This document shows positions 1-64,000 of a stretch of 64,000 nucleotides of DNA, one piece after another; positions within the stretch are counted from its first letter, which is position 1; the number at the start of each line of letters is the position of its first letter. A program made the position numbers and the translations under genes. The DNA comes from Photorhabdus noenieputensis. Its GTDB lineage: Bacteria; Pseudomonadota; Gammaproteobacteria; Enterobacterales; Enterobacteriaceae. Below the pieces are notes generated by a model. It was given only the letters and a program-made list of their open reading frames with translations. It was not told where the DNA came from and did not search any database. The stretch lies in assembly GCF_018448935.1 (NCBI RefSeq), contig NZ_RCWC01000026.1, positions 1 through 64,000 on the forward strand, read 5' to 3'.

Positions 1-41
1 TTTTATGTCGTAACAGCGATATAAATCAAAAAGAATTCGGT

Positions 42-118
42 GGTGCGGTAGTTCAGTTGGTTAGAATACCGGCCTGTCACGCCGGGGGTCGCGGGTTCGA
101 GCCCCGTCCGCACCGCCA
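42..118 (+). tRNA. tRNA-Asp (anticodon GTC)
   Basis: A 77-base cloverleaf can be read directly. The acceptor stem GGTGCGG pairs with CCGCACC, the anticodon stem CCGGC/GCCGG encloses CTGTCAC with anticodon GTC, the T-arm contains GGTTCGAGCC, and the 3' CCA is encoded at 116-118. It is followed by a strong terminator. In other enterics a tRNA-Asp gene also lies in the yafD neighbourhood, which fits the next gene. Confidence 0.97.
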
Positions 119-131
119 CCTTAATTTGCAG

Positions 132-163
132 AAAAACCCTGAGAGAAATCTCAGGGTTTTTTG
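132..163 (+). terminator. Rho-independent terminator after tRNA-Asp
   Basis: A hairpin AACCCTGAGA / TCTCAGGGTT with a GAAA-type loop is followed by a T run (TTTTTT) about 15 bases after the tRNA. This is a classical intrinsic terminator. Confidence 0.9.
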
Positions 164-256
164 TCGTTTATGAGTATTAAAATCAATAATTACCTTATTA
201 TATTTGATAAAATCGGATAGTTTTTATAGTTATTCTGTATTTAAGAGGTTTTTTAC

Positions 257-1039
257 GTGGTAAAAAAAACCTATGCGATAAGGTATGTCGCAGGTCAACC
301 TGTTGAACGTGTTTTTCCTATGTCGACTCATCTGCTTGGGAATGCATTACCTGTAGGTACTCCTTTGATCACTGGCACAAATGAGCTTAGGGTTGTTGTA
401 TGGAATATCTATAAACAGCAGCGTCCTTCATGGAGAAAGGTTCTGAAGGAGCTAACTAACGAAAGCCAGTTGATTTTATTACAAGAAGCGCAGACAACTC
501 CTGATTTAGTTGAATTTGCTACTTCAAATTACTTGATAGCTGATCAAGTTCCTGCATTTTTATTACCACAACACCCCTCTGGTGTCATGACATTATCAAC
601 TTCTCATCCAGTCTATTGTTGCCCATTGAGAGAGAAAGAGCCTCTTTTACGTTTATCTAAATCAGCTCTCATCACTGTTTATCTTTTACAGGATAATCGT
701 CAGTTAATGGTTATTAATGTACATGCGATAAATTTCAGTTTTGGTGTGGATGTGTATAGCCGTCAGTTGAATAATATTGGTGCTCATGTTCGTTTACATA
801 ATGGTCCAGTAATTATGGCTGGTGATTTTAATGCATGGAGTAAGCAACGATTAAATGCTTTAAAACGCTTTACCAAATATTTACACCTTGAAGAAGTCTC
901 TTTTATTGATGACTGTCGAACAATCGCATTTGGTCGGCCTTTAGATTTTATTTTTTACCGAGAGTTGAATATTGCTGATGCTGTTGTGATACCTACTGAT
1001 GCTTCTGATCATAATCCTCTTATTGTAAATTTTTATTAA
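257..1039 (+). CDS. yafD: YafD-like endonuclease/exonuclease/phosphatase family protein
   Basis: The 260-residue protein resembles enterobacterial YafD, a member of the EEP (exonuclease-endonuclease-phosphatase) superfamily of Mg-dependent phosphodiesterases. Superfamily motifs are visible: VVWNIYKQQ near residue 50, LLQEAQ near 74, AGDFNAW near 192 (the catalytic D-x-N), and SDHNPL close to the C-terminus (the catalytic D-H). The start is a GTG with AAGAGG eight bases upstream. The exact substrate is not known. Its position next to tRNA-Asp fits the yafD neighbourhood of other enterics. Confidence 0.85.
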
Positions 1040-1304
1040 TGCTTTGTTATAAGAATATATTCGTCTATTTATAATTAATTGAATTCTTATTTAATTATAA
1101 ATTAATATAACTTTATAACTAAAAAATATTATATCATTTTTGCTTTATTTTAATTATTTATTATGTATTGTGATGGATTTATATTTTAAAAATAAGAATT
1201 ATTTTATATAATATTTAAAAATGATGTCGATGTAAATATAGAATATATTTTTTCTGAATAAATTAAAATAAATGCCAGAGTAACCTGGCATTTATAAGTG
1301 AAAA
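1040..1304. other. AT-rich intergenic stretch between converging genes
   Basis: About 265 bases of very AT-rich DNA lie between the convergent yafD-like and permease genes. Apart from the permease terminator I see no gene or structured element. Confidence 0.6.
1271..1292 (-). terminator. Terminator of the amino acid permease gene
   Basis: An eight-base-pair palindrome AATGCCAG / CTGGCATT lies 12 bases past the permease stop. Read on the minus strand it is followed by a T-rich run, as expected of an intrinsic terminator. Confidence 0.8.
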
Positions 1305-2690
1305 TTATTTGTTTATCTGATGTGTTTGAGAAATACTTTTCTTTATGCTAAAGAAATAGGTGATTGATAATAAGATTACCCATACGATTCCCACAATTAA
1401 TGCAATGCGGGTTTTTTCGAAATAGCCCAGTAATACAATAACAAATACCATAAAGATAATGGTTAATGCAGGTGCTATTGGCCACATAGGAACGGGGAAT
1501 TTCAGGGTCTTAACTTCGTCTTTGCTCATTTTGCAGCGCATGGCAACCTGAGAAAGTAGGATCATCAACCATACCCATACAGTAGCAAATGTTGCGATAG
1601 AGGCAATGATAACGAAAATTTCTTCCGGAATCATATAGTTAAGTATAACCCCAATTAACAAAACTGCTGACATAACGATCACAGTCATCCAAGGTACGCC
1701 ATTACGGCTCAGCTTGGTGAATGATTTAGGCGCTTGTCCTTCTTGTGCCATGCCATACATCATACGACCAGCACCAAAAATATCGCTATTAATCGCTGAA
1801 ATTGCGGCAGTAATTACGACGATATTGAGAATATTGGCAGCAGAATTGATACCTAAGCTAGAAAAAATCTGTACGAATGGGCTACCTTCTTGACCGATCT
1901 GATTCCACGGATAGATACACATTAAAATAAACAGAGTCAGTACATAGAACAGCAGAATACGGAAAGGGACAGCGTTGATTGCTTTTGGAATCGTTTTTTC
2001 GGGGTTTTTGGCTTCACTGGCAGTAATACCAATGACTTCAATACCACCAAAAGCAAACATGACAATGGCGAGTGAAGCTATTACGCCACTGATGCCATTA
2101 GGCATAAAACCGCCATATTCCCACAAACTGGCAATGCCGGTTGCATGATCTGTTTCTTGGCCGAATCCATAGATCATGATAATTATTCCGCCGATAATCA
2201 TAGCGATAATTGCGGTGACTTTCACAATCGAAAGCCAGAATTCCATTTCACCGAAAATTTTCACATGGCAAAGATTAATTGCGCCGATAAAGCAGACAAT
2301 GCTTAGTACCCAGATCCATTGTTCCACATGGGGGAACCAGAGCTTCATATAGAAACCGAACGCAGTAACGTCAGCCAGACAGACGATCAGCATTTCGAAT
2401 ATATAATTCCATCCAGTTAGAAATCCGGCTAAAGGTCCGAGATAATGGCTGGCATAGTGTGAAAAAGAACCGGCTACTGGATGGTGAACAGCCATTTCGC
2501 CTAATGCACGCATTACCATAAATACGGCAGCACCGCCGATTAAATAGGCGAGTAATACGGCGGGTCCAGCTTGCTGAATAGCAGCTGCGGAGCCATAGAA
2601 CAGCCCTGTGCCTATTGCGGAGCCTAATGCCATAAAGCGGATGTGCCGCCCGGTTAGACCCCGTTTTAGCTGAGTTTCATTATTCTGCAT
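1305..2690 (-). CDS. proY: APC-family amino acid permease, ProY-like
   Basis: A 461-residue inner-membrane transporter of the amino acid/polyamine/organocation superfamily with about twelve hydrophobic segments. The N-terminal signature [20 protein letters not shown] is typical of the AAT family (AroP/ProY/LysP/GabP). The whole sequence follows E. coli ProY closely, including [25 protein letters not shown] and YPWNQIG. It probably imports proline or another neutral or aromatic amino acid by proton symport, and substrate cannot be fixed from sequence. It stands alone, convergent with the YafD-like gene and divergent from queE. Confidence 0.85.
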
Positions 2691-2860
2691 TATTTATTCC
2701 TGTCACTTTTTCAGTGCTAGATATATTTTAAGCACACAATGCCTCGACAAGTCGCACGTTAGCCAAGCGAAGCAAACCCCGTACCTTACCATAAAGATTG
2801 ATGTTCGCGGGATAGATATCTGCAATAATGCGCCCTTGCCTAATGAAACCAGAGATTTTT

Positions 2861-3532
2861 ATGTTTTACCCGATTAACGAAGTATTCCAGACATTGCAGG
2901 GAGAAGGTTTTTTTGCCGGAGTCCCGGCAATTTTTATTCGTCTGCAAGGATGTCCGGTTGGTTGTAGCTGGTGTGATACAAAACACACTTGGGAGAAAGA
3001 AGCGGAAAAGCAACGGACATTGGAAACAATTTTGCTAAAGACGAGTGAAAGCAATGAATGGAGTGAAGCATCTCCTAAGCAAATTGCAGCGCTGTTTGTT
3101 CAACAGAAATATACCGCACGTCATGTTGTTATTACTGGTGGTGAGCCTTGCCTTTACGATCTTATACCTCTGATCGAAGAGTTAGAAAGCCTTGGCTATC
3201 AATGTCAGATAGAAACCAGTGGTACGTATCATGTTAAGTGCTCTGCTGCTACTTGGGTGACAGTTTCACCAAAAGTTAACATGCGTGGTGGTTACCAGGT
3301 ATTGCAGCAAGCTTTGCAACGGGCTAATGAAATAAAATATCCGGTTGCTCGGGAAAGAGATATTGAAGCATTGGATGAGTTATTAGCGACATTGGATGAC
3401 AACTCATCGCGTATTATTGCACTGCAACCCATTAGCCAGAAAGAAGACGCTACTCGTTTATGTATTGAAACCTGTATTGCTCGTAATTGGCGATTTTCTA
3501 TGCAAACACATAAATATTTGAATATCGCCTGA
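2861..3532 (+). CDS. queE: 7-carboxy-7-deazaguanine synthase QueE
   Basis: A radical-SAM enzyme that converts 6-carboxy-tetrahydropterin to 7-carboxy-7-deazaguanine in the queuosine/preQ0 pathway. The radical-SAM cluster motif appears as CPVGCSWCDT. ITGGEPC is the glycine-rich SAM motif, and SPKVNMRGG matches E. coli QueE. I start at the ATG at 2861 (MFYPINEVFQTLQGEG), which gives 223 residues as in E. coli. The frame is open to an ATG at 2828, but those eleven extra residues are not family-like. queD lies convergent just downstream. Confidence 0.95.
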   Translation: MFYPINEVFQTLQGEGFFAGVPAIFIRLQGCPVGCSWCDTKHTWEKEAEKQRTLETILLKTSESNEWSEASPKQIAALFVQQKYTARHVVITGGEPCLYDLIPLIEELESLGYQCQIETSGTYHVKCSAATWVTVSPKVNMRGGYQVLQQALQRANEIKYPVARERDIEALDELLATLDDNSSRIIALQPISQKEDATRLCIETCIARNWRFSMQTHKYLNIA

Positions 3533-3536
3533 GAAA

Positions 3537-3576
3537 AGCTTACTGCACTGGAGGTTTCCTGGTGCAGTAAGTTGTT
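3537..3576. terminator. Bidirectional terminator between queE and queD
   Basis: An inverted repeat CTTACTGCAC (3539-3548) / GTGCAGTAAG (3562-3571) with internal pairing GAGG/CCTG fills the space between the two convergent queuosine genes. It can serve both strands. Confidence 0.75.
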
Positions 3577-3939
3577 TCATTTACCCCGGAAAATAGCCCC
3601 TGCGTTACAGGTTTCTTTCACCATAACGGCACTGAGTTGTGGAATTGTTGGTTTAACTTTATCCCAAATCCAGGTAGCTAATACTTCGCTGGTTGGATTT
3701 TCTAGTCCAGGGATATCATTCAGGTAATGGTGGTCTAGCTGTTCCCAAATGGGTTTGAATAGGGTTTTTAAATCGGCAAAGTCCATAATCCAGCCACTAT
3801 GAGGATCGACCTCCCCGGTAATTTCCAGCCGTACCATAAATGAGTGCCCATGTAAGCGACCGCATTTATGACCTTCTGGGACATGTGGCAGACGGTGGGC
3901 GGCTTCAAACTGAAAATCTTTAAAAATCGTTGTGCTCAT
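3577..3939 (-). CDS. queD: 6-carboxy-5,6,7,8-tetrahydropterin synthase QueD
   Basis: A PTPS-family enzyme that makes 6-carboxy-tetrahydropterin from dihydroneopterin triphosphate, the step before QueE. The zinc-binding histidines lie in AAHRLPH and GRLHGHSF, and the catalytic Cys is in HKCGRLHG. The family acid motif ENPTSEVLA and the terminal KETCNAG are also present. I chose the ATG at 3939 ([15 protein letters not shown], 120 residues) because GGAGAA lies just upstream and E. coli QueD starts there. An in-frame ATG seven codons upstream is less likely. Confidence 0.95.
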
Positions 3940-4206
3940 AGTGGTTCTCCCTGACTTCAAAAAACCCGCTATTCTACCCGATATTCTGAATTAAACCCGG
4001 TTTTTTCATTTTTTTGCCATCGCTCTTATTAACTGTTTTATAGATATATTAAATCTGTAAATATGGTTAGGCGTTTTGGTTATTTGATATTGCGATAGTT
4101 TCTTTAAATAGTAACAAGTCGCTGAGATAACCTTACAAACCATCCCTATTTATTTTATTTACTAAAAATAACGGACATTGGTAATCGTAAAGGGCAGCAC
4201 AGGACA

Positions 4207-6009
4207 ATGAGCATAAAACCACCTTCAATTTCACTTCTTCCTGTTTCACCTGAACAGCTAGCGCGTTTGCAATCGGCTGTTGGGGATTTTTCACCGACTC
4301 AATTAGCCTGGCTGTCTGGTTATTTTTGGGGAATGGTAAATCAACAGCCACAGGTTCAGGTTGTGGCTCCGGCTGTTCCGGCACAGGAGACGATCACATT
4401 AATTTCAGCTTCACAAACGGGTAATGCTCGTCGTTTAGCTGAGCAGCTCCGTGATGATTTGTTGGCAGAGAAACTTAATGTCAATCTGTTCAATGCCGGT
4501 GATTATAAATTCAAACAAATTGCTCAAGAGAAGGTACTGATAATTATTGCTTCTACTCAAGGTGAGGGAGAACCTGCGGAGGAAGCAGTTGCATTATATA
4601 AATATCTCTATTCTAAGAAAGCACCGAAATTGAATGGTACGGTATTTGCGGTTTTTGGTCTGGGTGATACTTCTTATGAGCGCTTCTGCCAGGCTGGAAA
4701 AGATTTCGATGATCGTCTGAATGAATTAGGTGCGCAACGACTTCTGGAGCGTGTGGATGGTGATGTGGAATATCAACAGGCTGCGGCTCAGTGGCGTAAA
4801 CAATTAACTGGAATCTTGAAACAGCGTATCCCGGCAGAGATAGGGACTGTGATTACTTCTGCACCGAATGGATCGGTAAATGAAATTTTCTCAACTTCTT
4901 ATACTAAACAGACGCCATTGACTGCGGCCTTAGCTACCCGTCAGAAAATAACGGGACGTGGTTCTGATAAGGATGTTCGTCATATTGAAATTGATCTGGG
5001 TGATTCGGGTCTGCGTTATCAACCAGGTGATGCTCTGGGCGTCTGGTTTGAAAATGATCCGGAGCTAGTGGATGAAGTATTGAATTTGCTCTGGTTGGAA
5101 GGAACAGAACAGGTTGAAGTTAATGGTCAGAAATTGTCATTAAGGGAAGCACTGATCAGCCATGTTGAGTTAACCCAAAATACCAGTGTGATTGTGGAAA
5201 AATACGCAGCTCTCGCGAAAGATGAAAAATTACTTTCTTTGATTGCGGATAAACAAGCATTACAGCAATACGCTCGCAATAAACCGATCGCCGATATGAT
5301 AAGAGAAGCGGCTTCTCAGCCGGAGGCTCAGCAATTTATTGATTTGCTCCGGCCTTTGACGCCAAGGCTCTATTCGATTTCTTCTTCTCAGGCAGAAATG
5401 GAAAATGAGGTTCATCTTACAGTTGGCGTGGTGCGTTATGAAATTGATGGACGGGTCCGTACCGGTGGTGCATCCGGTTATTTAGCCGATCGCTTACAGG
5501 AAAATGGCGATCTTCGTATTTTTATTGAGCGTAACGATAATTTTCGTCTGCCTGCTAATCCACGTACGCCTGTCATTATGATTGGACCGGGAACCGGAAT
5601 TGCGCCATTTCGGGCATTTATGCAGCAAAGGGAGGCTGATGGCGCTGAAGGGAAAAATTGGTTGTTCTTTGGTAATCCACATTTTACTGAAGATTTTCTC
5701 TATCAAGTGGAGTGGCAGCGTTATGTCAAAGATGGTTTGTTAACTCGCATTGATTTGGCATGGTCCCGTGATCAACAGCATAAAGTTTATGTTCAGGACA
5801 AGCTGCGTGAGCAAGGTGAAGAAGTATGGCGTTGGATAGAGGAAGGAGCACATCTGTACGTGTGTGGTGATGCAAACCGCATGGCTAAAGATGTGGAACA
5901 TGCGTTGTTGGATATTATTACTGAGCATGGCGACATGGATAGCGAACAGGCAGATGAATTTTTAAGTGAACTGCGTCTTGAACGCCGTTATCAGAGGGAT
6001 GTGTACTAA
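4207..6009 (+). CDS. cysJ: Sulfite reductase [NADPH] flavoprotein alpha subunit CysJ
   Basis: A 600-residue diflavin reductase that passes electrons from NADPH through FAD and FMN to CysI. An N-terminal flavodoxin-like FMN domain covers about residues 60-200 ([39 protein letters not shown]). The FAD domain includes RLYSISSSQ and [10 protein letters not shown]. The NADPH domain shows [12 protein letters not shown] and [13 protein letters not shown], and the protein ends in RRYQRDVY. Length matches the family. The stop overlaps the cysI start by one base, so the genes are translationally coupled. CysB-dependent control is expected by homology, but I could not place a binding site. Confidence 0.97.
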
Positions 6010-7739
6010 TGAACGATAAACAACATGGTCCTTTGATTGTTGAAGGTAAACTGGCTGACAGTGAGCGTATGAAGCAGGAAAGCAACTTCCTGCGAGGAAC
6101 GATTAGCGAAGATTTAACTAATGGTTTGACGGGAGGTTTTGCAGGGGACAATTTCCTGTTGATTCGTTTTCATGGCATGTATCAGCAGGATGATCGTGAT
6201 ATCCGAGCCGAACGTACAGAGCAAAAATTGGAGCCACGTCATGCAATGATGTTGCGCTGTCGTCTGCCGGGTGGCGTGATTACGCCACAGCAATGGTTAG
6301 GTATTGATAAGTTTGCTGCGGAGAATACGCTTTATGGCAGTATCCGTTTAACGAACCGACAGACATTTCAATTTCATGGCATTCTAAAAGGAAATGTAAA
6401 ACCTGCGCATCAATTGCTGAATCAAGTTGGACTGGATTCGCTTGCGACGGCAAATGACGTTAACCGGAATGTACTTTGTACCTCGAATCCTATTCAATCA
6501 GAATTACATCAGCAAGCTTACGAATGGGCGAAGAAAATCTCAGAGCATCTACTGCCACGTACCCGTGCTTATGCTGAACTCTGGTTAGATAAAGAAAAAG
6601 TCGCAACGACCGATGAAGAGCCGATTCTTGGGCCAACTTATTTGCCGCGTAAGTTCAAAACTACGGTAGTCATTCCTCCACAGAATGATGTTGATCTACA
6701 TGCTAACGATCTGAACTTTGTCGCTATTTCAGAAGGTGACAAGCTGGTTGGTTTTAACGTGCTAGTGGGTGGTGGTTTGGCGATGACTCACGGCGATAAA
6801 AATACCTACCCACGTATGGCGAGTGAGTTTGGTTATATTCCACTTGAGCACACATTGGCAATTGCGGAAGCTGTGGTGACAACTCAGCGTGACTGGGGTA
6901 ATCGGACGGAACGTAAAAATGCCAAAACCAAATATACGTTGGAGCGGGTTGGTGTAGACACTTTTAGAGAAGAGGTGGAGAGACGCGCCGGAGTGAAATT
7001 TGAGGCAATTCGGCCTTATGAATTTACTGGTCGTGGTGATCAAATTGGCTGGCTGAAAGGCATCGATGATAAATGGCATTTGACGCTGTTTATTGAGAAT
7101 GGTCGCCTTTTGGACTATCCCGACAGGCCGCTGAAAAGCGGTGTTGCTGAAATTGCAAAAATACATAAAGGGGATTTTCGCCTGACGGCCAATCAGAACT
7201 TAATCATTGCTGGTATTCCTGCAAGTGAGAAACAACGCATTGAAACTATCGCCCGTCAGCATGGATTGATTGACGATAAAACCACAGTTCAGCGTGAAAA
7301 CTCAATGGCTTGTGTCTCTTTCCCAACTTGCCCATTGGCAATGGCTGAGGCTGAACGTTTTTTACCGGAGTTTGTCACCCATGTTGAACAACTGATGAAT
7401 AAGCATGGGATTGGAGATGAACATATTGTTTTGCGGGTGACGGGGTGCCCGAATGGTTGTGGTAGAGCGATGTTGGCGGAGGTAGGGTTAGTCGGTAAAG
7501 CGCTTGATCGTTATAACCTATATCTTGGTGGTAATCGGATTGGCACTCGTATTCCACGCATGTATAAAGAAAATATCAGCTCACAAGCGATCTTATCCAT
7601 CATGGATGAACTTATTGGGCGTTGGGCGACAGGGCGGCAGCCAAATGAAGGTTTTGGCGATTTCCTGATCCGCACGGATATTATCAAGCCGGTACTGGAT
7701 TCAGCCCGCGATTTTTACGATTGGCAGGAGGCGGTATGA
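6009..7739 (+). CDS. cysI: Sulfite reductase hemoprotein beta subunit CysI
   Basis: A 576-residue assimilatory sulfite reductase subunit that performs the six-electron reduction of sulfite to sulfide. Four cysteines for the siroheme-4Fe4S centre are visible in [10 protein letters not shown] (about residues 434 and 440) and TGCPNGCGR (about 480 and 484). Siroheme-binding arginines lie in the [12 protein letters not shown] region. It shares a one-base overlap with cysJ and a four-base overlap with cysH. The siroheme cofactor is made by CysG, encoded about 2 kb downstream. Confidence 0.97.
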
Positions 7740-8470
7740 GCCAATTCAACTTATCTCAATGTGTCAGTATGACTGCTGAACAGCAAGCGCAATCACTGGC
7801 TGAGATTAATCTTCGGCTTGAAATGATGGATGCTCGCCAGAGGGTAAACTGGGCATTGGAAAATTTGCCAGGGGAGTTTGTTCTTTCCTCCAGTTTTGGT
7901 ATTCAGGCGGCGGTATGTCTTCATTTAGTGACACAAGAATATCCTGATATTCCGGTCATACTTACTGATACCGGTTATCTATTTCCTGAAACTTATCAAT
8001 TCATAGATAAACTCACAACACAGTTGAAACTGAATTTACAAGTATTTAGTGCTGAGCATTCTCCGGCTTGGCAGGAAGCTCGCTATGGGAAATTGTGGGA
8101 ACAAGGCGTGGAAGGAATAGAACGCTATAATCAGATTAATAAAGTTGAACCAATGAATCGGGCTTTGAAAAATCTGAGAGCACAAAGTTGGTTTGCTGGT
8201 TTACGCCGTCAGCAATCTGAAAGTCGATCAAAATTACCGGTTCTGGCTGTACAGCGCGGAGTATTTAAGATCTTGCCAATTATCGACTGGGATAACCGGC
8301 GTGTACATCAATATCTGACAAAGCATGACTTGGAATATCATCCATTATGGGAACAAGGTTATCTTTCTGTTGGTGACATCCATACAACTCAAAAATGGGA
8401 ACCGGGTATGAGTGAAGAACAAACCCGTTTTTTTGGCTTGAAGCGAGAATGTGGGTTACATGAGAATTAA
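7736..8470 (+). CDS. cysH: PAPS (phosphoadenylyl-sulfate) reductase CysH
   Basis: Thioredoxin-dependent reduction of PAPS to sulfite and PAP. The start at 7736 is preceded by AGGAGG and overlaps the cysI stop as ATGA. This gives 244 residues, the same as E. coli, whereas an upstream in-frame start would add five residues and ignore the ribosome-binding site. The PP-loop-like [11 protein letters not shown] near residue 50, the substrate-binding [11 protein letters not shown] and the C-terminal catalytic Cys in ECGLHEN are visible. Confidence 0.96.
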
Positions 8471-8507
8471 AAAACCGGTATTTCCTGAGTGGGATTGATG
8501 ATAAAGC

Positions 8508-8531
8508 CCTCGCTTTGTTTTAAGGCGAGGG
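8508..8531 (+). terminator. Putative terminator after cysJIH
   Basis: CCCTCGC (8508-8514) and GCGAGGG (8525-8531) form a GC-rich stem 37 bases after the cysH stop. There is no long T run after it, so termination efficiency is uncertain. Confidence 0.5.
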
Positions 8532-8587
8532 TGATGATTAATATAAATAGTCTGAAAGACAATTTAGTCCTGATGTGTAATGGATTT

Positions 8588-8944
8588 TTACGCGTGTTTC
8601 ATTCGTTCATTTAAAGTTTCAATGATGAACGCATTCACCGAAATCTGATGCTCGGCTGCTGCGCAATGCAATCGCTCTCCAAATGATTCGGGGTAGCGCA
8701 GAGTAAATGTTTTGATTTTTTCTTGCCTTGCATAAGGTTCAATACCTGATGCGCTACAATCTTCAAGATATTCATGTAGAGATATTTTACCCTCATCTTG
8801 CAACCCCTGAATACTATCAGAGATAAAATCACAATAACCAGACAGCCCTAAAAATTTACCCCTGAACATGCCAATTTCTGGCACGTAACTAATAATAGCC
8901 TGCTGTCCGGCTATTACCATTGTATTTTGTACTGTCATCTTCAT
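8588..8944 (-). CDS. hicB: HicB-family antitoxin
   Basis: A 118-residue protein with a HicB-type partial RNase-H-like N-terminal fold (YVPEIGMFRGKFLGLSG, then SIQGLQDEG). A C-terminal ribbon-helix-helix DNA-binding segment follows (FTLRYPESFGERLHCAAAEHQISVNAFI). It overlaps the toxin gene by four bases (ATGA), so the pair is coupled with the toxin first. HicB antitoxins bind HicA and repress their own operon, and a fitting four-copy operator lies at 9235-9295. Confidence 0.88.
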   Translation of the reverse strand: MKMTVQNTMVIAGQQAIISYVPEIGMFRGKFLGLSGYCDFISDSIQGLQDEGKISLHEYLEDCSASGIEPYARQEKIKTFTLRYPESFGERLHCAAAEHQISVNAFIIETLNERMKHA

Positions 8945-9216
8945 GGCTCAACTCCTATGCTTTCTAACCATTCTCGTAGGCTGACGACGGCCCCTTTGTC
9001 AGTATTTGGTGAGGGATGTGGACGGTGAAACCTGGCAATACTATCGTTTAGCAACAGCCTGCAACGTGAACCTTTCCCCTCTTTAACCTCACCTCCCAGA
9101 GCGATTATGAGTGATTCCACGTCAGACCACTTAATTCCCGCAGGAACAGGCATTTTAAATATCTGCTCCAACGTATTTTTTTGCCTCTTCCTGAGCATTG
9201 AAACCTGTTCTTTCAT
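8941..9216 (-). CDS. hicA: HicA-family mRNA interferase toxin
   Basis: A 91-residue HicA/YcfA-like double-stranded-RNA-binding-fold protein (IKWSDVESLIIALGGEVKEG, then KGSRCRLLL). The His-containing active-site loop reads ARFHRPHPSPN, and KGAVVSLREWLESIGV follows. HicA toxins cleave mRNA and tmRNA. The usual start could be the Met at 9198 instead of 9216, since neither has a strong ribosome-binding site. The pair sits between cysH and cysG, separating two sulfur operons that a common ancestor may have held closer together. Confidence 0.88.
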   Translation of the reverse strand: MKEQVSMLRKRQKNTLEQIFKMPVPAGIKWSDVESLIIALGGEVKEGKGSRCRLLLNDSIARFHRPHPSPNTDKGAVVSLREWLESIGVEP

Positions 9217-9234
9217 TTCTCGTATTGCTTTCTG

Positions 9235-9295
9235 TGAAGTCAGATTATGAAGTTATATTGAACTCAATGACATATGAAGTCAAATTTTGAAGTCA
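9235..9295. promoter_or_regulatory. Putative HicB operator: four TGAAGTCA-like boxes
   Basis: Direct copies TGAAGTCA (9235), TGAAGTTA (9248), TGAAGTCA (9275) and TGAAGTCA (9288) lie just upstream of hicA. They form two pairs, each with 13-bp centre spacing, and the pairs start 40 bp apart. Such repeated half-sites suit a dimeric ribbon-helix-helix repressor like HicB. Function is inferred from position and repetition. Confidence 0.6.
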
Positions 9296-9483
9296 TTTAC
9301 TTTTCCTGCCCTTAGCGATTTAGTGCAAAAAAACACACTAGCCCTGTTCTAGAGAGGTTGGCTATATTCCATTACAGAACATCAAATTCTTTTTTGTCAT
9401 TTTATAACTTTACCGCTGACTCATATATTCATTCGAAACAGTTTCAGTACTTATAAATATTTCACTGGATATCAAGGGCAATT

Positions 9484-10896
9484 GTGGATTACTTACCGAT
9501 ATTTGTTGAGCTGAAAGGGCGGCTTGTATTACTTGTCGGTGGTGGAGAGGTGGCTGCACGTAAGGCGACTCTACTACTACGGGCAGGTGCATTATTACAG
9601 GTTGTAGCGCCTGAATTGAGTTCTGAATTACAACAGCGTTATCAAGCTGGTGAGTTGGAATGGTATCAAGGAGAATTCCAGCCTGAATATCTTGATGGCA
9701 TCTTTTTAGTTATTGCGGCGACTGATGATCGTATTCTAAATCATCAGGTTTTTTCTGAGACTGATAAGCGAGGTATTTTGGTCAATGTCGTTGATGATCA
9801 AGCTCATTGCTCATTTATTTTTCCATCAATTATCGACCGTTCTCCGGTCTTGGTGGCGATCTCATCGGCGGGAAAAGCGCCGGTATTAGCGCGTTTAATT
9901 CGCGAGAAACTGGAAGCGTTACTGCCTTCCAGTCTTGGCACGATGGCAAAAATCGCCGGGAAGTGGCGTGAGAGAGTAAAACAGCGATTCACTTCTATGC
10001 GTCAGCGTCGCTCTTTTTGGGAACAGGCTTTCAATGGTCGTTTCGCTATGTTGGTTGCAAACGGCCAGATCCAACAGGCGGAAAAACAGCTTGAACAACA
10101 ACTGGAACAGTCTGATTCGCAGGGAGAACTGGCTCTGGTTGGGGCAGGGCCTGGTGATCCGGGATTGCTGACGTTAAAGGGATTGCAGGTTATTCAGCAA
10201 GCTGATGTAGTGCTTTACGATCATTTGGTCAGCAGCGAGGTACTAGATCTGGTTCGCCGTGATGCAGATAAAATTTGCGTTGGCAAAAGAGCGGGTAATC
10301 ACTCCGTTTCTCAAGAGGAAACTAACCAGTTGATAGTGAAATTTGCCAGACAGGGGAAAAAAGTTGTTCGTCTTAAAGGCGGTGATCCCTTTATCTTTGG
10401 CCGTGGTGGTGAGGAATTACAGGTTGCAGCATCAGCAGGCATTCCTTTTCAGGTGGTACCGGGAATTACTGCCGCCATCGGGGCGACGGCTTACGCGGGA
10501 ATTCCTCTGACTCACCGGGAACACTCACAGAGTATCACTTTCATTACAGGTCATTGTCGAGAAAAGGGTAATGAGTTGGATTGGCCGGCTTTAGCCAGAG
10601 GTCATCAGACTCTGGCGATTTATATGGGGACGGTCAAAGCCGCCTTAATAAGTCATCAATTAATTTTACATGGGCGAGCAGAAGATACGCCGGTAGCCGT
10701 CATTGGTTGTGGTACTCGTCTGGAACAGCAAGTGTTAACCGGCACTTTGCTTGAACTGGAACAGTTAGCACAGCAGGCACCGTCGCCAGCCTTACTGGTG
10801 GTGGGAGAGGTGGCTCAACTTCACCATCAGATAGCTTGGTTTGGGCAGCAATCTATTGCCAAAATAAGCCGTCCGGCAGTAGTCGATTTTGCATAA
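9484..10896 (+). CDS. cysG: Siroheme synthase CysG (multifunctional)
   Basis: A 470-residue enzyme with an N-terminal precorrin-2 dehydrogenase/sirohydrochlorin ferrochelatase half ([34 protein letters not shown]). The C-terminal uroporphyrinogen-III methyltransferase half starts near residue 210 ([40 protein letters not shown]). It makes siroheme for CysI. The start is GTG (GTGGATTAC), and no upstream ATG fits. It leads an apparent cysG-cysD-cysN-cysC operon with gaps of 9, 11 and 1 bases. Confidence 0.96.
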
Positions 10897-10905
10897 GGAG
10901 TTGTA

Positions 10906-11814
10906 ATGGATGAGAAAAGATTGACACACTTGCAGCAACTTGAAGCTGAAAGTATTCATATTATACGGGAAGTGGCCGCCGAGTTTGAAAACCCGGTGAT
11001 GCTTTACTCTATCGGTAAAGATTCTTCGGTCATGCTTCATCTTGCACGCAAGGCGTTCTATCCGGGAACATTGCCATTTCCTTTGCTGCATGTGGACACG
11101 GGTTGGAAATTTCGCGAAATGTACGAGTTTCGTGATCGTACTGCGAAGAATTACGGCTTTGAACTGTTGGTGTATCGCAACCCGCAAGGGGAAGCAATGG
11201 GCATTAATCCATTTGTGCATGGTAGTGCCAAGCATACTGACATCATGAAAACGGAAGGGTTAAAACAGGCGCTGGATAAATATGGTTTTGATGCTGCTTT
11301 CGGCGGTGCTCGTCGTGATGAAGAGAAATCGCGAGCCAAGGAGCGGATCTATTCTTTCCGTGATCGCTCACATCGTTGGGACCCTAAAAACCAGCGTCCT
11401 GAATTGTGGCGCAATTACAACGGCCAGATTAATAAAGGTGAAAGCATTCGCGTATTCCCACTGTCTAATTGGACTGAATTGGATGTCTGGCAATATATCT
11501 ATTTGGAGCAAATTGACATTGTTCCTCTTTATTTTGCCAAATTCCGCCCGGTATTGGAGCGGGAGGGGACACTGATTATGGTTGATGACGATCGGATCGA
11601 TCTGAAACCGGGCGAGGTTATCAGCCAGCGCAAAGTTCGTTTCCGTACACTCGGTTGTTGGCCTTTGACGGGAGCAGTGAAATCTGATGCTGAAACATTG
11701 CCGGAAATTATTGAAGAGATGTTGATATCGACGACAAGTGAACGGCAAGGGCGGCTGATTGATAGTGATCAATCTGCTTCTATGGAACTGAAAAAACGTC
11801 AAGGTTATTTCTAA
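10906..11814 (+). CDS. cysD: Sulfate adenylyltransferase subunit 2 CysD
   Basis: The 302-residue catalytic subunit of ATP sulfurylase, which forms APS from sulfate and ATP together with the GTPase CysN. The PP-loop appears as [16 protein letters not shown] near residue 36. [28 protein letters not shown] and the C-terminal LKKRQGYF are family signatures. GGAG lies upstream of the ATG. Length equals E. coli CysD. Confidence 0.97.
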
Positions 11815-11825
11815 GGAGAGCAATC

Positions 11826-13268
11826 ATGTCAGCACTTGCACAGAATGAAACCGTTGCTTATCAAATTAAACAACAGGGCGGTGTGGAAGCTTATCTACGT
11901 GCTCAACAAGAGAAAGGACTACTGCGTTTCCTGACATGTGGCAGCGTGGATGATGGCAAAAGTACGCTGATTGGACGCTTGTTACATGATACCCGTCAGA
12001 TCTACGAAGATCAGCTTTCAACGTTGCAGAATGACAGTAAACGTATTGGTACTCAGGGTGAAAAATTAGATCTGGCTTTATTGGTGGATGGTCTTGCCGC
12101 AGAGCGCGAACAAGGCATCACCATTGATGTGGCTTATCGTTATTTTTCCACAGAAAAACGCAAATTTATCATTGCTGATACACCGGGGCATGAGCAGTAC
12201 ACCCGTAATATGGCAACGGGAGCATCGACCTGTGCTCTCTCTATTCTGTTGATTGATGCGCGTAAAGGTGTTCAGGAGCAGACCCGTCGTCACAGTTTTA
12301 TCAGTACATTGCTAGGTATTCGCCATTTGGTGGTCGCGGTGAATAAAATGGATCTGATGGAATATCGTCAGGAAGTTTTTAATCAGATCAAACAGGATTA
12401 TATGAATTTCGCTGCCCAATTGCCGACAGATTTGGACGTTCATTTTGTTCCAATCTCGGCACTTGATGGCGATAATATTGTCACTAGAAGTCGCAATATG
12501 GATTGGTATGAAGGGCCAACGTTGTTGGATATCCTTGAAACAGTTGATGTAAAGAAGGAAGCTTCGAAGCAGTCACTACGTTTCCCGGTACAATATGTTA
12601 GCCGGCCTGATCTCGATTTTCGTGGTTATAGTGGCACACTTTCGTCTGGGATTTTACGTAGGGGGCAGAAAGTTAAAGTCATGCCATCCGGTATTTGCTC
12701 ACAGGTGGAGAGGATAGTGACTTTCAATGGTGATTTGGATTTTGCTGTTCCGGGCGAGGCCATTACGGTGGTGCTGAAAGATGAGATTGATATCAGCCGG
12801 GGAGATCTGCTGATTTCCGCCGATGATGAGATGATGGTTACCCGACATGCGCTGGTGGATGTGGTATGGATGTCTGAACAGCCTTTGGTGCAGGGGCAGA
12901 ACCTTGATATCAAAGTCGCGGGCAAAAAAAGCCGTGGGAAAGTTGAGAATATTCAGTACCAAGTGGATATTACTAACCTGACACAGCGGGTGGCGGTTGA
13001 TTTACCATTAAATGCCATCGGATCGGTGGAATTTTCTTTTGAAGAACCATTAATGCTCGATGGCTATCAGCAAAATAGCGACACTGGCGGCATTATTTTG
13101 ATCGATCGACTGACTAATGTCACCGTTGGTGCTGGGTTGGTACGTGAAATTCAGACAAATGTTTATGAAGGGCCAAAAGAGTTCAGCGAATTTGAGCTGG
13201 AATTGAATCGGTTGATTCGTCGTCATTTCCCTCATTGGGGAGCCAGAGATTTACTGGGAGGTAAATAA
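11826..13268 (+). CDS. cysN: Sulfate adenylyltransferase subunit 1 CysN (GTPase)
   Basis: A 480-residue EF-Tu-like GTPase whose GTP hydrolysis drives APS formation by CysD. G1 [16 protein letters not shown]2/G3 [13 protein letters not shown] and [14 protein letters not shown]4 NKMD, then two beta-barrel domains. It lies between cysD and cysC and ends one base before the cysC start codon. Confidence 0.97.
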
Positions 13269-13269
13269 A

Positions 13270-13902
13270 TTGGCTGACATTGAAAATCTGGCATCAGAAA
13301 ATGTTGTCTGGCATCCGCATCAACTGACCAGAACGCAGCGGGAGGTTGAAAATGGCCATCCGGCATTGGTGATGTGGTTCACTGGTTTATCGGGTTCAGG
13401 AAAATCCACGGTAGCAGGGGCCTTAGAACAGGCCCTGTTTCAACGGGGAATAAAAACTTATTTGCTTGATGGCGATAACTTGCGTCATGGCCTTTGCAGT
13501 GATTTGGGTTTTTCCGAACAGGATAGGCAGGAGAATATCCGCCGTGTGGGGGAAGTTGCCAGTTTGATGGTCGATGCGGGTTTAGTCGTGCTGACGGCTT
13601 TTATCTCTCCTCATAAAGCAGAACGGCAAAAGGTTCGTGAACTGCTGGAACTAGGGCAATTTATTGAAGTTTTTGTCGATACACCGTTGGAAATTTGTGA
13701 ATCTCGTGATCCGAAAGGATTGTATAAAAAAGCCCGTGCCGGTGAAATTCGTCATTTCACGGGGATTGATTCAGTCTATGAGGTTCCCGATAATCCGGAA
13801 ATTTATCTTGCAGGCCAACAACCCGTTGAAGCTTCCGTGGCCCAGTTGCTGGTGGAATTGGAAAAGAGCGGCATTATACGCTCAAGGATTAATCACGGAT
13901 AA
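13270..13902 (+). CDS. cysC: Adenylylsulfate (APS) kinase CysC
   Basis: Phosphorylates APS to PAPS. The P-loop [14 protein letters not shown], the DGDNLRHGL motif, [15 protein letters not shown] and the lid-region [14 protein letters not shown] are all present. I take a TTG start at 13270 because GGGAGGT lies 8 bases upstream and the N-terminus then aligns with other CysC proteins (210 residues against 201 in E. coli). No ATG is found until past the conserved NVVWH segment. Confidence 0.94.
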
Positions 13903-14048
13903 CGTCAACAAAAAGCACATTATTGCGTTTTCAGTGATGTGCTTGTGTAAAATAACTGCATTCGACTATTTTTCTCCTACCCTGTTTTGTGATAGTAGCG
14001 TCATTCTTTGAGTTATGGGATGATTGACAGATATTTCAGGGGGCGGAA

Positions 14049-14369
14049 ATGGGTAAACTGACGCTACTACTACTGGTTTTACTTGGATGGTTACAGTATT
14101 CACTGTGGCTTGGTAAAAACGGCATTCATGATTATGTGCGGGTTAAGAATGATGTTGCGATGCAAGAGCGTAATAACAGCAAACTTAAAGCGCGTAACGA
14201 TCAGTTATCGGCGGAAATTGATGATCTTACTGGTGGACAGGAAGCTATCGAAGAGCGATCCCGTAATGAATTGGGCATGATCAAACCGGGTGAAACTTTC
14301 TATCGTTTAATCGTTGATAAATCTAAAGAAAATACTTCGCGTCCCTCGACTCCAAATAATACTCAATAA
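14049..14369 (+). CDS. ftsB: Cell division protein FtsB
   Basis: A 106-residue bitopic inner-membrane protein of the FtsQLB divisome subcomplex. It has a short cytoplasmic start (MGKL), one transmembrane helix (about residues 4-21), then a periplasmic coiled coil (about 30-70, [20 protein letters not shown]). The conserved [14 protein letters not shown] segment follows. GGGGGCGG precedes the ATG. It is followed by ispD with a 5-base gap, as in E. coli. Confidence 0.95.
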
Positions 14370-14374
14370 TTAAA

Positions 14375-15106
14375 ATGAACGATCTATTACTTCATTCCTG
14401 TGCTGATATTATTGCTTTGGTACCAGCAGCGGGTATTGGTAGCCGAATGAATTCGGATTGCCCAAAGCAATATCTGTCTATTGCCGGAAAGACCATTATT
14501 GAGCACACCTTGGCTGTATTACTTGATCATCCCCGTGTTCAGCATGCTGTGATTGTTTTAAATCCCACGGACACACAGTTTCAATCCCTTGAGGTTGCAT
14601 CCGATTCACGCATTACTACGGTAGTGGGTGGTGAACAGCGAGCAGATTCTGTGCTGGCTGGTTTAAATCATTTGGCTCATTTGACGGGCAATGATAATTG
14701 TTGGGTTTTAGTGCATGATGCAGCTCGCCCTTGTTTACACCATGACGATCTTGACCGCTTGCTACAATTAGCAGAAGCAGATGAACAGGGAAATATGGCA
14801 TGCGGTGGTATTCTGGCATCGCCGGTCCGCGATACGATGAAACGTGGACGGACTGGTCAAGTTATTGACCATACGGTAGAACGGCAAGATCTCTGGCACG
14901 CACTGACTCCGCAGTTTTTTCCATTGATGTTACTAAGGGATTGTTTGTCAAAAGCACTTTCGAAACACGCTAATATTACAGATGAAGCTTCCGCACTGGA
15001 ATATTGTGGTTATCAGCCGGTGTTGGTTAACGGGCGTTCGGACAATATAAAAGTCACGCGCCCTGAGGATTTGGCATTGGCAGAATTTTATCTGTCTAGA
15101 AAATAA
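14375..15106 (+). CDS. ispD: 2-C-methyl-D-erythritol 4-phosphate cytidylyltransferase IspD
   Basis: The third step of the MEP isoprenoid pathway, forming CDP-methylerythritol. The N-terminal nucleotide-binding motif is [19 protein letters not shown], with VHDAARPC near residue 110 and the TDEASALEY and [15 protein letters not shown] motifs. Length is 243 residues. An upstream in-frame extension is absent, and the start lies five bases after ftsB. Confidence 0.96.
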
Positions 15107-15119
15107 AGGAACAGACATC

Positions 15120-15593
15120 ATGAGGATCGGACACGGTTTCGATGTACATAAATTTGGTGGTGAAGGGCCGATTATTATCGGTGGTGTTCGTATTCCTTAT
15201 GAACAAGGGTTGTTGGCGCATTCGGATGGTGATGTTGCTCTCCATGCGGCAACGGATGCTCTGTTAGGTGCTGCGGCATTGGGCGATATCGGGAAATTAT
15301 TCCCAGACACTGATCCAGCGCTTAAAGGGGTGGATAGTCGTAAATTATTGCGCGAAGCCTATTCACGTATCAGAGAAAAGGGTTATCGGATTGGTAATTT
15401 GGATATTACGATTATCGCTCAAGCACCCAAAATGTTGCCGCATATCCCACAAATGAGAGTCAATCTGGCAGAAGATCTGCGATGTCACATTGATGATATC
15501 AATGTTAAAGCCACAACTACCGAGAAATTGGGATTTGTTGGGCGTAAAGAAGGTATTGCTTGCGAAGCGGTTGCTTTGTTGGTTAAGGAATAA
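15120..15593 (+). CDS. ispF: 2-C-methyl-D-erythritol 2,4-cyclodiphosphate synthase IspF
   Basis: A 157-residue trimeric enzyme that cyclises CDP-ME-2-phosphate. Metal-binding GHGFDVHKF at the N-terminus (D8, H10), [20 protein letters not shown] with the second metal His, and the C-terminal [15 protein letters not shown] are all present. AAGGA lies just upstream of the ATG. It is immediately followed by truD. Confidence 0.97.
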
Positions 15594-15596
15594 TTG

Positions 15597-16646
15597 ATGG
15601 TATTGGCTGAATTAAATTGGCTGTATGGACAACCAGAAGCGACGGGGATACTAAAAGCCTCGCCGGAAGATTTTATTGTCTGTGAGGATTTGGGATTTTC
15701 TCCTGATGGAGAAGGTGAGCACTTAATGGTGCACATCCGTAAAACGGGTTGTAATACCCAATTTGTTGCAGATAACCTCGCTCGTTTCGCTGGTATACCG
15801 TCTAGATCGGTCAGTTATGCCGGTTTAAAAGACCGTCATGCAGTGACAGAACAGTGGTTTTGTTTGCACTTACCGGGCAAACAGGAACCTGATTTTGCCT
15901 CGTTTCAGCTTGAGGGATGTGAAGTTCTGACGACAGCTCGTCAGAAACGTAAACTGCGTATTGGCGCATTGAAAGGAAATTCATTTACGCTGATTTTGCG
16001 GGAAATCAGTCATCACCAATTTGTTGAAACCAGACTACGTCTGATTCAGCAAGGTGGCGTGCCTAACTATTTTGGTGAACAGCGTTTTGGTCGGGATGGG
16101 CAGAATCTGATTCAAGCGCAGCGTTGGGCAAATAATGAAATCCGAGTAAAAGAGAGAAATAAACGCAGTTTTTATCTGTCAGCTAGTCGTAGTGCTATGT
16201 TTAATACGATAGCCAGTGCACGGATTGTTTTAAAACAGCAGCAACAGGTAATGAAGGGTGACGCCTTACAATTAACAGGGCGTGGTAGTTGGTTTGTTGC
16301 TGACGAAACTGAATTGCCTTTATTGCAACAGCGGGTGATCGATGGCGAATTACAAATAACGGCACCGCTACCCGGTGACGGTGAATTGGGAACACAACAC
16401 CAAGCTGCGGATTTTGAACGGCAATATTTACAGCCCTATGAATCATTGTGGGAACTTATCAAGCGTGAAAGAGTGGATGGTTCCCGTAGGGCGATTCTGG
16501 TGCGACCTCAGAATCTGAGTTGGCAATGGCAAGATAATGACACGGTGAAAATCAGTTTCTGGTTACCCGCTGGCAGTTTTGCTACCAGTGTGGTCAGAGA
16601 AATTATCAATCAGGATCAAAATAATGTTACGAATATTGTTGAGTAA
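15597..16646 (+). CDS. truD: tRNA pseudouridine(13) synthase TruD
   Basis: A 349-residue enzyme that isomerises U13 of tRNA-Glu. The catalytic motif is visible as [14 protein letters not shown] (Asp near residue 80) and the family signature as [15 protein letters not shown]. The start is set at the ATG at 15597, which gives exactly the E. coli length. A TTG three bases upstream is also in frame. It overlaps surE by 23 bases. Confidence 0.96.
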
Positions 16647-17388
16647 TGATGACGGTGTAACCGCACCAGGGATTCAGGTTTTGGCGGCAGCATTGCGAGA
16701 AAATTATCATGTGCAGGTTGTTGCACCTGATCGTAATCGGAGTGGCGCATCTAACGCATTGACTCTTGATCGCTCATTAAGTGTTAATACGCTGGAGAAT
16801 GGTGATATCTCGGTATTGGGTGGCACACCAACAGATTGTGTCTATCTCGGTGTTAATCGTCTCGTTCTTCCTCGTCCTGAGATCGTTGTTTCTGGTATTA
16901 ATCGCGGTCCTAACCTTGGAGATGATGTGATTTATTCGGGAACGGTTGCGGCTGCAATGGAAGGCCGCCATCTAGGGTTGCCGGCACTGGCTATTTCACT
17001 GAATGGTGAATTGCATTACCAAACAGCGGCAGAAATCACCTGTCGTTTGCTACAAATGTTACAAACAACGCCTTTGAGAGCGGGTAATATTCTGAATGTG
17101 AATGTACCTGATCTGCCACTTGAACAAATTAAAGGTTTTCGGGTAACTCGTTGTGGTAGCCGCCATGCCGCGGAAGAAGTTTATTCTATGCAAGATCCGA
17201 AAGGCAACATGCTTTACTGGTTGGGGCCGCCGGGAGATAAACATGATGCTGGCCCTGAAACAGATTTTGCGGCGGTGGAACAGGGATATGTTTCTATTAC
17301 ACCATTACAGGTAGATCTGACTGCGTATAAAGCGCAGGCGTTAGTAAAAGATTGGTTAGCTAAAGCTGAGGTTGATGGAGAATGCTGA
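16624..17388 (+). CDS. surE: 5'/3'-nucleotidase SurE
   Basis: A metal-dependent nucleotidase and exopolyphosphatase implicated in stationary-phase survival. The metal-binding start [26 protein letters not shown] and [25 protein letters not shown] are diagnostic. I set the start at the ATG at 16624 ([11 protein letters not shown], 254 residues). The longer frame from 16579 is only truD sequence in another phase. It overlaps pcm by seven bases. Confidence 0.96.
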
Positions 17389-18008
17389 GTCGGGCAATGA
17401 AAAATTTGCTGACACAATTACGCCAGCAGGGAATAAAAGATGAACGTTTACTGGCCGCTATTTCCGCCGTGCCTAGGGAACGTTTTGTCGATGAAGCACT
17501 GGCACATAAAGCGTATGAAAATACAGCTTTGCCTATTGGTTATGGGCAAACGATTTCTCAGCCTTATATTGTCGCTCGCATGACTGAATTGCTTCAGTTA
17601 ACACCCGATGCTAAAGTTTTGGAAATTGGTACCGGCTCTGGTTACCAGACGGCAATATTAGCGCATTTGGTCAAACATGTTTTCTCGGTAGAACGGATCA
17701 AGGGCTTACAGTGGCAGGCTAAACGAAGGTTGAAACAGCTTGATTTGCATAATGTTTCAACTCGTCATGGGGATGGTTGGCAAGGATGGCCGTCGCGTGG
17801 GTTATTTGATGCTATTATTGTGACCGCAGCGCCTCCGTATATCCCACAAGAATTGATGCTTCAACTTACGGATGGAGGGGTTATGGTTTTACCGGTGGGT
17901 GAGCATACACAAATTCTTAAATCCGTGAAACGTCATGGCAATGGTTTTCATAGTGAAGTAATCGAAGCTGTGCGCTTTGTGCCCCTTGTGCAAGGGGAAC
18001 TGGCTTAA
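17382..18008 (+). CDS. pcm: Protein-L-isoaspartate O-methyltransferase Pcm
   Basis: A SAM-dependent repair methyltransferase for isoaspartyl residues in aged proteins. Its 208 residues match E. coli Pcm. The SAM motif I is [16 protein letters not shown], and [16 protein letters not shown] and [12 protein letters not shown] are present. GGAGA lies upstream of the ATG. It follows the conserved surE-pcm-nlpD-rpoS order. Confidence 0.97.
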
Positions 18009-18159
18009 GTTCATAGTCTATTGCAACTATTTTTCAATTAATGGTTATATTTGCTTTAATAAGCGAAATTACTTTCGTTTTGGCATTTTTGTGGTTATGT
18101 ATAACTTTTAGAACTTATTAACTTTTACGCTTATCTTTGCCGTTATGGGGGAAGGAAAT

Positions 18160-19155
18160 ATGAATTCGGGAAGCCCAATGAAAAAAATACAGCGGATCGT
18201 AACGTGTTTATTGATGGGGGTCTGGTTAGTCGGCTGTACAAATACGCCAACTCGTCCAGCACCTATCACCAGTGTTGATCAAAAACAAAGCAGAGGGAGT
18301 CATCATCCGGTAATATATTCCGGCAATTCTGCCATATCTACGCCGATGCCATCTTCACCTTCATCAATGAGTGCGACTGATAGCAATTCGCAGGGGAGAA
18401 TTGTTTATAACCGTGATTATGACAGTATTCCTAAGGGCAGCTATAACGGCAGTACTTATACGGTCAGGCATGGTGATACTCTGTTTTATATCGCTTGGAT
18501 TACAGGTAATGATTTTCGTGATCTTGCGAGCAAAAATAATATTTCAGAACCTTACAGTCTGACGGTGGGGCAGACTTTGAGGACCGGTAGTAGCGGGATG
18601 TTAACCACTTATAACCATAATCAAAAGCAAACAGCCCTGGTTGATTCTCAATCAACTAATGCGTATCCTGCAAATTCCGGGATACAAAAGAGTGTAAAAA
18701 TGTTGCCACGGGCAACTACGTCAACAGTAAACAATACGTATTTAGAATCACCGACGACAACCGCGAGCAGTGGAAACAGTGTTGTTAGCGGTTGGATGTG
18801 GCCGGCTGAAGGTAAAATGATTGAGAGTTTCTCTGATACCCAAGGGGGTAACAAAGGGATTGATATCGCAGGCAGCAGGGGCCAGTCAGTATTTGCGACA
18901 GCAGGTGGTCGAGTTGTCTACGCCGGAAACGCCTTACGTGGATATGGAAATCTGATAATTATAAAACATAACGATGACTACCTGAGTGCCTATGCTCATA
19001 ACGATACGATGTTGGTTCGTGAGCAGCAGGACATCAAGGCGGGGCAAAAAATTGCCACTATGGGTAGCACGGGTACCAGTTCTGTAAGATTACACTTTGA
19101 AATTCGTTACAAGGGAAAATCCGTAAACCCGCTGCGTTATCTTCCGCAGCGATAA
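18160..19155 (+). CDS. nlpD: Murein hydrolase activator NlpD (lipoprotein)
   Basis: An outer-membrane lipoprotein that activates the amidase AmiC during septum splitting. With the ATG at 18160 (preceded by GGAAGGA) the protein has 331 residues. The lipobox LVGC puts the lipidated Cys at residue 26. A LysM domain covers about residues 105-150 ([19 protein letters not shown]) and a C-terminal LytM/M23 domain starts near 220 ([28 protein letters not shown]). As in other NlpD proteins the M23 site looks degenerate. In E. coli the main rpoS promoter lies within nlpD, and the same is likely here. Confidence 0.95.
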
Positions 19156-19206
19156 ACTGGGCAGAATGCTGAATTCTGCCTGCATTATCATGGGTAGGGG
19201 CAGCTT

Positions 19207-20205
19207 ATGAGCCAAAATACGCTGAAAGTTAACGAGTTGTATGATGATGCGGATTTAGATGAAAGTGGTATTGAAGCTGACGACTTCGATGAGAAATTAT
19301 TGAAGAACGATGAGGATGATATAACTGATTTTGAGAATGATTTAGATGTATTGCAGGGCATGAACCAGCGGGTTCTTGATGCAACACAGCTTTATCTTGG
19401 CGAGATTGGTTTTTCTCCTTTGCTGACGGCGGAAGAAGAGGTTTTTTTCGCAAGGCGGGCATTACGTGGTGATGTTCTGGCCCGCCAGAGAATGATCGAA
19501 AGTAACTTGCGATTGGTTGTTAAAATTTCTCGTCGTTACAGTAATAGAGGTTTAGCCCTTCTTGATTTGATTGAAGAAGGTAATCTTGGCCTTATCCGTG
19601 CTGTTGAAAAATTTGACCCGGAGCGCGGGTTCAGGTTTTCTACCTATGCAACATGGTGGATTCGGCAAACTATTGAGCGGGCGATTATGAATCAAACCCG
19701 TACTATTCGGTTGCCAATCCACATTGTTAAAGAACTCAACGTCTACTTGCGTACAGCAAGAGAACTTGCCCATAAATTGGATCATGAACCTAGCCCGGAA
19801 GAGATAGCAGAACAACTGGATAGACCGGTTGATGATGTAAGCCGTATGTTGCGATTGAATGAGCGCATCATTTCGGTTGATACCCCTATTAGCAGTGATT
19901 CTGATAAAGCGCTATTGGATGTTTTATCGGATGAGAATGAAAGTGGGCCGGAGGGAACAACACAGGAAGACGATATGAAAAAGAGTATCGTCAAATGGCT
20001 GTTTGAGTTGAATTCGAAGCAACGTGAAGTATTAGCGCGTCGTTTTGGTCTTTTAGGATATGAGGCTGAAACGCTGGAAGATGTGGGTAAAGAGATTGGT
20101 TTGACAAGGGAAAGAGTGCGTCAGATCCAGGTCGAAGGTTTGCGACGTCTGAAAGATATTATGCAAACTCAAGGTTTGAATATTGAAGCGTTATTCCGTA
20201 CTTAA
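19207..20205 (+). CDS. rpoS: RNA polymerase sigma factor RpoS
   Basis: The 332-residue stationary-phase/general stress sigma factor. Region 1.2-2 contains [20 protein letters not shown] and [12 protein letters not shown]. Region 2.4 has [16 protein letters not shown], region 3 [15 protein letters not shown], and region 4 the helix-turn-helix [34 protein letters not shown] precedes the ATG 51 bases after nlpD. The extreme N-terminus (residues 10-45) is acidic and differs from E. coli, as is common. Confidence 0.97.
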
Positions 20206-20778
20206 TTGTTGAATAGTTTGGCTACTTGGGTTCTGAAGAACTGTTGTCCCTGTTTTTGCATTGTTGATGCTTGGTATTATCAGGTTCTTCAGTACCCGGT
20301 AGGATTCCTCTAATTTTGTCTTAGATAATGATAGTAAATTTCAATCAAAGATTTCTGATATTTAAATTATGGTGGTCGACTAATTTAGGGCACTTCATTA
20401 TCCTCTTCCAAATAGTTTTCCTTTTCAAGGGGACAAATTTGTCGCTATAGCTAAATAGCTTTTCATAATTCTGCTACACATGACTCTCTTCAACCCATTG
20501 TTATATATGGGATTATGAGTGATATAAGATGTAGCACTATTTTAGAATCTTATTTAGATAACTCTACCCTTATTTTCATGCGAATATAATTGATATTAAT
20601 ACACCACATTATATCCTGCCTCTCGGGATTAAATTCATTTCGTCTGTTTATTGCCAGCATAATTCCATCTAAGCCACGGATGGCTTTTAAAGTCTCACTG
20701 TGACTTGTAAAGGTGTTGCGTATAGTGCGGCGGCTGAGTATGATAATTGTACCGAGCAGCACTGTTCAGCGGACGGAT
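20206..20778. other. Intergenic region between rpoS and higB
   Basis: About 570 bases with no convincing coding sequence on either strand. It holds the inverted repeat described separately and AT-rich DNA. This is the start of the hypervariable rpoS-mutS interval. A 70-residue minus-strand frame at 20550-20762 has no family resemblance. Confidence 0.5.
20228..20297. terminator. Long inverted repeat downstream of rpoS
   Basis: GGGTTCTGAAGAACTG (20228-20243) is nearly the reverse complement of CAGGTTCTTCAGTACCC (20281-20297), with a 37-base loop that includes a T run. It lies just after the rpoS stop and could be a terminator or 3' processing structure. Confidence 0.45.
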
Positions 20779-21057
20779 ATGATTAAGAGTTTTAAACATA
20801 AAGGGTTGAAAAAGTTTTTTGAAACAGGTTCTACAGCCGGTATTAATGCTATGCAAGCTCCAAAAATAGCTACCCGTCTTGAGGTGTTGAATAGAGCTGT
20901 AAAAATTGAAGATGTAGATATCCCGGGCTTTTTTTTACACCCACTTACAGGAAACAGGAATGGTGTGTGGTCTATTACTGTGACAGGGAATTGGCGAATC
21001 ACCTTTGAGTTGTATGATGGTGATGTCTACATTGTGAACTATGAGGATTACCACTAA
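20779..21057 (+). CDS. higB: HigB/RelE-type toxin
   Basis: A 92-residue ribosome-dependent mRNase-type toxin. Signature segments are MIKSFKHKGLKKFFETGS, LEVLNRA, the DIDIPG-like DVDIPGFFLHPL, and the C-terminal ITVTGNWRITFELYDGDVYIVNYEDYH. The start at 20779 matches the usual HigB N-terminus, although the frame is open to 20713. It overlaps higA by one base, with the toxin first, which is the usual hig order. Confidence 0.9.
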   Translation: MIKSFKHKGLKKFFETGSTAGINAMQAPKIATRLEVLNRAVKIEDVDIPGFFLHPLTGNRNGVWSITVTGNWRITFELYDGDVYIVNYEDYH

Positions 21058-21344
21058 TGGTTATGATGTATAACCCCCCGCATCCCGGAATATTAGTTAA
21101 AGAGGCTATGGAGGCTCTGAATTTGAGCGCCAGAGGCTTGGCTAAGGCACTGGGTGTAGCACCATCAACTGTGCAACGCTTGGTTGTTGGCAAGTCTGAT
21201 GTTTCGCCAGAAATGGCACTGAAATTGTCTGTCGTTATTGGCAGTTCACCTCAAGTTTGGATGGGAATGCAGGTGGACTATGATTTATGGCAGGCAAAAC
21301 AGCATATCGATGTGTCTCATCTTCATCGATTGCAAATAGCTTGA
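21057..21344 (+). CDS. higA: HigA antitoxin (HTH, XRE-like)
   Basis: A 95-residue antitoxin of the HigA family with the signature PPHPGILVKEAMEAL. It contains a helix-turn-helix (LSARGLAKALGVAPSTVQRLVVGKSDVSPEMALKL). The family C-terminus reads WMGMQVDYDLWQAKQ. It neutralises HigB and represses the operon. The start codon overlaps the higB stop (TAATG). Confidence 0.93.
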   Translation: MVMMYNPPHPGILVKEAMEALNLSARGLAKALGVAPSTVQRLVVGKSDVSPEMALKLSVVIGSSPQVWMGMQVDYDLWQAKQHIDVSHLHRLQIA

Positions 21345-21440
21345 TTGACATATTTCAATGTCCCTGATTCTGAACCATCTCAATTGTTTTGTCGTTGGTC
21401 TGAAAGGTGAGTATTAGCTCACCTTTTTTTAATCAGTATC

Positions 21441-22202
21441 TCAAATTACAGGAACGCCACTGTGGAATTTAAAATCGCTATCTGGATTTTGAATCAATTC
21501 AGCTTCAACACGGCCAAAATAGTTCACCCGCTCGGTAATATCTTCATTAGCAATAGATTGCGCTAGTGAAAGATAGTCTTGATAGTGACGTGCTTCAGAG
21601 CGCAGCAGCGAGATATAAAATTTACTCAGATCTTCATCCAAATGAGGGGCCAATTTGGCGAAGCGTTCACAAGAACGCGCCTCAATATAAGCGCCGATAA
21701 TCAGCTTATCTACCAATGTATAAGGTTCATGGCTGGTGATATGGCTAAGCATGCCTTTGGCATAACGGCTGGCTGTGATGCTTTCATAGCTGATATTGCG
21801 TGCGTCCATGATTTCTAGCACTTGATAGAAGTGATGTAACTCTTCTTTAATCAGCAGCACCATTTTATCAATCAGATCCTGGCTATAGGGTGAATTAGCT
21901 TTAGCGGTGATCTGTTTGGTCGCTTGGTTTTGACCTCTTAATGAATTGAGATCGCCAATTTTCTTGTAGGCAAAATCTTCATAAGGTTTAAACCATGCCA
22001 GAAGTGTATCTTCACTTCGCTGATCTACGGCATACTTACGGATCAAAAACATAGCGCTCTGTGCTGCTTTCAGCTCGCATAACAGATGATCCCGTAGAAG
22101 CACAGGTAAATTTTCAGGCTGCTTTGCTTTATCTACCCACAAATCCGGGGTTTCACATTGCAAAAAACGGTATATCGGTTGTAAAAGGCTTTTGTCAAAC
22201 AC
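21441..22202 (-). CDS. miaE: tRNA-(ms2io6A)-hydroxylase MiaE
   Basis: A 253-residue non-heme di-iron oxygenase that hydroxylates the isopentenyl side chain of ms2i6A37 in tRNA. Ferritin-like di-iron ligand motifs are visible: LCELKAAQSAM, EELHHFYQVLEIM, GAYIEARSCERFAKL and RSEARHYQDYL. It ends four bases from the mutS stop side and is transcribed in the same direction as mutS, downstream of it. MiaE occurs in Salmonella and Photorhabdus-type genomes but not in E. coli K-12. Confidence 0.94.
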   Translation of the reverse strand: MFDKSLLQPIYRFLQCETPDLWVDKAKQPENLPVLLRDHLLCELKAAQSAMFLIRKYAVDQRSEDTLLAWFKPYEDFAYKKIGDLNSLRGQNQATKQITAKANSPYSQDLIDKMVLLIKEELHHFYQVLEIMDARNISYESITASRYAKGMLSHITSHEPYTLVDKLIIGAYIEARSCERFAKLAPHLDEDLSKFYISLLRSEARHYQDYLSLAQSIANEDITERVNYFGRVEAELIQNPDSDFKFHSGVPVI

Positions 22203-22206
22203 GTTC

Positions 22207-24762
22207 TTACACCATATCTTTTAGTCGATAAATCCATTCTAATGCTTGACGCGGAGTCAGTGAATCTGGATTAAGATTTTCTAATGCTTCAACCGCCGGT
22301 GACGTTTCTTCTGTTAATAGCGCAAGTTGCGGTGTATCGACATGACTTGCCGTTGCATGGTTGGAGAGTGATTCCAGCTCTTTAAGTTTCTGACGCGCTC
22401 GTTTAATCACTTCGCGTGGAACGCCAGCGAGGGAAGCCACAGCCAATCCGTAACTCTTACTGGCTGCACCTTCTTGCACGCTGTGCATAAATGCGATGGT
22501 ATCGCCATGCTCTACCGCATCCAGATGAATATTAACCACGCCTTCAAGTTTTTCCGGCAACGTGGTCAGCTCAAAATAGTGAGTAGCAAACAGAGTCATT
22601 GCTTTAATGCGGTTTGCCAGATTTTCTGCACATGCCCATGCCAGAGAAAGGCCATCATAGGTTGATGTCCCTCTGCCAATCTCATCCATCAATACCAAAC
22701 TTTGTTCTGTCGCATTGTGCAAGATATTGGCGGTTTCGGTCATTTCGACCATGAAGGTTGAGCGGCCGGATGCCAGATCATCGGAAGCGCCTACACGGGT
22801 GAATATGCGATCAACTGGGCCAATAACCGCTTTTTCCGCCGGTACAAAGCTACCGATATAGGCCAGAAGTGTAATAAGCGCCGCCTGACGCATATAGGTA
22901 CTTTTACCGCCCATATTTGGACCGGTAATAATCAGCAGACGCCGCTGTGAAGATAAAGAAAGAGGGTTTGAGATAAATGGCTCACTCAGAACCTGCTCAA
23001 CAACTGGATGGCGACCACCGGTGATTTGAATTCCCGGTTTATCGCTCAATGTTGGGCAAACATAATTCAGGGTTTCAGCGCGTTCTGCCAGATTTGCCAA
23101 TACATCAAGTTCAGCCAGTGCTTCGGCACTGGTTTGTAATTCGGCCAAATGAGGCAATAGCAGATCGAATAATTCTTCGTAAAGCGCCTTCTCTATTGCC
23201 AGAGATTTCCCTTTAGAGGTCAGAACTTTATCTTCATATTCTTTTAGCTCAGGAATGATATAACGCTCAGCATTTTTCAGTGTCTGGCGGCGGACATAGT
23301 GAATTGGCACCAGATGGCTCTGCCCTCGGCTGACTTGAATATAGTAGCCATGAACACCATTAAAGCCGACTTTCAGAGTATCAATACCCAGCTTTTCCCG
23401 TTCGCGGATTTCCAGTTGTTCCAGATAATTACTAGCGCCATCAGCCAGTGTGCGCCACTCATCCAGTTCACTGTTATAACCCGGTGCGATTACGCCACCA
23501 TCGCGAACCAACACCGGAGGGGTTTCTACAATCGCTCTTTCAAGTAATTCCTGTAATTCATCAAACCTGCCGATATTCTTCTGCAATTGCTTGATATAAG
23601 GGGAATCTGAGGAGTCCATAACTTGATGGATATCCGGTAATTGCTGGAATGCATGGCGCATTCTTGCCAGATCCCTTGGACGAGCAGAGCGTAGAGCCAG
23701 GCGTGCTAACACACGTTCGAGATCACCTACCTGTAGCAAAAATGGCTGCAACTCCAAGCCAATTTCCTGCAAAGTAGCGATAGCTTGTTGACGATTTTCT
23801 AATATCTGGCGCTCCCTGACAGGGGCATGCAACCAGCGTTTTAACATTCGGCTACCCATCGGGGTAACACACAGATCAAGAACAGAAGCGAGAGTATTAT
23901 CTGTGCTGCCGGACAGGTTTTGTGTCAGTTCCAGATTACGACGGGTGGCGGCATCCATAATAACCGTATCTTGCTGACGTTCCATCGTAATGCCACGGAT
24001 ATGTGGTAGTGCTGTGCGTTGAGTATCTTTGACGTATTGCAACAGGCAACCGGCGGCACGCAGAGCAAGCACTGCTTTTTCCACGCCAAAACCGACAAGA
24101 TCACGGGTACCAAATTGCAGGTTCAATTGCTGTTTTGCGGTATCCAGCTCAAATTCCCATAAAGGGCGACGGCGCAGGCCATGAAAATTTTCAATCAGCG
24201 CCATATGCTCAAAACTTTCAGGATAGAGCAATTCGACAGGACGGCTACGTTGCAATTCAGCGGCTATCGTTTCCCGCTCTGCCATTTCAGATATTTGGAA
24301 GCGGCCAGATGTCACGTCTAGTGTGGCATAACCAAATCCTTGATTATCGTGCCAAATAGCCGCCAGCAGGTTATCTTGCCGTTCCTGTAATAGCGCTTCA
24401 TCTGTCACGGTACCGGGAGTAACGATGCGAACAACTTTACGTTCAACCGGGCCTTTGCTGGTGGCAGGATCGCCAATTTGCTCACAGATAGCGACTGATT
24501 CACCTAATTGAACCAGCTTAGCTAAGTAGTTTTCTACTGCATGATGTGGCACGCCTGCCATAGGGATAGGATTGCCGGCTGATTGACCTCGTTTGGTCAG
24601 GGAAATATCCAGCAATTTTGCCGCCTTTTTGGCATCGTCATAAAATAGCTCATAGAAATCCCCCATTCTGTAAAACAGCAGGATATCAGGATGCTGTGCT
24701 TTAAGACGGAGATATTGCTGCATCATGGGCGTGTGGGTGTCAAAAGTTTCTGTATTAATCAT
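22207..24762 (-). CDS. mutS: DNA mismatch repair protein MutS
   Basis: An 851-residue mismatch-recognition ATPase. The N-terminal mismatch-binding Phe-x-Glu is in [12 protein letters not shown] (about residues 35-45). Walker A reads [14 protein letters not shown], Walker [17 protein letters not shown], and the C-terminus [16 protein letters not shown] is the usual dimerisation/beta-clamp region. Its 5' end and upstream region are duplicated 1.5 kb away (26253-26413). In many enterics the rpoS-mutS interval is a recombination hotspot, and here the accessory DNA lies on both sides. Confidence 0.97.
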
Positions 24763-24879
24763 GCAGTGGTCTTAATTAAGTTTGTGAATCAATTCTTTCG
24801 TTATGGTATCGCACCAAGCTTTAAACTTACACAAGTAAAATCTGGAAGCAATTCGCAAATTTAGTTGTAATTTTGGTCT
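24719..24879. repeat. Direct repeat copy A: mutS 5' end and upstream region
   Basis: 161 bases covering the first 14 codons of mutS plus about 115 bases upstream. They recur at 26253-26413 with only two differences by my reading. This is the native copy attached to the intact mutS gene. Confidence 0.95.
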
Positions 24880-24882
24880 GGT

Positions 24883-24967
24883 TAATTTGGCTCTGTGTGG
24901 AAAGCAAAGCTGAGTTGCCGAAGTGGTTGAGAGAATTTCCCAATGTTGACTGGTTTTTGCTGTCTAA
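24883..24967 (+). pseudogene. abiEi fragment (AbiE antitoxin remnant)
   Basis: About 28 codons reading IWLCVESKAELPKW...EFPNVDWFLLSN. This is almost identical to the middle (about residues 98-126) of the intact AbiEi protein encoded at 26539-27312 (IWLCVEDKAALPKW...EFPNVDWFLLSN). The N-terminal part is missing and the fragment ends exactly at the inverted-repeat tip at 24966. It is the left remnant of a second AbiE copy. Confidence 0.9.
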
Positions 24968-25175
24968 TACTACAGCCGTAATTGCCTTGTTGGTAAAGAA
25001 TTTCCTTGATGATGATAGCGAGATTGTTGAGCTCGTTATTGATGTCGCCGCCAGTATGACCAATCTAAAATCTGAACAAATGTCTTATTAGTTTTTGCCA
25101 GCAGCTTGAGCCTTTGTGTACTAAGAGCTTTTTTATGGAAATTCTTTGTTGAAATTATGGGATGCTAGAATGGCA

Positions 25176-25201
25176 GAAGCCTAGCAATTTAGCTAGGCTT
25201 C
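25176..25201. repeat. Perfect 10-bp inverted repeat
   Basis: GAAGCCTAGC and GCTAGGCTTC, six bases apart, between the abiEi fragment and the PemK-like gene. No T run follows on either strand. It may be a weak terminator for the minus-strand toxin gene or part of the mobile element. Confidence 0.5.
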
Positions 25202-25285
25202 GCAGGTCCCTCAAAGGGAATAAATATTTTGGGCCTCTATGGGCAACAGCTATATTGTGAGCGATCTTACTGGAGAAATCAAGTG

Positions 25286-25741
25286 TCATGATTTTGATAA
25301 CAATTGACTTGCATTTATGGATTTAATTATTGCCAATTGAATTTTAGTGACGATTTCTTTGGGTAAAATTTGATTTAAATAGCCTCTATCAGTTCTTGGT
25401 CTTTGTAGCCGTTGTCGGCTGACTTGTTGTACAAGATCCGCTTTTGCCCAACGTGTTATTTGTTCAAAATACTTCATATTCTCAACAACGCTTTTATCAA
25501 TTACAACGTGCATTCCACGTTGTAATTTATTTTGATCACATTTGCTTGATAGAGGAACAACTATACAGGCATTGCCATCTATTTTACCGTTTACAATAAC
25601 AACAAGCCGATTTTTTACCATTTCAGGTGGTATATGACCATCATAGGAATTAGTTATTATTTTGCCTTCTTTATTTTTTGGGTAATTCCCATAGTCACAT
25701 TCTAATATTTCGCCCACTTTGGGACTAAAGTTGATAGGCAC
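25286..25741 (-). CDS. PemK/MazF-like endoribonuclease toxin, orphan
   Basis: A 151-residue protein with features of PemK/MazF-family growth inhibitors. The N-terminal GEILECDYGN is followed by NRLVVIVNGKIDGNACIVVPLSS, the barrel strand typical of the family, and then by a Trp-Ala-Lys-Ala-Asp segment. The start is GTG at 25741 with AGAGGAA upstream. No antitoxin gene is evident next to it. It lies inside the inverted-repeat-bounded segment that disrupts the first AbiE copy. MazF-like toxins cleave mRNA. Activity here is not established. Confidence 0.65.
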   Translation of the reverse strand: MPINFSPKVGEILECDYGNYPKNKEGKIITNSYDGHIPPEMVKNRLVVIVNGKIDGNACIVVPLSSKCDQNKLQRGMHVVIDKSVVENMKYFEQITRWAKADLVQQVSRQRLQRPRTDRGYLNQILPKEIVTKIQLAIIKSINASQLLSKS

Positions 25742-26061
25742 TTGTTATTCCTCTATGTAAGGTGATAAATTCACCTATGACTTAATGATTTTTACTAAGA
25801 ACTTATTTCAATAGGATTATATAATGGAAATCGGCCATTCTCATCGATGTAAAATAGAAACAGTTGATTACTAAAAATTGTGATGTATGTCATATTTTAA
25901 ATATGGATGAAATTTGCGGTATTTGTTAGTAGTACTACTATAGCCGTAAAATCCCAAAGTCCGTGTTTTCTCTGATGTTCATGACGCAAAAAAATCTCAT
26001 GGCTTAAAACTTTCCTATGAGCGTTTCTTCTGTTGAAAAAAGGAAATATGGCTGTAGTATT
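25742..26061. other. Non-coding stretch with nested repeat tip
   Basis: About 320 bases without a supported gene. It holds ACTACTATAGCCGTA at 25934-25948, a near copy of the element tip. With the reverse tip at 26047-26061 it would define a 128-bp MITE-like unit. The rest is AT-rich. Confidence 0.45.
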
Positions 26062-26219
26062 CTAGAGAAAACACTAACTGAGTGGCTGGGTTAGTTTATA
26101 ATTCGTGATATAGATTCACTTTAAGTATCACTATATATTTATTTTAAACCATTGCTATTGGATGATAATTGAGTGGGGAAATAATAGATGAATTAATCAA
26201 TTGTAAATGTGTAGGTAAA
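26062..26219 (+). pseudogene. abiEii 3' end and flanking remnant
   Basis: From CTAGAGAAAAC at 26062 the sequence follows the end of the intact abiEii gene and its 3' flank (28190-28352). It includes the last codons (KWLG-like, ending GGGTTAG) and about 130 bases of AT-rich downstream sequence, with scattered differences. It is the right remnant of the disrupted AbiE copy. Confidence 0.9.
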
Positions 26220-26252
26220 AATAATCATTAAATATTAGCCCTAACAAACAAG

Positions 26253-26413
26253 TGCATCATGGGCGTATGAGTGTCAAAAGTTTCTGTATTAATCATGCAG
26301 TGGTCTTAATTAAGTTTGTGAATCAATTCTTTCGTTATGGTATCGCACCAAGCTTTAAACTTACACAAGTAAAATCTGGAAGCAATTCGCAAATTTAGTT
26401 GTAATTTTGGTCT
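26253..26413. repeat. Direct repeat copy B: duplicated mutS 5' end
   Basis: A 161-base copy of 24719-24879. The two differences I find both fall at third codon positions of the mutS segment (codons for Thr and His) and are silent. Copy B ends where abiEi promoter-region sequence begins, and it is not connected to a mutS gene. Confidence 0.95.
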
Positions 26414-26538
26414 TAGCGACTCAGGAATCAGTAAAGCACAATATACGATATTATCGATGAAACGACTGCTCAAAAAATTGACACCTCAGTAACCAGGTGG
26501 TTTACTATTTACAATATTGTTACACCTAGGGTGAATCT

Positions 26539-27312
26539 ATGTCATCAAAATTAAACTGGCTTTTGCAAAACACTACGCCGGGCTCCTTAGTGTTGCAATC
26601 TTGGCTAACAAAGCACAACATCAGCCCCTCTTTGGCGAATAAGTATATGAATAGCAACTGGCTGCAAAAACTGCGGGCCGGGGTGTATGTACGAACAGGA
26701 CGTGAGCCCGAGTGGAGTGATGCTGTGCAATGTCTGCAAAACCAGCTTTCTATCCCGGTTCATTTAGCGGGGCTCACTAGTCTGGTGTACCAAGGCCGCT
26801 CTCATTATCTACAGTTAAAGCAGCACAAGATCTGGCTCTGTGTGGAAGATAAAGCTGCGTTGCCGAAGTGGTTTAAAGAATTCCCCAATGTTGACTGGTT
26901 TTTGCTTTCTAACCCGAAGCTGTCCTTACTTGATGAGAAATACCTGACAGATGTTGAAATCAAAGGAAGCCAGCTAAAAGCCAGTATACCTGAATTAGCG
27001 GCTTATGAAGTTTTAGATACTGTACCCGTATCGTTTTCTTTTGAACATGCTGCGGAACTTTTCCAAGGTTTGGTTAACCTTAGCCCGCGCAAAGTAGAAA
27101 TACTCCTTCATTCCAGTCATGCGATCCAAACTAATCGTTTATATCTTTTTTTGACCGACTATTATGCTCACGCATGGGCTAAACGTATTGATAAAACTAA
27201 AATTGATTTAGGGGCGGGGAAGCGTCAAGTCGTGTTAGGGGGAAAGTTGGATAAACAGTATCAGATTACGGTTCCGGAAAAGTATTTGAATAATGGATTA
27301 TTTCATGGATAA
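26539..27312 (+). CDS. abiEi: AbiEi-type antitoxin/transcriptional regulator
   Basis: A 257-residue protein with the plan of type IV AbiEi antitoxins. The N-terminal winged helix-turn-helix (about residues 15-65: LVLQSWLTKHNISPSLANKYMNSNWLQKLRAGVYVR) is followed by an AbiEi C-terminal domain (AAYEVLDTVPVSFSFEHAAELFQGLVNLSPRKVEILL). AbiEi autorepresses and counteracts AbiEii. GGGTG lies upstream of the ATG. It overlaps abiEii by about 20 bases. An older, broken copy lies upstream. Confidence 0.9.
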   Translation: MSSKLNWLLQNTTPGSLVLQSWLTKHNISPSLANKYMNSNWLQKLRAGVYVRTGREPEWSDAVQCLQNQLSIPVHLAGLTSLVYQGRSHYLQLKQHKIWLCVEDKAALPKWFKEFPNVDWFLLSNPKLSLLDEKYLTDVEIKGSQLKASIPELAAYEVLDTVPVSFSFEHAAELFQGLVNLSPRKVEILLHSSHAIQTNRLYLFLTDYYAHAWAKRIDKTKIDLGAGKRQVVLGGKLDKQYQITVPEKYLNNGLFHG

Positions 27313-28222
27313 ATATTCTCCATATTACCGACAGGTAGTGTTGTTGATGAGTGTACTGCCTGTGGTGGCAACAGAGAGCTGTTTTGCATTGAAAGGTGGG
27401 ACGGCGATTAATTTGTTTGTGCGTGATTTTCCCCGTTTATCAGTTGATATTGATCTGGTTTATATACCGTTGGAAAGTAGGGAGCTAGCGTTACCTAATG
27501 TTCGAGCGGCATTAACTAGGATTGTCGCTTTACTCCAGCAGCAAGCGGGGATTTTTGCAGCATTACAGACAAATAATCCTAATGAAATGCGTATTATTGT
27601 TACTTCTCAAGAGGCACAGATAAAAATCGAAGTCTCACCGGTTTCGCGTGGTACGTTGTATCCACCTCAGGAACGTGATGTTGTTGAGGTTGTAGAAGAT
27701 GAATTTGGTTTTGCTTCTATTCAAGTCGTTTCGATTGCCGATCTTTATGGTGGTAAGCTGTGCGCTGCGTTAGATCGCCAGCATCCACGTGATCTTTTCG
27801 ATGTCAAAATGTTGCTTGAAGCACAGGGGATAGATCGTTCTATCTTTAATGGATTTATTACCAATTTACTTAGCCATCCTCGACCGTTATCTGAAGTGCT
27901 TAATCCTCGATGGAAGGATATTTCTGAGTTCTATATGAATGAATTCAGAGGAATGACATTTAATAAAGTGTTATTGGAAGATCTTAATTCCGTACCTGAA
28001 TTGATGATTTCAGCACTTAAGGAGCAATTTACCTCGCAGGATTCTGACTTTTTGATGTCTTTCAAAAGTGGCAAGCCGGATTGGCAGTTATTCCAAGAAA
28101 GCCAAATTCAACATTTACTAGCGGTAAAATGGAAGTTACACAATCTCGATTGTATGTCAAAAGGTAAACATATTCAGGCGTTGGATAAACTAGAGAAAAC
28201 TCTGGCTAAGTGGCTGGGTTAG
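27293..28222 (+). CDS. abiEii: AbiEii nucleotidyltransferase toxin
   Basis: A 309-residue toxin of the AbiEii/DUF1814 nucleotidyltransferase family, linked to abortive phage infection. The polymerase-beta-like motif LKGGTAINLF with downstream DIDLVY (residues about 35-60) is clear. The later motifs KIEVSPVSRG, IADLYGGKLCAALDRQHPRDLFDVKMLLE are typical. The start may be 27293 or the Met at 27305. It is coupled to abiEi by overlap. Confidence 0.92.
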   Translation: MDYFMDKYSPYYRQVVLLMSVLPVVATESCFALKGGTAINLFVRDFPRLSVDIDLVYIPLESRELALPNVRAALTRIVALLQQQAGIFAALQTNNPNEMRIIVTSQEAQIKIEVSPVSRGTLYPPQERDVVEVVEDEFGFASIQVVSIADLYGGKLCAALDRQHPRDLFDVKMLLEAQGIDRSIFNGFITNLLSHPRPLSEVLNPRWKDISEFYMNEFRGMTFNKVLLEDLNSVPELMISALKEQFTSQDSDFLMSFKSGKPDWQLFQESQIQHLLAVKWKLHNLDCMSKGKHIQALDKLEKTLAKWLG

Positions 28223-28592
28223 TTTATAATTCATGATATAGATTCACTTTAAGTATCACTATATATTTATTTTTAAACCATTGCTATTGAATGATGATTG
28301 ATTGGGGCAGTAATAATAGATGAATTAATCAATTGTAAATGTGTGGTTAAAATATAGTTTTCACACACAGTAATTCAAAAGTAAGAAATTATAAATAAAT
28401 TGCTTCTTGTTTTTAAGATTTTGTTTTCATTATATTTAAAAATATATTTTGTTGTGGATGATTTAATTTTTTCAAAAGAATTGATAACCTGTATGAAAGT
28501 GCTCAGCTTGCAGATTATTTATTAAAAAACACAGAATTAAATTTACAAATATTTTATAAAACGATGGTTTTGTTTGAGATTGTTTTCCAGAT

Positions 28593-28721
28593 ATATACCC
28601 TATGGATTTCAAGATGCATCGCGGCGGCAGGGGAACGAATCCCCGGGAGCATAGATAACTATGTGACCGGGGTGAGTGAGTGCAGCCAACAAAGAAGCAA
28701 CTTGAAAGATGACGGGTATAT
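28593..28721. mobile_element. MITE-like palindromic element, 129 bp
   Basis: It starts ATATACCCTA and ends GACGGGTATAT, so the tips are inverted repeats (ATATACCC/GGGTATAT). Inner parts pair as well (TTCAAGATGC / GCAACTTGAA). Elements of this build are scattered through Photorhabdus, Xenorhabdus and relatives as far as I recall. The other lectin spacers lack it at the matching site, so an empty site can be reconstructed. Confidence 0.75.
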
Positions 28722-28824
28722 TCAATCAAAAATATATCTTTGTCATGAACAATAATACATGAGTTTAAACCCGTATTGAGCTTACATGTCGAATATTGGG
28801 TTAACTCCAGCAAATTAAGCACCA

Positions 28825-28871
28825 CTGGCCCGATGCAGCGCAGTGAATATTTTTTTAATGCATTGGGCCAG
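28825..28871 (-). repeat. Conserved downstream hairpin, lectin gene 1
   Basis: CTGGCCCGATGCA pairs with TGCATTGGGCCAG across 21 bases, 41 bases after the lectin stop. It is one of five matching structures. No T run follows on the minus strand. Confidence 0.7.
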
Positions 28872-28911
28872 AAGATTACGCTTGTCTTATGCGAAGCTGG
28901 TTCCTTCCAAA

Positions 28912-30042
28912 TTATTTGATCACAGAAGCGTCGATCAAGGTGATACCGCCGATGAGAGCCCAGGTGGTCCACGATGATGTAGTTGATGAAGTAGTTTGCC
29001 AGAGGTGCCAGAGTGCCTTATCAAGGCCAAGCACAAAGACCTCAATCCGGCCGTCTGAATTCTTCGCTACCGTTGGGGCGCTGGCGATAATGCCTGTAAA
29101 TGAGCTCCAGTTAGACCACGGGCCGTTATGATAAACCTGCCAGGTGCGCCAGAGCGTGTTGTCAGAGCCGCGTGCAAAGACCTCAAGCCGACCAGCGATA
29201 TTCTTCACCACCGCAGGAGCGCTAGTGATCACACCATCCAAACACTGCCAGTTTGACCACGAAACGGAATCAGAGCTGATCTGTGAGATATGCCGGAGTG
29301 TGCTATCGGCACCGCGTGCAAAGACTTCAAGCCGACCATCGCAGTTGTCAATGACCACTGGATCGCTAGTGATCACGCCATTCAACGATTTCCAACTTGA
29401 CCACTGATCGGTGTGGGCAGCAGTTTGCCAAATGTGCCAGAGAGCATTATCGGTGCCACGTGCAAAGACCTCAAGTCGGCCATCGGCGTTGATATGTGCG
29501 GCAGGGTTACTGGTGAGTGTGCCACCCAGAGATTTCCAGTTTGACCACGAATTGGTATGGGCTGCGGTTTGCCAGATGTGCCAGAGAGCGTTATCGGTAC
29601 CGCGTGCGAAGACTTCAAGTCGGCCGTCAGAGTTGATGCATACCTCTGGGTTGCTGGTGATCCCACCATATAGCGGCTGCCAGCTTGACCAAGTATTAGT
29701 ATCAGCGGCGGTCTGCCAGATGTGCCAGAGTGCATTATCCGTACCACGCACAAACACTTCCAATCGACCGTCCGAATTACGATGAACAGCAGGTTTGCTA
29801 GTCACTACTCCGTTAACTTTGCTCCAGCCGGCCCAGGAGGAGGTTGGGAGCGGTATAGTTTGCCAATTGTGCCACACTGCGCTGTCAGCGCTTACACCGA
29901 AAACCTCAAGTCGATTATCGGCATTGTTTGCTACTGAGACAATTCCAGATAATGCTATTGCAGAGTTCTCGATTGCTATCTCACTGGCAACATATGCTTC
30001 GATATTATCTGGATTTGGCGTTTTAATGGGTTCTTTTTTCAT
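28912..30042 (-). CDS. PLL-family seven-bladed beta-propeller lectin 1
   Basis: A 376-residue protein made of seven repeats of about 47 residues, each carrying an (D)GRLEVFxRGxDNxLWHxWQ core followed by a WSNWxSLxG strand. This is the fold of the Photorhabdus lectins PLL, PLL2 and PLL3, which bind L-fucose and methylated sugars in host glycans. A 35-residue N-terminal extension (MKKEPIKTPNPDN...) precedes blade 1, and the C-terminus LIDASVIK closes the propeller. No signal peptide is seen. This copy is the most divergent in blades 5-7 (TLRHISQ, NTLWRTWQ, KALWHLWQ), so some sugar sites may differ. AAGAGAATATAC precedes the ATG. Confidence 0.92.
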   Translation of the reverse strand: MKKEPIKTPNPDNIEAYVASEIAIENSAIALSGIVSVANNADNRLEVFGVSADSAVWHNWQTIPLPTSSWAGWSKVNGVVTSKPAVHRNSDGRLEVFVRGTDNALWHIWQTAADTNTWSSWQPLYGGITSNPEVCINSDGRLEVFARGTDNALWHIWQTAAHTNSWSNWKSLGGTLTSNPAAHINADGRLEVFARGTDNALWHIWQTAAHTDQWSSWKSLNGVITSDPVVIDNCDGRLEVFARGADSTLRHISQISSDSVSWSNWQCLDGVITSAPAVVKNIAGRLEVFARGSDNTLWRTWQVYHNGPWSNWSSFTGIIASAPTVAKNSDGRIEVFVLGLDKALWHLWQTTSSTTSSWTTWALIGGITLIDASVIK

Positions 30043-30671
30043 ATGTATATTCTCTTTAAAAATAATTTCTCTGATTCAAAAAATAATCATTTAATAAGAG
30101 GGATATTCAGTTTTATATATTGATGTTTTCACTTGTCTCCGATGTTATTTTGTTAATAAAATAAAGAGTTGGTATTAATTTTTGACCTGTAAAGTGTTAA
30201 GTAAATATGGTTTTGAATTGTGTGATGACATATTTTATATGTGTTTTACACGGGGTTGTTTAAATTAAATAAACTATTTTCATTTTAAATTTTCCATTGA
30301 TTTCTATTTTGAATATATTTTTTTCATGGTTTTTAAAATATTTTATTGAATCATTATTAAAGCACACAATTCATAATCTGGCCATTGAGAAACGCAGATC
30401 CTGATTTAATCATGTACCTAAAAGAGGTTATTCTGTTTGAAGTTGTTTTTCAGACATATTCGACTAACAGTCTGTTTCAGATAGACAAAAATATGTCCTT
30501 ATATCAACGATAATATGCAAGTTTGAATCTGAGCCTGGTTTGGGTATCGAATATTAGATTTTTACCGGCAAATTAAGTACCACTGGCCCGATGAAGCGCA
30601 GTGGATATTTTCCTTAGCGTATCGGGCCAGAAGGTGACGTTCGTTTTGTGCAAGGCTGGATTTATTCCAAA
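30043..30671. other. Intergenic leader and trailer between lectins 1 and 2
   Basis: About 630 AT-rich bases with no gene. Near 30050-30110 is the lectin 1 leader (ATTCAAAAAATAATC-like). Near 30583-30630 is the lectin 2 trailer hairpin. Other parts are related to the remaining lectin spacers. Confidence 0.65.
30583..30630 (-). repeat. Conserved downstream hairpin, lectin gene 2
   Basis: CTGGCCCGAT (30583-30592) pairs perfectly with ATCGGGCCAG (30621-30630), 42 bases after the lectin 2 stop. Confidence 0.7.
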
Positions 30672-31787
30672 TTACTTGATTGCTGAAGCGTCGATTAAGT
30701 TGCCATTGAGGGATACCCAAGTGGACCACGATGGTGTGGCTTGCCAGATGTTCCAGAGAGCGTTATCGGTGCCACGTGCAAAAACTTCAAGCCGACCATC
30801 GGCGTCTTCCACCGCTGTTGGCGCGCTGGTGATCGTGCCATTCAGCGTGGCCCAGTTGGACCACGGACCGGAATGGGATACCGTTTGCCAGATGTGGTAG
30901 AGAGCATTATTGGTGCCGCGTGCAAAAACTTCAAGCCGGCCATCGGAGTTCTTCACGACCGCAGGGGCACTAGTGATCACGCCATTCAACGAGGTCCAGT
31001 TGGACCACGGACCGGAATGGGGAACAGTTTGCCAAATGTGGTAGAGAGCGTTATTGGTACCACGCGCAAAGACTTCAAGCCGACCATCAGCGGTGCCTAT
31101 GACGACAGGATCGCTAGTGATTGCACCACCGAGTGATTCCCAATTTGACCACTGGTTGGAATGAGGAGCGGTTTGCCAGATGTGGTAGAGAGCGTTATTG
31201 GTACCACGCGCAAAGACTTCCAGCCGACCGTCTGAGTTGATATGAACCGCGGGGTTGCTGGTGATCGCGCCATTCAAAGATTGCCAATTTGACCACGGAC
31301 CGGAATGAGCGACAGTTTGTGAGATGTGGTAGAGAGCGTTATTGGTGCCACGCGCAAAGACTTCGAGTCGGCCATCGGTGTTGACACATACCGCTGGGTC
31401 ACTAGTAATTGTCCCCCCTAAAGATTGCCAGTTTGACCAACCGGCATTGGCGGCGGTTTGCCAGATATGGTAGAGCGCATTATCGGTGCCGCGTGCGAAT
31501 ACCTCTAGACGACCGTCTGTATTGATATAAACGACAGGTTTGCTGGTTACCTTTCCGTTAAGAGAGATCCAGCCGGTCCAGGAAGAGCCTGAGTGTGGTG
31601 CTGTTTGTCTGTTGTGCCACAAGGCATTGTCAGTGCCCACACCGAAAACTTCGATCCGTCCATCGGAGGTGTTTACTACTGTGACAATTTCAGACAACGC
31701 GATTGACGTGTTTTCGATTGTTATCTCATTTATAGCAAGTAGTTCGGCATTATCTGGCTTTGGTATATTAATAGGTTCTTGTTGCAT
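30672..31787 (-). CDS. PLL-family seven-bladed beta-propeller lectin 2
   Basis: A 371-residue paralog with seven blades. The repeats are unusually uniform (DGRLEVFARGTNNALYHIWQT in several blades, with Tyr where the other paralogs have Trp in ALWHIW). This Tyr-for-Trp swap marks the copy and could affect sugar stacking. The N-terminus MQQEPINIPKPDN and C-terminus LIDASAIK match the family. CGAGGATATAT precedes the ATG. The leader contains a conserved AT-rich block shared with lectins 3-5. Confidence 0.92.
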   Translation of the reverse strand: MQQEPINIPKPDNAELLAINEITIENTSIALSEIVTVVNTSDGRIEVFGVGTDNALWHNRQTAPHSGSSWTGWISLNGKVTSKPVVYINTDGRLEVFARGTDNALYHIWQTAANAGWSNWQSLGGTITSDPAVCVNTDGRLEVFARGTNNALYHISQTVAHSGPWSNWQSLNGAITSNPAVHINSDGRLEVFARGTNNALYHIWQTAPHSNQWSNWESLGGAITSDPVVIGTADGRLEVFARGTNNALYHIWQTVPHSGPWSNWTSLNGVITSAPAVVKNSDGRLEVFARGTNNALYHIWQTVSHSGPWSNWATLNGTITSAPTAVEDADGRLEVFARGTDNALWNIWQATPSWSTWVSLNGNLIDASAIK

Positions 31788-32437
31788 ATATATCCTCGTT
31801 AGAAATAATTTTTCAGATTGACTAAATAGTTACTTAATAAGCAAGATGTTTAATTCTGTGAATTAATGTTCTCACTTTTACTCTTTATTCTTTGAAGAAA
31901 TAATTAATGCTTTATTTGATTTTGATTTGTTGTCCGTGGAGTATTAAGTGGATGTGATGCTACATTATAAAACCTCTTCTGTTTATATATATTTTTGCAT
32001 ACGGTTATTCAAAAATAATAAATTATGAATGAACTGTTTTTCTGTTTTAAGGTTTCATCTTTATTATATTTGAAAATATATTTTTATCATGATTGTTTTA
32101 ATTGTATTAAAAACATTTGATAATCTTTACGGAAGCGAACAGTTTGCCGACTAGCATTAAAAAACACAGGTTCTAGTGCATGAATGTTCTATAAAACAGG
32201 GGTTTTGTTTGACATTGCCTTTTGGGTCTATTCGACCAAGAGACTACATTGGGTAGACAAAACTATATCTTCATCATCAACAATATGCGCGAGTTTGAGA
32301 GAATGCTTGGTTTGCGTGTTGAGCATTGGGTTGATTCCAGTAAATGGGGTACTGCTGGCCCGATGCAGCATAGCATAGTAAATGTTTTCCTTTAATGCAT
32401 CAGGTCAGGCAGTTATGCGTGTCTTGTGCGAAGCAGA
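31788..32437. other. Intergenic region between lectins 2 and 3
   Basis: About 650 AT-rich bases holding the lectin 2 leader, low-complexity DNA and the lectin 3 trailer hairpin. No gene is supported. Confidence 0.6.
32355..32408 (-). repeat. Conserved downstream hairpin, lectin gene 3
   Basis: CTGGCCCGATGCA (32355-32367) pairs with TGCATCAGGTCAG (32396-32408) with one G-T wobble and one C-A mismatch. It is the least perfect of the five. Confidence 0.65.
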
Positions 32438-33562
32438 TTATTTAATTGCTGAAGCGTCGATTAAGGTGCCGCCGAGAGATACCCAATCGGACCACAATGA
32501 TGATGTAATTTGCTGAATATGCCAGAGTGCGTTATCCGCACCGCGTGCAAAAACTTCAAGCCGACCGTCAGAATTCTTCGCCACCGTAGGAGCGCTGGTA
32601 ATCACACCGGACAATGAGGCCCAATCAGACCATGAACCCGATGCTGCCATCTGCCAGATATGCCAGAGAGCGTTATCAGGGCCACGTGCAAAGACCTCAA
32701 GCCGACCATCGGCGTTGATATGTACCGCAGGGTCGCTGGTGATGACGCCAGACAGTGACTGCCAGTTTGTCCAACCTGCATTAGGAGCAACTTGCCAAAT
32801 GTGCCAGAGAGCGTTATCGGAACCGCGTGCAAAGACCTCAAGCCGACCATCAGAGTTGCTGATTACCACTGGATTGCTCGTTATCACACCACTCAGTGAT
32901 TGCCAATTTGTCCAGGGATAGGCATGAGAAGTCGTTTGCTTGATGTACCAGAGAGAGTAATCGTTGCTGCGCGCAAAGACCTCAAACTGGCCACTGGCGT
33001 TGACATATACTGTTGGGTCACTGGTAAGTACGCCATTTAGTGATTGCCAATTAGACCACGGACCGGTATGGGGTGCGGTTTGCCAGATATGCCAGAGTGT
33101 GTTATCAGAACTGCGAGCAAAGACCTCAAGCCGTCCATCGGAGTTGATATATACCACTGGATTGCTGGTGATTTGACCACCTAAAGATTGCCAGCCTGAC
33201 CAACCGGTGCCGGGGATGGGGGCGGTCTGCCAGTTATGCCATAAAGCATTATCTGTGCCACGTACGAATACTTCTAATCTGCCATCTGAATTAATGTAAA
33301 CGGCGGGTTTGCTGGTCGCTCCTTCATTTAGTGAGTGCCAGCCAGACCAGAAAGATATGGTATTTGGTGCCGTTTGCCAGTTGTGCCACACAGCATTGTT
33401 GATGCTCACGCCAAAAACCTCTAGCCGACCATCGGCGTTGTTTGCCGCCGAGATAACGCCGGGTAACGTAGTCCAAGAGATTTCATTGGATGCTTCTATT
33501 TCGTCTGAAATAGATGATTCGGTATTATCTGGTCCTGATGTATTAATAGATTCTTTTTTCAT
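32438..33562 (-). CDS. PLL-family seven-bladed beta-propeller lectin 3
   Basis: A seven-bladed lectin of 374 residues from the ATG at 33562 (MKKESINTSGPDN). A frame start at 33586 adds eight residues but ignores the AGAGGATATATAT site. Blades 4 and 5 vary (SGQFEVFARSNDYSLWYIKQT), while the others keep GRLEVFARGxDNALWHIWQ. It ends LIDASAIK. Loss of the standard core in one blade suggests fewer than seven active sugar sites. Confidence 0.92.
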   Translation of the reverse strand: MKKESINTSGPDNTESSISDEIEASNEISWTTLPGVISAANNADGRLEVFGVSINNAVWHNWQTAPNTISFWSGWHSLNEGATSKPAVYINSDGRLEVFVRGTDNALWHNWQTAPIPGTGWSGWQSLGGQITSNPVVYINSDGRLEVFARSSDNTLWHIWQTAPHTGPWSNWQSLNGVLTSDPTVYVNASGQFEVFARSNDYSLWYIKQTTSHAYPWTNWQSLSGVITSNPVVISNSDGRLEVFARGSDNALWHIWQVAPNAGWTNWQSLSGVITSDPAVHINADGRLEVFARGPDNALWHIWQMAASGSWSDWASLSGVITSAPTVAKNSDGRLEVFARGADNALWHIQQITSSLWSDWVSLGGTLIDASAIK

Positions 33563-34053
33563 ATATATATCCTCTTTAGGCATCATTTTTTAGATTCAAT
33601 AAATAGTTATTTAATAAGTAATGTATTTGATTTCACATTAATACTTTCGATTGCATTCTGGTATATTTTTATTTATAAAATGAATAAGTAATATTTTATT
33701 TGACGTTAAATTTTAATTGTTAATTTTTTGGATGTGATTTTATATTATGGGGGTCTATGTGTTGATATGTATTTTTAAATACGAATATCTAAAAAACATT
33801 AATTATATATAAACTATTTTCTTATTTTAAAGTTTTCTTTGTTTTCTATTTTAAATCTATTTTTTTACGGTTATTTTATTTTCATTCAAAATATCTGATG
33901 ATCATTATTAAAGTACCCAATTCATTATCTGGCTATTGGGTTAACTCCAGCACATTAGGTACCGCTGGTCCGATGCAGCATAGTAAATATCTTCCTTAAA
34001 TACATCGGACCAGAGAATTACGCGTGTCTTGTGCGAATATAGCGCCTTTCAGA
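33563..34053. other. Intergenic region between lectins 3 and 4
   Basis: About 490 AT-rich bases holding the lectin 3 leader and the lectin 4 trailer hairpin. No gene is supported. Confidence 0.6.
33965..34013 (-). repeat. Conserved downstream hairpin, lectin gene 4
   Basis: CTGGTCCGATGCA (33965-33977) pairs with TACATCGGACCAG (34001-34013). Relative to copies 1, 2 and 5 the stem has C-to-T on one arm and G-to-A on the other, so pairing is kept by a compensatory change. Confidence 0.7.
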
Positions 34054-35178
34054 TTATTTGATCGCGGAAGCGTCGATAAAAACACCACCGAGGTAGGTCC
34101 AATCAGACCACTGATTAGAATAGGGAGCAGTTTGCCAGATGTGGTGAAGTCCGTTACCGGTATTGCGCACAAAGACATCAAATTGGCCATCAGAATTTTT
34201 CACAACTTCTGGGCCGCTGGAGAGTCCGCCACCTAATGAAGCCCAGTTGGACCATGAGCCTGAATGGGTATCATTTTGCCAGATGTGGAAGAGTGGGAGT
34301 CCTTTGTTGGCACCACGAACAAAGACTTCAAGTCGGCCGTCACAATTCTTTGCTACCACAGGGGCGCTGGTGATAATGCCACCCAACGAGTCCCAGTTAG
34401 ACCACTGACTGGAATAGGGGAAGGTTTGCCAGATGTGCCAAAGTGCATTATCGACACTACGCACAAAGACCTCCAGCCGACCATCGACGGTGCAGGTGAC
34501 TACTGGATCACTAGTGATGGTGCCGCCTAATGATTGCCAGCTAGACCATCCAGCGTGGGGAGTAGTTTGCCAGATGTGCCAGAGTGCGTTATCGGTACCT
34601 CGGGCAAAGACTTCCAGTCGGCCATCGGCGTTGATATGGACTGCTGGGTTACTGGTGATTACGTGACCTAGAGAACACCAGTTTGACCACGGACCGGAAT
34701 GGGGAGTGGTTTGCCAGATGTGCCAGAGTGTGTTATCGGCACCGCGCGCAAAAACCTCAAGTTGACTATTGGCGTTGACATATACGGCAGGGTTACTAGT
34801 AATCATGCCACCTAAAGATTGCCAGCCTGACAGACCGGCGTTGGGCGCAATTTGACAGTTATGCCATAGCGCATTATCGGCACCACGTGCAAATATTTCT
34901 AATCGACCGTCTGAATTGATGTGAACGGCGGGTTTGCTAGTCACTTGTAAGCCAAGTGAGGACCAGCCGGTCCAGGAAGAGCCTGTATGTGATGTTTGCT
35001 CATTGTACAACACTACATTGTCAGTACCCACACCGAAAACCTTAAGTCGACCATTGGCTGTGTTAGTCACTGAGACAATACCAGACGCTGCGATAGCTGC
35101 GTTTTCGATTGATACCTTATCTATAACAGATAGCCCGGTATTACTTGGATTTAATGTATTAATAGATTGTTCTTGCAT
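34054..35178 (-). CDS. PLL-family seven-bladed beta-propeller lectin 4
   Basis: A 374-residue seven-bladed lectin. Blade 6 has an insertion (GANKGLPLFHIWQN), and blade 7 is changed (DGQFDVFVRNTGNGLHHIWQT). The N-terminus MQEQSINTLNPSN and C-terminus LIDASAIK conform to the family. AAGAGGATATAT precedes the ATG. It and lectin 5 share a nearly identical blade 6-7 linker (NDTHSGSWSNWASLGGGLSSGP), which points to recent duplication or gene conversion. Confidence 0.92.
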   Translation of the reverse strand: MQEQSINTLNPSNTGLSVIDKVSIENAAIAASGIVSVTNTANGRLKVFGVGTDNVVLYNEQTSHTGSSWTGWSSLGLQVTSKPAVHINSDGRLEIFARGADNALWHNCQIAPNAGLSGWQSLGGMITSNPAVYVNANSQLEVFARGADNTLWHIWQTTPHSGPWSNWCSLGHVITSNPAVHINADGRLEVFARGTDNALWHIWQTTPHAGWSSWQSLGGTITSDPVVTCTVDGRLEVFVRSVDNALWHIWQTFPYSSQWSNWDSLGGIITSAPVVAKNCDGRLEVFVRGANKGLPLFHIWQNDTHSGSWSNWASLGGGLSSGPEVVKNSDGQFDVFVRNTGNGLHHIWQTAPYSNQWSDWTYLGGVFIDASAIK

Positions 35179-35770
35179 ATATATCCTCTTTAGTAATAAT
35201 CTTTCAGATTCACTAAATAGTTATTTAATAAACAAGATGTTTGATTTTTTGAATTAATATTCTCACTTTTATTTTTAAAGAAATAATGAATGTTCTATTT
35301 AATACTGGCTTATGAACCGCAAAGTGTCAAATAAATGTGATATTACATTATAAAACCACCTGTGTTTATATATTTACATGCGGTTATTATGTGAATCCAA
35401 GTTGTTATTTTAAAAAATATATTTACTTCATGGTTGTTTTGAGATTATTCAAAACCTAAGGTGATTTTTATGGAAGTATACAATGTGCAAATTGGTTATT
35501 GGAAAATACAGATTCTAATTCACTAATATTCTATAAAAGCGGTTATTCTGCTTGCAATTGCTTTCTAGGCATATTCAGCTAAAAGTCTATCTTGCCATCA
35601 AAATAATACGGGAGTTTGAATTCGTATTGGGCTTGTGTGTTGAATATTGGGTTAACTCCAAAAAATTAAACACCACTGGCTCGATGCAGCGCAGTGAATA
35701 TCTTCCTTAAATGCATCGGGCCAGAAGATTATATTTGTCTTATACGAAGCTAATTCTAACTCTTTCCAAA
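35179..35770. other. Intergenic region between lectins 4 and 5
   Basis: About 590 AT-rich bases holding the lectin 4 leader and the lectin 5 trailer hairpin. No gene is supported. Confidence 0.6.
35676..35724 (-). repeat. Conserved downstream hairpin, lectin gene 5
   Basis: CTGGCTCGATGCA (35676-35688) pairs with TGCATCGGGCCAG (35712-35724) with one T-G wobble, 46 bases after the lectin 5 stop. Confidence 0.7.
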
Positions 35771-36886
35771 TTATTTGATTGCTGAAGCATCGATCAAGGT
35801 TCCACCAAGTGAGGCCCAAGCGGACCATGATGATGGACTTGTCCTCTTGATGTTCCAGAGTGCGTTATCGGTGGCGCGTACAAAGACTTCAATATAGCCA
35901 TTAGAGTTTTCCACGACATCTGGGCCGCTGGAAAGTCCGCCACCCAATGAGGCCCAGTTGGACCATGAGCCGGAATGGGTATCATTTTGCCAGATGTGCC
36001 AGAGTGCGTTATCGGAGGCGCGTGCAAAGACGACAAGTCGATTGTCGAAGTATTTTATTACTGCTGGTGCGCTGGTGATAGTACCACCCAATGAGGCCCA
36101 ATTAGACCACTGACTAGAATTGGGGGCTGTTTGCCAGATGTGCCAGATTGCATTATCGATGGCGCGTACAAAGACTTCGAGTCGACCATCAATGGTGCGG
36201 ATGACCACTGGATCACTCGTGATGGTGCCACCTAATGATTGCCAGCTTGACCAATAACCGGTATGGGGAGCAGTTTGCCAGATGTGCCAGAGTGCGTTAT
36301 CGGCACCGCGGGCAAAGACCTCAAGCCGACCATCGGCATTGATATGGACGGCTGGGTTGCTGGTGATCACTTGGCCCAGAGAATACCAGCTTGACCACGG
36401 ATTGGAGTGGGGAGCGGTTTGCCAGGTGTGCCAGAGTGTGTTGTCGGTGCCACGGGCAAAGACCTCAAGCCGCCCATCGGCGTTGATATATACCGCAGGG
36501 TTACTGGTGATTGCTCCACCTAAAGATTTCCAGCCTGACCAACCAGCGTTGGGAGCGGTTTGCCAGTTATGCCATAACGCATTATCGGAGCCACGTACGA
36601 ATACTTCTAATCGACCGTCTGAATTGAGGTAAGCGGCAGGTTTGCTGGCCACACTTCCACCGAGTGAGGTCCAGCCGGTCCAGGAAGCGCCTGTATGTGT
36701 CGTTTGCCCATTGCGCCACACTGCATTATCGCCACCTACACCGAAAACCTCGATCCGACCATCAGAGGTGTTTACCACTGAGACAATGCCAGGTACCGCG
36801 ATAGCAGCATTTTCGATTTCAACCTCATTTATATCAGATGATTCGGTATTATCTGGATTTAATGTTGTAATCGGCTCTTTTTTCAT
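35771..36886 (-). CDS. PLL-family seven-bladed beta-propeller lectin 5
   Basis: A 371-residue seven-bladed lectin and the first gene of the array in transcription order. The blade core GRLEVFARGxDNALWHIWQT is well kept in blades 2-5. Blades 6 and 7 deviate (DNRLVVFARASDNALWHIWQN; NGYIEVFVRATDNALWNIK). The N-terminus MKKEPITTLNPDN is followed by LIDASAIK at the end. CGAGGATATAC precedes the ATG. PLL-type lectins are thought to act in binding to insect or nematode glycans, inferred here from the family. Confidence 0.92.
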   Translation of the reverse strand: MKKEPITTLNPDNTESSDINEVEIENAAIAVPGIVSVVNTSDGRIEVFGVGGDNAVWRNGQTTHTGASWTGWTSLGGSVASKPAAYLNSDGRLEVFVRGSDNALWHNWQTAPNAGWSGWKSLGGAITSNPAVYINADGRLEVFARGTDNTLWHTWQTAPHSNPWSSWYSLGQVITSNPAVHINADGRLEVFARGADNALWHIWQTAPHTGYWSSWQSLGGTITSDPVVIRTIDGRLEVFVRAIDNAIWHIWQTAPNSSQWSNWASLGGTITSAPAVIKYFDNRLVVFARASDNALWHIWQNDTHSGSWSNWASLGGGLSSGPDVVENSNGYIEVFVRATDNALWNIKRTSPSSWSAWASLGGTLIDASAIK

Positions 36887-37354
36887 ATGTATATCCTCGT
36901 TAAAAATAATTTTTTAGATTCACTAAATAGTCATTTAATAATTAATATCTTGATTTTTTTAGAGTTAACCTTTTTGTTCACGTTTTTGTTCTTTCTTGAA
37001 AAATAATGAATAATGTTTTATTTGAAATTAACTTATGACAATTAAGTTATCGATAAGATATGATTTTATATTATAAATCTCTATGGGATGATATATATTT
37101 TTACATACAATCATTTAAAAACAATTAATTGCATGAAAACTATTTCATTATTTTAAAGTTTCACTTAGATTCTATTTTAAATGTATTTTTAAAGTTGTTT
37201 TAATTTCATTAAAAATATCTGATGGTATATTATATTTATATGAAAATTTAAACCAATTCTGAGGTTTTATATTGATATACTGCTTTCACCCTAATGACAT
37301 TCTTTTGCCAGAAAGTGGCATATCATGGATATGCCACTAGCTTAACGAATGAAT
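36887..37354. other. Intergenic region between lectin 5 and the TonB receptor
   Basis: About 470 AT-rich bases with the lectin 5 leader and the receptor terminator. No gene is supported. Confidence 0.6.
37314..37338 (-). terminator. Terminator downstream of the TonB-dependent receptor
   Basis: A perfect 11-bp stem AGTGGCATATC / GATATGCCACT with a 3-base loop lies 17 bases after the receptor stop on the minus strand. Only a few T residues follow. Confidence 0.65.
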
Positions 37355-39943
37355 TTAAAAATAAGTTGTAATACCGGCACGAAACGTTCTGCCCGGTGAA
37401 GGGATATAACCGAGGCTAAGAGGCTGGATATAATATTTATCGAATACATTATCCACACCAAACTCAAATTCGACATGCTTATTTATACGGGTAGTTAGAG
37501 AGATATCAGCTACAGTTGCTGGTCGCCAGATAATGGGTGCCAACAGAGGAGCGGAACCGCGTCCTGGTTTTCCTGCTGGCACAGATCGTTGTCCATAATG
37601 GGAAACTCTGGCGTTAGCAGATACCTTGTCATTTAAGAATCGCTGTGTCAGATCGAGTGATACCGCATATTTAGGCGGAATGTGATTAGTCGCATAATCC
37701 GAAGGGAGGCTACGTGCAGCACACCCGTCATTTTCCGTACAGAATTTGACTTTTGTATAGTAATTCATCGATAAACGGGCATCAAAGTGATCACTATGGT
37801 AAACACTCGCCAATTCCAATCCGGCAAATTTTGCTGCTTTAATATTACTGATGTACATACTCCAGTAATCATCCATCCATGCTCGGCTAATATAGTCTTT
37901 TACCCGGTTATCAAAGTAGGACATTTTGATATCGAAGCTATCATTTTGAGCAATGATATTCTGGAAGCGTGATGTCAGCCCGACTTCGATATTTTTTGAA
38001 ATTTCAGGTTTTATATGATCGTCAACACTCATCATATAGCCGCGAATACCTTCAACCATTGATGGAAAACGTGGGGCATAGGCATATTTAGCATGCAGTG
38101 CTGTTTCATGATTAAGTTCAAGCTTAGTGCCTACCCAATAGCCGTGAGCATGGTCTCGCTTATTGTTTACTTTCCCAGAAGTGAGTTGTGGTAGCCAAGA
38201 GCTACCCGGACGAGCTGGACTGTAATCTTCGATCTGATAGGATTTATAATCCCACCCGCCCATTAGGGTCAGGCGGTCGGCAAGTATATAGTTCCCGTTC
38301 AGGAAAAAATGGCCTTCTTTACGTTCTCCTTCCCGATTAACGGCATATTTCCATTTACCTGCGCTTGGGCCAGTGCGTTCACGAATAAAACTGGCACCGT
38401 AGTTCAACTCAATATCTTGCATCGAAAGCTCAAATAATGAGGTGTTGCTCAAATTCACCCCGACTGTGCGCATGAATTTTTTATCACCGAGAGTGTTATT
38501 TGAGGTTCGAGGGCGGTCGTTAACCCGTGTTTGCCATACTCCGATATCCAAATTAATCCAGGGATTTGACGCAGGTTCCCATTTATAGTTGAGGCTGTGT
38601 CTGTTCATGTTGAGCCGTGTCAGTGGCCCCTGTTCCAAGATCATAAATGTTTGGCTCAGGTTTGCCATATCCGCGACATAGGATTCCCCGTAGAGATTTT
38701 GGTAATGGCTAATGATAGCGGAGAGTTCATGACCATCGCCAAAACGAACTTTTCCTTTACCCAGTAATGACTGGCTATCTTCAGAAGTGTTAGGTACGGC
38801 ATCTCCCATTGCGTACAGCGAATAACCGGCCATTTGTTCACTGAATTGTGGAATGTGGCAATCTTGTGGATCACTCTGACACAAATAGCCTGGCATCCCA
38901 CGTTCCTTAGCGCCCGGTCCGTGTTTGCCTGAGTGGTAATTGCCCCGCTTGCGCTGAGAAACACCAAACAGCAATTCATAGGAGGGTTCGGCCATCGCGA
39001 AAACAAGACTCCCGGTGCGATTCTTAGCGTCGAAAAGAGAGGTTTTTGATGGGGAAGCCCAGTCATTGCGTTGATAATCGTCAGGATTAGAGTGATTGCT
39101 CAGCAGACTTCCTTTCAGGCGTAGTCCTACCTTTTGTCCATCAAGGAGGATATCACTGGCTTCAATGGTTTTTATCTCCACCGTTCCCCCGATAGCTCCC
39201 ATGCCGCCTTTTCCTGTCGGGCCTTTACTGATATCTACCCGGCCAATGAAATCGGGATCAATAAAGGAACGGTTGGAGACACCTTGATAACCTCGGTATA
39301 GCGCGGTTTGGTTAGACGCGCCGTCAACGGTAGTTAAGACTCGGCCTTGTCCTTGCAAGCCCCGGATATTCACATCCAGGCTGCCTGAACTGCGTGCTTC
39401 GCCGGATAATACCCCCGGTGTTGTTTTGAAAATATCAACAGGGTGGATCACACCGAATTTTTCAATATCTTTACCTTTGATAGTGGTACTGTCGAACCGC
39501 AATGGTTCATTACCTCCGTACCCGCGATTGCCTGCTACCATAAGAGGACTTAGTATGACTACACTTTTGTTGGCCATCTTCTTTGTCATTTTTACCAGCG
39601 TATAACTGCCATCGGTACGTTGGGACAGATGTAAATGACTGTCTGTAAGCAGTTGTATTAAACCTTGATGAGCAGTAAAACTGCCGTTTAATGACGGCGC
39701 TGTTAGCCCGTTGGTTAAATTCGGATCGAAAGAGAGAGCGGTACCGGTTTGCGCTGCAAAATGGGACAACGAATTGCCTAATGAACCTGGCGGAATATGA
39801 ACGGAATAGAGTGTATCTGCTGGTGTGGTGGCGTAAAGGGGACGTGCCGGCAGCAGTATTAATGGCAATAACAGTGCGAATAAAGACTTTTTCTGCCAAC
39901 GTGGTTGTGAATCTTGGCAGTCAACATGATATGGCATAGGCAA
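37355..39943 (-). CDS. TonB-dependent outer-membrane receptor with STN signalling domain (heme/HasR-like)
   Basis: An 862-residue receptor. A signal peptide (KKSLFALLLPLILLPARPLYA) is followed by a secretin/TonB N-terminal (STN) domain at about residues 48-118 (VHIPPGSLGNSLSHFAAQTG). A plug domain comes next (GVLSGEARSSGSLDVNIRGLQGQGRV; GGMGAIGGTVEIKT), then a 22-strand barrel ending in an aromatic residue (AGITTYF). The plug segment GAIGGTVEIKTIEASDIL and a KPEISKNIEVGL box resemble heme/hemophore receptors of the HasR type, but substrate is inferred. With the FecI/FecR-like pair upstream it forms a cell-surface signalling system, in which ligand binding activates the sigma factor. Confidence 0.85.
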   Translation of the reverse strand: MPMPYHVDCQDSQPRWQKKSLFALLLPLILLPARPLYATTPADTLYSVHIPPGSLGNSLSHFAAQTGTALSFDPNLTNGLTAPSLNGSFTAHQGLIQLLTDSHLHLSQRTDGSYTLVKMTKKMANKSVVILSPLMVAGNRGYGGNEPLRFDSTTIKGKDIEKFGVIHPVDIFKTTPGVLSGEARSSGSLDVNIRGLQGQGRVLTTVDGASNQTALYRGYQGVSNRSFIDPDFIGRVDISKGPTGKGGMGAIGGTVEIKTIEASDILLDGQKVGLRLKGSLLSNHSNPDDYQRNDWASPSKTSLFDAKNRTGSLVFAMAEPSYELLFGVSQRKRGNYHSGKHGPGAKERGMPGYLCQSDPQDCHIPQFSEQMAGYSLYAMGDAVPNTSEDSQSLLGKGKVRFGDGHELSAIISHYQNLYGESYVADMANLSQTFMILEQGPLTRLNMNRHSLNYKWEPASNPWINLDIGVWQTRVNDRPRTSNNTLGDKKFMRTVGVNLSNTSLFELSMQDIELNYGASFIRERTGPSAGKWKYAVNREGERKEGHFFLNGNYILADRLTLMGGWDYKSYQIEDYSPARPGSSWLPQLTSGKVNNKRDHAHGYWVGTKLELNHETALHAKYAYAPRFPSMVEGIRGYMMSVDDHIKPEISKNIEVGLTSRFQNIIAQNDSFDIKMSYFDNRVKDYISRAWMDDYWSMYISNIKAAKFAGLELASVYHSDHFDARLSMNYYTKVKFCTENDGCAARSLPSDYATNHIPPKYAVSLDLTQRFLNDKVSANARVSHYGQRSVPAGKPGRGSAPLLAPIIWRPATVADISLTTRINKHVEFEFGVDNVFDKYYIQPLSLGYIPSPGRTFRAGITTYF

Positions 39944-40024
39944 GTTCTCTATAACTTTTTCAGCTTCTTTTATTTCTATGCCGTATGAGATTGAAAAAAG
40001 TGTCAGTAAAAATGATTATTTTTA

Positions 40025-41041
40025 TTAACTGAGTGAGTAGAGGGTAATCCAATAGCGGGTCAGGCTGTGCATTGAGAGCGGATAAGTTTGTAATAGCATA
40101 TGCAGTGCCAGATCCGTATCCCGGATGGGAAAAGCACCAGAAACCCGCAGATTAGCGACTGCGTCATCACAACGGATGACACCGGAACGATAGCGATTCA
40201 GTTCAGTAACCACCGTTGCCAGCGGCAAGTCATCAGCTACCATCATGCCCTGTAACCAGCTTAGAGATGCGGTTGAACGGGGATGTTGTGGGGCAACGGC
40301 AAATTGAGTGAAATAGGTTGCTTCTCCAGCATGGAGTCTGTGTGGCAAACCATTATCTGGCGTAATCCGAACTGATCCTTCCACTATTTCCACCTGAGTG
40401 TGTGAGGCTTGTTGGCGGACGCTGAATTTTGTACCTAACGCCACAATAACGCCTTGTTTGGTTTGTACTTTAAATAGGCGTACCGGCTGGTGGCTATCTT
40501 TATGGGTTTCAATATAAATTTCCCCTAGCTTTAGATGAACAAGCCGTTGGGTATCATCATAATGAACATCTGTTGAGCTTTGAGTATTTAAAGTGAGTTG
40601 ACTGTTATCCGGTAATGACCAGCGCTGAATTTGCCCGGTTGCAGTGTGATAATCGCCGGTGAGAAGCTGAAATTGATCCGAGCGCCAGAAGAGCGATGAT
40701 GCGCCAGCCGGTATTAACAACATGAGTGTCAGCTTTCTGATGGCTTCTCGACGGGAAAGGTTCTGTTTGTTGTTTAACAGCGGTGAGGCGATATGCGGAG
40801 GTAAATGGTGTAACCGTGCTAACAGACATTGCGCCCGTTCCCAGGCTTGCGCATGTTCTGGACTTTGTGCACACCAGGCAGCGCAGGCATTCCGATCAGC
40901 TTCGCTGGCATGACTATCATGCAAAACGGTCAACCATTCTGCGGCTTCGGCAAGTATCGTTTCAGAAGGTGTACTTGATGAAGACGAAGATGTGTCAGTG
41001 GAAGCCATACCAATCCCTCTTATGCCATCGCTATCAGACAT
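40025..41041 (-). CDS. FecR-like anti-sigma factor/sigma regulator
   Basis: A 338-residue single-pass inner-membrane protein. The N-terminal cytoplasmic DUF4880-type segment (AAEWLTVLHDSHASEADRNACAAWCAQSPEHAQAWERA) is followed by a transmembrane helix near residues 100-118 (LTLMLLIPAGASSLFW). The periplasmic FecR domain contains GEIYIETHKDSHQPVRLFKVQTKQG and ALGTKFSVR. The C-terminal part probably contacts the receptor STN domain. Its start overlaps the sigma gene by 22 bases, and an internal Met at 41008 is an alternative start. Confidence 0.9.
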   Translation of the reverse strand: MSDSDGIRGIGMASTDTSSSSSSTPSETILAEAAEWLTVLHDSHASEADRNACAAWCAQSPEHAQAWERAQCLLARLHHLPPHIASPLLNNKQNLSRREAIRKLTLMLLIPAGASSLFWRSDQFQLLTGDYHTATGQIQRWSLPDNSQLTLNTQSSTDVHYDDTQRLVHLKLGEIYIETHKDSHQPVRLFKVQTKQGVIVALGTKFSVRQQASHTQVEIVEGSVRITPDNGLPHRLHAGEATYFTQFAVAPQHPRSTASLSWLQGMMVADDLPLATVVTELNRYRSGVIRCDDAVANLRVSGAFPIRDTDLALHMLLQTYPLSMHSLTRYWITLYSLS

Positions 41042-41529
41042 TGATAAAAGCCTTGTTTCATATAACGTTTTACTGTGGACAGCGAGATATTCATCTGATT
41101 GGCAATATCTTCATACTTCATTCCTTCTATCTGGGAAAGTAAAAAGGCGGTTTGCACTGGCGTGGGGAGTTGGCTAAGCATGATATCAATTTCTTGAAGT
41201 GTTTCGAGGATGATAAGTTTTTGCTCTGGTGCGGGAATGAGCGGTTCAGGCAGACTGACGAGTAAATCCAGATAAGATTGTTCAAGTGAGCGGCGACGAT
41301 ACCAGTTAACCATCAACCCCTTGGCAATAGTGACGATGTAGGCTCGGGGTTCATTGAGTTGCTGTGGTAAAGGTGAACGAAGTAATTTAACAAAAGTATC
41401 TTGAGCTAAGTCTGCGGCAGCTTCATCGCAGTTAAGACGATGCTTAAGCCAGCGAAATAGCCAATTATGATTGTGGATGTACATGCACTGGATCTGTTGA
41501 GTGTCTGAAACATTAACGGTCATTTTCAT
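41020..41529 (-). CDS. FecI-like ECF sigma factor
   Basis: A 169-residue ECF sigma factor of the iron-starvation (FecI/HasI) group. Region 2 includes LFRWLKHRLNCDEAAADLAQDTFVKLLRS and EPRAYIVTIAKGLMVNWYRRR. Region 4 holds the helix-turn-helix MKYEDIANQMNISLSTVKRYMKQGFYQC. It is the first gene of the sigma-antisigma-receptor set and sits behind a Fur-box-like site. Start is 41529, or the Met at 41523. Confidence 0.92.
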   Translation of the reverse strand: MKMTVNVSDTQQIQCMYIHNHNWLFRWLKHRLNCDEAAADLAQDTFVKLLRSPLPQQLNEPRAYIVTIAKGLMVNWYRRRSLEQSYLDLLVSLPEPLIPAPEQKLIILETLQEIDIMLSQLPTPVQTAFLLSQIEGMKYEDIANQMNISLSTVKRYMKQGFYQCLIAMA

Positions 41530-41548
41530 GTCAAGCTATCAATGTAAA

Positions 41549-41567
41549 TGCAAATCATTATCATTTT
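41549..41567. promoter_or_regulatory. Fur-box-like site upstream of the ECF sigma gene
   Basis: GCAAATCATTATCATTTT lies about 20 bases upstream of the sigma start. On the minus strand it contains AATGATAATGATTTGC, close to the GATAATGATTATC Fur consensus. Iron-regulated expression of the sigma gene is inferred. Confidence 0.7.
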
Positions 41568-41770
41568 TGTATGTTACAGGTAATTGCTTTCCGTTACCAA
41601 TAAATAATGGATGCGAAGCGGCTGATTCAATGCATTTTTATTTACTATAAAGCAAATTAATGAATTAATTTGTAGTTTTGATCGTGATTGACAGGGATAA
41701 ATTATAAGAACCTTAAACAGAGAACGAGAATTCAAATTAAACATTCCTTTATAGCGCTATAGAATATGAG

Positions 41771-41809
41771 TAGCGCTTCAAGGAAATAAAAATGACGATT
41801 GAAGCGCTA
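41771..41809. repeat. 11-bp perfect inverted repeat, possible operator or terminator
   Basis: TAGCGCTTCAA and TTGAAGCGCTA are separated by 17 bases. A related AGCGCTA-like element (TATAGCGCTATAG) lies 20 bases upstream. A transcription factor site is possible, as no T run is seen. Confidence 0.5.
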
Positions 41810-42233
41810 ATGACATAGGTTTTAAAGATTGAATCAATAGAGAATTTGTTTCTTAAATTATGGTGTAATTGATTTGAACGCGGGTTCTCTTTGGGGTGAA
41901 TTGTATTGTTTGTGAGGTATTTCAAATGTTAAGAGTGTCTGAATTGTTATTTTTAAAATAATTTCGGATTGAATTTAGTATTAAAAATATTTTTACAAGA
42001 GGGGATTTTTAATAATTTTAGGTTTAGGGTAGAGTAATATGGTGTCGTGTTTATTGATGTGTACCTAATATATCATGTAACTATCTTTTAATATTGATGT
42101 AATGTAGGTGGTTGGAATAATAAATCTGACGTTCAAAAATAGCAAAATCCAGATATATGGCTATAATAGAGGGTTATATATACAAGAATTACGGTGGTTA
42201 ATATATTAAAGGCTTAAATGAACGAGGGATAAG

Positions 42234-43265
42234 ATGGAAGGTACTTTAATTATTTGTGTTGATTCGATTCTGAGATTTCGATCAGATTACGATACGACAA
42301 TCGCTGTACCGATGTTATCAGTTCAGGAACAGCTAGGGAAAAATGATCCGTTCTTTTTCCTGAAATATTTCAGAAATAAAGTCATAATAGAGAAAGGAGT
42401 GACAATATCGAATATATTTCTCGCGATAGAACCGTGGCAGGCTATGCTGAGCACGTGGTTGGAAATTGATATTGCTGCTTATATTGCAGAGATTAGAAAG
42501 CCTTCGCAAGAAGAACCAATATTTGATTGGATCAGTATTCAGAGAATCACATCGGTTCATCGGGTATATCAGCGAAAAGATATGAAAGATAATGAAAAAC
42601 TGTCTGAATATTTTAATCGTGAACATACGCCGACAAAATATTTTAATATTGAATCAGTTTGTATGGCATCGGGTTATAGAAGGGGAGATAAAGAGCATTA
42701 CAGTATCAGTGAATATATCCATGAGATTAAAAATATTCCAGTCATTGCCAGTGACAGACAAATATTGATTGGTTATGATGATAATAATACGGATATTTTG
42801 AATGATAAATGTTTTGGTATATATGATAATAGAAATATCAAATATATACAGGGAACAACCTCGTTCGCGTTTTATGAATTGATGGAAGCTATTTTTAATG
42901 ATGGCTTATTCTACAATTCACCGCAAACAGCTTGTCATAGCTTAGAGATGATAAAAGAGATGCTAGAAATCATAGATCGCGGAAGTATGAATCACGAAAA
43001 GGATAATAAAGAGTATATTAATCAACAAGAAAGTAATAGTGGAAATATTAATGGAGGTAATGATGATAGAGAATTAAATGTTGAATTTTATGATGGTGCT
43101 TTTGATCCACTGATAGAGCATATAGAAACAGAGAGGGAGTATTGGAATTATATAAAGTTATTATGTCATTCTCATGGTCATTTGCCGGTAAGAATTGGCA
43201 TGATTAATGAGGCTAAAGCTCCTGAATATCGCTTCTATAACAATATTATAGATGATGAAAGTTAG
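42234..43265 (+). CDS. Protein of unknown function, 343 residues
   Basis: I do not recognise this family. GAGGGATAAG precedes the ATG, so translation is likely. The sequence is soluble-looking and rich in Asp, Glu, Asn and Ile, with no signal peptide or clear transmembrane helix. A low-complexity stretch (residues about 255-280, rich in Asn, Glu and Gly) separates a larger N-terminal part from a short C-terminal part (DPLIEHIETEREYWNYIKLLCHSHGHLPVRIGM). The coding region is more AT-rich than the backbone genes, a hint of transfer. It may stand alone. Confidence 0.7.
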   Translation: MEGTLIICVDSILRFRSDYDTTIAVPMLSVQEQLGKNDPFFFLKYFRNKVIIEKGVTISNIFLAIEPWQAMLSTWLEIDIAAYIAEIRKPSQEEPIFDWISIQRITSVHRVYQRKDMKDNEKLSEYFNREHTPTKYFNIESVCMASGYRRGDKEHYSISEYIHEIKNIPVIASDRQILIGYDDNNTDILNDKCFGIYDNRNIKYIQGTTSFAFYELMEAIFNDGLFYNSPQTACHSLEMIKEMLEIIDRGSMNHEKDNKEYINQQESNSGNINGGNDDRELNVEFYDGAFDPLIEHIETEREYWNYIKLLCHSHGHLPVRIGMINEAKAPEYRFYNNIIDDES

Positions 43266-43609
43266 CTTTTATGGATGAGCTATATTTCACCATCAAGTGT
43301 TAAAGTGCCAATGGATATTATATTTTTGTATCTGGTCTTATTTTATTGGCTAAGTTGTTTATTTTACTTTTTATTTTAGTTTATTGGTTTTTTCATATCT
43401 GTGACCAAACGACATTGAATGATAGAAATTACGTTTTAGCATATGGAAGCAATGTTTTAGTGTTTTACTTTTTCATGTATTGTATTGGCGAAAATATGAA
43501 GTAACGTAAGTAAATCAGCGTTATCTTTTGACGGAAATTTGAAAATATTTCAATTATCATCAATCCGGTCATATAGTGTTTTAACATCGTGTTTAATAGG
43601 AAGGTAATA
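43266..43609. other. Intergenic region before the reductase gene
   Basis: About 340 AT-rich bases. Nothing is recognisable beyond the ribosome-binding region of the next gene. Confidence 0.6.
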
Positions 43610-44161
43610 ATGCCGAAATTAATTTATTACGTCGCTGCGACAATGGATGGTTATATTGCTGATAAAAACAATGGCTTGGATTGGTTATATGAGTTTGTGC
43701 TTGGGGATGATGCAACACCTTATGATGATTTTTATCGAGGTATTGGCGCAGTGATTATGGGAGCAAAAACATATGAATGGATAATGGCGAACTCACCGGA
43801 TGATTGGCCATACAAAAATGTTTCCGCCTTCGTTCTTTCTCATAGGGCGCTGCCAACGCCTGAAGGGTTGAATATCATCATAACCAATGAAACAGTAAGA
43901 GTTATTGCTGCCAGGGCGAAGAAAATGGCTAATGGTAAAGATGTCTGGTTAGTTGGGGGAGGTAAAACCGCTGCGTATTTTGCTGAGGCTGGTGAATTAC
44001 AACAAATATTCTTAACCACGATTCCGGTGTTTTTAGGCGAGGGCGTTGAGGTTCTTCCTGTGAGTGAAAAAATACATGTCACGTCTAAGACTCAACGTTT
44101 TTTACGTAGCGGTGCTATTGAAAGCTTGCTGGATGCTAATGCAATCCTACCCCGTAAATAA
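43610..44161 (+). CDS. Dihydrofolate reductase-like protein (RibD C-terminal domain family)
   Basis: A 183-residue protein of the RibD_C/dihydrofolate reductase-like fold. The N-terminus KLIYYVAATMDGYIADKNNGLDWL, the mid-motif GAVIMGAKTYEW, and DVWLVGGGKTAAYFAEAGELQQIFLTTIPVFLGEGVEVLP are characteristic of small NADPH-dependent reductases such as YyaP/YwjB. I start at the ATG at 43610, since GGAAGGT lies seven bases upstream. The frame is open to 43589. The substrate is unknown, and such genes often are orphan. Confidence 0.88.
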   Translation: MPKLIYYVAATMDGYIADKNNGLDWLYEFVLGDDATPYDDFYRGIGAVIMGAKTYEWIMANSPDDWPYKNVSAFVLSHRALPTPEGLNIIITNETVRVIAARAKKMANGKDVWLVGGGKTAAYFAEAGELQQIFLTTIPVFLGEGVEVLPVSEKIHVTSKTQRFLRSGAIESLLDANAILPRK

Positions 44162-44237
44162 GATTGCTGCTGTCATGTTCATCTATCTTGTTTTCAGCTA
44201 AATAGGTTTAACACTACAGCCAGATGTATTGCCCACA

Positions 44238-44313
44238 TTAATCGCGCCATAATCGCGTCATATTAGTGGCACGAAAGTGGCGCGATTATCTGAATTGCGC
44301 CATAATCGCGCCA
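44238..44313. promoter_or_regulatory. Putative operator array upstream of the Fic gene
   Basis: The motif ATAATCGCG(C/T)CA occurs as TTAATCGCGCCA (44239-44250), ATAATCGCGTCA (44249-44260) and ATAATCGCGCCA (44302-44313). An inverted copy TGGCGCGATTAT lies at 44278-44289. The last two face each other with 12 bases between. The array ends about 30 bases before the Fic start, so self-repression by the winged-helix domain is a good guess. Confidence 0.7.
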
Positions 44314-44341
44314 GTATTCTTACTAGGAGCTGTTGTTCGTT

Positions 44342-45697
44342 ATGAGTTCAATGACTGATATTTATGAAACCTTGTGTGTTGCATCACAACCTATGTCCGT
44401 TTCGGATTTATTGGCGGAGTATCCTTCCGTTCCTAGAAGGACTGTTCAACGTTGGTTGGGACGACTTGTTGAAGATAAGAAAGTACAGATATTGGGTGAA
44501 GGTCGAAGTCGCCGCTATGTTATCGTTATGGAGGAAACATCAGATTCGGTAGCGGATAGATCGGATAATTTCCCGAGCTATATTCCACTGTCTGAGGATA
44601 GTAAGGATATTCTTCGTTATATTGATCAACCCATCAAAGCGAGAACGCCTATCGGTTATCAGCGAGAGTTTCTGGAATTATATGAGCCGAATGTCACTTA
44701 TTATCTGTCGGTTCCAATTCGTAATCAGCTTTGGCGAATTGGAGATACGAAACAAATCTCACAGCCAGCGGGAACCTATGGTAGAGCTATCTTGGATCGT
44801 TTGCTCATTGATTTATCGTGGGCTTCAAGTTATTTGGAAGGAAACACTTATAGTCGATTGGATACGGTGAAGTTGATTGAATATGGAAAAATTGCGGTAG
44901 GAAAAAACGCTATTGAAACTCAAATGATCCTAAACCATAAAGCCGCTATTGAATTACTTGTCGATGGTATTGAGGAGCTTGATTTTAATCGATATACCGT
45001 TCTCAATTTACACAGTACATTATCTGAAAATTTATTATCTAATCCTGTCTATGAAGGACGTATCCGTCAACATCAAGTTGAAATAGGAAAAAGTGTTTTC
45101 AGGCCGTTATCGGGTGAGGCCCATATCAGTGAAATTTTGGATTCGTTGCTCGGGAAAGCAGGAGCTATATCAGATCCGTTTGAGCAATCCTTTTTTATGA
45201 TGGTCCATTTGCCGTATTTACAGCCTTTTGCTGATGTTAATAAGCGAACTTCCCGCTTGGCCGCTAATTTGCCGTTGGTTCGTTCAAATCTATGTCCGTT
45301 AACTTTTGTCGATGTACCGGAAGAAGCATATAGCCGTGCAATGCTTGGTATTTATGAAATGACCCGAGTTGAATTACTACGGGATCTTTATTTGTGGGCT
45401 TATGAGCGTTCAGCCCGAGAATATTTGGCTGTCACGCAGGGAATCACCGCACCAGATCCGTTAAGATTACAATATCGAAATGTGATTAAGCAGATCGTTT
45501 ATCGGGTAGTTTCCACGCCAGAGATGGATTCAATTGACGTTATAGATAAATTAATTTCCGATGAATTAAGTCAATCTGAGCGTGACACGTTAAAGGCATT
45601 GGTTATTGAGGAATTACGGCGATTGCATGAGGGTGTGTTGGCAAGGTATGGCCTCCGACCTTCGCAATTTGAAAAATGGAAGGGAAAACACCGATAG
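44342..45697 (+). CDS. Winged-helix Fic-domain protein with a Gln in place of the catalytic His
   Basis: A 451-residue protein. The N-terminal helix-turn-helix (MSVSDLLAEYPSVPRRTVQRWLGRL, about residues 17-42) is followed by a Fic/DOC core. The inhibitory-helix motif appears as WASSYLEGNTYS (S-x-x-x-E-G-N type). The catalytic loop reads LQPFADVNKRTSRLA, whereas AMP-transferring Fic enzymes have HPFxDGNxR. The His is replaced by Gln, as in a subfamily that I recall but cannot place. Start is the ATG at 44342 behind TAGGAG. It may be a regulator rather than an active AMPylase. Confidence 0.85.
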   Translation: MSSMTDIYETLCVASQPMSVSDLLAEYPSVPRRTVQRWLGRLVEDKKVQILGEGRSRRYVIVMEETSDSVADRSDNFPSYIPLSEDSKDILRYIDQPIKARTPIGYQREFLELYEPNVTYYLSVPIRNQLWRIGDTKQISQPAGTYGRAILDRLLIDLSWASSYLEGNTYSRLDTVKLIEYGKIAVGKNAIETQMILNHKAAIELLVDGIEELDFNRYTVLNLHSTLSENLLSNPVYEGRIRQHQVEIGKSVFRPLSGEAHISEILDSLLGKAGAISDPFEQSFFMMVHLPYLQPFADVNKRTSRLAANLPLVRSNLCPLTFVDVPEEAYSRAMLGIYEMTRVELLRDLYLWAYERSAREYLAVTQGITAPDPLRLQYRNVIKQIVYRVVSTPEMDSIDVIDKLISDELSQSERDTLKALVIEELRRLHEGVLARYGLRPSQFEKWKGKHR

Positions 45698-46216
45698 TCT
45701 TTGTATTCACGTTATTGAATAGCTACATAACCCTAAAAAATTTCCGGGTTAATTACACGGTTATCTTAGAAAAGCTATTAATTAGCTCTTTCGTTACGTT
45801 ATCGCATTAGGATTTAAATTTATGCGGTTAGGACTAAAAATCGATTTACGAAATAATAGTAATTGACATTGCTAAACACCCGTCAGTATTTTCATTCCAC
45901 CTTGGCCTGACATCCTATACGCAGGGTTATCAGTGTAAATGAACTTTGGTAAAACAGGTACGGACCTTACATGTAATTATCTTTATTTATCAAATAGATA
46001 AATGTAGGTTGACTACCCGATTAAACTGCTCCTTGCACTACGATGTCGCTTCAATATCTGGCTTATGCTCAGAGATGGGCCAAAAATTTTTCTGTTTAGG
46101 TAATGAGTTTTTATACAGAATTATCCTAAAAAAACAGAAACTAGTATTTTTCTGATCTAAATTTTCGCATTATGTTCTAAAAATAGGTAAAACAGATGTT
46201 TAAGTAAGGATTTTAG
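45698..46216. other. Intergenic region between the Fic gene and cas3
   Basis: About 520 bases. A stretch at 45788-45864 resembles the mutS-upstream duplicated segment (see findings). A 69-residue frame at 45946-46155 has no family resemblance. The remainder is likely to contain the cas3 promoter. Confidence 0.55.
45788..45864. repeat. Diverged third copy of the mutS-upstream segment
   Basis: 77 bases from CTTTCGTTA to GTAATT align end to end with 24795-24872 (78 bases) at about 60 percent identity by hand. TATCGCA, TTTAAA and GTAATT are kept in order. Copies A and B are 99 percent alike, so this one is older or the match may be chance. Confidence 0.35.
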
Positions 46217-48934
46217 ATGGAAATGCCAATTTATTTTCAATACTGGGGTAAGGCGAAGCGAGTCTTAGAGGTTGATAGTGCAGATTATCATCTGCTTCCT
46301 TATCATTGTTTGGATGTTGCAGCGGTGGGAATGCAGTTACTCTCTTTAGAAAGATCGCTCGCCAGAGATCTTGCTAATTCTTTAGCGTTATCTACGCAGC
46401 AGCTACAAAGCATCGTCTCTTTTATATTGGCTTTGCACGATATTGGTAAATTTGCATCGGCTTTTCAAAAATTACTTCCCGGTCTGGCAACTGGTCTGCA
46501 TCGACCAGATTGCCCTAGAGAGTCTGGTGGCCGTTATTTTTGTCATGATCGTATAGGGTTATATTTCTGGGAAAATATCAAAACGGAGTTGCTGAATAGA
46601 CTGGTTAATATTGAAGGTGTCGAGCGAAGAGAGCAGCGAGAGATGTTTGATGCCTTAATGGTATTCATGGATTGTGTATTAGGGCATCACGGCCAGCCAA
46701 TTGATAAAACAAACTATAAAGCGATTAAACGTTTTACTGAACCTCATAACCTTAATGCTGCCACACTCTTTGCACATCATTTGGTTGAATTATTTCAACC
46801 TGAGTTTCCCATTGAAAAATTGCAATCCAAAGAGTGGCGACGGCGACTGGAACAAGTAAGTTGGCAGTTTGCGGGTATTGCAATATTGGCGGATTGGATT
46901 GGTTCTGATAATCATTATTTTACGTATCAATCTGAACCTATGCCATTAGCTGATTATTGGAAACATGCTCAAGTCATGGCAAAAAAAGCGGTTATGGCTA
47001 CCAATTTAGGTAAGGCACCAGCAATTAAGCCGTTTATTTCCATTCAGGAATATTACGGTTTTGCCGCAACACCATTGCAACAGTGGGCCGAATCAATATC
47101 TGTAGATAATTCTCCTCAACTGTTTATTTTGGAAGATGTCACTGGGGCAGGTAAAACAGAAGCGGCGCTTGCGCTGACACATCGTTTGATGCAGGCAAAA
47201 GCCGCTGATGGTTTTTATTTTGGTTTGCCTACGATGGCCTCTTCTAATGCAATGTTTAGCCGCATTGCTAAACATTACCAGCAAATGCTATCGATAGAGG
47301 ATGACAGTAAACCAAATATCGTTTTAGCTCATGGTATGCGGGAGATGAATAGTCAATGTCGTGAACCCGTTTTGGCATTAGGTCATTCAGATAGAAACTA
47401 TGGTAAAACAGATATCCCCTCTTCAGCGCAATGCAATCAATGGTTAGCTGATCCACGTAAGCAAGCGCTGTTAGCGCCTGTTGGCATTGGCGCGATTGAT
47501 CAGGCTTTATTAGCGGTATTACCAAGGCGTTATCAGTCACTGAGATTATTTGGGCTTAATCGTAAAGTACTCATCGTTGATGAAGTCCATGCTGCTGATG
47601 AATTTATGTTTAATTTATTGGAAAATTTATTAGCACTGCATCTTTATCAGGGTGGTTCAGCTATTTTGTTGACAGCAACGTTGACCTTTAAACAGCGTCA
47701 ACGTTTAACGGATATTTGGCTGAATGCTGGTGGACTAAGTTCTCAATTATTGCAAAAAACGGATTTTCCTCTAGCAACAAAAATAAGTTTAAATGCCATA
47801 TCGCCCGTTATTGAACAACCGTTATCAAGCCGAAAAGATGTTAGCCGGGAAGTTAAAGTTGATTTCTTAAATAGCTTTAGTAGTTGTGTTGAAAAGGTAT
47901 TAGCCGCCATTGTACAAGGGCAATGTGTCGTTTGGATACGAAATACCGTTGATGATGCTATTGAAGCTTATCAAACATTGCGAAGTTTGCTTACTGAACC
48001 TGAGCGCTGTCTGTTATTTCATAGCCAGTTTATCTTGCAGCATCGAAAAGAGATTGAAAATCATGTCATGACTATTTTTGGTAAAGATAGTCATGGTGAA
48101 ATGCGGCGGGGCAAAGCATTAATCGCCACGCAAATATTTCAGGAGAGTTTAGACACTGATGCCGATGTCATGATTTCAGATATTTGTCCTATTGATGATC
48201 TCATTCAGCGAACCGGGCGTTTGCATCGTCACACTCGTGATAGCGATGGTATTTATCGCTGGGGTATTAAAGATTCACGCCCTGCGCCAATATTGTTTGT
48301 TCACGCGCCTGAATGGCGGGAACAACCTAGCTCAGATTGGCTAAGTTATAATTTTCGCAACACGCAATGTGTTTATCGCTCGCCTGTACGTCTGTGGTTA
48401 AGCATGCGTGTGTTGAGAAAATTGGGGGCTATACGTATGCCTGCGGAAACTCGCCAATTGATTGAAGCGGTTTATGGTCATGCTTATGAGCAAGCGCCGG
48501 AAGTGTTAAAACACCAATGGAATGAATTCATTGACGAAGAACGAAGTCAGACAGCTAAAGCTAAATCTTTTTGGTTACAGTGGCAATTATATGGTTATTG
48601 TGATCGCAGTGCTGCTCATTGGTATGAAGATGATTCCGATATTAATGCTCGCCACAGTGATATTGAAACTGTTGAGGTGTTATTACTGAAAAGAAGTGGT
48701 TCAAGGCAACTGGTGCCTTGGGTAAATGCAGGCGAATTTTCAGTGTCACTGAGTACGATTAAATTATCCAGAAATAAGTATGCGGATAAATTAACGCCAA
48801 TTCCGACAGAGTTAATACCCGCTCTTAATGCCTTGCAACAGAGATATTATCAAATTAAATATTTGCAACCTTGGTTGCCAGCACAAGATCCGAATTTTAC
48901 TTATTCTTCAACAATAGGCTTTTGTGAAAGATAA
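46217..48934 (+). CDS. cas3: CRISPR-associated nuclease/helicase Cas3 (type I-E)
   Basis: A 905-residue interference nuclease-helicase. The N-terminal HD domain includes LLPYHCLDVAA and LALHDIGKFASAFQ (HD at 74-75), later LGHHG. The helicase has Walker A (DVTGAGKTEAAL, about residue 306), the DEVH box (VDEVHAADEF, about 453), TATL, and motif VI QRTGRLHRHTRD (about 663). No catalytic residue is obviously lost. It reads into casA with a 14-base gap and belongs to one operon with it. Confidence 0.95.
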   Translation: MEMPIYFQYWGKAKRVLEVDSADYHLLPYHCLDVAAVGMQLLSLERSLARDLANSLALSTQQLQSIVSFILALHDIGKFASAFQKLLPGLATGLHRPDCPRESGGRYFCHDRIGLYFWENIKTELLNRLVNIEGVERREQREMFDALMVFMDCVLGHHGQPIDKTNYKAIKRFTEPHNLNAATLFAHHLVELFQPEFPIEKLQSKEWRRRLEQVSWQFAGIAILADWIGSDNHYFTYQSEPMPLADYWKHAQVMAKKAVMATNLGKAPAIKPFISIQEYYGFAATPLQQWAESISVDNSPQLFILEDVTGAGKTEAALALTHRLMQAKAADGFYFGLPTMASSNAMFSRIAKHYQQMLSIEDDSKPNIVLAHGMREMNSQCREPVLALGHSDRNYGKTDIPSSAQCNQWLADPRKQALLAPVGIGAIDQALLAVLPRRYQSLRLFGLNRKVLIVDEVHAADEFMFNLLENLLALHLYQGGSAILLTATLTFKQRQRLTDIWLNAGGLSSQLLQKTDFPLATKISLNAISPVIEQPLSSRKDVSREVKVDFLNSFSSCVEKVLAAIVQGQCVVWIRNTVDDAIEAYQTLRSLLTEPERCLLFHSQFILQHRKEIENHVMTIFGKDSHGEMRRGKALIATQIFQESLDTDADVMISDICPIDDLIQRTGRLHRHTRDSDGIYRWGIKDSRPAPILFVHAPEWREQPSSDWLSYNFRNTQCVYRSPVRLWLSMRVLRKLGAIRMPAETRQLIEAVYGHAYEQAPEVLKHQWNEFIDEERSQTAKAKSFWLQWQLYGYCDRSAAHWYEDDSDINARHSDIETVEVLLLKRSGSRQLVPWVNAGEFSVSLSTIKLSRNKYADKLTPIPTELIPALNALQQRYYQIKYLQPWLPAQDPNFTYSSTIGFCER

Positions 48935-48948
48935 AAGCAGGAGGTGTT

Positions 48949-50553
48949 ATGAACTTAGTTCAGGACCCGTGGTTGCCCTTTCGATTACGTGATGGCAGTG
49001 AAAAAGTGCTGCCTATTAATGCGATATGTGATCATGATGTTATGGACTTTGCTTTACCGCGAGCTGATTTTCAAGGTGCAGCCTGCCAATTTGCCATTGG
49101 TTTATTACAAACCGTTTTTGCGCCGGAAGATAAATATCAATGGCATGCTCTATATGAAACATCACCTGATAAAAAGATATTGCAGCAAGCTTTTAATAAA
49201 GTGACACATGCCTTCAATGTTACCGGTACAGGGCCGCTTTTTATGCAGGATTTTGATCTGCTGCAAACAGCAAAATTAACCACTGTAGCTGGATTATTAA
49301 TTGAAGCGCCGGGAGCGAATGGTTTAAAACTTAATACGGATCATTTTGTTAAACGTGGCATCGGAGATGTGATGTCTCTTGAAATGGCGGTTTTGGCGCT
49401 GTTTACCTTACAAATTAATGCACCGTCAGGAGGAGTGGGACATCGGGTAGGATTACGAGGCGGGGGGCCGTTAACCACATTAATGGTGCCGCAACAAACG
49501 GATACAACATTATGGCAAAAACTGTGGTTAAACGTCATTAATCGAAGCGAATGGCATTATTCAGAGCCAGATTTAACCAGTGCTGAGATTTTCCCTTGGT
49601 TAGCGCCAACAAAAGTGAGTGTTAATGAAGGAACCGAAATTTATGCTGAGGATGTGCATCCCTTACATATGTATTGGGCAATGCCGAGACGTATACGTCT
49701 TGTGGTGGAAAAGGGGGAAAATATTTGCAAAATTTCAGGTAAATATTCTGCGTTCACCGTCTCTGAATATCGGACACAAAACTATGGCGGCAATTATTTC
49801 GGTAATTGGGCGCATCCGTTAACGCCCTATAAATGGGATCTTAAAGAACCAACACAACATTTATCTATTAAAGGCCAACCTGGAGGGGTGACGTATAAAA
49901 TTTGGGATGCTTTAGTCTTTACCAGCCATGAGAGAGGGCAGCGTTGTGCGCCAGTCGTGAGCCATTTTTACTCTTTATGTTGTCATTTTGCTGAACTGCG
50001 AAAGGCAATGCCTCGTCTATGGGTGTTTGGCTACGATATGGATAATATGAAAGCACGTTGCTGGTATTCTGTCACTGTGCCGTTGTTTTTTGTCTTACCT
50101 GAACAACAGGAAAAAATTCTATATCAAGTCAAAGAGCTGCAAAAACTGGCAGCCAGTATGATTTGGCTATGCCGGAATCAAATAAAAGCGGCTTGGTTTG
50201 AAAAGCCCGCGGATGTGAAAGGCGATGTTTCCTTTATTGATTTGGTTTTTTGGCAACAAAGTGAATCCCTGTTTTTTTCCGTGGTGCATCAACTTATCAA
50301 TAATAGACATTCTGATGCGCCTTTTCTGACACCAGAGCAGGCTAAACATTGGCTTAATACCTTGCGTCGTCTCTGTAGAGATTTATTCGATGAATATGTC
50401 GCTTTATCTGAATTGGGTAATGAGCGTTCAATGGCAAAACGTATGAGAGCGCGTCAACAGTTAATTATCGGGCTATATGGACAAAAATCTTTAAAAGAGA
50501 TCAACACATTTATGACTAATCACCATATTCACTCTGGTCAAGAGGAAATGTAA
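48949..50553 (+). CDS. casA: Cascade large subunit CasA/Cse1 (Cas8e)
   Basis: The 534-residue large subunit of type I-E Cascade, which recognises the PAM and recruits Cas3. It starts MNLVQDPWLPFRLRDGS behind AGGAGG and contains QINAPSGGVGHRVGLRGGGPLTTL with the usual Gly-rich loop, plus a C-terminal helical bundle (WLNTLRRLCRDLFDEY). The stop overlaps casB (TAATG). Length is near the family norm of about 500. Confidence 0.93.
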   Translation: MNLVQDPWLPFRLRDGSEKVLPINAICDHDVMDFALPRADFQGAACQFAIGLLQTVFAPEDKYQWHALYETSPDKKILQQAFNKVTHAFNVTGTGPLFMQDFDLLQTAKLTTVAGLLIEAPGANGLKLNTDHFVKRGIGDVMSLEMAVLALFTLQINAPSGGVGHRVGLRGGGPLTTLMVPQQTDTTLWQKLWLNVINRSEWHYSEPDLTSAEIFPWLAPTKVSVNEGTEIYAEDVHPLHMYWAMPRRIRLVVEKGENICKISGKYSAFTVSEYRTQNYGGNYFGNWAHPLTPYKWDLKEPTQHLSIKGQPGGVTYKIWDALVFTSHERGQRCAPVVSHFYSLCCHFAELRKAMPRLWVFGYDMDNMKARCWYSVTVPLFFVLPEQQEKILYQVKELQKLAASMIWLCRNQIKAAWFEKPADVKGDVSFIDLVFWQQSESLFFSVVHQLINNRHSDAPFLTPEQAKHWLNTLRRLCRDLFDEYVALSELGNERSMAKRMRARQQLIIGLYGQKSLKEINTFMTNHHIHSGQEEM

Positions 50554-51134
50554 TGGACAGCAAGAGCGAAATCATATTATTTCGTTGGTGGCAAAGTATG
50601 TTTATGTCACCGAAGCAGTTAAAAGAGAAAGGTATTATTCCAGCGCCTTCTACTTATAAAGCCCAGTTAAAGCGCTGTGAAAATGTTGAGATGGCCATGT
50701 TAACCGAAGGTTTTCGGGATTTATGGTTCAGTTTACCTGACGAAATTAGCTTATCAGATAGTCCGGCAAAATTAGAATATTGGGCTACGATGGCGGCAAC
50801 ATTAGTTTATGTTAAAAGCAACAGTGATATTACATTGGCAGTAGCGGCGGGTAAGAAAGGAGGTGGAAATAAATCGGTTGTCAGTGAATTAAGATTTTCA
50901 CAATTACAAAATGCTAAAACACCGAACGAATTGCTACGTCGATTACGTCAGGTTTTACAGAGAGTCAAAGGTAATATTTCTGTTTTGGCTCTAGCACGGG
51001 ATATTGAGGAGTGGTTCGCTGAATATGGGCAATTACGGCCATGTAAGGCGGATAAGCGTATCAAGGTGAAGTGGGTTATGGATTATTACCGTGCAGCTAG
51101 TGGTAAATCGGTTGATTTATCGAATTTTCATTAA
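50553..51134 (+). CDS. casB: Cascade small subunit CasB/Cse2
   Basis: A 193-residue small subunit that forms a dimer along the Cascade backbone. It is all-helical, with R-x-F-x-x-L-L-like features (RCENVEMAMLTEGFRDLWFSLP). The terminal KRIKVKWVMDYYR resembles other Cse2 proteins. The start codon overlaps the casA stop by one base. Confidence 0.9.
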   Translation: MDSKSEIILFRWWQSMFMSPKQLKEKGIIPAPSTYKAQLKRCENVEMAMLTEGFRDLWFSLPDEISLSDSPAKLEYWATMAATLVYVKSNSDITLAVAAGKKGGGNKSVVSELRFSQLQNAKTPNELLRRLRQVLQRVKGNISVLALARDIEEWFAEYGQLRPCKADKRIKVKWVMDYYRAASGKSVDLSNFH

Positions 51135-51154
51135 TTGAGTTTAGGATGATTATT

Positions 51155-52189
51155 ATGAGTCAGTTTATTCAATTACACTTATTAACTTCCTATGCGCCAT
51201 CTAACCTTAATCGTGATGATTTAGGCCGGCCTAAAACAGCGAGAATGGGCGGTTTTGAACGTTTACGCGTGAGTTCTCAAAGTTTAAAACGCCACTGGCG
51301 TACTTCTGAATTATTTGAACAGGTGCTATCAGAGAATATTGGTATTCGCACCAAACGATTTGGTATCAAGATATTTGACGCTTTGGTCAATGCTGGAGTG
51401 ACAGAAAAATCCGCTAAAGCATTGGCTACAACGATTGCCGGTGTTTTTGGAAAAATGAAAAAAGATGCTTTAGAAATTGAACAGTTGGCACATATCAGCC
51501 CGGCAGAGCAACGATCTGTCATGTCGTTGATTAAAGTGCTGGTGGAAGAAAACCGGGGGCCAACAGCCGAAGAGCTTAATTTATTAAAGACTAAGCAAAT
51601 TGCGGTGGATATTGCTTTGTTTGGTCGGATGTTAGCTTCAAGTCCTGCATTTAACGTCGAGGCCGCCTGTCAGGTCGCTCATGCTATTAGTGTGCATAGT
51701 GTGGTTATTGAAGATGATTATTTTACGGCGGTGGATGATTTAAATGATGGTAAGGAAGACACCGGGTCGGCTCATATAGGGGAATTGGGTTTTGCCGCGG
51801 CGCTGTTCTACAGTTATATCTGCATTAATAAAACGCAATTAATAAAAAATTTGGATGGCGATGAAACCCTTGCTAATAAAGCAATTAAAGCGTTAACAGA
51901 AGCCGCTGTGAAAGTATCGCCTACGGGTAAACAAAATAGTTTTGCTTCTCGCGCTTATGCCAGTTTTGCTCTCGCTGAGAAAGGCGAACAACAACCTCGT
52001 TCTTTATCTGTTGCATTTTTAAAACCTATTAATGACAACGATCAGGGACCATCGGCAATTAATGCATTGGAAAGCCAAATGTACAATATTGATCAGGTTT
52101 ACGGTACTTGTGCCGATGCCCGCTATAAATTCAACACATTCACGGGGGAAGGAACTTTGACCGAGCTGCTTGAATTTGTTGTGCAGTAA
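51155..52189 (+). CDS. cas7e: Cascade backbone subunit Cas7e (CasC/Cse4)
   Basis: A 344-residue RAMP-type protein that forms the six-copy Cascade backbone on crRNA. MSQFIQLHLLTSYAPSNLNRDD at the start, RVSSQSLKRHWR, and VEAACQVAHAISVHSVVIEDDYFTAVDD followed by GSAHIGELGFAAALFYSY match the family. I start at the ATG at 51155 since AGGATG lies eight bases upstream. An earlier Met at 51146 lacks spacing. Confidence 0.94.
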   Translation: MSQFIQLHLLTSYAPSNLNRDDLGRPKTARMGGFERLRVSSQSLKRHWRTSELFEQVLSENIGIRTKRFGIKIFDALVNAGVTEKSAKALATTIAGVFGKMKKDALEIEQLAHISPAEQRSVMSLIKVLVEENRGPTAEELNLLKTKQIAVDIALFGRMLASSPAFNVEAACQVAHAISVHSVVIEDDYFTAVDDLNDGKEDTGSAHIGELGFAAALFYSYICINKTQLIKNLDGDETLANKAIKALTEAAVKVSPTGKQNSFASRAYASFALAEKGEQQPRSLSVAFLKPINDNDQGPSAINALESQMYNIDQVYGTCADARYKFNTFTGEGTLTELLEFVVQ

Positions 52190-52199
52190 TGGGGGCGGA

Positions 52200-52946
52200 A
52201 TGAAAGCATATTTAGTCTTCCGATTATATGGCCCGATGGCAAGTTGGGGCCAACCTGCTGTTGGGGGGGAGAGGCCAACGGAATTGTATCCGGGCCGCTC
52301 TGCGATTTTGGGGTTATTAGGAGCTGCGTTAGGTATTCGACGAGATGATGAGTCTGAATTAGAAAGATTACAAAAAAGTGTGTTAGTTGCAATTAAGCAG
52401 ACCGTTCCTGGCTCTTTAATGCGTGATTATCATACGACGCAAGTGCCGACGCACAGTAAGAGTGTGGTTCATCATAACCGTAAAAGTGAATTAAAGTCAG
52501 ATAAACTGAATACCATTCTGTCTAATCGTGATTATCGTTGTGACGGTATTTGGATCGTTGCTATTACATTAACTGAACACACTGGTTTTACGCTTGAACA
52601 ATTACGGGATGCTTTACTTAAACCCGTATTTATCTTGCATCTTGGACGTAAATCTTGCCCGCTTGCTTTACCTCTCTGCCCTAAACTCATTACGTCATCA
52701 GCATTAAAAACAGCGTTGGATATCCCTTTTCCACCGCTGATGCATTCTGATAGAGAGGATAAATTATGGCTAGGAGCAAATGGTATTGTGACTTATTTTT
52801 GGGAGGGAAATAAAGATGAAATGATCTCTTCAAATATCTTAATCAGCCATCCTTGGGATGAGCCGATTAACCGGGCGCGTTGGCAATTCCGGCAACGTAC
52901 TATGTATCAACTTTCTGTCGAGGAGGGTGTTGATGTATTTGTCTAA
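52200..52946 (+). CDS. cas5e: Cascade subunit Cas5e (CasD)
   Basis: A 248-residue RAMP protein that caps the 5' handle of crRNA. KAYLVFRLYGPMASWGQPAVGGERPTELYPGRSAILGLLGAALGI is diagnostic of Cas5e. I start at 52200 behind GGGCGGA, although the frame is open to 52170. The gene overlaps cas6e by 14 bases. Confidence 0.94.
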   Translation: MKAYLVFRLYGPMASWGQPAVGGERPTELYPGRSAILGLLGAALGIRRDDESELERLQKSVLVAIKQTVPGSLMRDYHTTQVPTHSKSVVHHNRKSELKSDKLNTILSNRDYRCDGIWIVAITLTEHTGFTLEQLRDALLKPVFILHLGRKSCPLALPLCPKLITSSALKTALDIPFPPLMHSDREDKLWLGANGIVTYFWEGNKDEMISSNILISHPWDEPINRARWQFRQRTMYQLSVEEGVDVFV

Positions 52947-53607
52947 AATTGTGCTTCGGCAATCGAGTCAAACAGCAAATATATTAGCAAAACTGGGTGC
53001 GAATGGCGTTTATACTTCTCATCAATTGTTATGGAAATTGTTTTCAACAGACGAAAAACGTCAATTTCTATTTCGGGAAGAACTTGGAATAATGGGATTA
53101 CCCGTATTCTATGTTTTATCTAAAACATCACCTCAAACTCAGTCACCATTGTTTGAGGTGGAAACGAAAGCATTTTATCCTCAATTGAAGGCGGGGCAAC
53201 GTTTAGCTTTCAAATTACGCGTTAATCCAACAATCTGTATTACCAATCCTTCTGGAAAACGTCAGCGTCATGATGTCTTGATGCATGCTAAGTTTTTGGC
53301 AAGGCAGCAAGGTGAAACGGATCAGGGGAAAATAAAAGCCAGGATGGATGATGCTGCCCGTAATTGGCTGTTGAATAGTCGTCGTATGCAGCAGTGGGGC
53401 ATTCAGTTTGACGATTTACTGGATGTTGAAGGTTATACCCAGCATCGAAGTGTAAAAAGGCAGGGGCAAAAAATACAATTTTCCAGTATTGATTTCCAAG
53501 GGATTCTGACGGTGACCGACGATGAGCTATATTTGTCACAGTATGCAAAAGGCTTTGGTCGTGCTAAAGCGATGGGATGCGGATTGATGTTAATCAGAGC
53601 AGTGTAA
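52933..53607 (+). CDS. cas6e: crRNA endonuclease Cas6e (CasE)
   Basis: A 224-residue metal-independent endoribonuclease that cuts pre-crRNA at repeat stem-loops and stays on Cascade. The N-terminus MYLSKIVLRQSSQTANIL and TSHQLLWKLF with the active-site His region are typical of Cas6e, followed by the Gly-rich loop GFGRAKAMGCGLMLIRAV. Start at 52933 inside the cas5e end. The repeats it should process are very degenerate (see the array). cas1 and cas2, which normally follow, are missing. Confidence 0.94.
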   Translation: MYLSKIVLRQSSQTANILAKLGANGVYTSHQLLWKLFSTDEKRQFLFREELGIMGLPVFYVLSKTSPQTQSPLFEVETKAFYPQLKAGQRLAFKLRVNPTICITNPSGKRQRHDVLMHAKFLARQQGETDQGKIKARMDDAARNWLLNSRRMQQWGIQFDDLLDVEGYTQHRSVKRQGQKIQFSSIDFQGILTVTDDELYLSQYAKGFGRAKAMGCGLMLIRAV

Positions 53608-53635
53608 TGGAAATTTATTTTTGTCGGAGCTAGAA

Positions 53636-53728
53636 ATGCAATATTCTTTGTCGTATTGGGATATTGATGTTAAAGGTGGCACATTCGCAGTTGTTAAGTG
53701 TTTGTGTTACATTTCAAAAGCATGGTAA
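53636..53728 (+). pseudogene. cas1: Probable Cas1 N-terminal remnant
   Basis: A 30-codon frame, MQYSLSYWDIDVKGGTFAVVK..., ends at TAA at 53726. The part YWDIDVKGGTFAVVK resembles the N-terminal beta-strand of type I-E Cas1 (QYGQIDVIDGAFVLIDK). It lies 28 bases after cas6e, exactly where cas1 starts in complete I-E loci. The rest of cas1 and cas2 is gone. The match is short, so confidence is moderate. Confidence 0.5.
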
Positions 53729-53808
53729 AAAGTGATATTGCTAATTAATATCATTCTGTGGAGTAGGGCGTAGTCACTACTTACGGAAATATGGATAAAA
53801 CAATTACC

Positions 53809-54572
53809 GTGTTCCTCACGTCTGTGGGGATGAACCTGAATTTTGGTATACATTTTAACCAGAAAGAATATGTTCCCTGTGTTTAATGGGACCGCTATAA
53901 TTAGTGATAGGATATCGTGTTAGTGGGCGTTCCTGACTGTTACTGGGGTGAACCAAACTCGATATATCTCGTCAAAGAGAGAATTTAAGTGTTCCCTGCA
54001 TTTGTGGGGATAAACCGCGGCATGAGTGATGCTTTACTATGTTCGCTAAATGTTCCCTGTACTGACGGGGATGGACCTAGCAGTGCTCCAAATAGCTGTA
54101 AAGCCAAAAATGTGTTCCCTGTATGGTATTAACGGGGATGAACCGTGTGAAAATGACGCTGATAATCGGCTTTCCTGATGCTCCTTGCCTCAATGGGGAT
54201 AAACCGGACAGTAACAGTGATATAGTCGGTAGTAGGCGGTGTTCCTTGTGTCTATACGGGGGTGAACCGAACTGATACTGTTGTGTTTTGGGGTTGGAAG
54301 CGTGTTCCCTGTTATTGACGGGGATAAACCGAACAGCTAGCGTTTTAGCTGGCAAGAGATAGACTTGTTCCCTGTTTCTACGGGGGTAAACCGCTAAATA
54401 CAGAACTATCACCATTTGTTACGACTTGTTCCCCGTAATTTACGGGGATCAACCGTCATCCGGAAAGGTAGCAGGCATAAAGGGCCAGCGTTCCTTGAAT
54501 TGATGGGGATAAACCGGATTCAGGTTTTATGATGATAGTTGAAGTAGAAATGCTCCCCGTTTTTACGGGGAC
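53809..54572 (+). CRISPR. Degenerate type I-E CRISPR array, 13 repeats and 12 spacers
   Basis: Repeats begin at 53809, 53870, 53927, 53989, 54050, 54112, 54178, 54239, 54302, 54365, 54426, 54488 and 54550. Most are 29-31 bases, with GTTCC near the 5' side and GGGGATAAACCG-like 3' sides. All twelve spacers are 32 or 33 bases. Repeat 2 has lost part of the 3' end, repeat 6 is 34 bases, and the last is cut off after GGGG. Few repeats are alike, yet most can still fold into a stem-loop. The leader lies upstream at about 53729-53808. Transcription follows the cas genes' strand. Confidence 0.93.
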
Positions 54573-54683
54573 ATGATGATGGTGTTACTGATTACGTTAT
54601 TGATTGTGCTGTTGATTGTATTGCTGTTTCTCTCTCAGCTTTCAATAAACCTTTGGGACGGGGAGTTATGCCAAAGAAATTAG
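54573..54683 (+). CDS. Possible small hydrophobic peptide next to the last repeat
   Basis: A 36-codon frame starts with three Met codons directly after the last repeat. About 18 residues are nearly all Leu, Val and Ile (LLITLLIVLLIVLLFL), then QLSINLWDGELCQRN. The repeat end ACGGGG sits where a weak ribosome-binding site could be. It resembles small membrane toxins only in composition, and I have no family match. It may be chance. Confidence 0.2.
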   Translation: MMMVLLITLLIVLLIVLLFLSQLSINLWDGELCQRN

Positions 54684-54951
54684 TTCCAGAAAAGCACATT
54701 TTGTGGGACTAATTTTCACCTATGCATAGAGCGGTATAATTTCAATCGACGAACACATATCAAGAGATTGGCAAGAAGGACAATTTGTTATTCACACCCA
54801 ATAGAAATCCATGGAAAACTCATTGGTGCATATATTGAAAAGCATCACGGAATTTACCCAATATATAATTTTGGGGGTTTCCCCCCAAAAAATTATATAA
54901 TAAATCTAAAAACAACGTTTGTAAAATAACCAACAAAATGTATTGGTACCA
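54684..54951. other. Spacer between the CRISPR locus and the biosynthetic-looking cluster
   Basis: About 270 AT-rich bases holding only the strong hairpin described next. No gene is supported. Confidence 0.6.
54863..54897. terminator. Strong palindromic terminator beyond the decarboxylase gene
   Basis: TATAATTTTGGGGG pairs with CCCCCAAAA... around a short TTTC loop, giving a long perfect stem flanked by A and T runs that could work in both directions. It ends the minus-strand cluster (55-64 kb) and screens it from the CRISPR side. Confidence 0.8.
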
Positions 54952-56211
54952 TTAAACTAATACTTCTACTGCATTTATTTGGCTTAGAAAATTATTCGGA
55001 CTTGCGCTTAAACCATAAGCACCAGATTGAAAAATTACCACTAAATCCCCCGGAATTGCTACTGGCATATCTCCTTGATGAACAAGAATATCTAGTGGAG
55101 TACAGAGTGGACCAACTATATTTACTATTTCACGTTTCTTTCCTTTAATTTTGTTACCAATGATTACAGGATAGTTTCTTCTTATTAGTTGCCCCAGATT
55201 TCCTGATGCAGATAGGTGGTGATTCATTCCACCATCTGTAACTAAAAAAACCATATCGTGGGAGATCTTACGTTCAACAATTTTAGTCACATAAATTCCA
55301 GATGAAGCAACTAAATAACGACCTAACTCCAAAATAATTTCCGTTTCAGGTAGGAATTTTTTTGCACGTTCTACCAGTTTGTGCATCGCATTGCCAACTT
55401 CAGCAATATTTAGTTCAGTGTCTCCCTGAAAGTAAGGGACTCCAAAACCACCTCCTAGATTAAAACGACGTATTGGAGATGGAACAAGACGTGATAATTC
55501 AATTACTAAATCAAGAGCCTTATTTTGAGCTTCAATCAAATGCTCTGCACGTAAATTTTGTGAGCCAGGGTAAATTTGAAATCCTTCAAAAACCAGGGAA
55601 TTTGGACAATCACGTATAAACATCAGTGCATCAGGTACATAAACTACATCCATACCAAATTGGCGTGGTCCACCTCCCATCTTCATGCCAGAGGAGTTAA
55701 GATTATAATCAGGGTTTATACGTAAAGAAATACGTGCACACAAACCAAGTTTTTCAGACAATATTTGAATTCGCCGTAACTCATTTAACGACTCGACATT
55801 TAACAATACCTGTGCGGAAATTGCTCTTTTTAATTCTGCATCTGTTTTACCCGGCCCTGCAAAACTAATATCTTCAGGAGAAATCCCTGTATTTAGCGCC
55901 AATGCCATTTCATTCGCAGATGCAACATCAAACCCTTCAACTTTTTGGGATAAGTGGTGAATAAGTGGTACAAAAGGGTTTGCTTTAATTGCATAATGAA
56001 TACTAATTTTTTCAGGTAAATATTTACGTAATAGACGTACTTGCTGATCAATATGTTTTCTAGAATAGGCAAAAAAAGGAGTCTGTCCTATTTGAGTTTC
56101 CAGTCTGGTTAATGGTATTCCTCCTATTTCCAGACAATCGTCTTTAATGGAAAATGTTTCTGCGATTTTCATCGATAAACTTTTCTGTGTCATTCCATTT
56201 TCTATATTCAT
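54952..56211 (-). CDS. Fold-III PLP-dependent decarboxylase (ornithine/DAP/arginine type, BtrK-like)
   Basis: A 419-residue alanine-racemase-fold decarboxylase. The PLP-Lys motif is YAIKANPF (about residue 79), followed by GFDVASANEMALAL. The GGGFGVPYFQGD phosphate-binding loop, ELGRYLVASSG, the catalytic Cys in GPLCTPLDIL, and the C-terminal SGAYGLSASPNNFLS are clear. Relatives include diaminopimelate decarboxylase and BtrK-type enzymes that decarboxylate carrier-bound amino acids. The specific substrate is unknown. AGGTAAATT precedes the ATG. It is the last gene of the cluster, separated by 215 bases from the KAS III-like gene. Confidence 0.88.
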   Translation of the reverse strand: MNIENGMTQKSLSMKIAETFSIKDDCLEIGGIPLTRLETQIGQTPFFAYSRKHIDQQVRLLRKYLPEKISIHYAIKANPFVPLIHHLSQKVEGFDVASANEMALALNTGISPEDISFAGPGKTDAELKRAISAQVLLNVESLNELRRIQILSEKLGLCARISLRINPDYNLNSSGMKMGGGPRQFGMDVVYVPDALMFIRDCPNSLVFEGFQIYPGSQNLRAEHLIEAQNKALDLVIELSRLVPSPIRRFNLGGGFGVPYFQGDTELNIAEVGNAMHKLVERAKKFLPETEIILELGRYLVASSGIYVTKIVERKISHDMVFLVTDGGMNHHLSASGNLGQLIRRNYPVIIGNKIKGKKREIVNIVGPLCTPLDILVHQGDMPVAIPGDLVVIFQSGAYGLSASPNNFLSQINAVEVLV

Positions 56212-56426
56212 AATTTACCTTACATTAGAAAAAGATAGCGTTAGTATATGTAATCCATCAACAGAATTATAAAATTCTTATAAATAGAGTTAATTTCTGG
56301 TATTTTTAAAATCATACCCCACCATTTATTTACATAGAAATAAGAATACATATATTTGATTAAAAAAAAGATATATCCATATATAGTTAACTATAGCCTA
56401 CAGCTTTTACATCCAGAAGTAGTTAA
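56212..56426. other. AT-rich gap between decarboxylase and KAS III-like gene 1
   Basis: 215 bases, AT-rich, with nothing recognised besides the decarboxylase ribosome-binding site. It may hold a promoter. Confidence 0.5.
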
Positions 56427-57365
56427 TCACGAATAAAGCAATAAAGATGCACCAAATAGACCACCTACTCCGGCAGAAATCAGCAAAATTTTATCTCCTG
56501 AATGTAATGTTCCACTATTTTTCAGTGTATGTAAATTAATAAGCATATCGGCACCAAAACAATGTGCTATTTCACTAATGTTTTTAAGAAATATCTTCTC
56601 TATAGGAATATTCATAAACTTTGCTGCTCGACGCCATATCAAAATATTCACATTATGTGGAATGATATACGATATTTCATCTATCGTCATATCCGACTGC
56701 TGTAATACATCTTGAATCACAGATTGTAATCTGAGTTGATAATTTGCTGTGAAATCTCGATAAGCATCAGAATTAGTTGGTAACCAAATACCTTGAGAAT
56801 ATCTTGGATAAGTATGTATAGAATGTGCAAGAATGCTTGAACCTTGACCGTTCAGAGAGAGCAAGGCGGCGGCGGCGGCATCACCTATTACCGCTACATT
56901 AGGAACTACTCTAAGCTCAAAACTGTCAGCAATTTCCCCGACTACGATCAGAGCTTTACTATTAGGAAGCGCATTCTGTAAATAATATTTTGCTAAAGAG
57001 AGTGCGGAAAATATGGATACACAATTGTTGCTGCTAGTTCCTATAGCAACAGCATTAGGTAGTTGTAGACGCCGAACAAGTAATGAGGCCATATTTTGAC
57101 CCCACACACTACTTATAGTCCCTGTATGAGCATAAATCAGCAGTACGACTTCTTGCTTAATGTGGGGAACTTGTTGAAACAATTCCCTGCAGGGTTTTAG
57201 CAGCATTTCTTCTTCGCTGCCTTCCTCTACCGGACAATGAGTTAATTCGTACATACGACTAAACACCCTCGCCTCATTTTGGGTTAAACCTAAGCGTTGG
57301 TATTCCATTTCAACTTTAAGCCTCTTTTGAGGTACATAGCTAGTAAGTGTATCTAATGTCATCAT
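56427..57365 (-). CDS. KAS III-like (thiolase-fold) enzyme 1
   Basis: A 312-residue thiolase-fold protein of the FabH/DarB type. A candidate catalytic Cys is C115 (SSNNCVSIFSAL) and a His is H237 in the motif IIPHNVNILIW. The usual third residue, Asn in FabH (GNTSAAS), is replaced in AHCFGAD (H268). The same CFGAD motif recurs in the second KAS III-like protein, so it looks like a subfamily trait. It might catalyse carbon-carbon bond formation or acyl transfer in the cluster. It follows the transglutaminase gene by five bases. Confidence 0.8.
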   Translation of the reverse strand: MMTLDTLTSYVPQKRLKVEMEYQRLGLTQNEARVFSRMYELTHCPVEEGSEEEMLLKPCRELFQQVPHIKQEVVLLIYAHTGTISSVWGQNMASLLVRRLQLPNAVAIGTSSNNCVSIFSALSLAKYYLQNALPNSKALIVVGEIADSFELRVVPNVAVIGDAAAAALLSLNGQGSSILAHSIHTYPRYSQGIWLPTNSDAYRDFTANYQLRLQSVIQDVLQQSDMTIDEISYIIPHNVNILIWRRAAKFMNIPIEKIFLKNISEIAHCFGADMLINLHTLKNSGTLHSGDKILLISAGVGGLFGASLLLYS

Positions 57366-57370
57366 ATGAA

Positions 57371-58285
57371 TTATTTACTCCATTCAGCATGTAAATCGAC
57401 ACAATAAGCACCGGATACCGGGCTAAAACTATGAACTTTTCCTTGATAGCTCAGTCCGTTGTAGCTATTAAAAGACGTAATTAGTTCATTACACTCATCT
57501 GGTAAGCAAGGATCCAACAATGCCATACGATCCAAAAAGTCTAGTTGCTGCACATCTATCACTCTCGCTCCAGGCTCTTCTTCCAGCAATATTCCCCAAC
57601 TATCCCATATCAATGGTTCATACCCAGCCAGTGAAGCCAAGTCTAAAAAGAATAAATTACGTACTGTCCACTGCCCATATCCGTCATCAAATCGATATCC
57701 ACTGAAAATACGTTCATCCATTGTTCCCTGTCGGATATGCCTCCATATTTCTGCTCCACTAAAGAATAAATGTTGAGGAAAATCTGATGGATTAACATTT
57801 AATAATGGCTTAGGAAGAACATTTAATCGACTTTCGGCATATAACCATCTAGTACCGTTCCAATATTCTACTAAAGTATGATCATGCATCGGACATTTAT
57901 CTATATACTGATAATGAGCAAATCCATAACGGACTCTTGCTGGAATATTTTTATGTCGCATAAAGGAGCATAATAAAACAGAAAAATCCCTACAAGTAGA
58001 TAATAGACGTTTTTCTGGAGGTCGAGGTTTTAAAAATTCTGAATCATCAAGTAACAAAAGTTTTTTTAGTATCAGTGAAACACAGCGGCTGTCTATTTCT
58101 ATATTACGTGTAGAAATGATGTTGGGATTAAGCTTGTCTTTGTCTGTCTGGTAGTGAATTAATAAATTCTGAACGATAGAAATTAACTCTTCCACATCAT
58201 TAGGTAAATCATCAAGCTGAGATGAATATGCTGCTGATGATGTCACCTCAGTATGCTGTCGATAGTGATTAACAGGATTAAACAT
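57371..58285 (-). CDS. Transglutaminase-like protein
   Basis: A 304-residue protein with a transglutaminase-like cysteine-peptidase-fold core. Cys98 is in STCRDFSVLLCSFMRHKNIPARVRYGFAHY, and His136 is in HDHTLVEYWNGTRW. Glu151 or another nearby acid may complete the triad. A related enzyme, AdmF of the andrimid pathway, joins an acyl group to an amine, and a similar amide-forming role is possible here. It overlaps the hydrolase gene by eight bases, so the two are coupled. Confidence 0.82.
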   Translation of the reverse strand: MFNPVNHYRQHTEVTSSAAYSSQLDDLPNDVEELISIVQNLLIHYQTDKDKLNPNIISTRNIEIDSRCVSLILKKLLLLDDSEFLKPRPPEKRLLSTCRDFSVLLCSFMRHKNIPARVRYGFAHYQYIDKCPMHDHTLVEYWNGTRWLYAESRLNVLPKPLLNVNPSDFPQHLFFSGAEIWRHIRQGTMDERIFSGYRFDDGYGQWTVRNLFFLDLASLAGYEPLIWDSWGILLEEEPGARVIDVQQLDFLDRMALLDPCLPDECNELITSFNSYNGLSYQGKVHSFSPVSGAYCVDLHAEWSK

Positions 58286-59210
58286 GAATAGGCTCCATTG
58301 GCAAAGATATAATATCCTTTGTGTTAAAAGAGGTTATAAAAGCTGAAATATAGTTCATTATTTTATAGTGTAATTCTTTTCTTGGTACATAATCACCACC
58401 ACTAACGACTGAATTTAATGCTTTTAATAAAGGAGAGAATTCATAAATAAAAGCGTAGTGACCAGCTCCAAATAGGATATGATGTTCAACATGAGGTAAG
58501 TGCGTTGCGTAATCAGATGGTGATCCAAGCAACTTCATAGTATCTCTTTCACCGGATAAAATTAAAGTAGGTAAAAGCATTTCATTTAGGGTACTAGCAA
58601 GAAACAAATTTGATAAAGCTGGGGCCAGTAAGATTACAGCACAAATACCCTTAACTAAACATTGCTCAACTTCAAAACATGATAGTTCATTTAGTACTGG
58701 TGAAAACTCTGGCTCCAGTTCAAAACAGGGCTGACAACCGCACATCACTAATGCATCATACGCTCCAGCGGAATGGCCCATCACTAATGGGTGCGAAAAA
58801 TTTATTCTCTCACTTAAAGCTTCTAAGAGTAGTGCATCATATGCGTATACTAAACGTCGAGGCCTGGTTGTCAAATTCATCCAACTATACCTGGCATCCT
58901 GAATATCTTGATGATCCACTGCTAACACAGCAAAACCTTGTGTTGATAAAAACTCGGCAAGGTATGATTGATCAAAACGTGAACCACCGGACCCATGAGA
59001 AATTATTATTAATGGCCAGTTTGTACCCATAGGGATCGCATTTTCTTCCGATTTTGCATGTAATATATTTCGGTATCGCTTTACGATACCACTCTCAGCA
59101 TATGCAGGATACCAAAGAGTAGCGGAAATAGTCCCTAATGAAGATGGCCAATTGTAATGTATTACTCCACTACCAATGATGTGAAATATATCATTAATTC
59201 CGTTTGGCAT
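58278..59210 (-). CDS. Alpha/beta hydrolase (PAF-acetylhydrolase-like)
   Basis: A 310-residue alpha/beta hydrolase. The oxyanion motif is ISHGSGGSRF near residue 79, the nucleophile elbow GHSAGAYDAL, an acid in LSGERDTMKLL, and a His in GAGHYAFIYE. It resembles platelet-activating-factor acetylhydrolase and dienelactone-hydrolase families. A GGAGGT site precedes the ATG. In the cluster it might release or trim the product. Substrate unknown. Confidence 0.85.
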   Translation of the reverse strand: MPNGINDIFHIIGSGVIHYNWPSSLGTISATLWYPAYAESGIVKRYRNILHAKSEENAIPMGTNWPLIIISHGSGGSRFDQSYLAEFLSTQGFAVLAVDHQDIQDARYSWMNLTTRPRRLVYAYDALLLEALSERINFSHPLVMGHSAGAYDALVMCGCQPCFELEPEFSPVLNELSCFEVEQCLVKGICAVILLAPALSNLFLASTLNEMLLPTLILSGERDTMKLLGSPSDYATHLPHVEHHILFGAGHYAFIYEFSPLLKALNSVVSGGDYVPRKELHYKIMNYISAFITSFNTKDIISLPMEPIHV

Positions 59211-59563
59211 TTAAATAAACCTCCAATTTATTACCATTGCTTAGTAAAGTGACCAAATTTCATTCAAGAAAATAATTTTCTATTAATGTTTTTTTACCAA
59301 ATTTATACAATTTCTTTCTTATTAAATCATAGACTCTATTCATTTTATTTATATTTCCTGCGCTATAGCGAAAATTTAATTCCATCAAGAAATGTTTTTA
59401 CTTTTGTCTATACCTTTTCAGAGTGAAGATGCAGGTTTTTAATCTCATAATTATATTATTTAAAATAAATAATTTACATATCAAACCTGCATCTTAAAGT
59501 ATGTAATTAATGGATGCTGATTTTTTTATTAAATTTTTATTCCATAAGTTAAGTACTAGACCG
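59211..59563. other. Gap between hydrolase and ligase genes with a 13-bp inverted repeat
   Basis: About 350 AT-rich bases. AAGATGCAGGTTT (59426-59438) and AAACCTGCATCTT (59483-59495) form a perfect 13-bp inverted repeat across 44 AT-rich bases. It splits the minus-strand cluster into two transcription units and could be a terminator or operator. Confidence 0.55.
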
Positions 59564-61129
59564 TTAAGAAGATACTCTGCCTTCAGAAAGCTTTTTCTTT
59601 AGTTGTTTATAGTCTGTTTTTCCATTACGATTTTTGGGAATAGCCCCTATCACCAATCTTGTTGGCCACATACTTTTGGGCATAAATTGCTGGCATATTT
59701 TACGCAGCTCTAGATTAGATTTTTCATGCCAAGAAATAAAAAATACTAATCCTTCAACACAGTTCCCTTCTATAATTGGCCAGCCAATAACAGCGATATC
59801 ATCCACCCCTATTGCTTTACTCAACATTGACTCGATTTCCAAACGCTCCAAACGTTGGCCATTGACTTTCAGTTGATCATCACAACGTCCTAAAAAATGG
59901 AATATCCCATCACTGTCACGCTTAACCCAGTCTCCAGTACGATACCAATAACAACTACCATCGTATTCGAAGTTATTAGCCTGTATAGAATTACTTGATA
60001 AGTAACCACTAACCACTTGCTCACCGCCGATCCATAATTCACCTTCTTCTATATCTTTCTCGTTTTGACGTGGGCGTCCAATCTTTAATTTTGTGCCGGG
60101 ATAAGGAGCCCCGATTGGAACAATCAATTCATTAGTTACTGTTGGCTCAGAGCTCCAGCGATAACCACAAACTGCAACTGTTGCTTCCGTTGGCCCATAA
60201 ATGTTATCAATATGTGATGCAGGTGCAGCCAGATGCCAACTTTCAGCCATGCTCTGTAGTAAAGGTTCTCCACAAAATAGCGATTGGCGTAAGTGAGGAA
60301 AAGAACCTGGTTCCAATTGCCGTGAGCGTTGAAAGTATAGAATAATAGAAGGCACTGATGCCCAAAATGTCAGATGTTTATCTCGAACAAACCCTCTAAG
60401 CATTAAACTGTTTTTGGCATCAAAAACATGAGTCGATGCTCCAATAGTCCAAGGAACAAATAGATCGTGGACGGAAACATCAAAGCTCAGAGGACAAATT
60501 TGAGAAAAACGATCAGCGCAGGTTGGTTGATACAGCGCTATGGTATTGGATACATAGCGTGTAACATTAGTATGTGCAACCTCAACCCCTTTAGGATTAC
60601 CTGTACTACCTGATGTAAACATCAAATATGCATCAGGATTATCCGTTTTCATTTGTGCAGCAGGAATCCTAGCTAAATCAGCATGTGCGAGAAAATAGTG
60701 TTTTGGATAATCATTACACCAATTCGGACGTTGTTTACTATCTGACAAAATTATTACTAACGGTTTATCTATGTGTTTCAATAAATCGTGCAATAACTTT
60801 TGCTCCTCAGTGCAAGTCACTAATAAATCAAAATCAGTAATTTTAGATAATAAACTCAGACCTTCAGGAGTCTCGTCTTCGTTTAATGGCAAATAAGTCT
60901 TACCGTAACATAATGAAGCTACAACACCTGCTAAGATTCCTACATTTCTTCTTCCAAGCAAAGCACAATATTTTCCTTGTGAAAGAGAGAATCCTCGGGC
61001 CAGAAGGGATGCTAACTCATGTAGCTCACGGTAACTATATACATCATTATTAATAGATAACGCTTGGTAATCTGCATATTTCAGTGCGCTATCATGCAGC
61101 CATTCACCTAAGTGTTCAAAAACTCTCAT
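59564..61129 (-). CDS. AMP-forming acid/amino acid ligase (adenylation-domain type)
   Basis: A 521-residue ANL-superfamily ligase. Core motifs are visible: A3 LMFTSGSTGNPKG (about residue 169), A5 YGPTEATVAVCGY, A7 YRTGDWVKRDSDG, A8 FLGRCDDQLKVNGQRLERLEIE, and the catalytic Lys in NRNGKTDYKQL near the end. It lacks a carrier-protein domain. It resembles stand-alone NRPS adenylation domains and DltA. The acid it activates is unknown. It overlaps the KAS III-like gene by four bases (ATGA). Confidence 0.92.
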   Translation of the reverse strand: MRVFEHLGEWLHDSALKYADYQALSINNDVYSYRELHELASLLARGFSLSQGKYCALLGRRNVGILAGVVASLCYGKTYLPLNEDETPEGLSLLSKITDFDLLVTCTEEQKLLHDLLKHIDKPLVIILSDSKQRPNWCNDYPKHYFLAHADLARIPAAQMKTDNPDAYLMFTSGSTGNPKGVEVAHTNVTRYVSNTIALYQPTCADRFSQICPLSFDVSVHDLFVPWTIGASTHVFDAKNSLMLRGFVRDKHLTFWASVPSIILYFQRSRQLEPGSFPHLRQSLFCGEPLLQSMAESWHLAAPASHIDNIYGPTEATVAVCGYRWSSEPTVTNELIVPIGAPYPGTKLKIGRPRQNEKDIEEGELWIGGEQVVSGYLSSNSIQANNFEYDGSCYWYRTGDWVKRDSDGIFHFLGRCDDQLKVNGQRLERLEIESMLSKAIGVDDIAVIGWPIIEGNCVEGLVFFISWHEKSNLELRKICQQFMPKSMWPTRLVIGAIPKNRNGKTDYKQLKKKLSEGRVSS

Positions 61130-62073
61130 GATTCAATGTCCTCTTTAACTAATTGAAAAATAGCAGCACCGAATACTGCCCCTAATCCTACAGTGGCAAC
61201 CATTACATAATCTCCTAATCGCAGTGTATCTCTAGCAAAACTCCAGTTGATAAAGATATCTGCCCCAAAACAGTGACCTAATTCAGGTAATTTATCCAAA
61301 TAAACTTTGTCCAGAGGTAACGCGATTTTTTGGGTTACATCACGCCATGAAATCAAGTTCACATTATGGGGAAAAACCCAACGTATATGTTCCCAAGACA
61401 AATTAGATTGTTTTAAACAGCGCTCCATTACATTAGCCAAGCGTCCAGCATAGCTGGTTTCAAATTGCACTTGCTCTTCTGCGGTTTGCCAAGAACCCTT
61501 AGAATGTTGTCCGTAGTAATCAATCTCTAAGGCTTTCATTTTGGCCCCATCACCTCCCAGACTAATTATGCAAGCTGTAGCAGCATCGCCACACAACGTA
61601 GTATTGGGAATTTGTTGTAGAATACCGCTAAAAGTTAGGTCAGCTGTCAGCAATAATGCATAACCTTGACCACCGTTTCCAATTAGATGATTTTGAATTA
61701 CCTGCAATCCATTGAGATTAGAAGCACAGTTATTCGAATGAATGGAGAAGCAAGTTGCATTACGCAGTCCCAATCGTCGGTTCAGCCTCGACAACAAATT
61801 ATTTGGATAAGTCCAAGTTTCTGGAGCAGTATGCGCATGAATAAGTAAAGTAATAGATTCTATTGCTATACCATTACGTGTCAGCGCATCTTGAGCTGCA
61901 CGATACATCATCTCTTCCAGAGATATATTACTGATAACTATGCGATTTAATCCATAAAAACGCTGATATATCTTGATTGCATCTTCAGATAATTGAGGCT
62001 CAATAGGAACTCGCTCCAATCCAATTTTCTGTTCTGGCAAATAAACACCAATGTCATTGATTATTAGACTCAC
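61126..62073 (-). CDS. KAS III-like (thiolase-fold) enzyme 2
   Basis: A 315-residue FabH-like enzyme from the GTG at 62073, which overlaps the exporter stop as GTGA with GGAG upstream. The frame is open to 62142, but the extra 23 residues are exporter sequence in another phase. Candidate Cys116 is in HSNNCASNL, His236 is in FPHNVNLISW, and His267 in LGHCFGADIF replaces the usual FabH Asn. It is a paralog of the enzyme at 56427-57365. Two such enzymes in one cluster suggest a condensing pair or acyl transferases. Confidence 0.82.
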   Translation of the reverse strand: MSLIINDIGVYLPEQKIGLERVPIEPQLSEDAIKIYQRFYGLNRIVISNISLEEMMYRAAQDALTRNGIAIESITLLIHAHTAPETWTYPNNLLSRLNRRLGLRNATCFSIHSNNCASNLNGLQVIQNHLIGNGGQGYALLLTADLTFSGILQQIPNTTLCGDAATACIISLGGDGAKMKALEIDYYGQHSKGSWQTAEEQVQFETSYAGRLANVMERCLKQSNLSWEHIRWVFPHNVNLISWRDVTQKIALPLDKVYLDKLPELGHCFGADIFINWSFARDTLRLGDYVMVATVGLGAVFGAAIFQLVKEDIES

Positions 62074-64000
62074 GATGTGGCTCCATTCGTTTTTTTGTGT
62101 ACAAAGATATAAAGCGAAGGCAGCAGGAAAAGGGTGAGACATGAACCTACTAACATTCCCATGATAATCACTAGACCCAGTTCAAAACGGGATTCTGCCG
62201 CTGGACCGCTGGCAAATAAAAGAGGTAAGGCTCCCAATATCATGGTCAGCGTAGTTAGAACAATTGCACGTAAGCGAGACGCAGATGCTCGCACTGTTGC
62301 GTAGTAAATACTAATACCACCTTTCTTGTGCAAGTTATCAGTAGCTTGCACCATTAAAATTCCTTGTTTACTGATCAACCCAACTAAAGTTAGCATGCCA
62401 ACTTGTGTAAACATATCAAGCGGTACATCAAACCAAAATAACGCTAGTAATGCACCTAGTACTGAAAAAGGAATGCTGCCCAGTAAAACAATGAGTGGCC
62501 CCAGATAATTAGTAAGTTGTAATGCTAATAGACAATAAATACCTACTAATGCTATAGCAAAAGTTACTAGTAAACGTTGTCCTTCTTCTTTGCTTTGTCG
62601 TGTTTCTCCTGATAGGTCGTATGACACTCCTTGTGACTTGAGATTGTGGAGTAGTTGAAGAGCAAACTCTGTTGCTTCTGATTGCCCTACTCCCGGGGCT
62701 AACACACCTTGTAGTGTCACAGCAGCCTGTTTTTGGAACGTATTTAGAGATTCAGGACCTACTTCAGGATTCTGAGTCACCAGACTTCCTAGTCTGATAA
62801 GATTGCCATCTAAACTTCGCACTTGTAGATCTAATAGTGATTGTATCGCAGCTCGTTCAGTTTTTTTCAAGGCCATGATGACGTTATAGGTCCGTCCTTC
62901 ATAAATGAAAGGTTGTAGTTTAGTATTGGCGTATGCCAAATTCATACTATAACCAACATCTGAAGCGGAAATTCCTACTTTCGCCAGTTGTTCACGATCT
63001 AGTCGTATGTGAATCTGCGGAGTATCATATTTCAAATCTTTTTTCAAAAATAGAAACATACCACTAGCACGCATTTCACGTAGCATTAAATCACTAAGCG
63101 CATCTAGATTAGCGTAATCTTTATCTTCATGTTTGAGCACAAATTGGAAAGGTAATCCTCCGACACCTGGCAAGGAAGAAGGCAAGATTACTACCGACTG
63201 TAGAGCTGGGATTTTAGTTAAAATATTTTGCAGTTCAGGTTGTAATTGTATTGTTGAACGTTGACGTTCGGACCAATTAATTAATCGAACAAATGAAAGC
63301 AGCTGATTGTCTTTTGGTACTCCTATGACGTAGTTAAAATTAGCTATTTCTGGCAAGGTACTATAAATATTCTCTAATGTGGGTGTGTGTTGCTCAATAT
63401 AGTCTGTTCCAATGACACTTGGGCCTTCTGCAATTACCATTAGGCTACCTTGATCTTCTTTGGGAGCTAGCGCGTGAGGTAATATAATGAACAGAATGGT
63501 TACACCGGCTAACGTAGTTCCCCATAGCCATAGTGGGAAATTTCCAGTTTTCATTATTCGAATTAAAACGCGTTCATAACTACGACGGAAGCTAGCAAAC
63601 ATCTTTTCCACTCGTCTCACCATTAGTGAATGTTGATGATTTGTCGATAGCATACGTGCGCACATGACAGGAGTTAGGCTAAGTGCTAATATCCCAGAGA
63701 TGATTACAGCTCCAGCAAGAGTCACTGCAAATTCAGAAAATAACTTGCCTACAATTCCACCAATAAATGCTAATGGCAAATATACGATTGCTAGAGTTAA
63801 GGTCATGGTTATTAGAGATATAGCAATTTCATTCCCTCCTTTTAATGCAGCTTGATAAGGAGTGTCTCCCATGCGTATTCGATGCAGAGCTATGTCTAAC
63901 ACAATTATGGCATCGTCAACTACCAGCCCTGTCGCTAGAACCATTGCTAGTAAGGTCAGTGTATTAATTGAAAAACCACACAAATAAATCACTAAGCACA
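62070..64000 (-). CDS. RND-type efflux transporter (HAE1/AcrB-like), partial
   Basis: The C-terminal roughly 640 residues of an AcrB-type inner-membrane pump. The gene runs off the window, so about 380 N-terminal residues lie beyond. SINTLTLLAMVLATGLVVDDAI (TM4 with the conserved DD pair), LTPVMCARM, TLVGLISKQGILMVQATD and GPAAESRFELGLVI are typical. It is coupled to KAS III-like gene 2 and probably exports the product of the cluster. HAE1 pumps act with a periplasmic adaptor and an outer-membrane channel, probably outside the window. Confidence 0.92.
   Translation of the reverse strand, partial: CLVIYLCGFSINTLTLLAMVLATGLVVDDAIIVLDIALHRIRMGDTPYQAALKGGNEIAISLITMTLTLAIVYLPLAFIGGIVGKLFSEFAVTLAGAVIISGILALSLTPVMCARMLSTNHQHSLMVRRVEKMFASFRRSYERVLIRIMKTGNFPLWLWGTTLAGVTILFIILPHALAPKEDQGSLMVIAEGPSVIGTDYIEQHTPTLENIYSTLPEIANFNYVIGVPKDNQLLSFVRLINWSERQRSTIQLQPELQNILTKIPALQSVVILPSSLPGVGGLPFQFVLKHEDKDYANLDALSDLMLREMRASGMFLFLKKDLKYDTPQIHIRLDREQLAKVGISASDVGYSMNLAYANTKLQPFIYEGRTYNVIMALKKTERAAIQSLLDLQVRSLDGNLIRLGSLVTQNPEVGPESLNTFQKQAAVTLQGVLAPGVGQSEATEFALQLLHNLKSQGVSYDLSGETRQSKEEGQRLLVTFAIALVGIYCLLALQLTNYLGPLIVLLGSIPFSVLGALLALFWFDVPLDMFTQVGMLTLVGLISKQGILMVQATDNLHKKGGISIYYATVRASASRLRAIVLTTLTMILGALPLLFASGPAAESRFELGLVIIMGMLVGSCLTLFLLPSLYIFVHKKTNGATS

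Follow-up and report, generated by a model that had tools for sequence, protein, structure and literature searches.

The closest described systems are two Burkholderia pathways. In Burkholderia gladioli, bolagladin (bol) biosynthesis involves a ligase that loads aspartate, a carrier, a decarboxylase and a dehydrogenase (BolO, BolC, BolN and BolQ) together with two KAS III-like proteins; the dehydrogenase makes dehydro-beta-alanine, and deletion of bolQ leads to beta-alanine instead (PMC7756342, available in part). This residue is rare, and by the same partial text it was known before the bolagladins only from the enamidonins. AFC-BC11, a strong antifungal of the Burkholderia cepacia complex, is described in the accessible sections of PMC12186527 as the product of a cluster (afc) with a stand-alone VinN-type ligase, a carrier, a PLP decarboxylase, a dehydrogenase and KAS III-like transferases, and without condensation domains. 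There, AfcP decarboxylates on the carrier in vitro, and AfcL, which stores and transfers the chain, forms the amide.

By these descriptions, the core of both pathways (ligase, carrier, decarboxylase, dehydrogenase and KAS III-like transferases) is also that of a unit of 14 genes in Photorhabdus noenieputensis. The window, as we call the whole stretch that was analysed, consists of the first 64,000 nucleotides of contig NZ_RCWC01000026.1; the contig extends 10.5 kb beyond its end, and the unit, entirely on the minus strand, runs from 54952 to 72078 in contig coordinates, past the edge of the window. It is AT-rich (36.9% GC against 42.4%). The original prediction had proposed a small-molecule cluster with a decarboxylase, two KAS III-like enzymes, a transglutaminase-like protein, a hydrolase, a ligase and an exporter, and had suspected a carrier protein beyond 64 kb. 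These genes all lie on the minus strand where they had been placed, and Pfam and NCBIfam back each class (the transglutaminase weakly, and by Pfam alone). Beyond 64 kb the N-terminus of the pump, an adaptor and an acyl carrier protein were found; the proposed cluster is supported, and is larger than the window. The genes are as follows.

54952..56211, minus strand: BtrK-like PLP decarboxylase (DC); TIGR03099 at 641 bits, best PDB match BtrK; proposed substrate aminoacyl-S-ACP
56427..57365, minus strand: KAS_A, KAS III-like, proposed acyltransferase; Cys115, His237, AHCFGAD (His268, Asp273)
57371..58285, minus strand: transglutaminase-like protein (TG), proposed amide-forming or release enzyme; PF01841, Cys98/His136/Glu151
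58278..59210, minus strand: alpha/beta hydrolase (ABH); GHSAG motif at 145
59564..61129, minus strand: lig2, amino-acid adenylating enzyme; TIGR01733 at 260 bits, best PDB match 4oxi at 248 bits
61126..62073, minus strand: KAS_B, KAS III-like; corrected GTG start; Cys116, His236, GHCFGAD (His267, Asp272) in 315-aa numbering
62070-65111 of the contig, minus strand: RND permease, 1013 aa; PF00873 at 758.6 bits; C-terminal part, 62070..64000, inside the window
65108-66181 of the contig, minus strand: RND adaptor
66178-67755 of the contig, minus strand: lig1, VinN-like ligase; Asp217/Thr287/Arg319
67781-69163 of the contig, minus strand: MATE transporter
69175-70254 of the contig, minus strand: acyl-CoA dehydrogenase
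70247-70921 of the contig, minus strand: 224-aa orphan protein
70932-71825 of the contig, minus strand: KSx, degenerate KAS III-like protein
71812-72078 of the contig, minus strand: acyl carrier protein (ACP), 88 aa; PF00550 at 29.2 bits

We lean towards the view that the product of this unit is an amide that contains a beta-amino acid unit, is probably a short acyl-peptide and is assembled without NRPS condensation domains; beta-alanine units derived from aspartate are probably the building blocks of a small molecule that the island makes and exports. Ten genes, from the carrier protein to lig2, form a chain with gaps of -14, 10, -8, 11, 25, -4, -4, -4 and -4 nt. Downstream of lig2, 353 nt precede the hydrolase gene, which is followed by the transglutaminase gene (-8), KAS_A (5) and, after 215 nt, the decarboxylase gene. 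The start of the second KAS gene had been predicted at 62142, but the Photorhabdus relatives place the true start at the GTG at 62073: a stop codon lies upstream of it in all three, and KAS_B begins at GTG in both relatives with listed ORFs (P. akhurstii and Photorhabdus sp. CRCIA-P01). Counted by hand, the corrected GTG overlaps the stop of the RND pump by 4 nt.

From lig1 to the decarboxylase, the part that the loci of the relatives cover, the genes stand in the same order in P. akhurstii, Photorhabdus sp. CRCIA-P01 and P. luminescens; for the first two this order was read from listed ORFs. The contig scan of genomes (18 stretches, 3 loci) detects nothing more distant than close relatives. 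All 24 comparisons of eight genes with the three relatives gave dN/dS values of 0.05-0.24, and the eight testable genes are under purifying selection in Photorhabdus. Because of this collinearity and these values, the cluster is not a chance grouping. Genes brought together by chance, or an island in decay, with no joint product, would suit the 353-nt and 215-nt gaps that divide the unit, the flank past the decarboxylase, which differs in one relative, and the 224-aa protein and degenerate KAS, which have no assigned role; with the gene order kept in four Photorhabdus genomes over the covered stretch, these dN/dS values and a core common to ten other clusters, we consider it highly improbable. 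The island was probably acquired horizontally.

The substrate of the favoured route is suggested by the ligases. In a PDB search, the top match of the lig1 pocket region was VinN (about 124 bits), followed by a two-domain NRPS (115 bits), with the remaining matches at 77 bits or less; with full-length lig1 as query VinN came seventh (193 bits), below multidomain NRPS entries that sum two domains. VinN Asp230, Ser299 and Arg331 correspond to Asp217, Thr287 and Arg319 in lig1, and this Asp/Thr/Arg pattern was found in 7/7 lig1-type ligases examined and in none of nine other ligases. Lig2 lacks the VinN-type residues, with Asp/Cys/Val at those positions; it matches TIGR01733 and DltA models and looks by sequence like an amino-acid ligase. 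The original prediction had the ligase of the window activate an acid for the pathway. A ligase step is retained, but the VinN-like lig1 outside the window, not lig2, most likely prepares the substrate of the decarboxylase. A single carrier protein would need to serve both ligases, which counts against the explanation that we favour.

The decarboxylase was correctly called BtrK-type: TIGR03099 scores well above its cut-off of 478, and the best PDB match, BtrK, reaches 264 bits, while the highest-scoring diaminopimelate decarboxylase reaches 151. A role in lysine or polyamine metabolism was dropped on this difference. In three of the seven named related clusters (Tritonibacter, Gemmobacter and Rhizobium) decarboxylase and dehydrogenase are fused, so the two probably act together, and the fusions fit the order of steps in bolagladin. 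As VinN Ser299 is Thr in lig1 and BtrK takes glutamate, the amino acid may be glutamate or another. The carrier-bound unit would then be GABA or another omega-amino acid, with the dehydrogenase acting otherwise and the amide logic kept, but with no dehydro-beta-alanine. The decarboxylase with the closest solved structure, BtrK, bears the name glutamyl-ACP decarboxylase, which suits such a product, as does the Thr; the lig1 pocket is nevertheless nearest VinN and the fusions suit the bolagladin order, and we regard it as unlikely.

Relatives were drawn from plasmid records, genome samples and one contig scan, two of the listings giving 50 of 65 records and 20 of 27. Ten related clusters were compared: those of Rahnella, Agrobacterium vitis, Rhizobium, Tritonibacter, Gemmobacter, Streptomyces (L009-L014) and Burkholderia (L049), and three designated G901, G962 and G888. 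All ten contain homologues of the decarboxylase, dehydrogenase and KAS proteins, and a lig1-type ligase is present in all but Streptomyces, where the match is weak (132 bits). P450s, third ligases and exporters of the ABC type are present in several of them. Homologues of the transglutaminase, 224-aa protein, hydrolase and RND permease were found in none of the ten over the 20-37 kb of each that was covered. G749 and G1046 were not counted as clusters, having no decarboxylase match within 20 kb. The Burkholderia cluster, considered as afc, showed no citrate synthase in the 10 ORFs scanned (46 ORFs of at least 200 aa), and its order is unlike that of the published description; it seems to be a cluster other than afc. 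Its dehydrogenase match is weak (47 bits). The 224-aa protein was considered as a split dehydrogenase domain, and hhalign gave less than 1% against the dehydrogenases and small proteins of the related clusters.

The decarboxylase scored 389 bits against that of the Burkholderia cluster, 202-247 against the nine others and 270-396 against those of polysaccharide loci. A ligase-decarboxylase pair lies beside glycosyltransferases in Sinorhizobium meliloti pSymB and Aureimonas, and in a polysaccharide region in Shinella. These contexts and scores, and the passing of TIGR03099, a model of exosortase A-associated or polysaccharide loci, would fit a cluster that makes an aminoacyl group decorating a surface polysaccharide or lipid. 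We hold this to be very unlikely, as none of the 14 Photorhabdus proteins belongs to a glycosyltransferase or exosortase family, the dehydrogenase and KAS proteins were found in 0/3 polysaccharide loci with decarboxylase and ligase against 10/10 related clusters, and the unit has an RND pump of its own.

KAS_A and KAS_B match KAS III models in Pfam and NCBIfam and retain the FabH Cys and PHN, but where FabH has its Asn motif they have [AG]HxxxxD. CerJ, ChlB3 and DpsC carry the same motif, which bears out the comparison with CerJ-type proteins; a novel 'Cys-His-His triad' was withdrawn for the same reason. The His-x4-Asp motif is present in all 15 aligned cluster KAS proteins (an alignment without Av_h1, Gf_h1 and the degenerate rows of the KSx type), and the PH motif is missing in two of them (Ra_kas1 and Av_h7). 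On these motifs, KAS_A and KAS_B are proposed to be acyltransferases. Were they instead to condense, the cluster would extend an omega-aminoacyl starter to a short polyketide or an alkaloid, and the transglutaminase would play a minor part in tailoring or release. Their FabH-like residues and model matches would agree with this, but the motif is that of CerJ, ChlB3 and DpsC, and none of the 14 proteins was reported to contain a ketoreductase, dehydratase or acyltransferase domain, so that condensation appears quite unlikely. A KAS_B search matched 24 of 295 genomes at E<=1e-10; outside its own genome no match exceeded 54.3 bits (own FabH 51.7, own KAS_A 172.8), and none of these FabH-level matches was counted as a cluster member. 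The KAS_B structure prediction (pLDDT 57.5) was left unused.

The transglutaminase is weak in Pfam (PF01841 at 27.8 bits, cut-off 23) and without match in the NCBIfam search, and its class is confirmed by homologues. Two proteins of an andrimid-type cluster share homology with it along some 250 residues, with 22-27% identity in the BLAST-aligned parts. We take these to stand at the AdmF and AdmS positions. Relative to the AdmF-position protein Cys98 and His136 are kept, and Glu151 stands where the relatives have Asp, which counts against the favoured explanation; the predicted relation to AdmF-type proteins is supported at the level of homology. Structure prediction failed (pLDDT 38.9) and was left unused.

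For the favoured route in Photorhabdus we infer substrates, product and order of steps from these homologies. Lig1 would adenylate aspartate, or a close homologue, at its side-chain carboxylate and load it on the stand-alone carrier protein, and the decarboxylase would strip the alpha-carboxyl to leave beta-alanyl-S-ACP, or a homologue, with its amine free. A KAS III-like transferase or the transglutaminase could acylate this amine, after which the acyl-CoA dehydrogenase would desaturate the N-acylated thioester to dehydro-beta-alanine. Lig2 may supply a further amino acid, probably a small one; the second transferase, the transglutaminase or the hydrolase would release the chain, and the RND pump and adaptor, perhaps with the MATE protein, would export it. 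The earlier scheme, in which the transglutaminase joined an acid and an amine, omitted the acyl-CoA dehydrogenase and the KAS-type transferases. Together with the related clusters of Rahnella, Agrobacterium, Rhizobium, roseobacters and Streptomyces, the Photorhabdus cluster would offer natural experiments on amide bonds made without condensation domains, and as a transglutaminase is present here but was found in none of the ten relatives, the identity of the amide-forming enzyme can be put to the test.

Several known systems share part of this logic. Vicenistatin (VinN/VinL/VinO) and butirosin (BtrI/BtrK) biosynthesis likewise load an acidic side chain on a carrier before alpha-decarboxylation, and among solved structures VinN comes closest to the lig1 pocket and BtrK to the decarboxylase. 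Butirosin uses another kind of ligase, and, unlike in these two systems, no type I PKS family or aminoglycoside gene was recognised among the 14 Photorhabdus proteins. Compared with the andrimid-type cluster, the unit is without Phe aminomutase, PKS and AccD. Solanimycin was dropped as a relative, its repeat being dehydro-alpha-alanine in the available part of its description. BolM and BolP have Ser/Thr at the position where KAS_A and KAS_B keep Cys, and bol supplies an NRPS of four modules and a fatty acid primed with citrate (PMC7756342), unlike the Photorhabdus unit, in none of whose 14 proteins an NRPS condensation domain was reported. The afc cluster has a fatty acyl-AMP ligase, a citrate synthase, an O-methyltransferase and desaturases, and a transglutaminase is mentioned nowhere in its paper (PMC12186527). 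None of the 14 Photorhabdus proteins falls in a citrate synthase, methyltransferase or desaturase family, and no ligase of the unit was identified as a fatty acyl-AMP ligase; without these or an NRPS, the acyl donor is unaccounted for. What Photorhabdus has in addition to afc is the transglutaminase, lig2, the RND pump and the MATE protein. More tentatively, and with somewhat less than even confidence, we suggest that the transglutaminase homologue and the CerJ-type KAS proteins jointly replace condensation domains on one shared carrier, in an assembly line for peptide bonds that would make a new dehydro-beta-alanine product in an insect pathogen, as one branch of a cluster family scattered over Proteobacteria and Streptomyces and undescribed in the literature searched. 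The original prediction that no characterised pathway has this set holds for the gene set as a whole, of which no description was found in the literature searched, among the matches listed; its five-part core, however, is the one described for bolagladin and AFC-BC11.

All seven genes of the original prediction, which had proposed a small-molecule cluster at 54952..64000 with a carrier protein possibly beyond 64 kb, were found in the window: a decarboxylase (54952-56211), a KAS III-like gene (KAS_A, 56427-57365), a transglutaminase (57371-58285), an alpha/beta hydrolase (58278-59210), an amino-acid adenylating enzyme (lig2, 59564-61129), a second KAS III-like gene (KAS_B) and an RND permease. 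On reading the contig beyond 64 kb, the remainder of the pump, its adaptor and the carrier protein were found on the same strand. The unit comprises 14 minus-strand genes (54952-72078). The contig is 74,542 bases long and begins with the window, which gives both the same numbering.

Genes of the unit lying beyond 64 kb
beyond 64 kb, minus strand, remaining part of the RND permease
65108-66181, minus strand, RND adaptor
66178-67755, minus strand, second AMP-forming ligase (lig1)
67781-69163, minus strand, MATE transporter
69175-70254, minus strand, acyl-CoA dehydrogenase
70247-70921, minus strand, 224-aa protein without known family
70932-71825, minus strand, degenerate KAS III-like protein (KSx)
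71812-72078, minus strand, acyl carrier protein, transcribed first of the unit

From the carrier protein to lig2 the genes form a chain of ten with intergenic gaps of -14 to +25; KAS_B starts at the GTG at 62073, not at 62142. The hydrolase, transglutaminase and KAS_A make up a second block, and the decarboxylase lies 215 nt further on. Since the genome holds two matches to PF01648 (PPTase family), both outside the unit, the carrier protein could be activated by these PPTase-family proteins.

Among solved structures, the nearest to the decarboxylase was BtrK (264 bits, versus 151 for the best diaminopimelate decarboxylase), one PDB entry of which carries the title L-glutamyl-[BtrI acyl-carrier protein] decarboxylase. 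When full-length lig1 was searched against the PDB, multidomain NRPS entries came out on top and VinN was seventh (193 bits); with the pocket region only, VinN ranked first at about 124 bits. We take PDB entries 3wv4 and 3wvn to be VinN; their title reads only non-ribosomal peptide synthetase, and the VinN residue numbers fit with a constant offset of 16. Counted along the pocket alignment, Asp217, Thr287 and Arg319 of lig1 occupy the positions of VinN Asp230, Ser299 and Arg331, which the bolagladin paper assigns to the amino and carboxylate groups (PMC7756342). This Asp/Thr/Arg pattern was present in 7/7 lig1-type ligases versus 0/9 of the other ligases examined. Lig1, the carrier and the decarboxylase thus appear to resemble VinN, VinL and VinO, a set of proteins that produces a carrier-bound beta-amino acid; here the amino acid may be aspartate, glutamate or another. 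The decarboxylase and the dehydrogenase are fused in one protein in relatives from Tritonibacter, Gemmobacter and Rhizobium, which supports the view that the two would act in succession. For lig2 the nearest solved match was 4oxi, which bears the title enterobactin synthetase component F-related protein and is presumably the glycine ligase AlmE.

KAS_A and KAS_B are 30% identical. In an alignment of 15 selected cluster KAS proteins with four FabH proteins, Cys is kept and [AG]HxxxxD replaces the FabH Asn motif (GNTSAAS in the organism's own FabH) in 15/15, and the PH motif is kept in 13/15. C-terminal alignments gave GHLGGGD for DpsC, GHVGAGD for CerJ and GHLGASD for ChlB3, and this motif shared with the cluster KAS proteins favours acyl transfer over decarboxylative condensation as the predicted activity of KAS_A and KAS_B. 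Both Cys and His are absent from KSx in the alignment; the profile of its family matched the KAS profile (Prob 95.4, E 1.8e-08).

No solved structure matched the transglutaminase by sequence at E<=0.01. Matches were found in 27 plasmid records, with identity below 60% among the matches listed (the best 20 of the 27). Two homologues (27% identity, 76 bits; 22%, 41 bits) are carried by a plasmid of Vibrio coralliilyticus that also bears genes for Phe aminomutase, PKS, PPTase and AccD, a locus that we take, from its gene content, to be an andrimid-type cluster with a product presumably of that type. In andrimid, an amide bond is formed by the enzyme AdmF. The Photorhabdus transglutaminase-family profile matched the second V. 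coralliilyticus protein over 249 columns (Prob 99.7, E 2.5e-26), with Cys98 and His136 conserved and Glu151 in place of Asp. Because homologues also occur in Rhizobium, Rhodococcus and Vibrio tritonius at loci that are not recognisable as biosynthetic clusters, the family is not restricted to biosynthesis. Transglutaminase-like domains with Ser for Cys were seen at the N terminus of a UvrA-type protein of Klebsiella grimontii (L042:7989-11813) and at the start of a larger protein of Paenibacillus sonchi (L043:9965-12481), the latter next to an ABC ATPase gene. Both adjoin MATE and PPTase genes, the second also NRPS, and these proteins possibly serve self-protection in another cluster.

The tblastn comparison took in ten related clusters, from six plasmid records (Agrobacterium vitis, Rahnella aceris, Tritonibacter mobilis, Streptomyces decoyicus, Gemmobacter fulvus and Rhizobium sp.), one Burkholderia cenocepacia record and three genomes (G901, G888 and G962). 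The decarboxylase, the dehydrogenase (weakly in Burkholderia, 47 bits), both KAS queries and lig1 (132 bits in Streptomyces) were matched in 10/10, and the carrier in 8/10 at the threshold used. KSx was matched in 3/10, MATE in 2/10 and the adaptor in 1/10; the transglutaminase, the hydrolase, the 224-aa protein and the RND permease had no tblastn match in any of the ten, within the 20-37 kb compared of each. The dehydrogenase and KAS were likewise absent by tblastn from 3/3 polysaccharide loci bearing a decarboxylase and a ligase. This co-occurrence across ten clusters speaks against genes that are each conserved on their own among unrelated neighbours: the core travels as a set, to which the Photorhabdus unit contributes extra parts of its own. 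The B. cenocepacia locus (L049:15169-26424) encodes ACP, KAS, a VinN-type ligase, a LuxR-type regulator, two acyl-CoA dehydrogenase-like proteins and a decarboxylase that shares 46% identity with its Photorhabdus homologue; the locus is apparently not the afc (AFC-BC11) cluster. Another decarboxylase relative (42.6% identity), annotated alanine racemase, sits amid formylmethanofuran and formaldehyde-activating genes in Azoarcus sp. KH32C (L073:9872-11185).

Among named organisms, the transglutaminase gene has its nearest relatives in P. akhurstii (92%), P. luminescens (90%) and Photorhabdus sp. CRCIA-P01 (89%), the three relative loci coming from one scan of genome contigs. For the eight genes that these loci cover, dN/dS was 0.05-0.24 in 24/24 comparisons; in one of them (L006) the flank past the decarboxylase differs. 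In the family sample, the transglutaminase was found in 1/149 genomes, the organism's own, and not in G138, the other genome of the genus. The KAS profile (A1) matched 2/369 class-sample and 6/398 phylum-sample genomes (E<=1e-25, own genome included); three of these six (G901, G888 and G962) hold whole clusters, and G749 and G1046 had no decarboxylase match within the 20 kb examined.

The GC content of the unit is 36.9%, versus 42.4% in window 1-46000, which fits acquisition by transfer without proving it. Beyond the carrier protein, from 73333, lie DUF4123 protein(s) and a weak DUF2345 match; on the decarboxylase side the unit is flanked by a degenerate CRISPR-like array together with a row of genes led by cas3. 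In the decayed array (53806-54571), the repeat copies share 61-77% identity with the reference and are spaced by about 61 nt or multiples, and a pattern drawn from the repeats gave 6 matches versus 0 expected by chance. The row is headed by a cas3 gene at 46217, identified by family scan, and the genes after it were read by eye as probable type I-E. Elsewhere in the window are tandem ORFs of 371-382 aa (28912-36886; DUF346/FG-GAP repeats in 3/3 scanned, tectonin in one), which we take to resemble Photorhabdus PLL lectins, a row of TonB-dependent receptor, FecR and sigma-70-family factor genes (37355-41529) and a protein with a Fic/DOC domain (44333-45697).

In the bolagladin cluster of Burkholderia, the counterparts of lig1, the carrier and the decarboxylase are BolO, BolC and BolN, and that of the dehydrogenase is BolQ. 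The bolagladin paper describes this set followed by BolQ, an acyl-CoA dehydrogenase, whose deletion led to beta-alanine in place of dehydro-beta-alanine (PMC7756342). For AFC-BC11, the published account reports in vitro reconstitution of AfcQ, AfcK and AfcP and a KAS III-like AfcL that stores the chain and then transfers it to lysyl-CoA (PMC12186527). The word Photorhabdus is absent from the main texts of both papers, and no recognisable account of the Photorhabdus cluster was found in the full-text literature searched, a scope that excluded most subscription journals and curated cluster databases. The biosynthetic logic is already known, and what appears new is its pairing with a transglutaminase, with lig2 and with an RND pump, together with the occurrence of the cluster in Photorhabdus.
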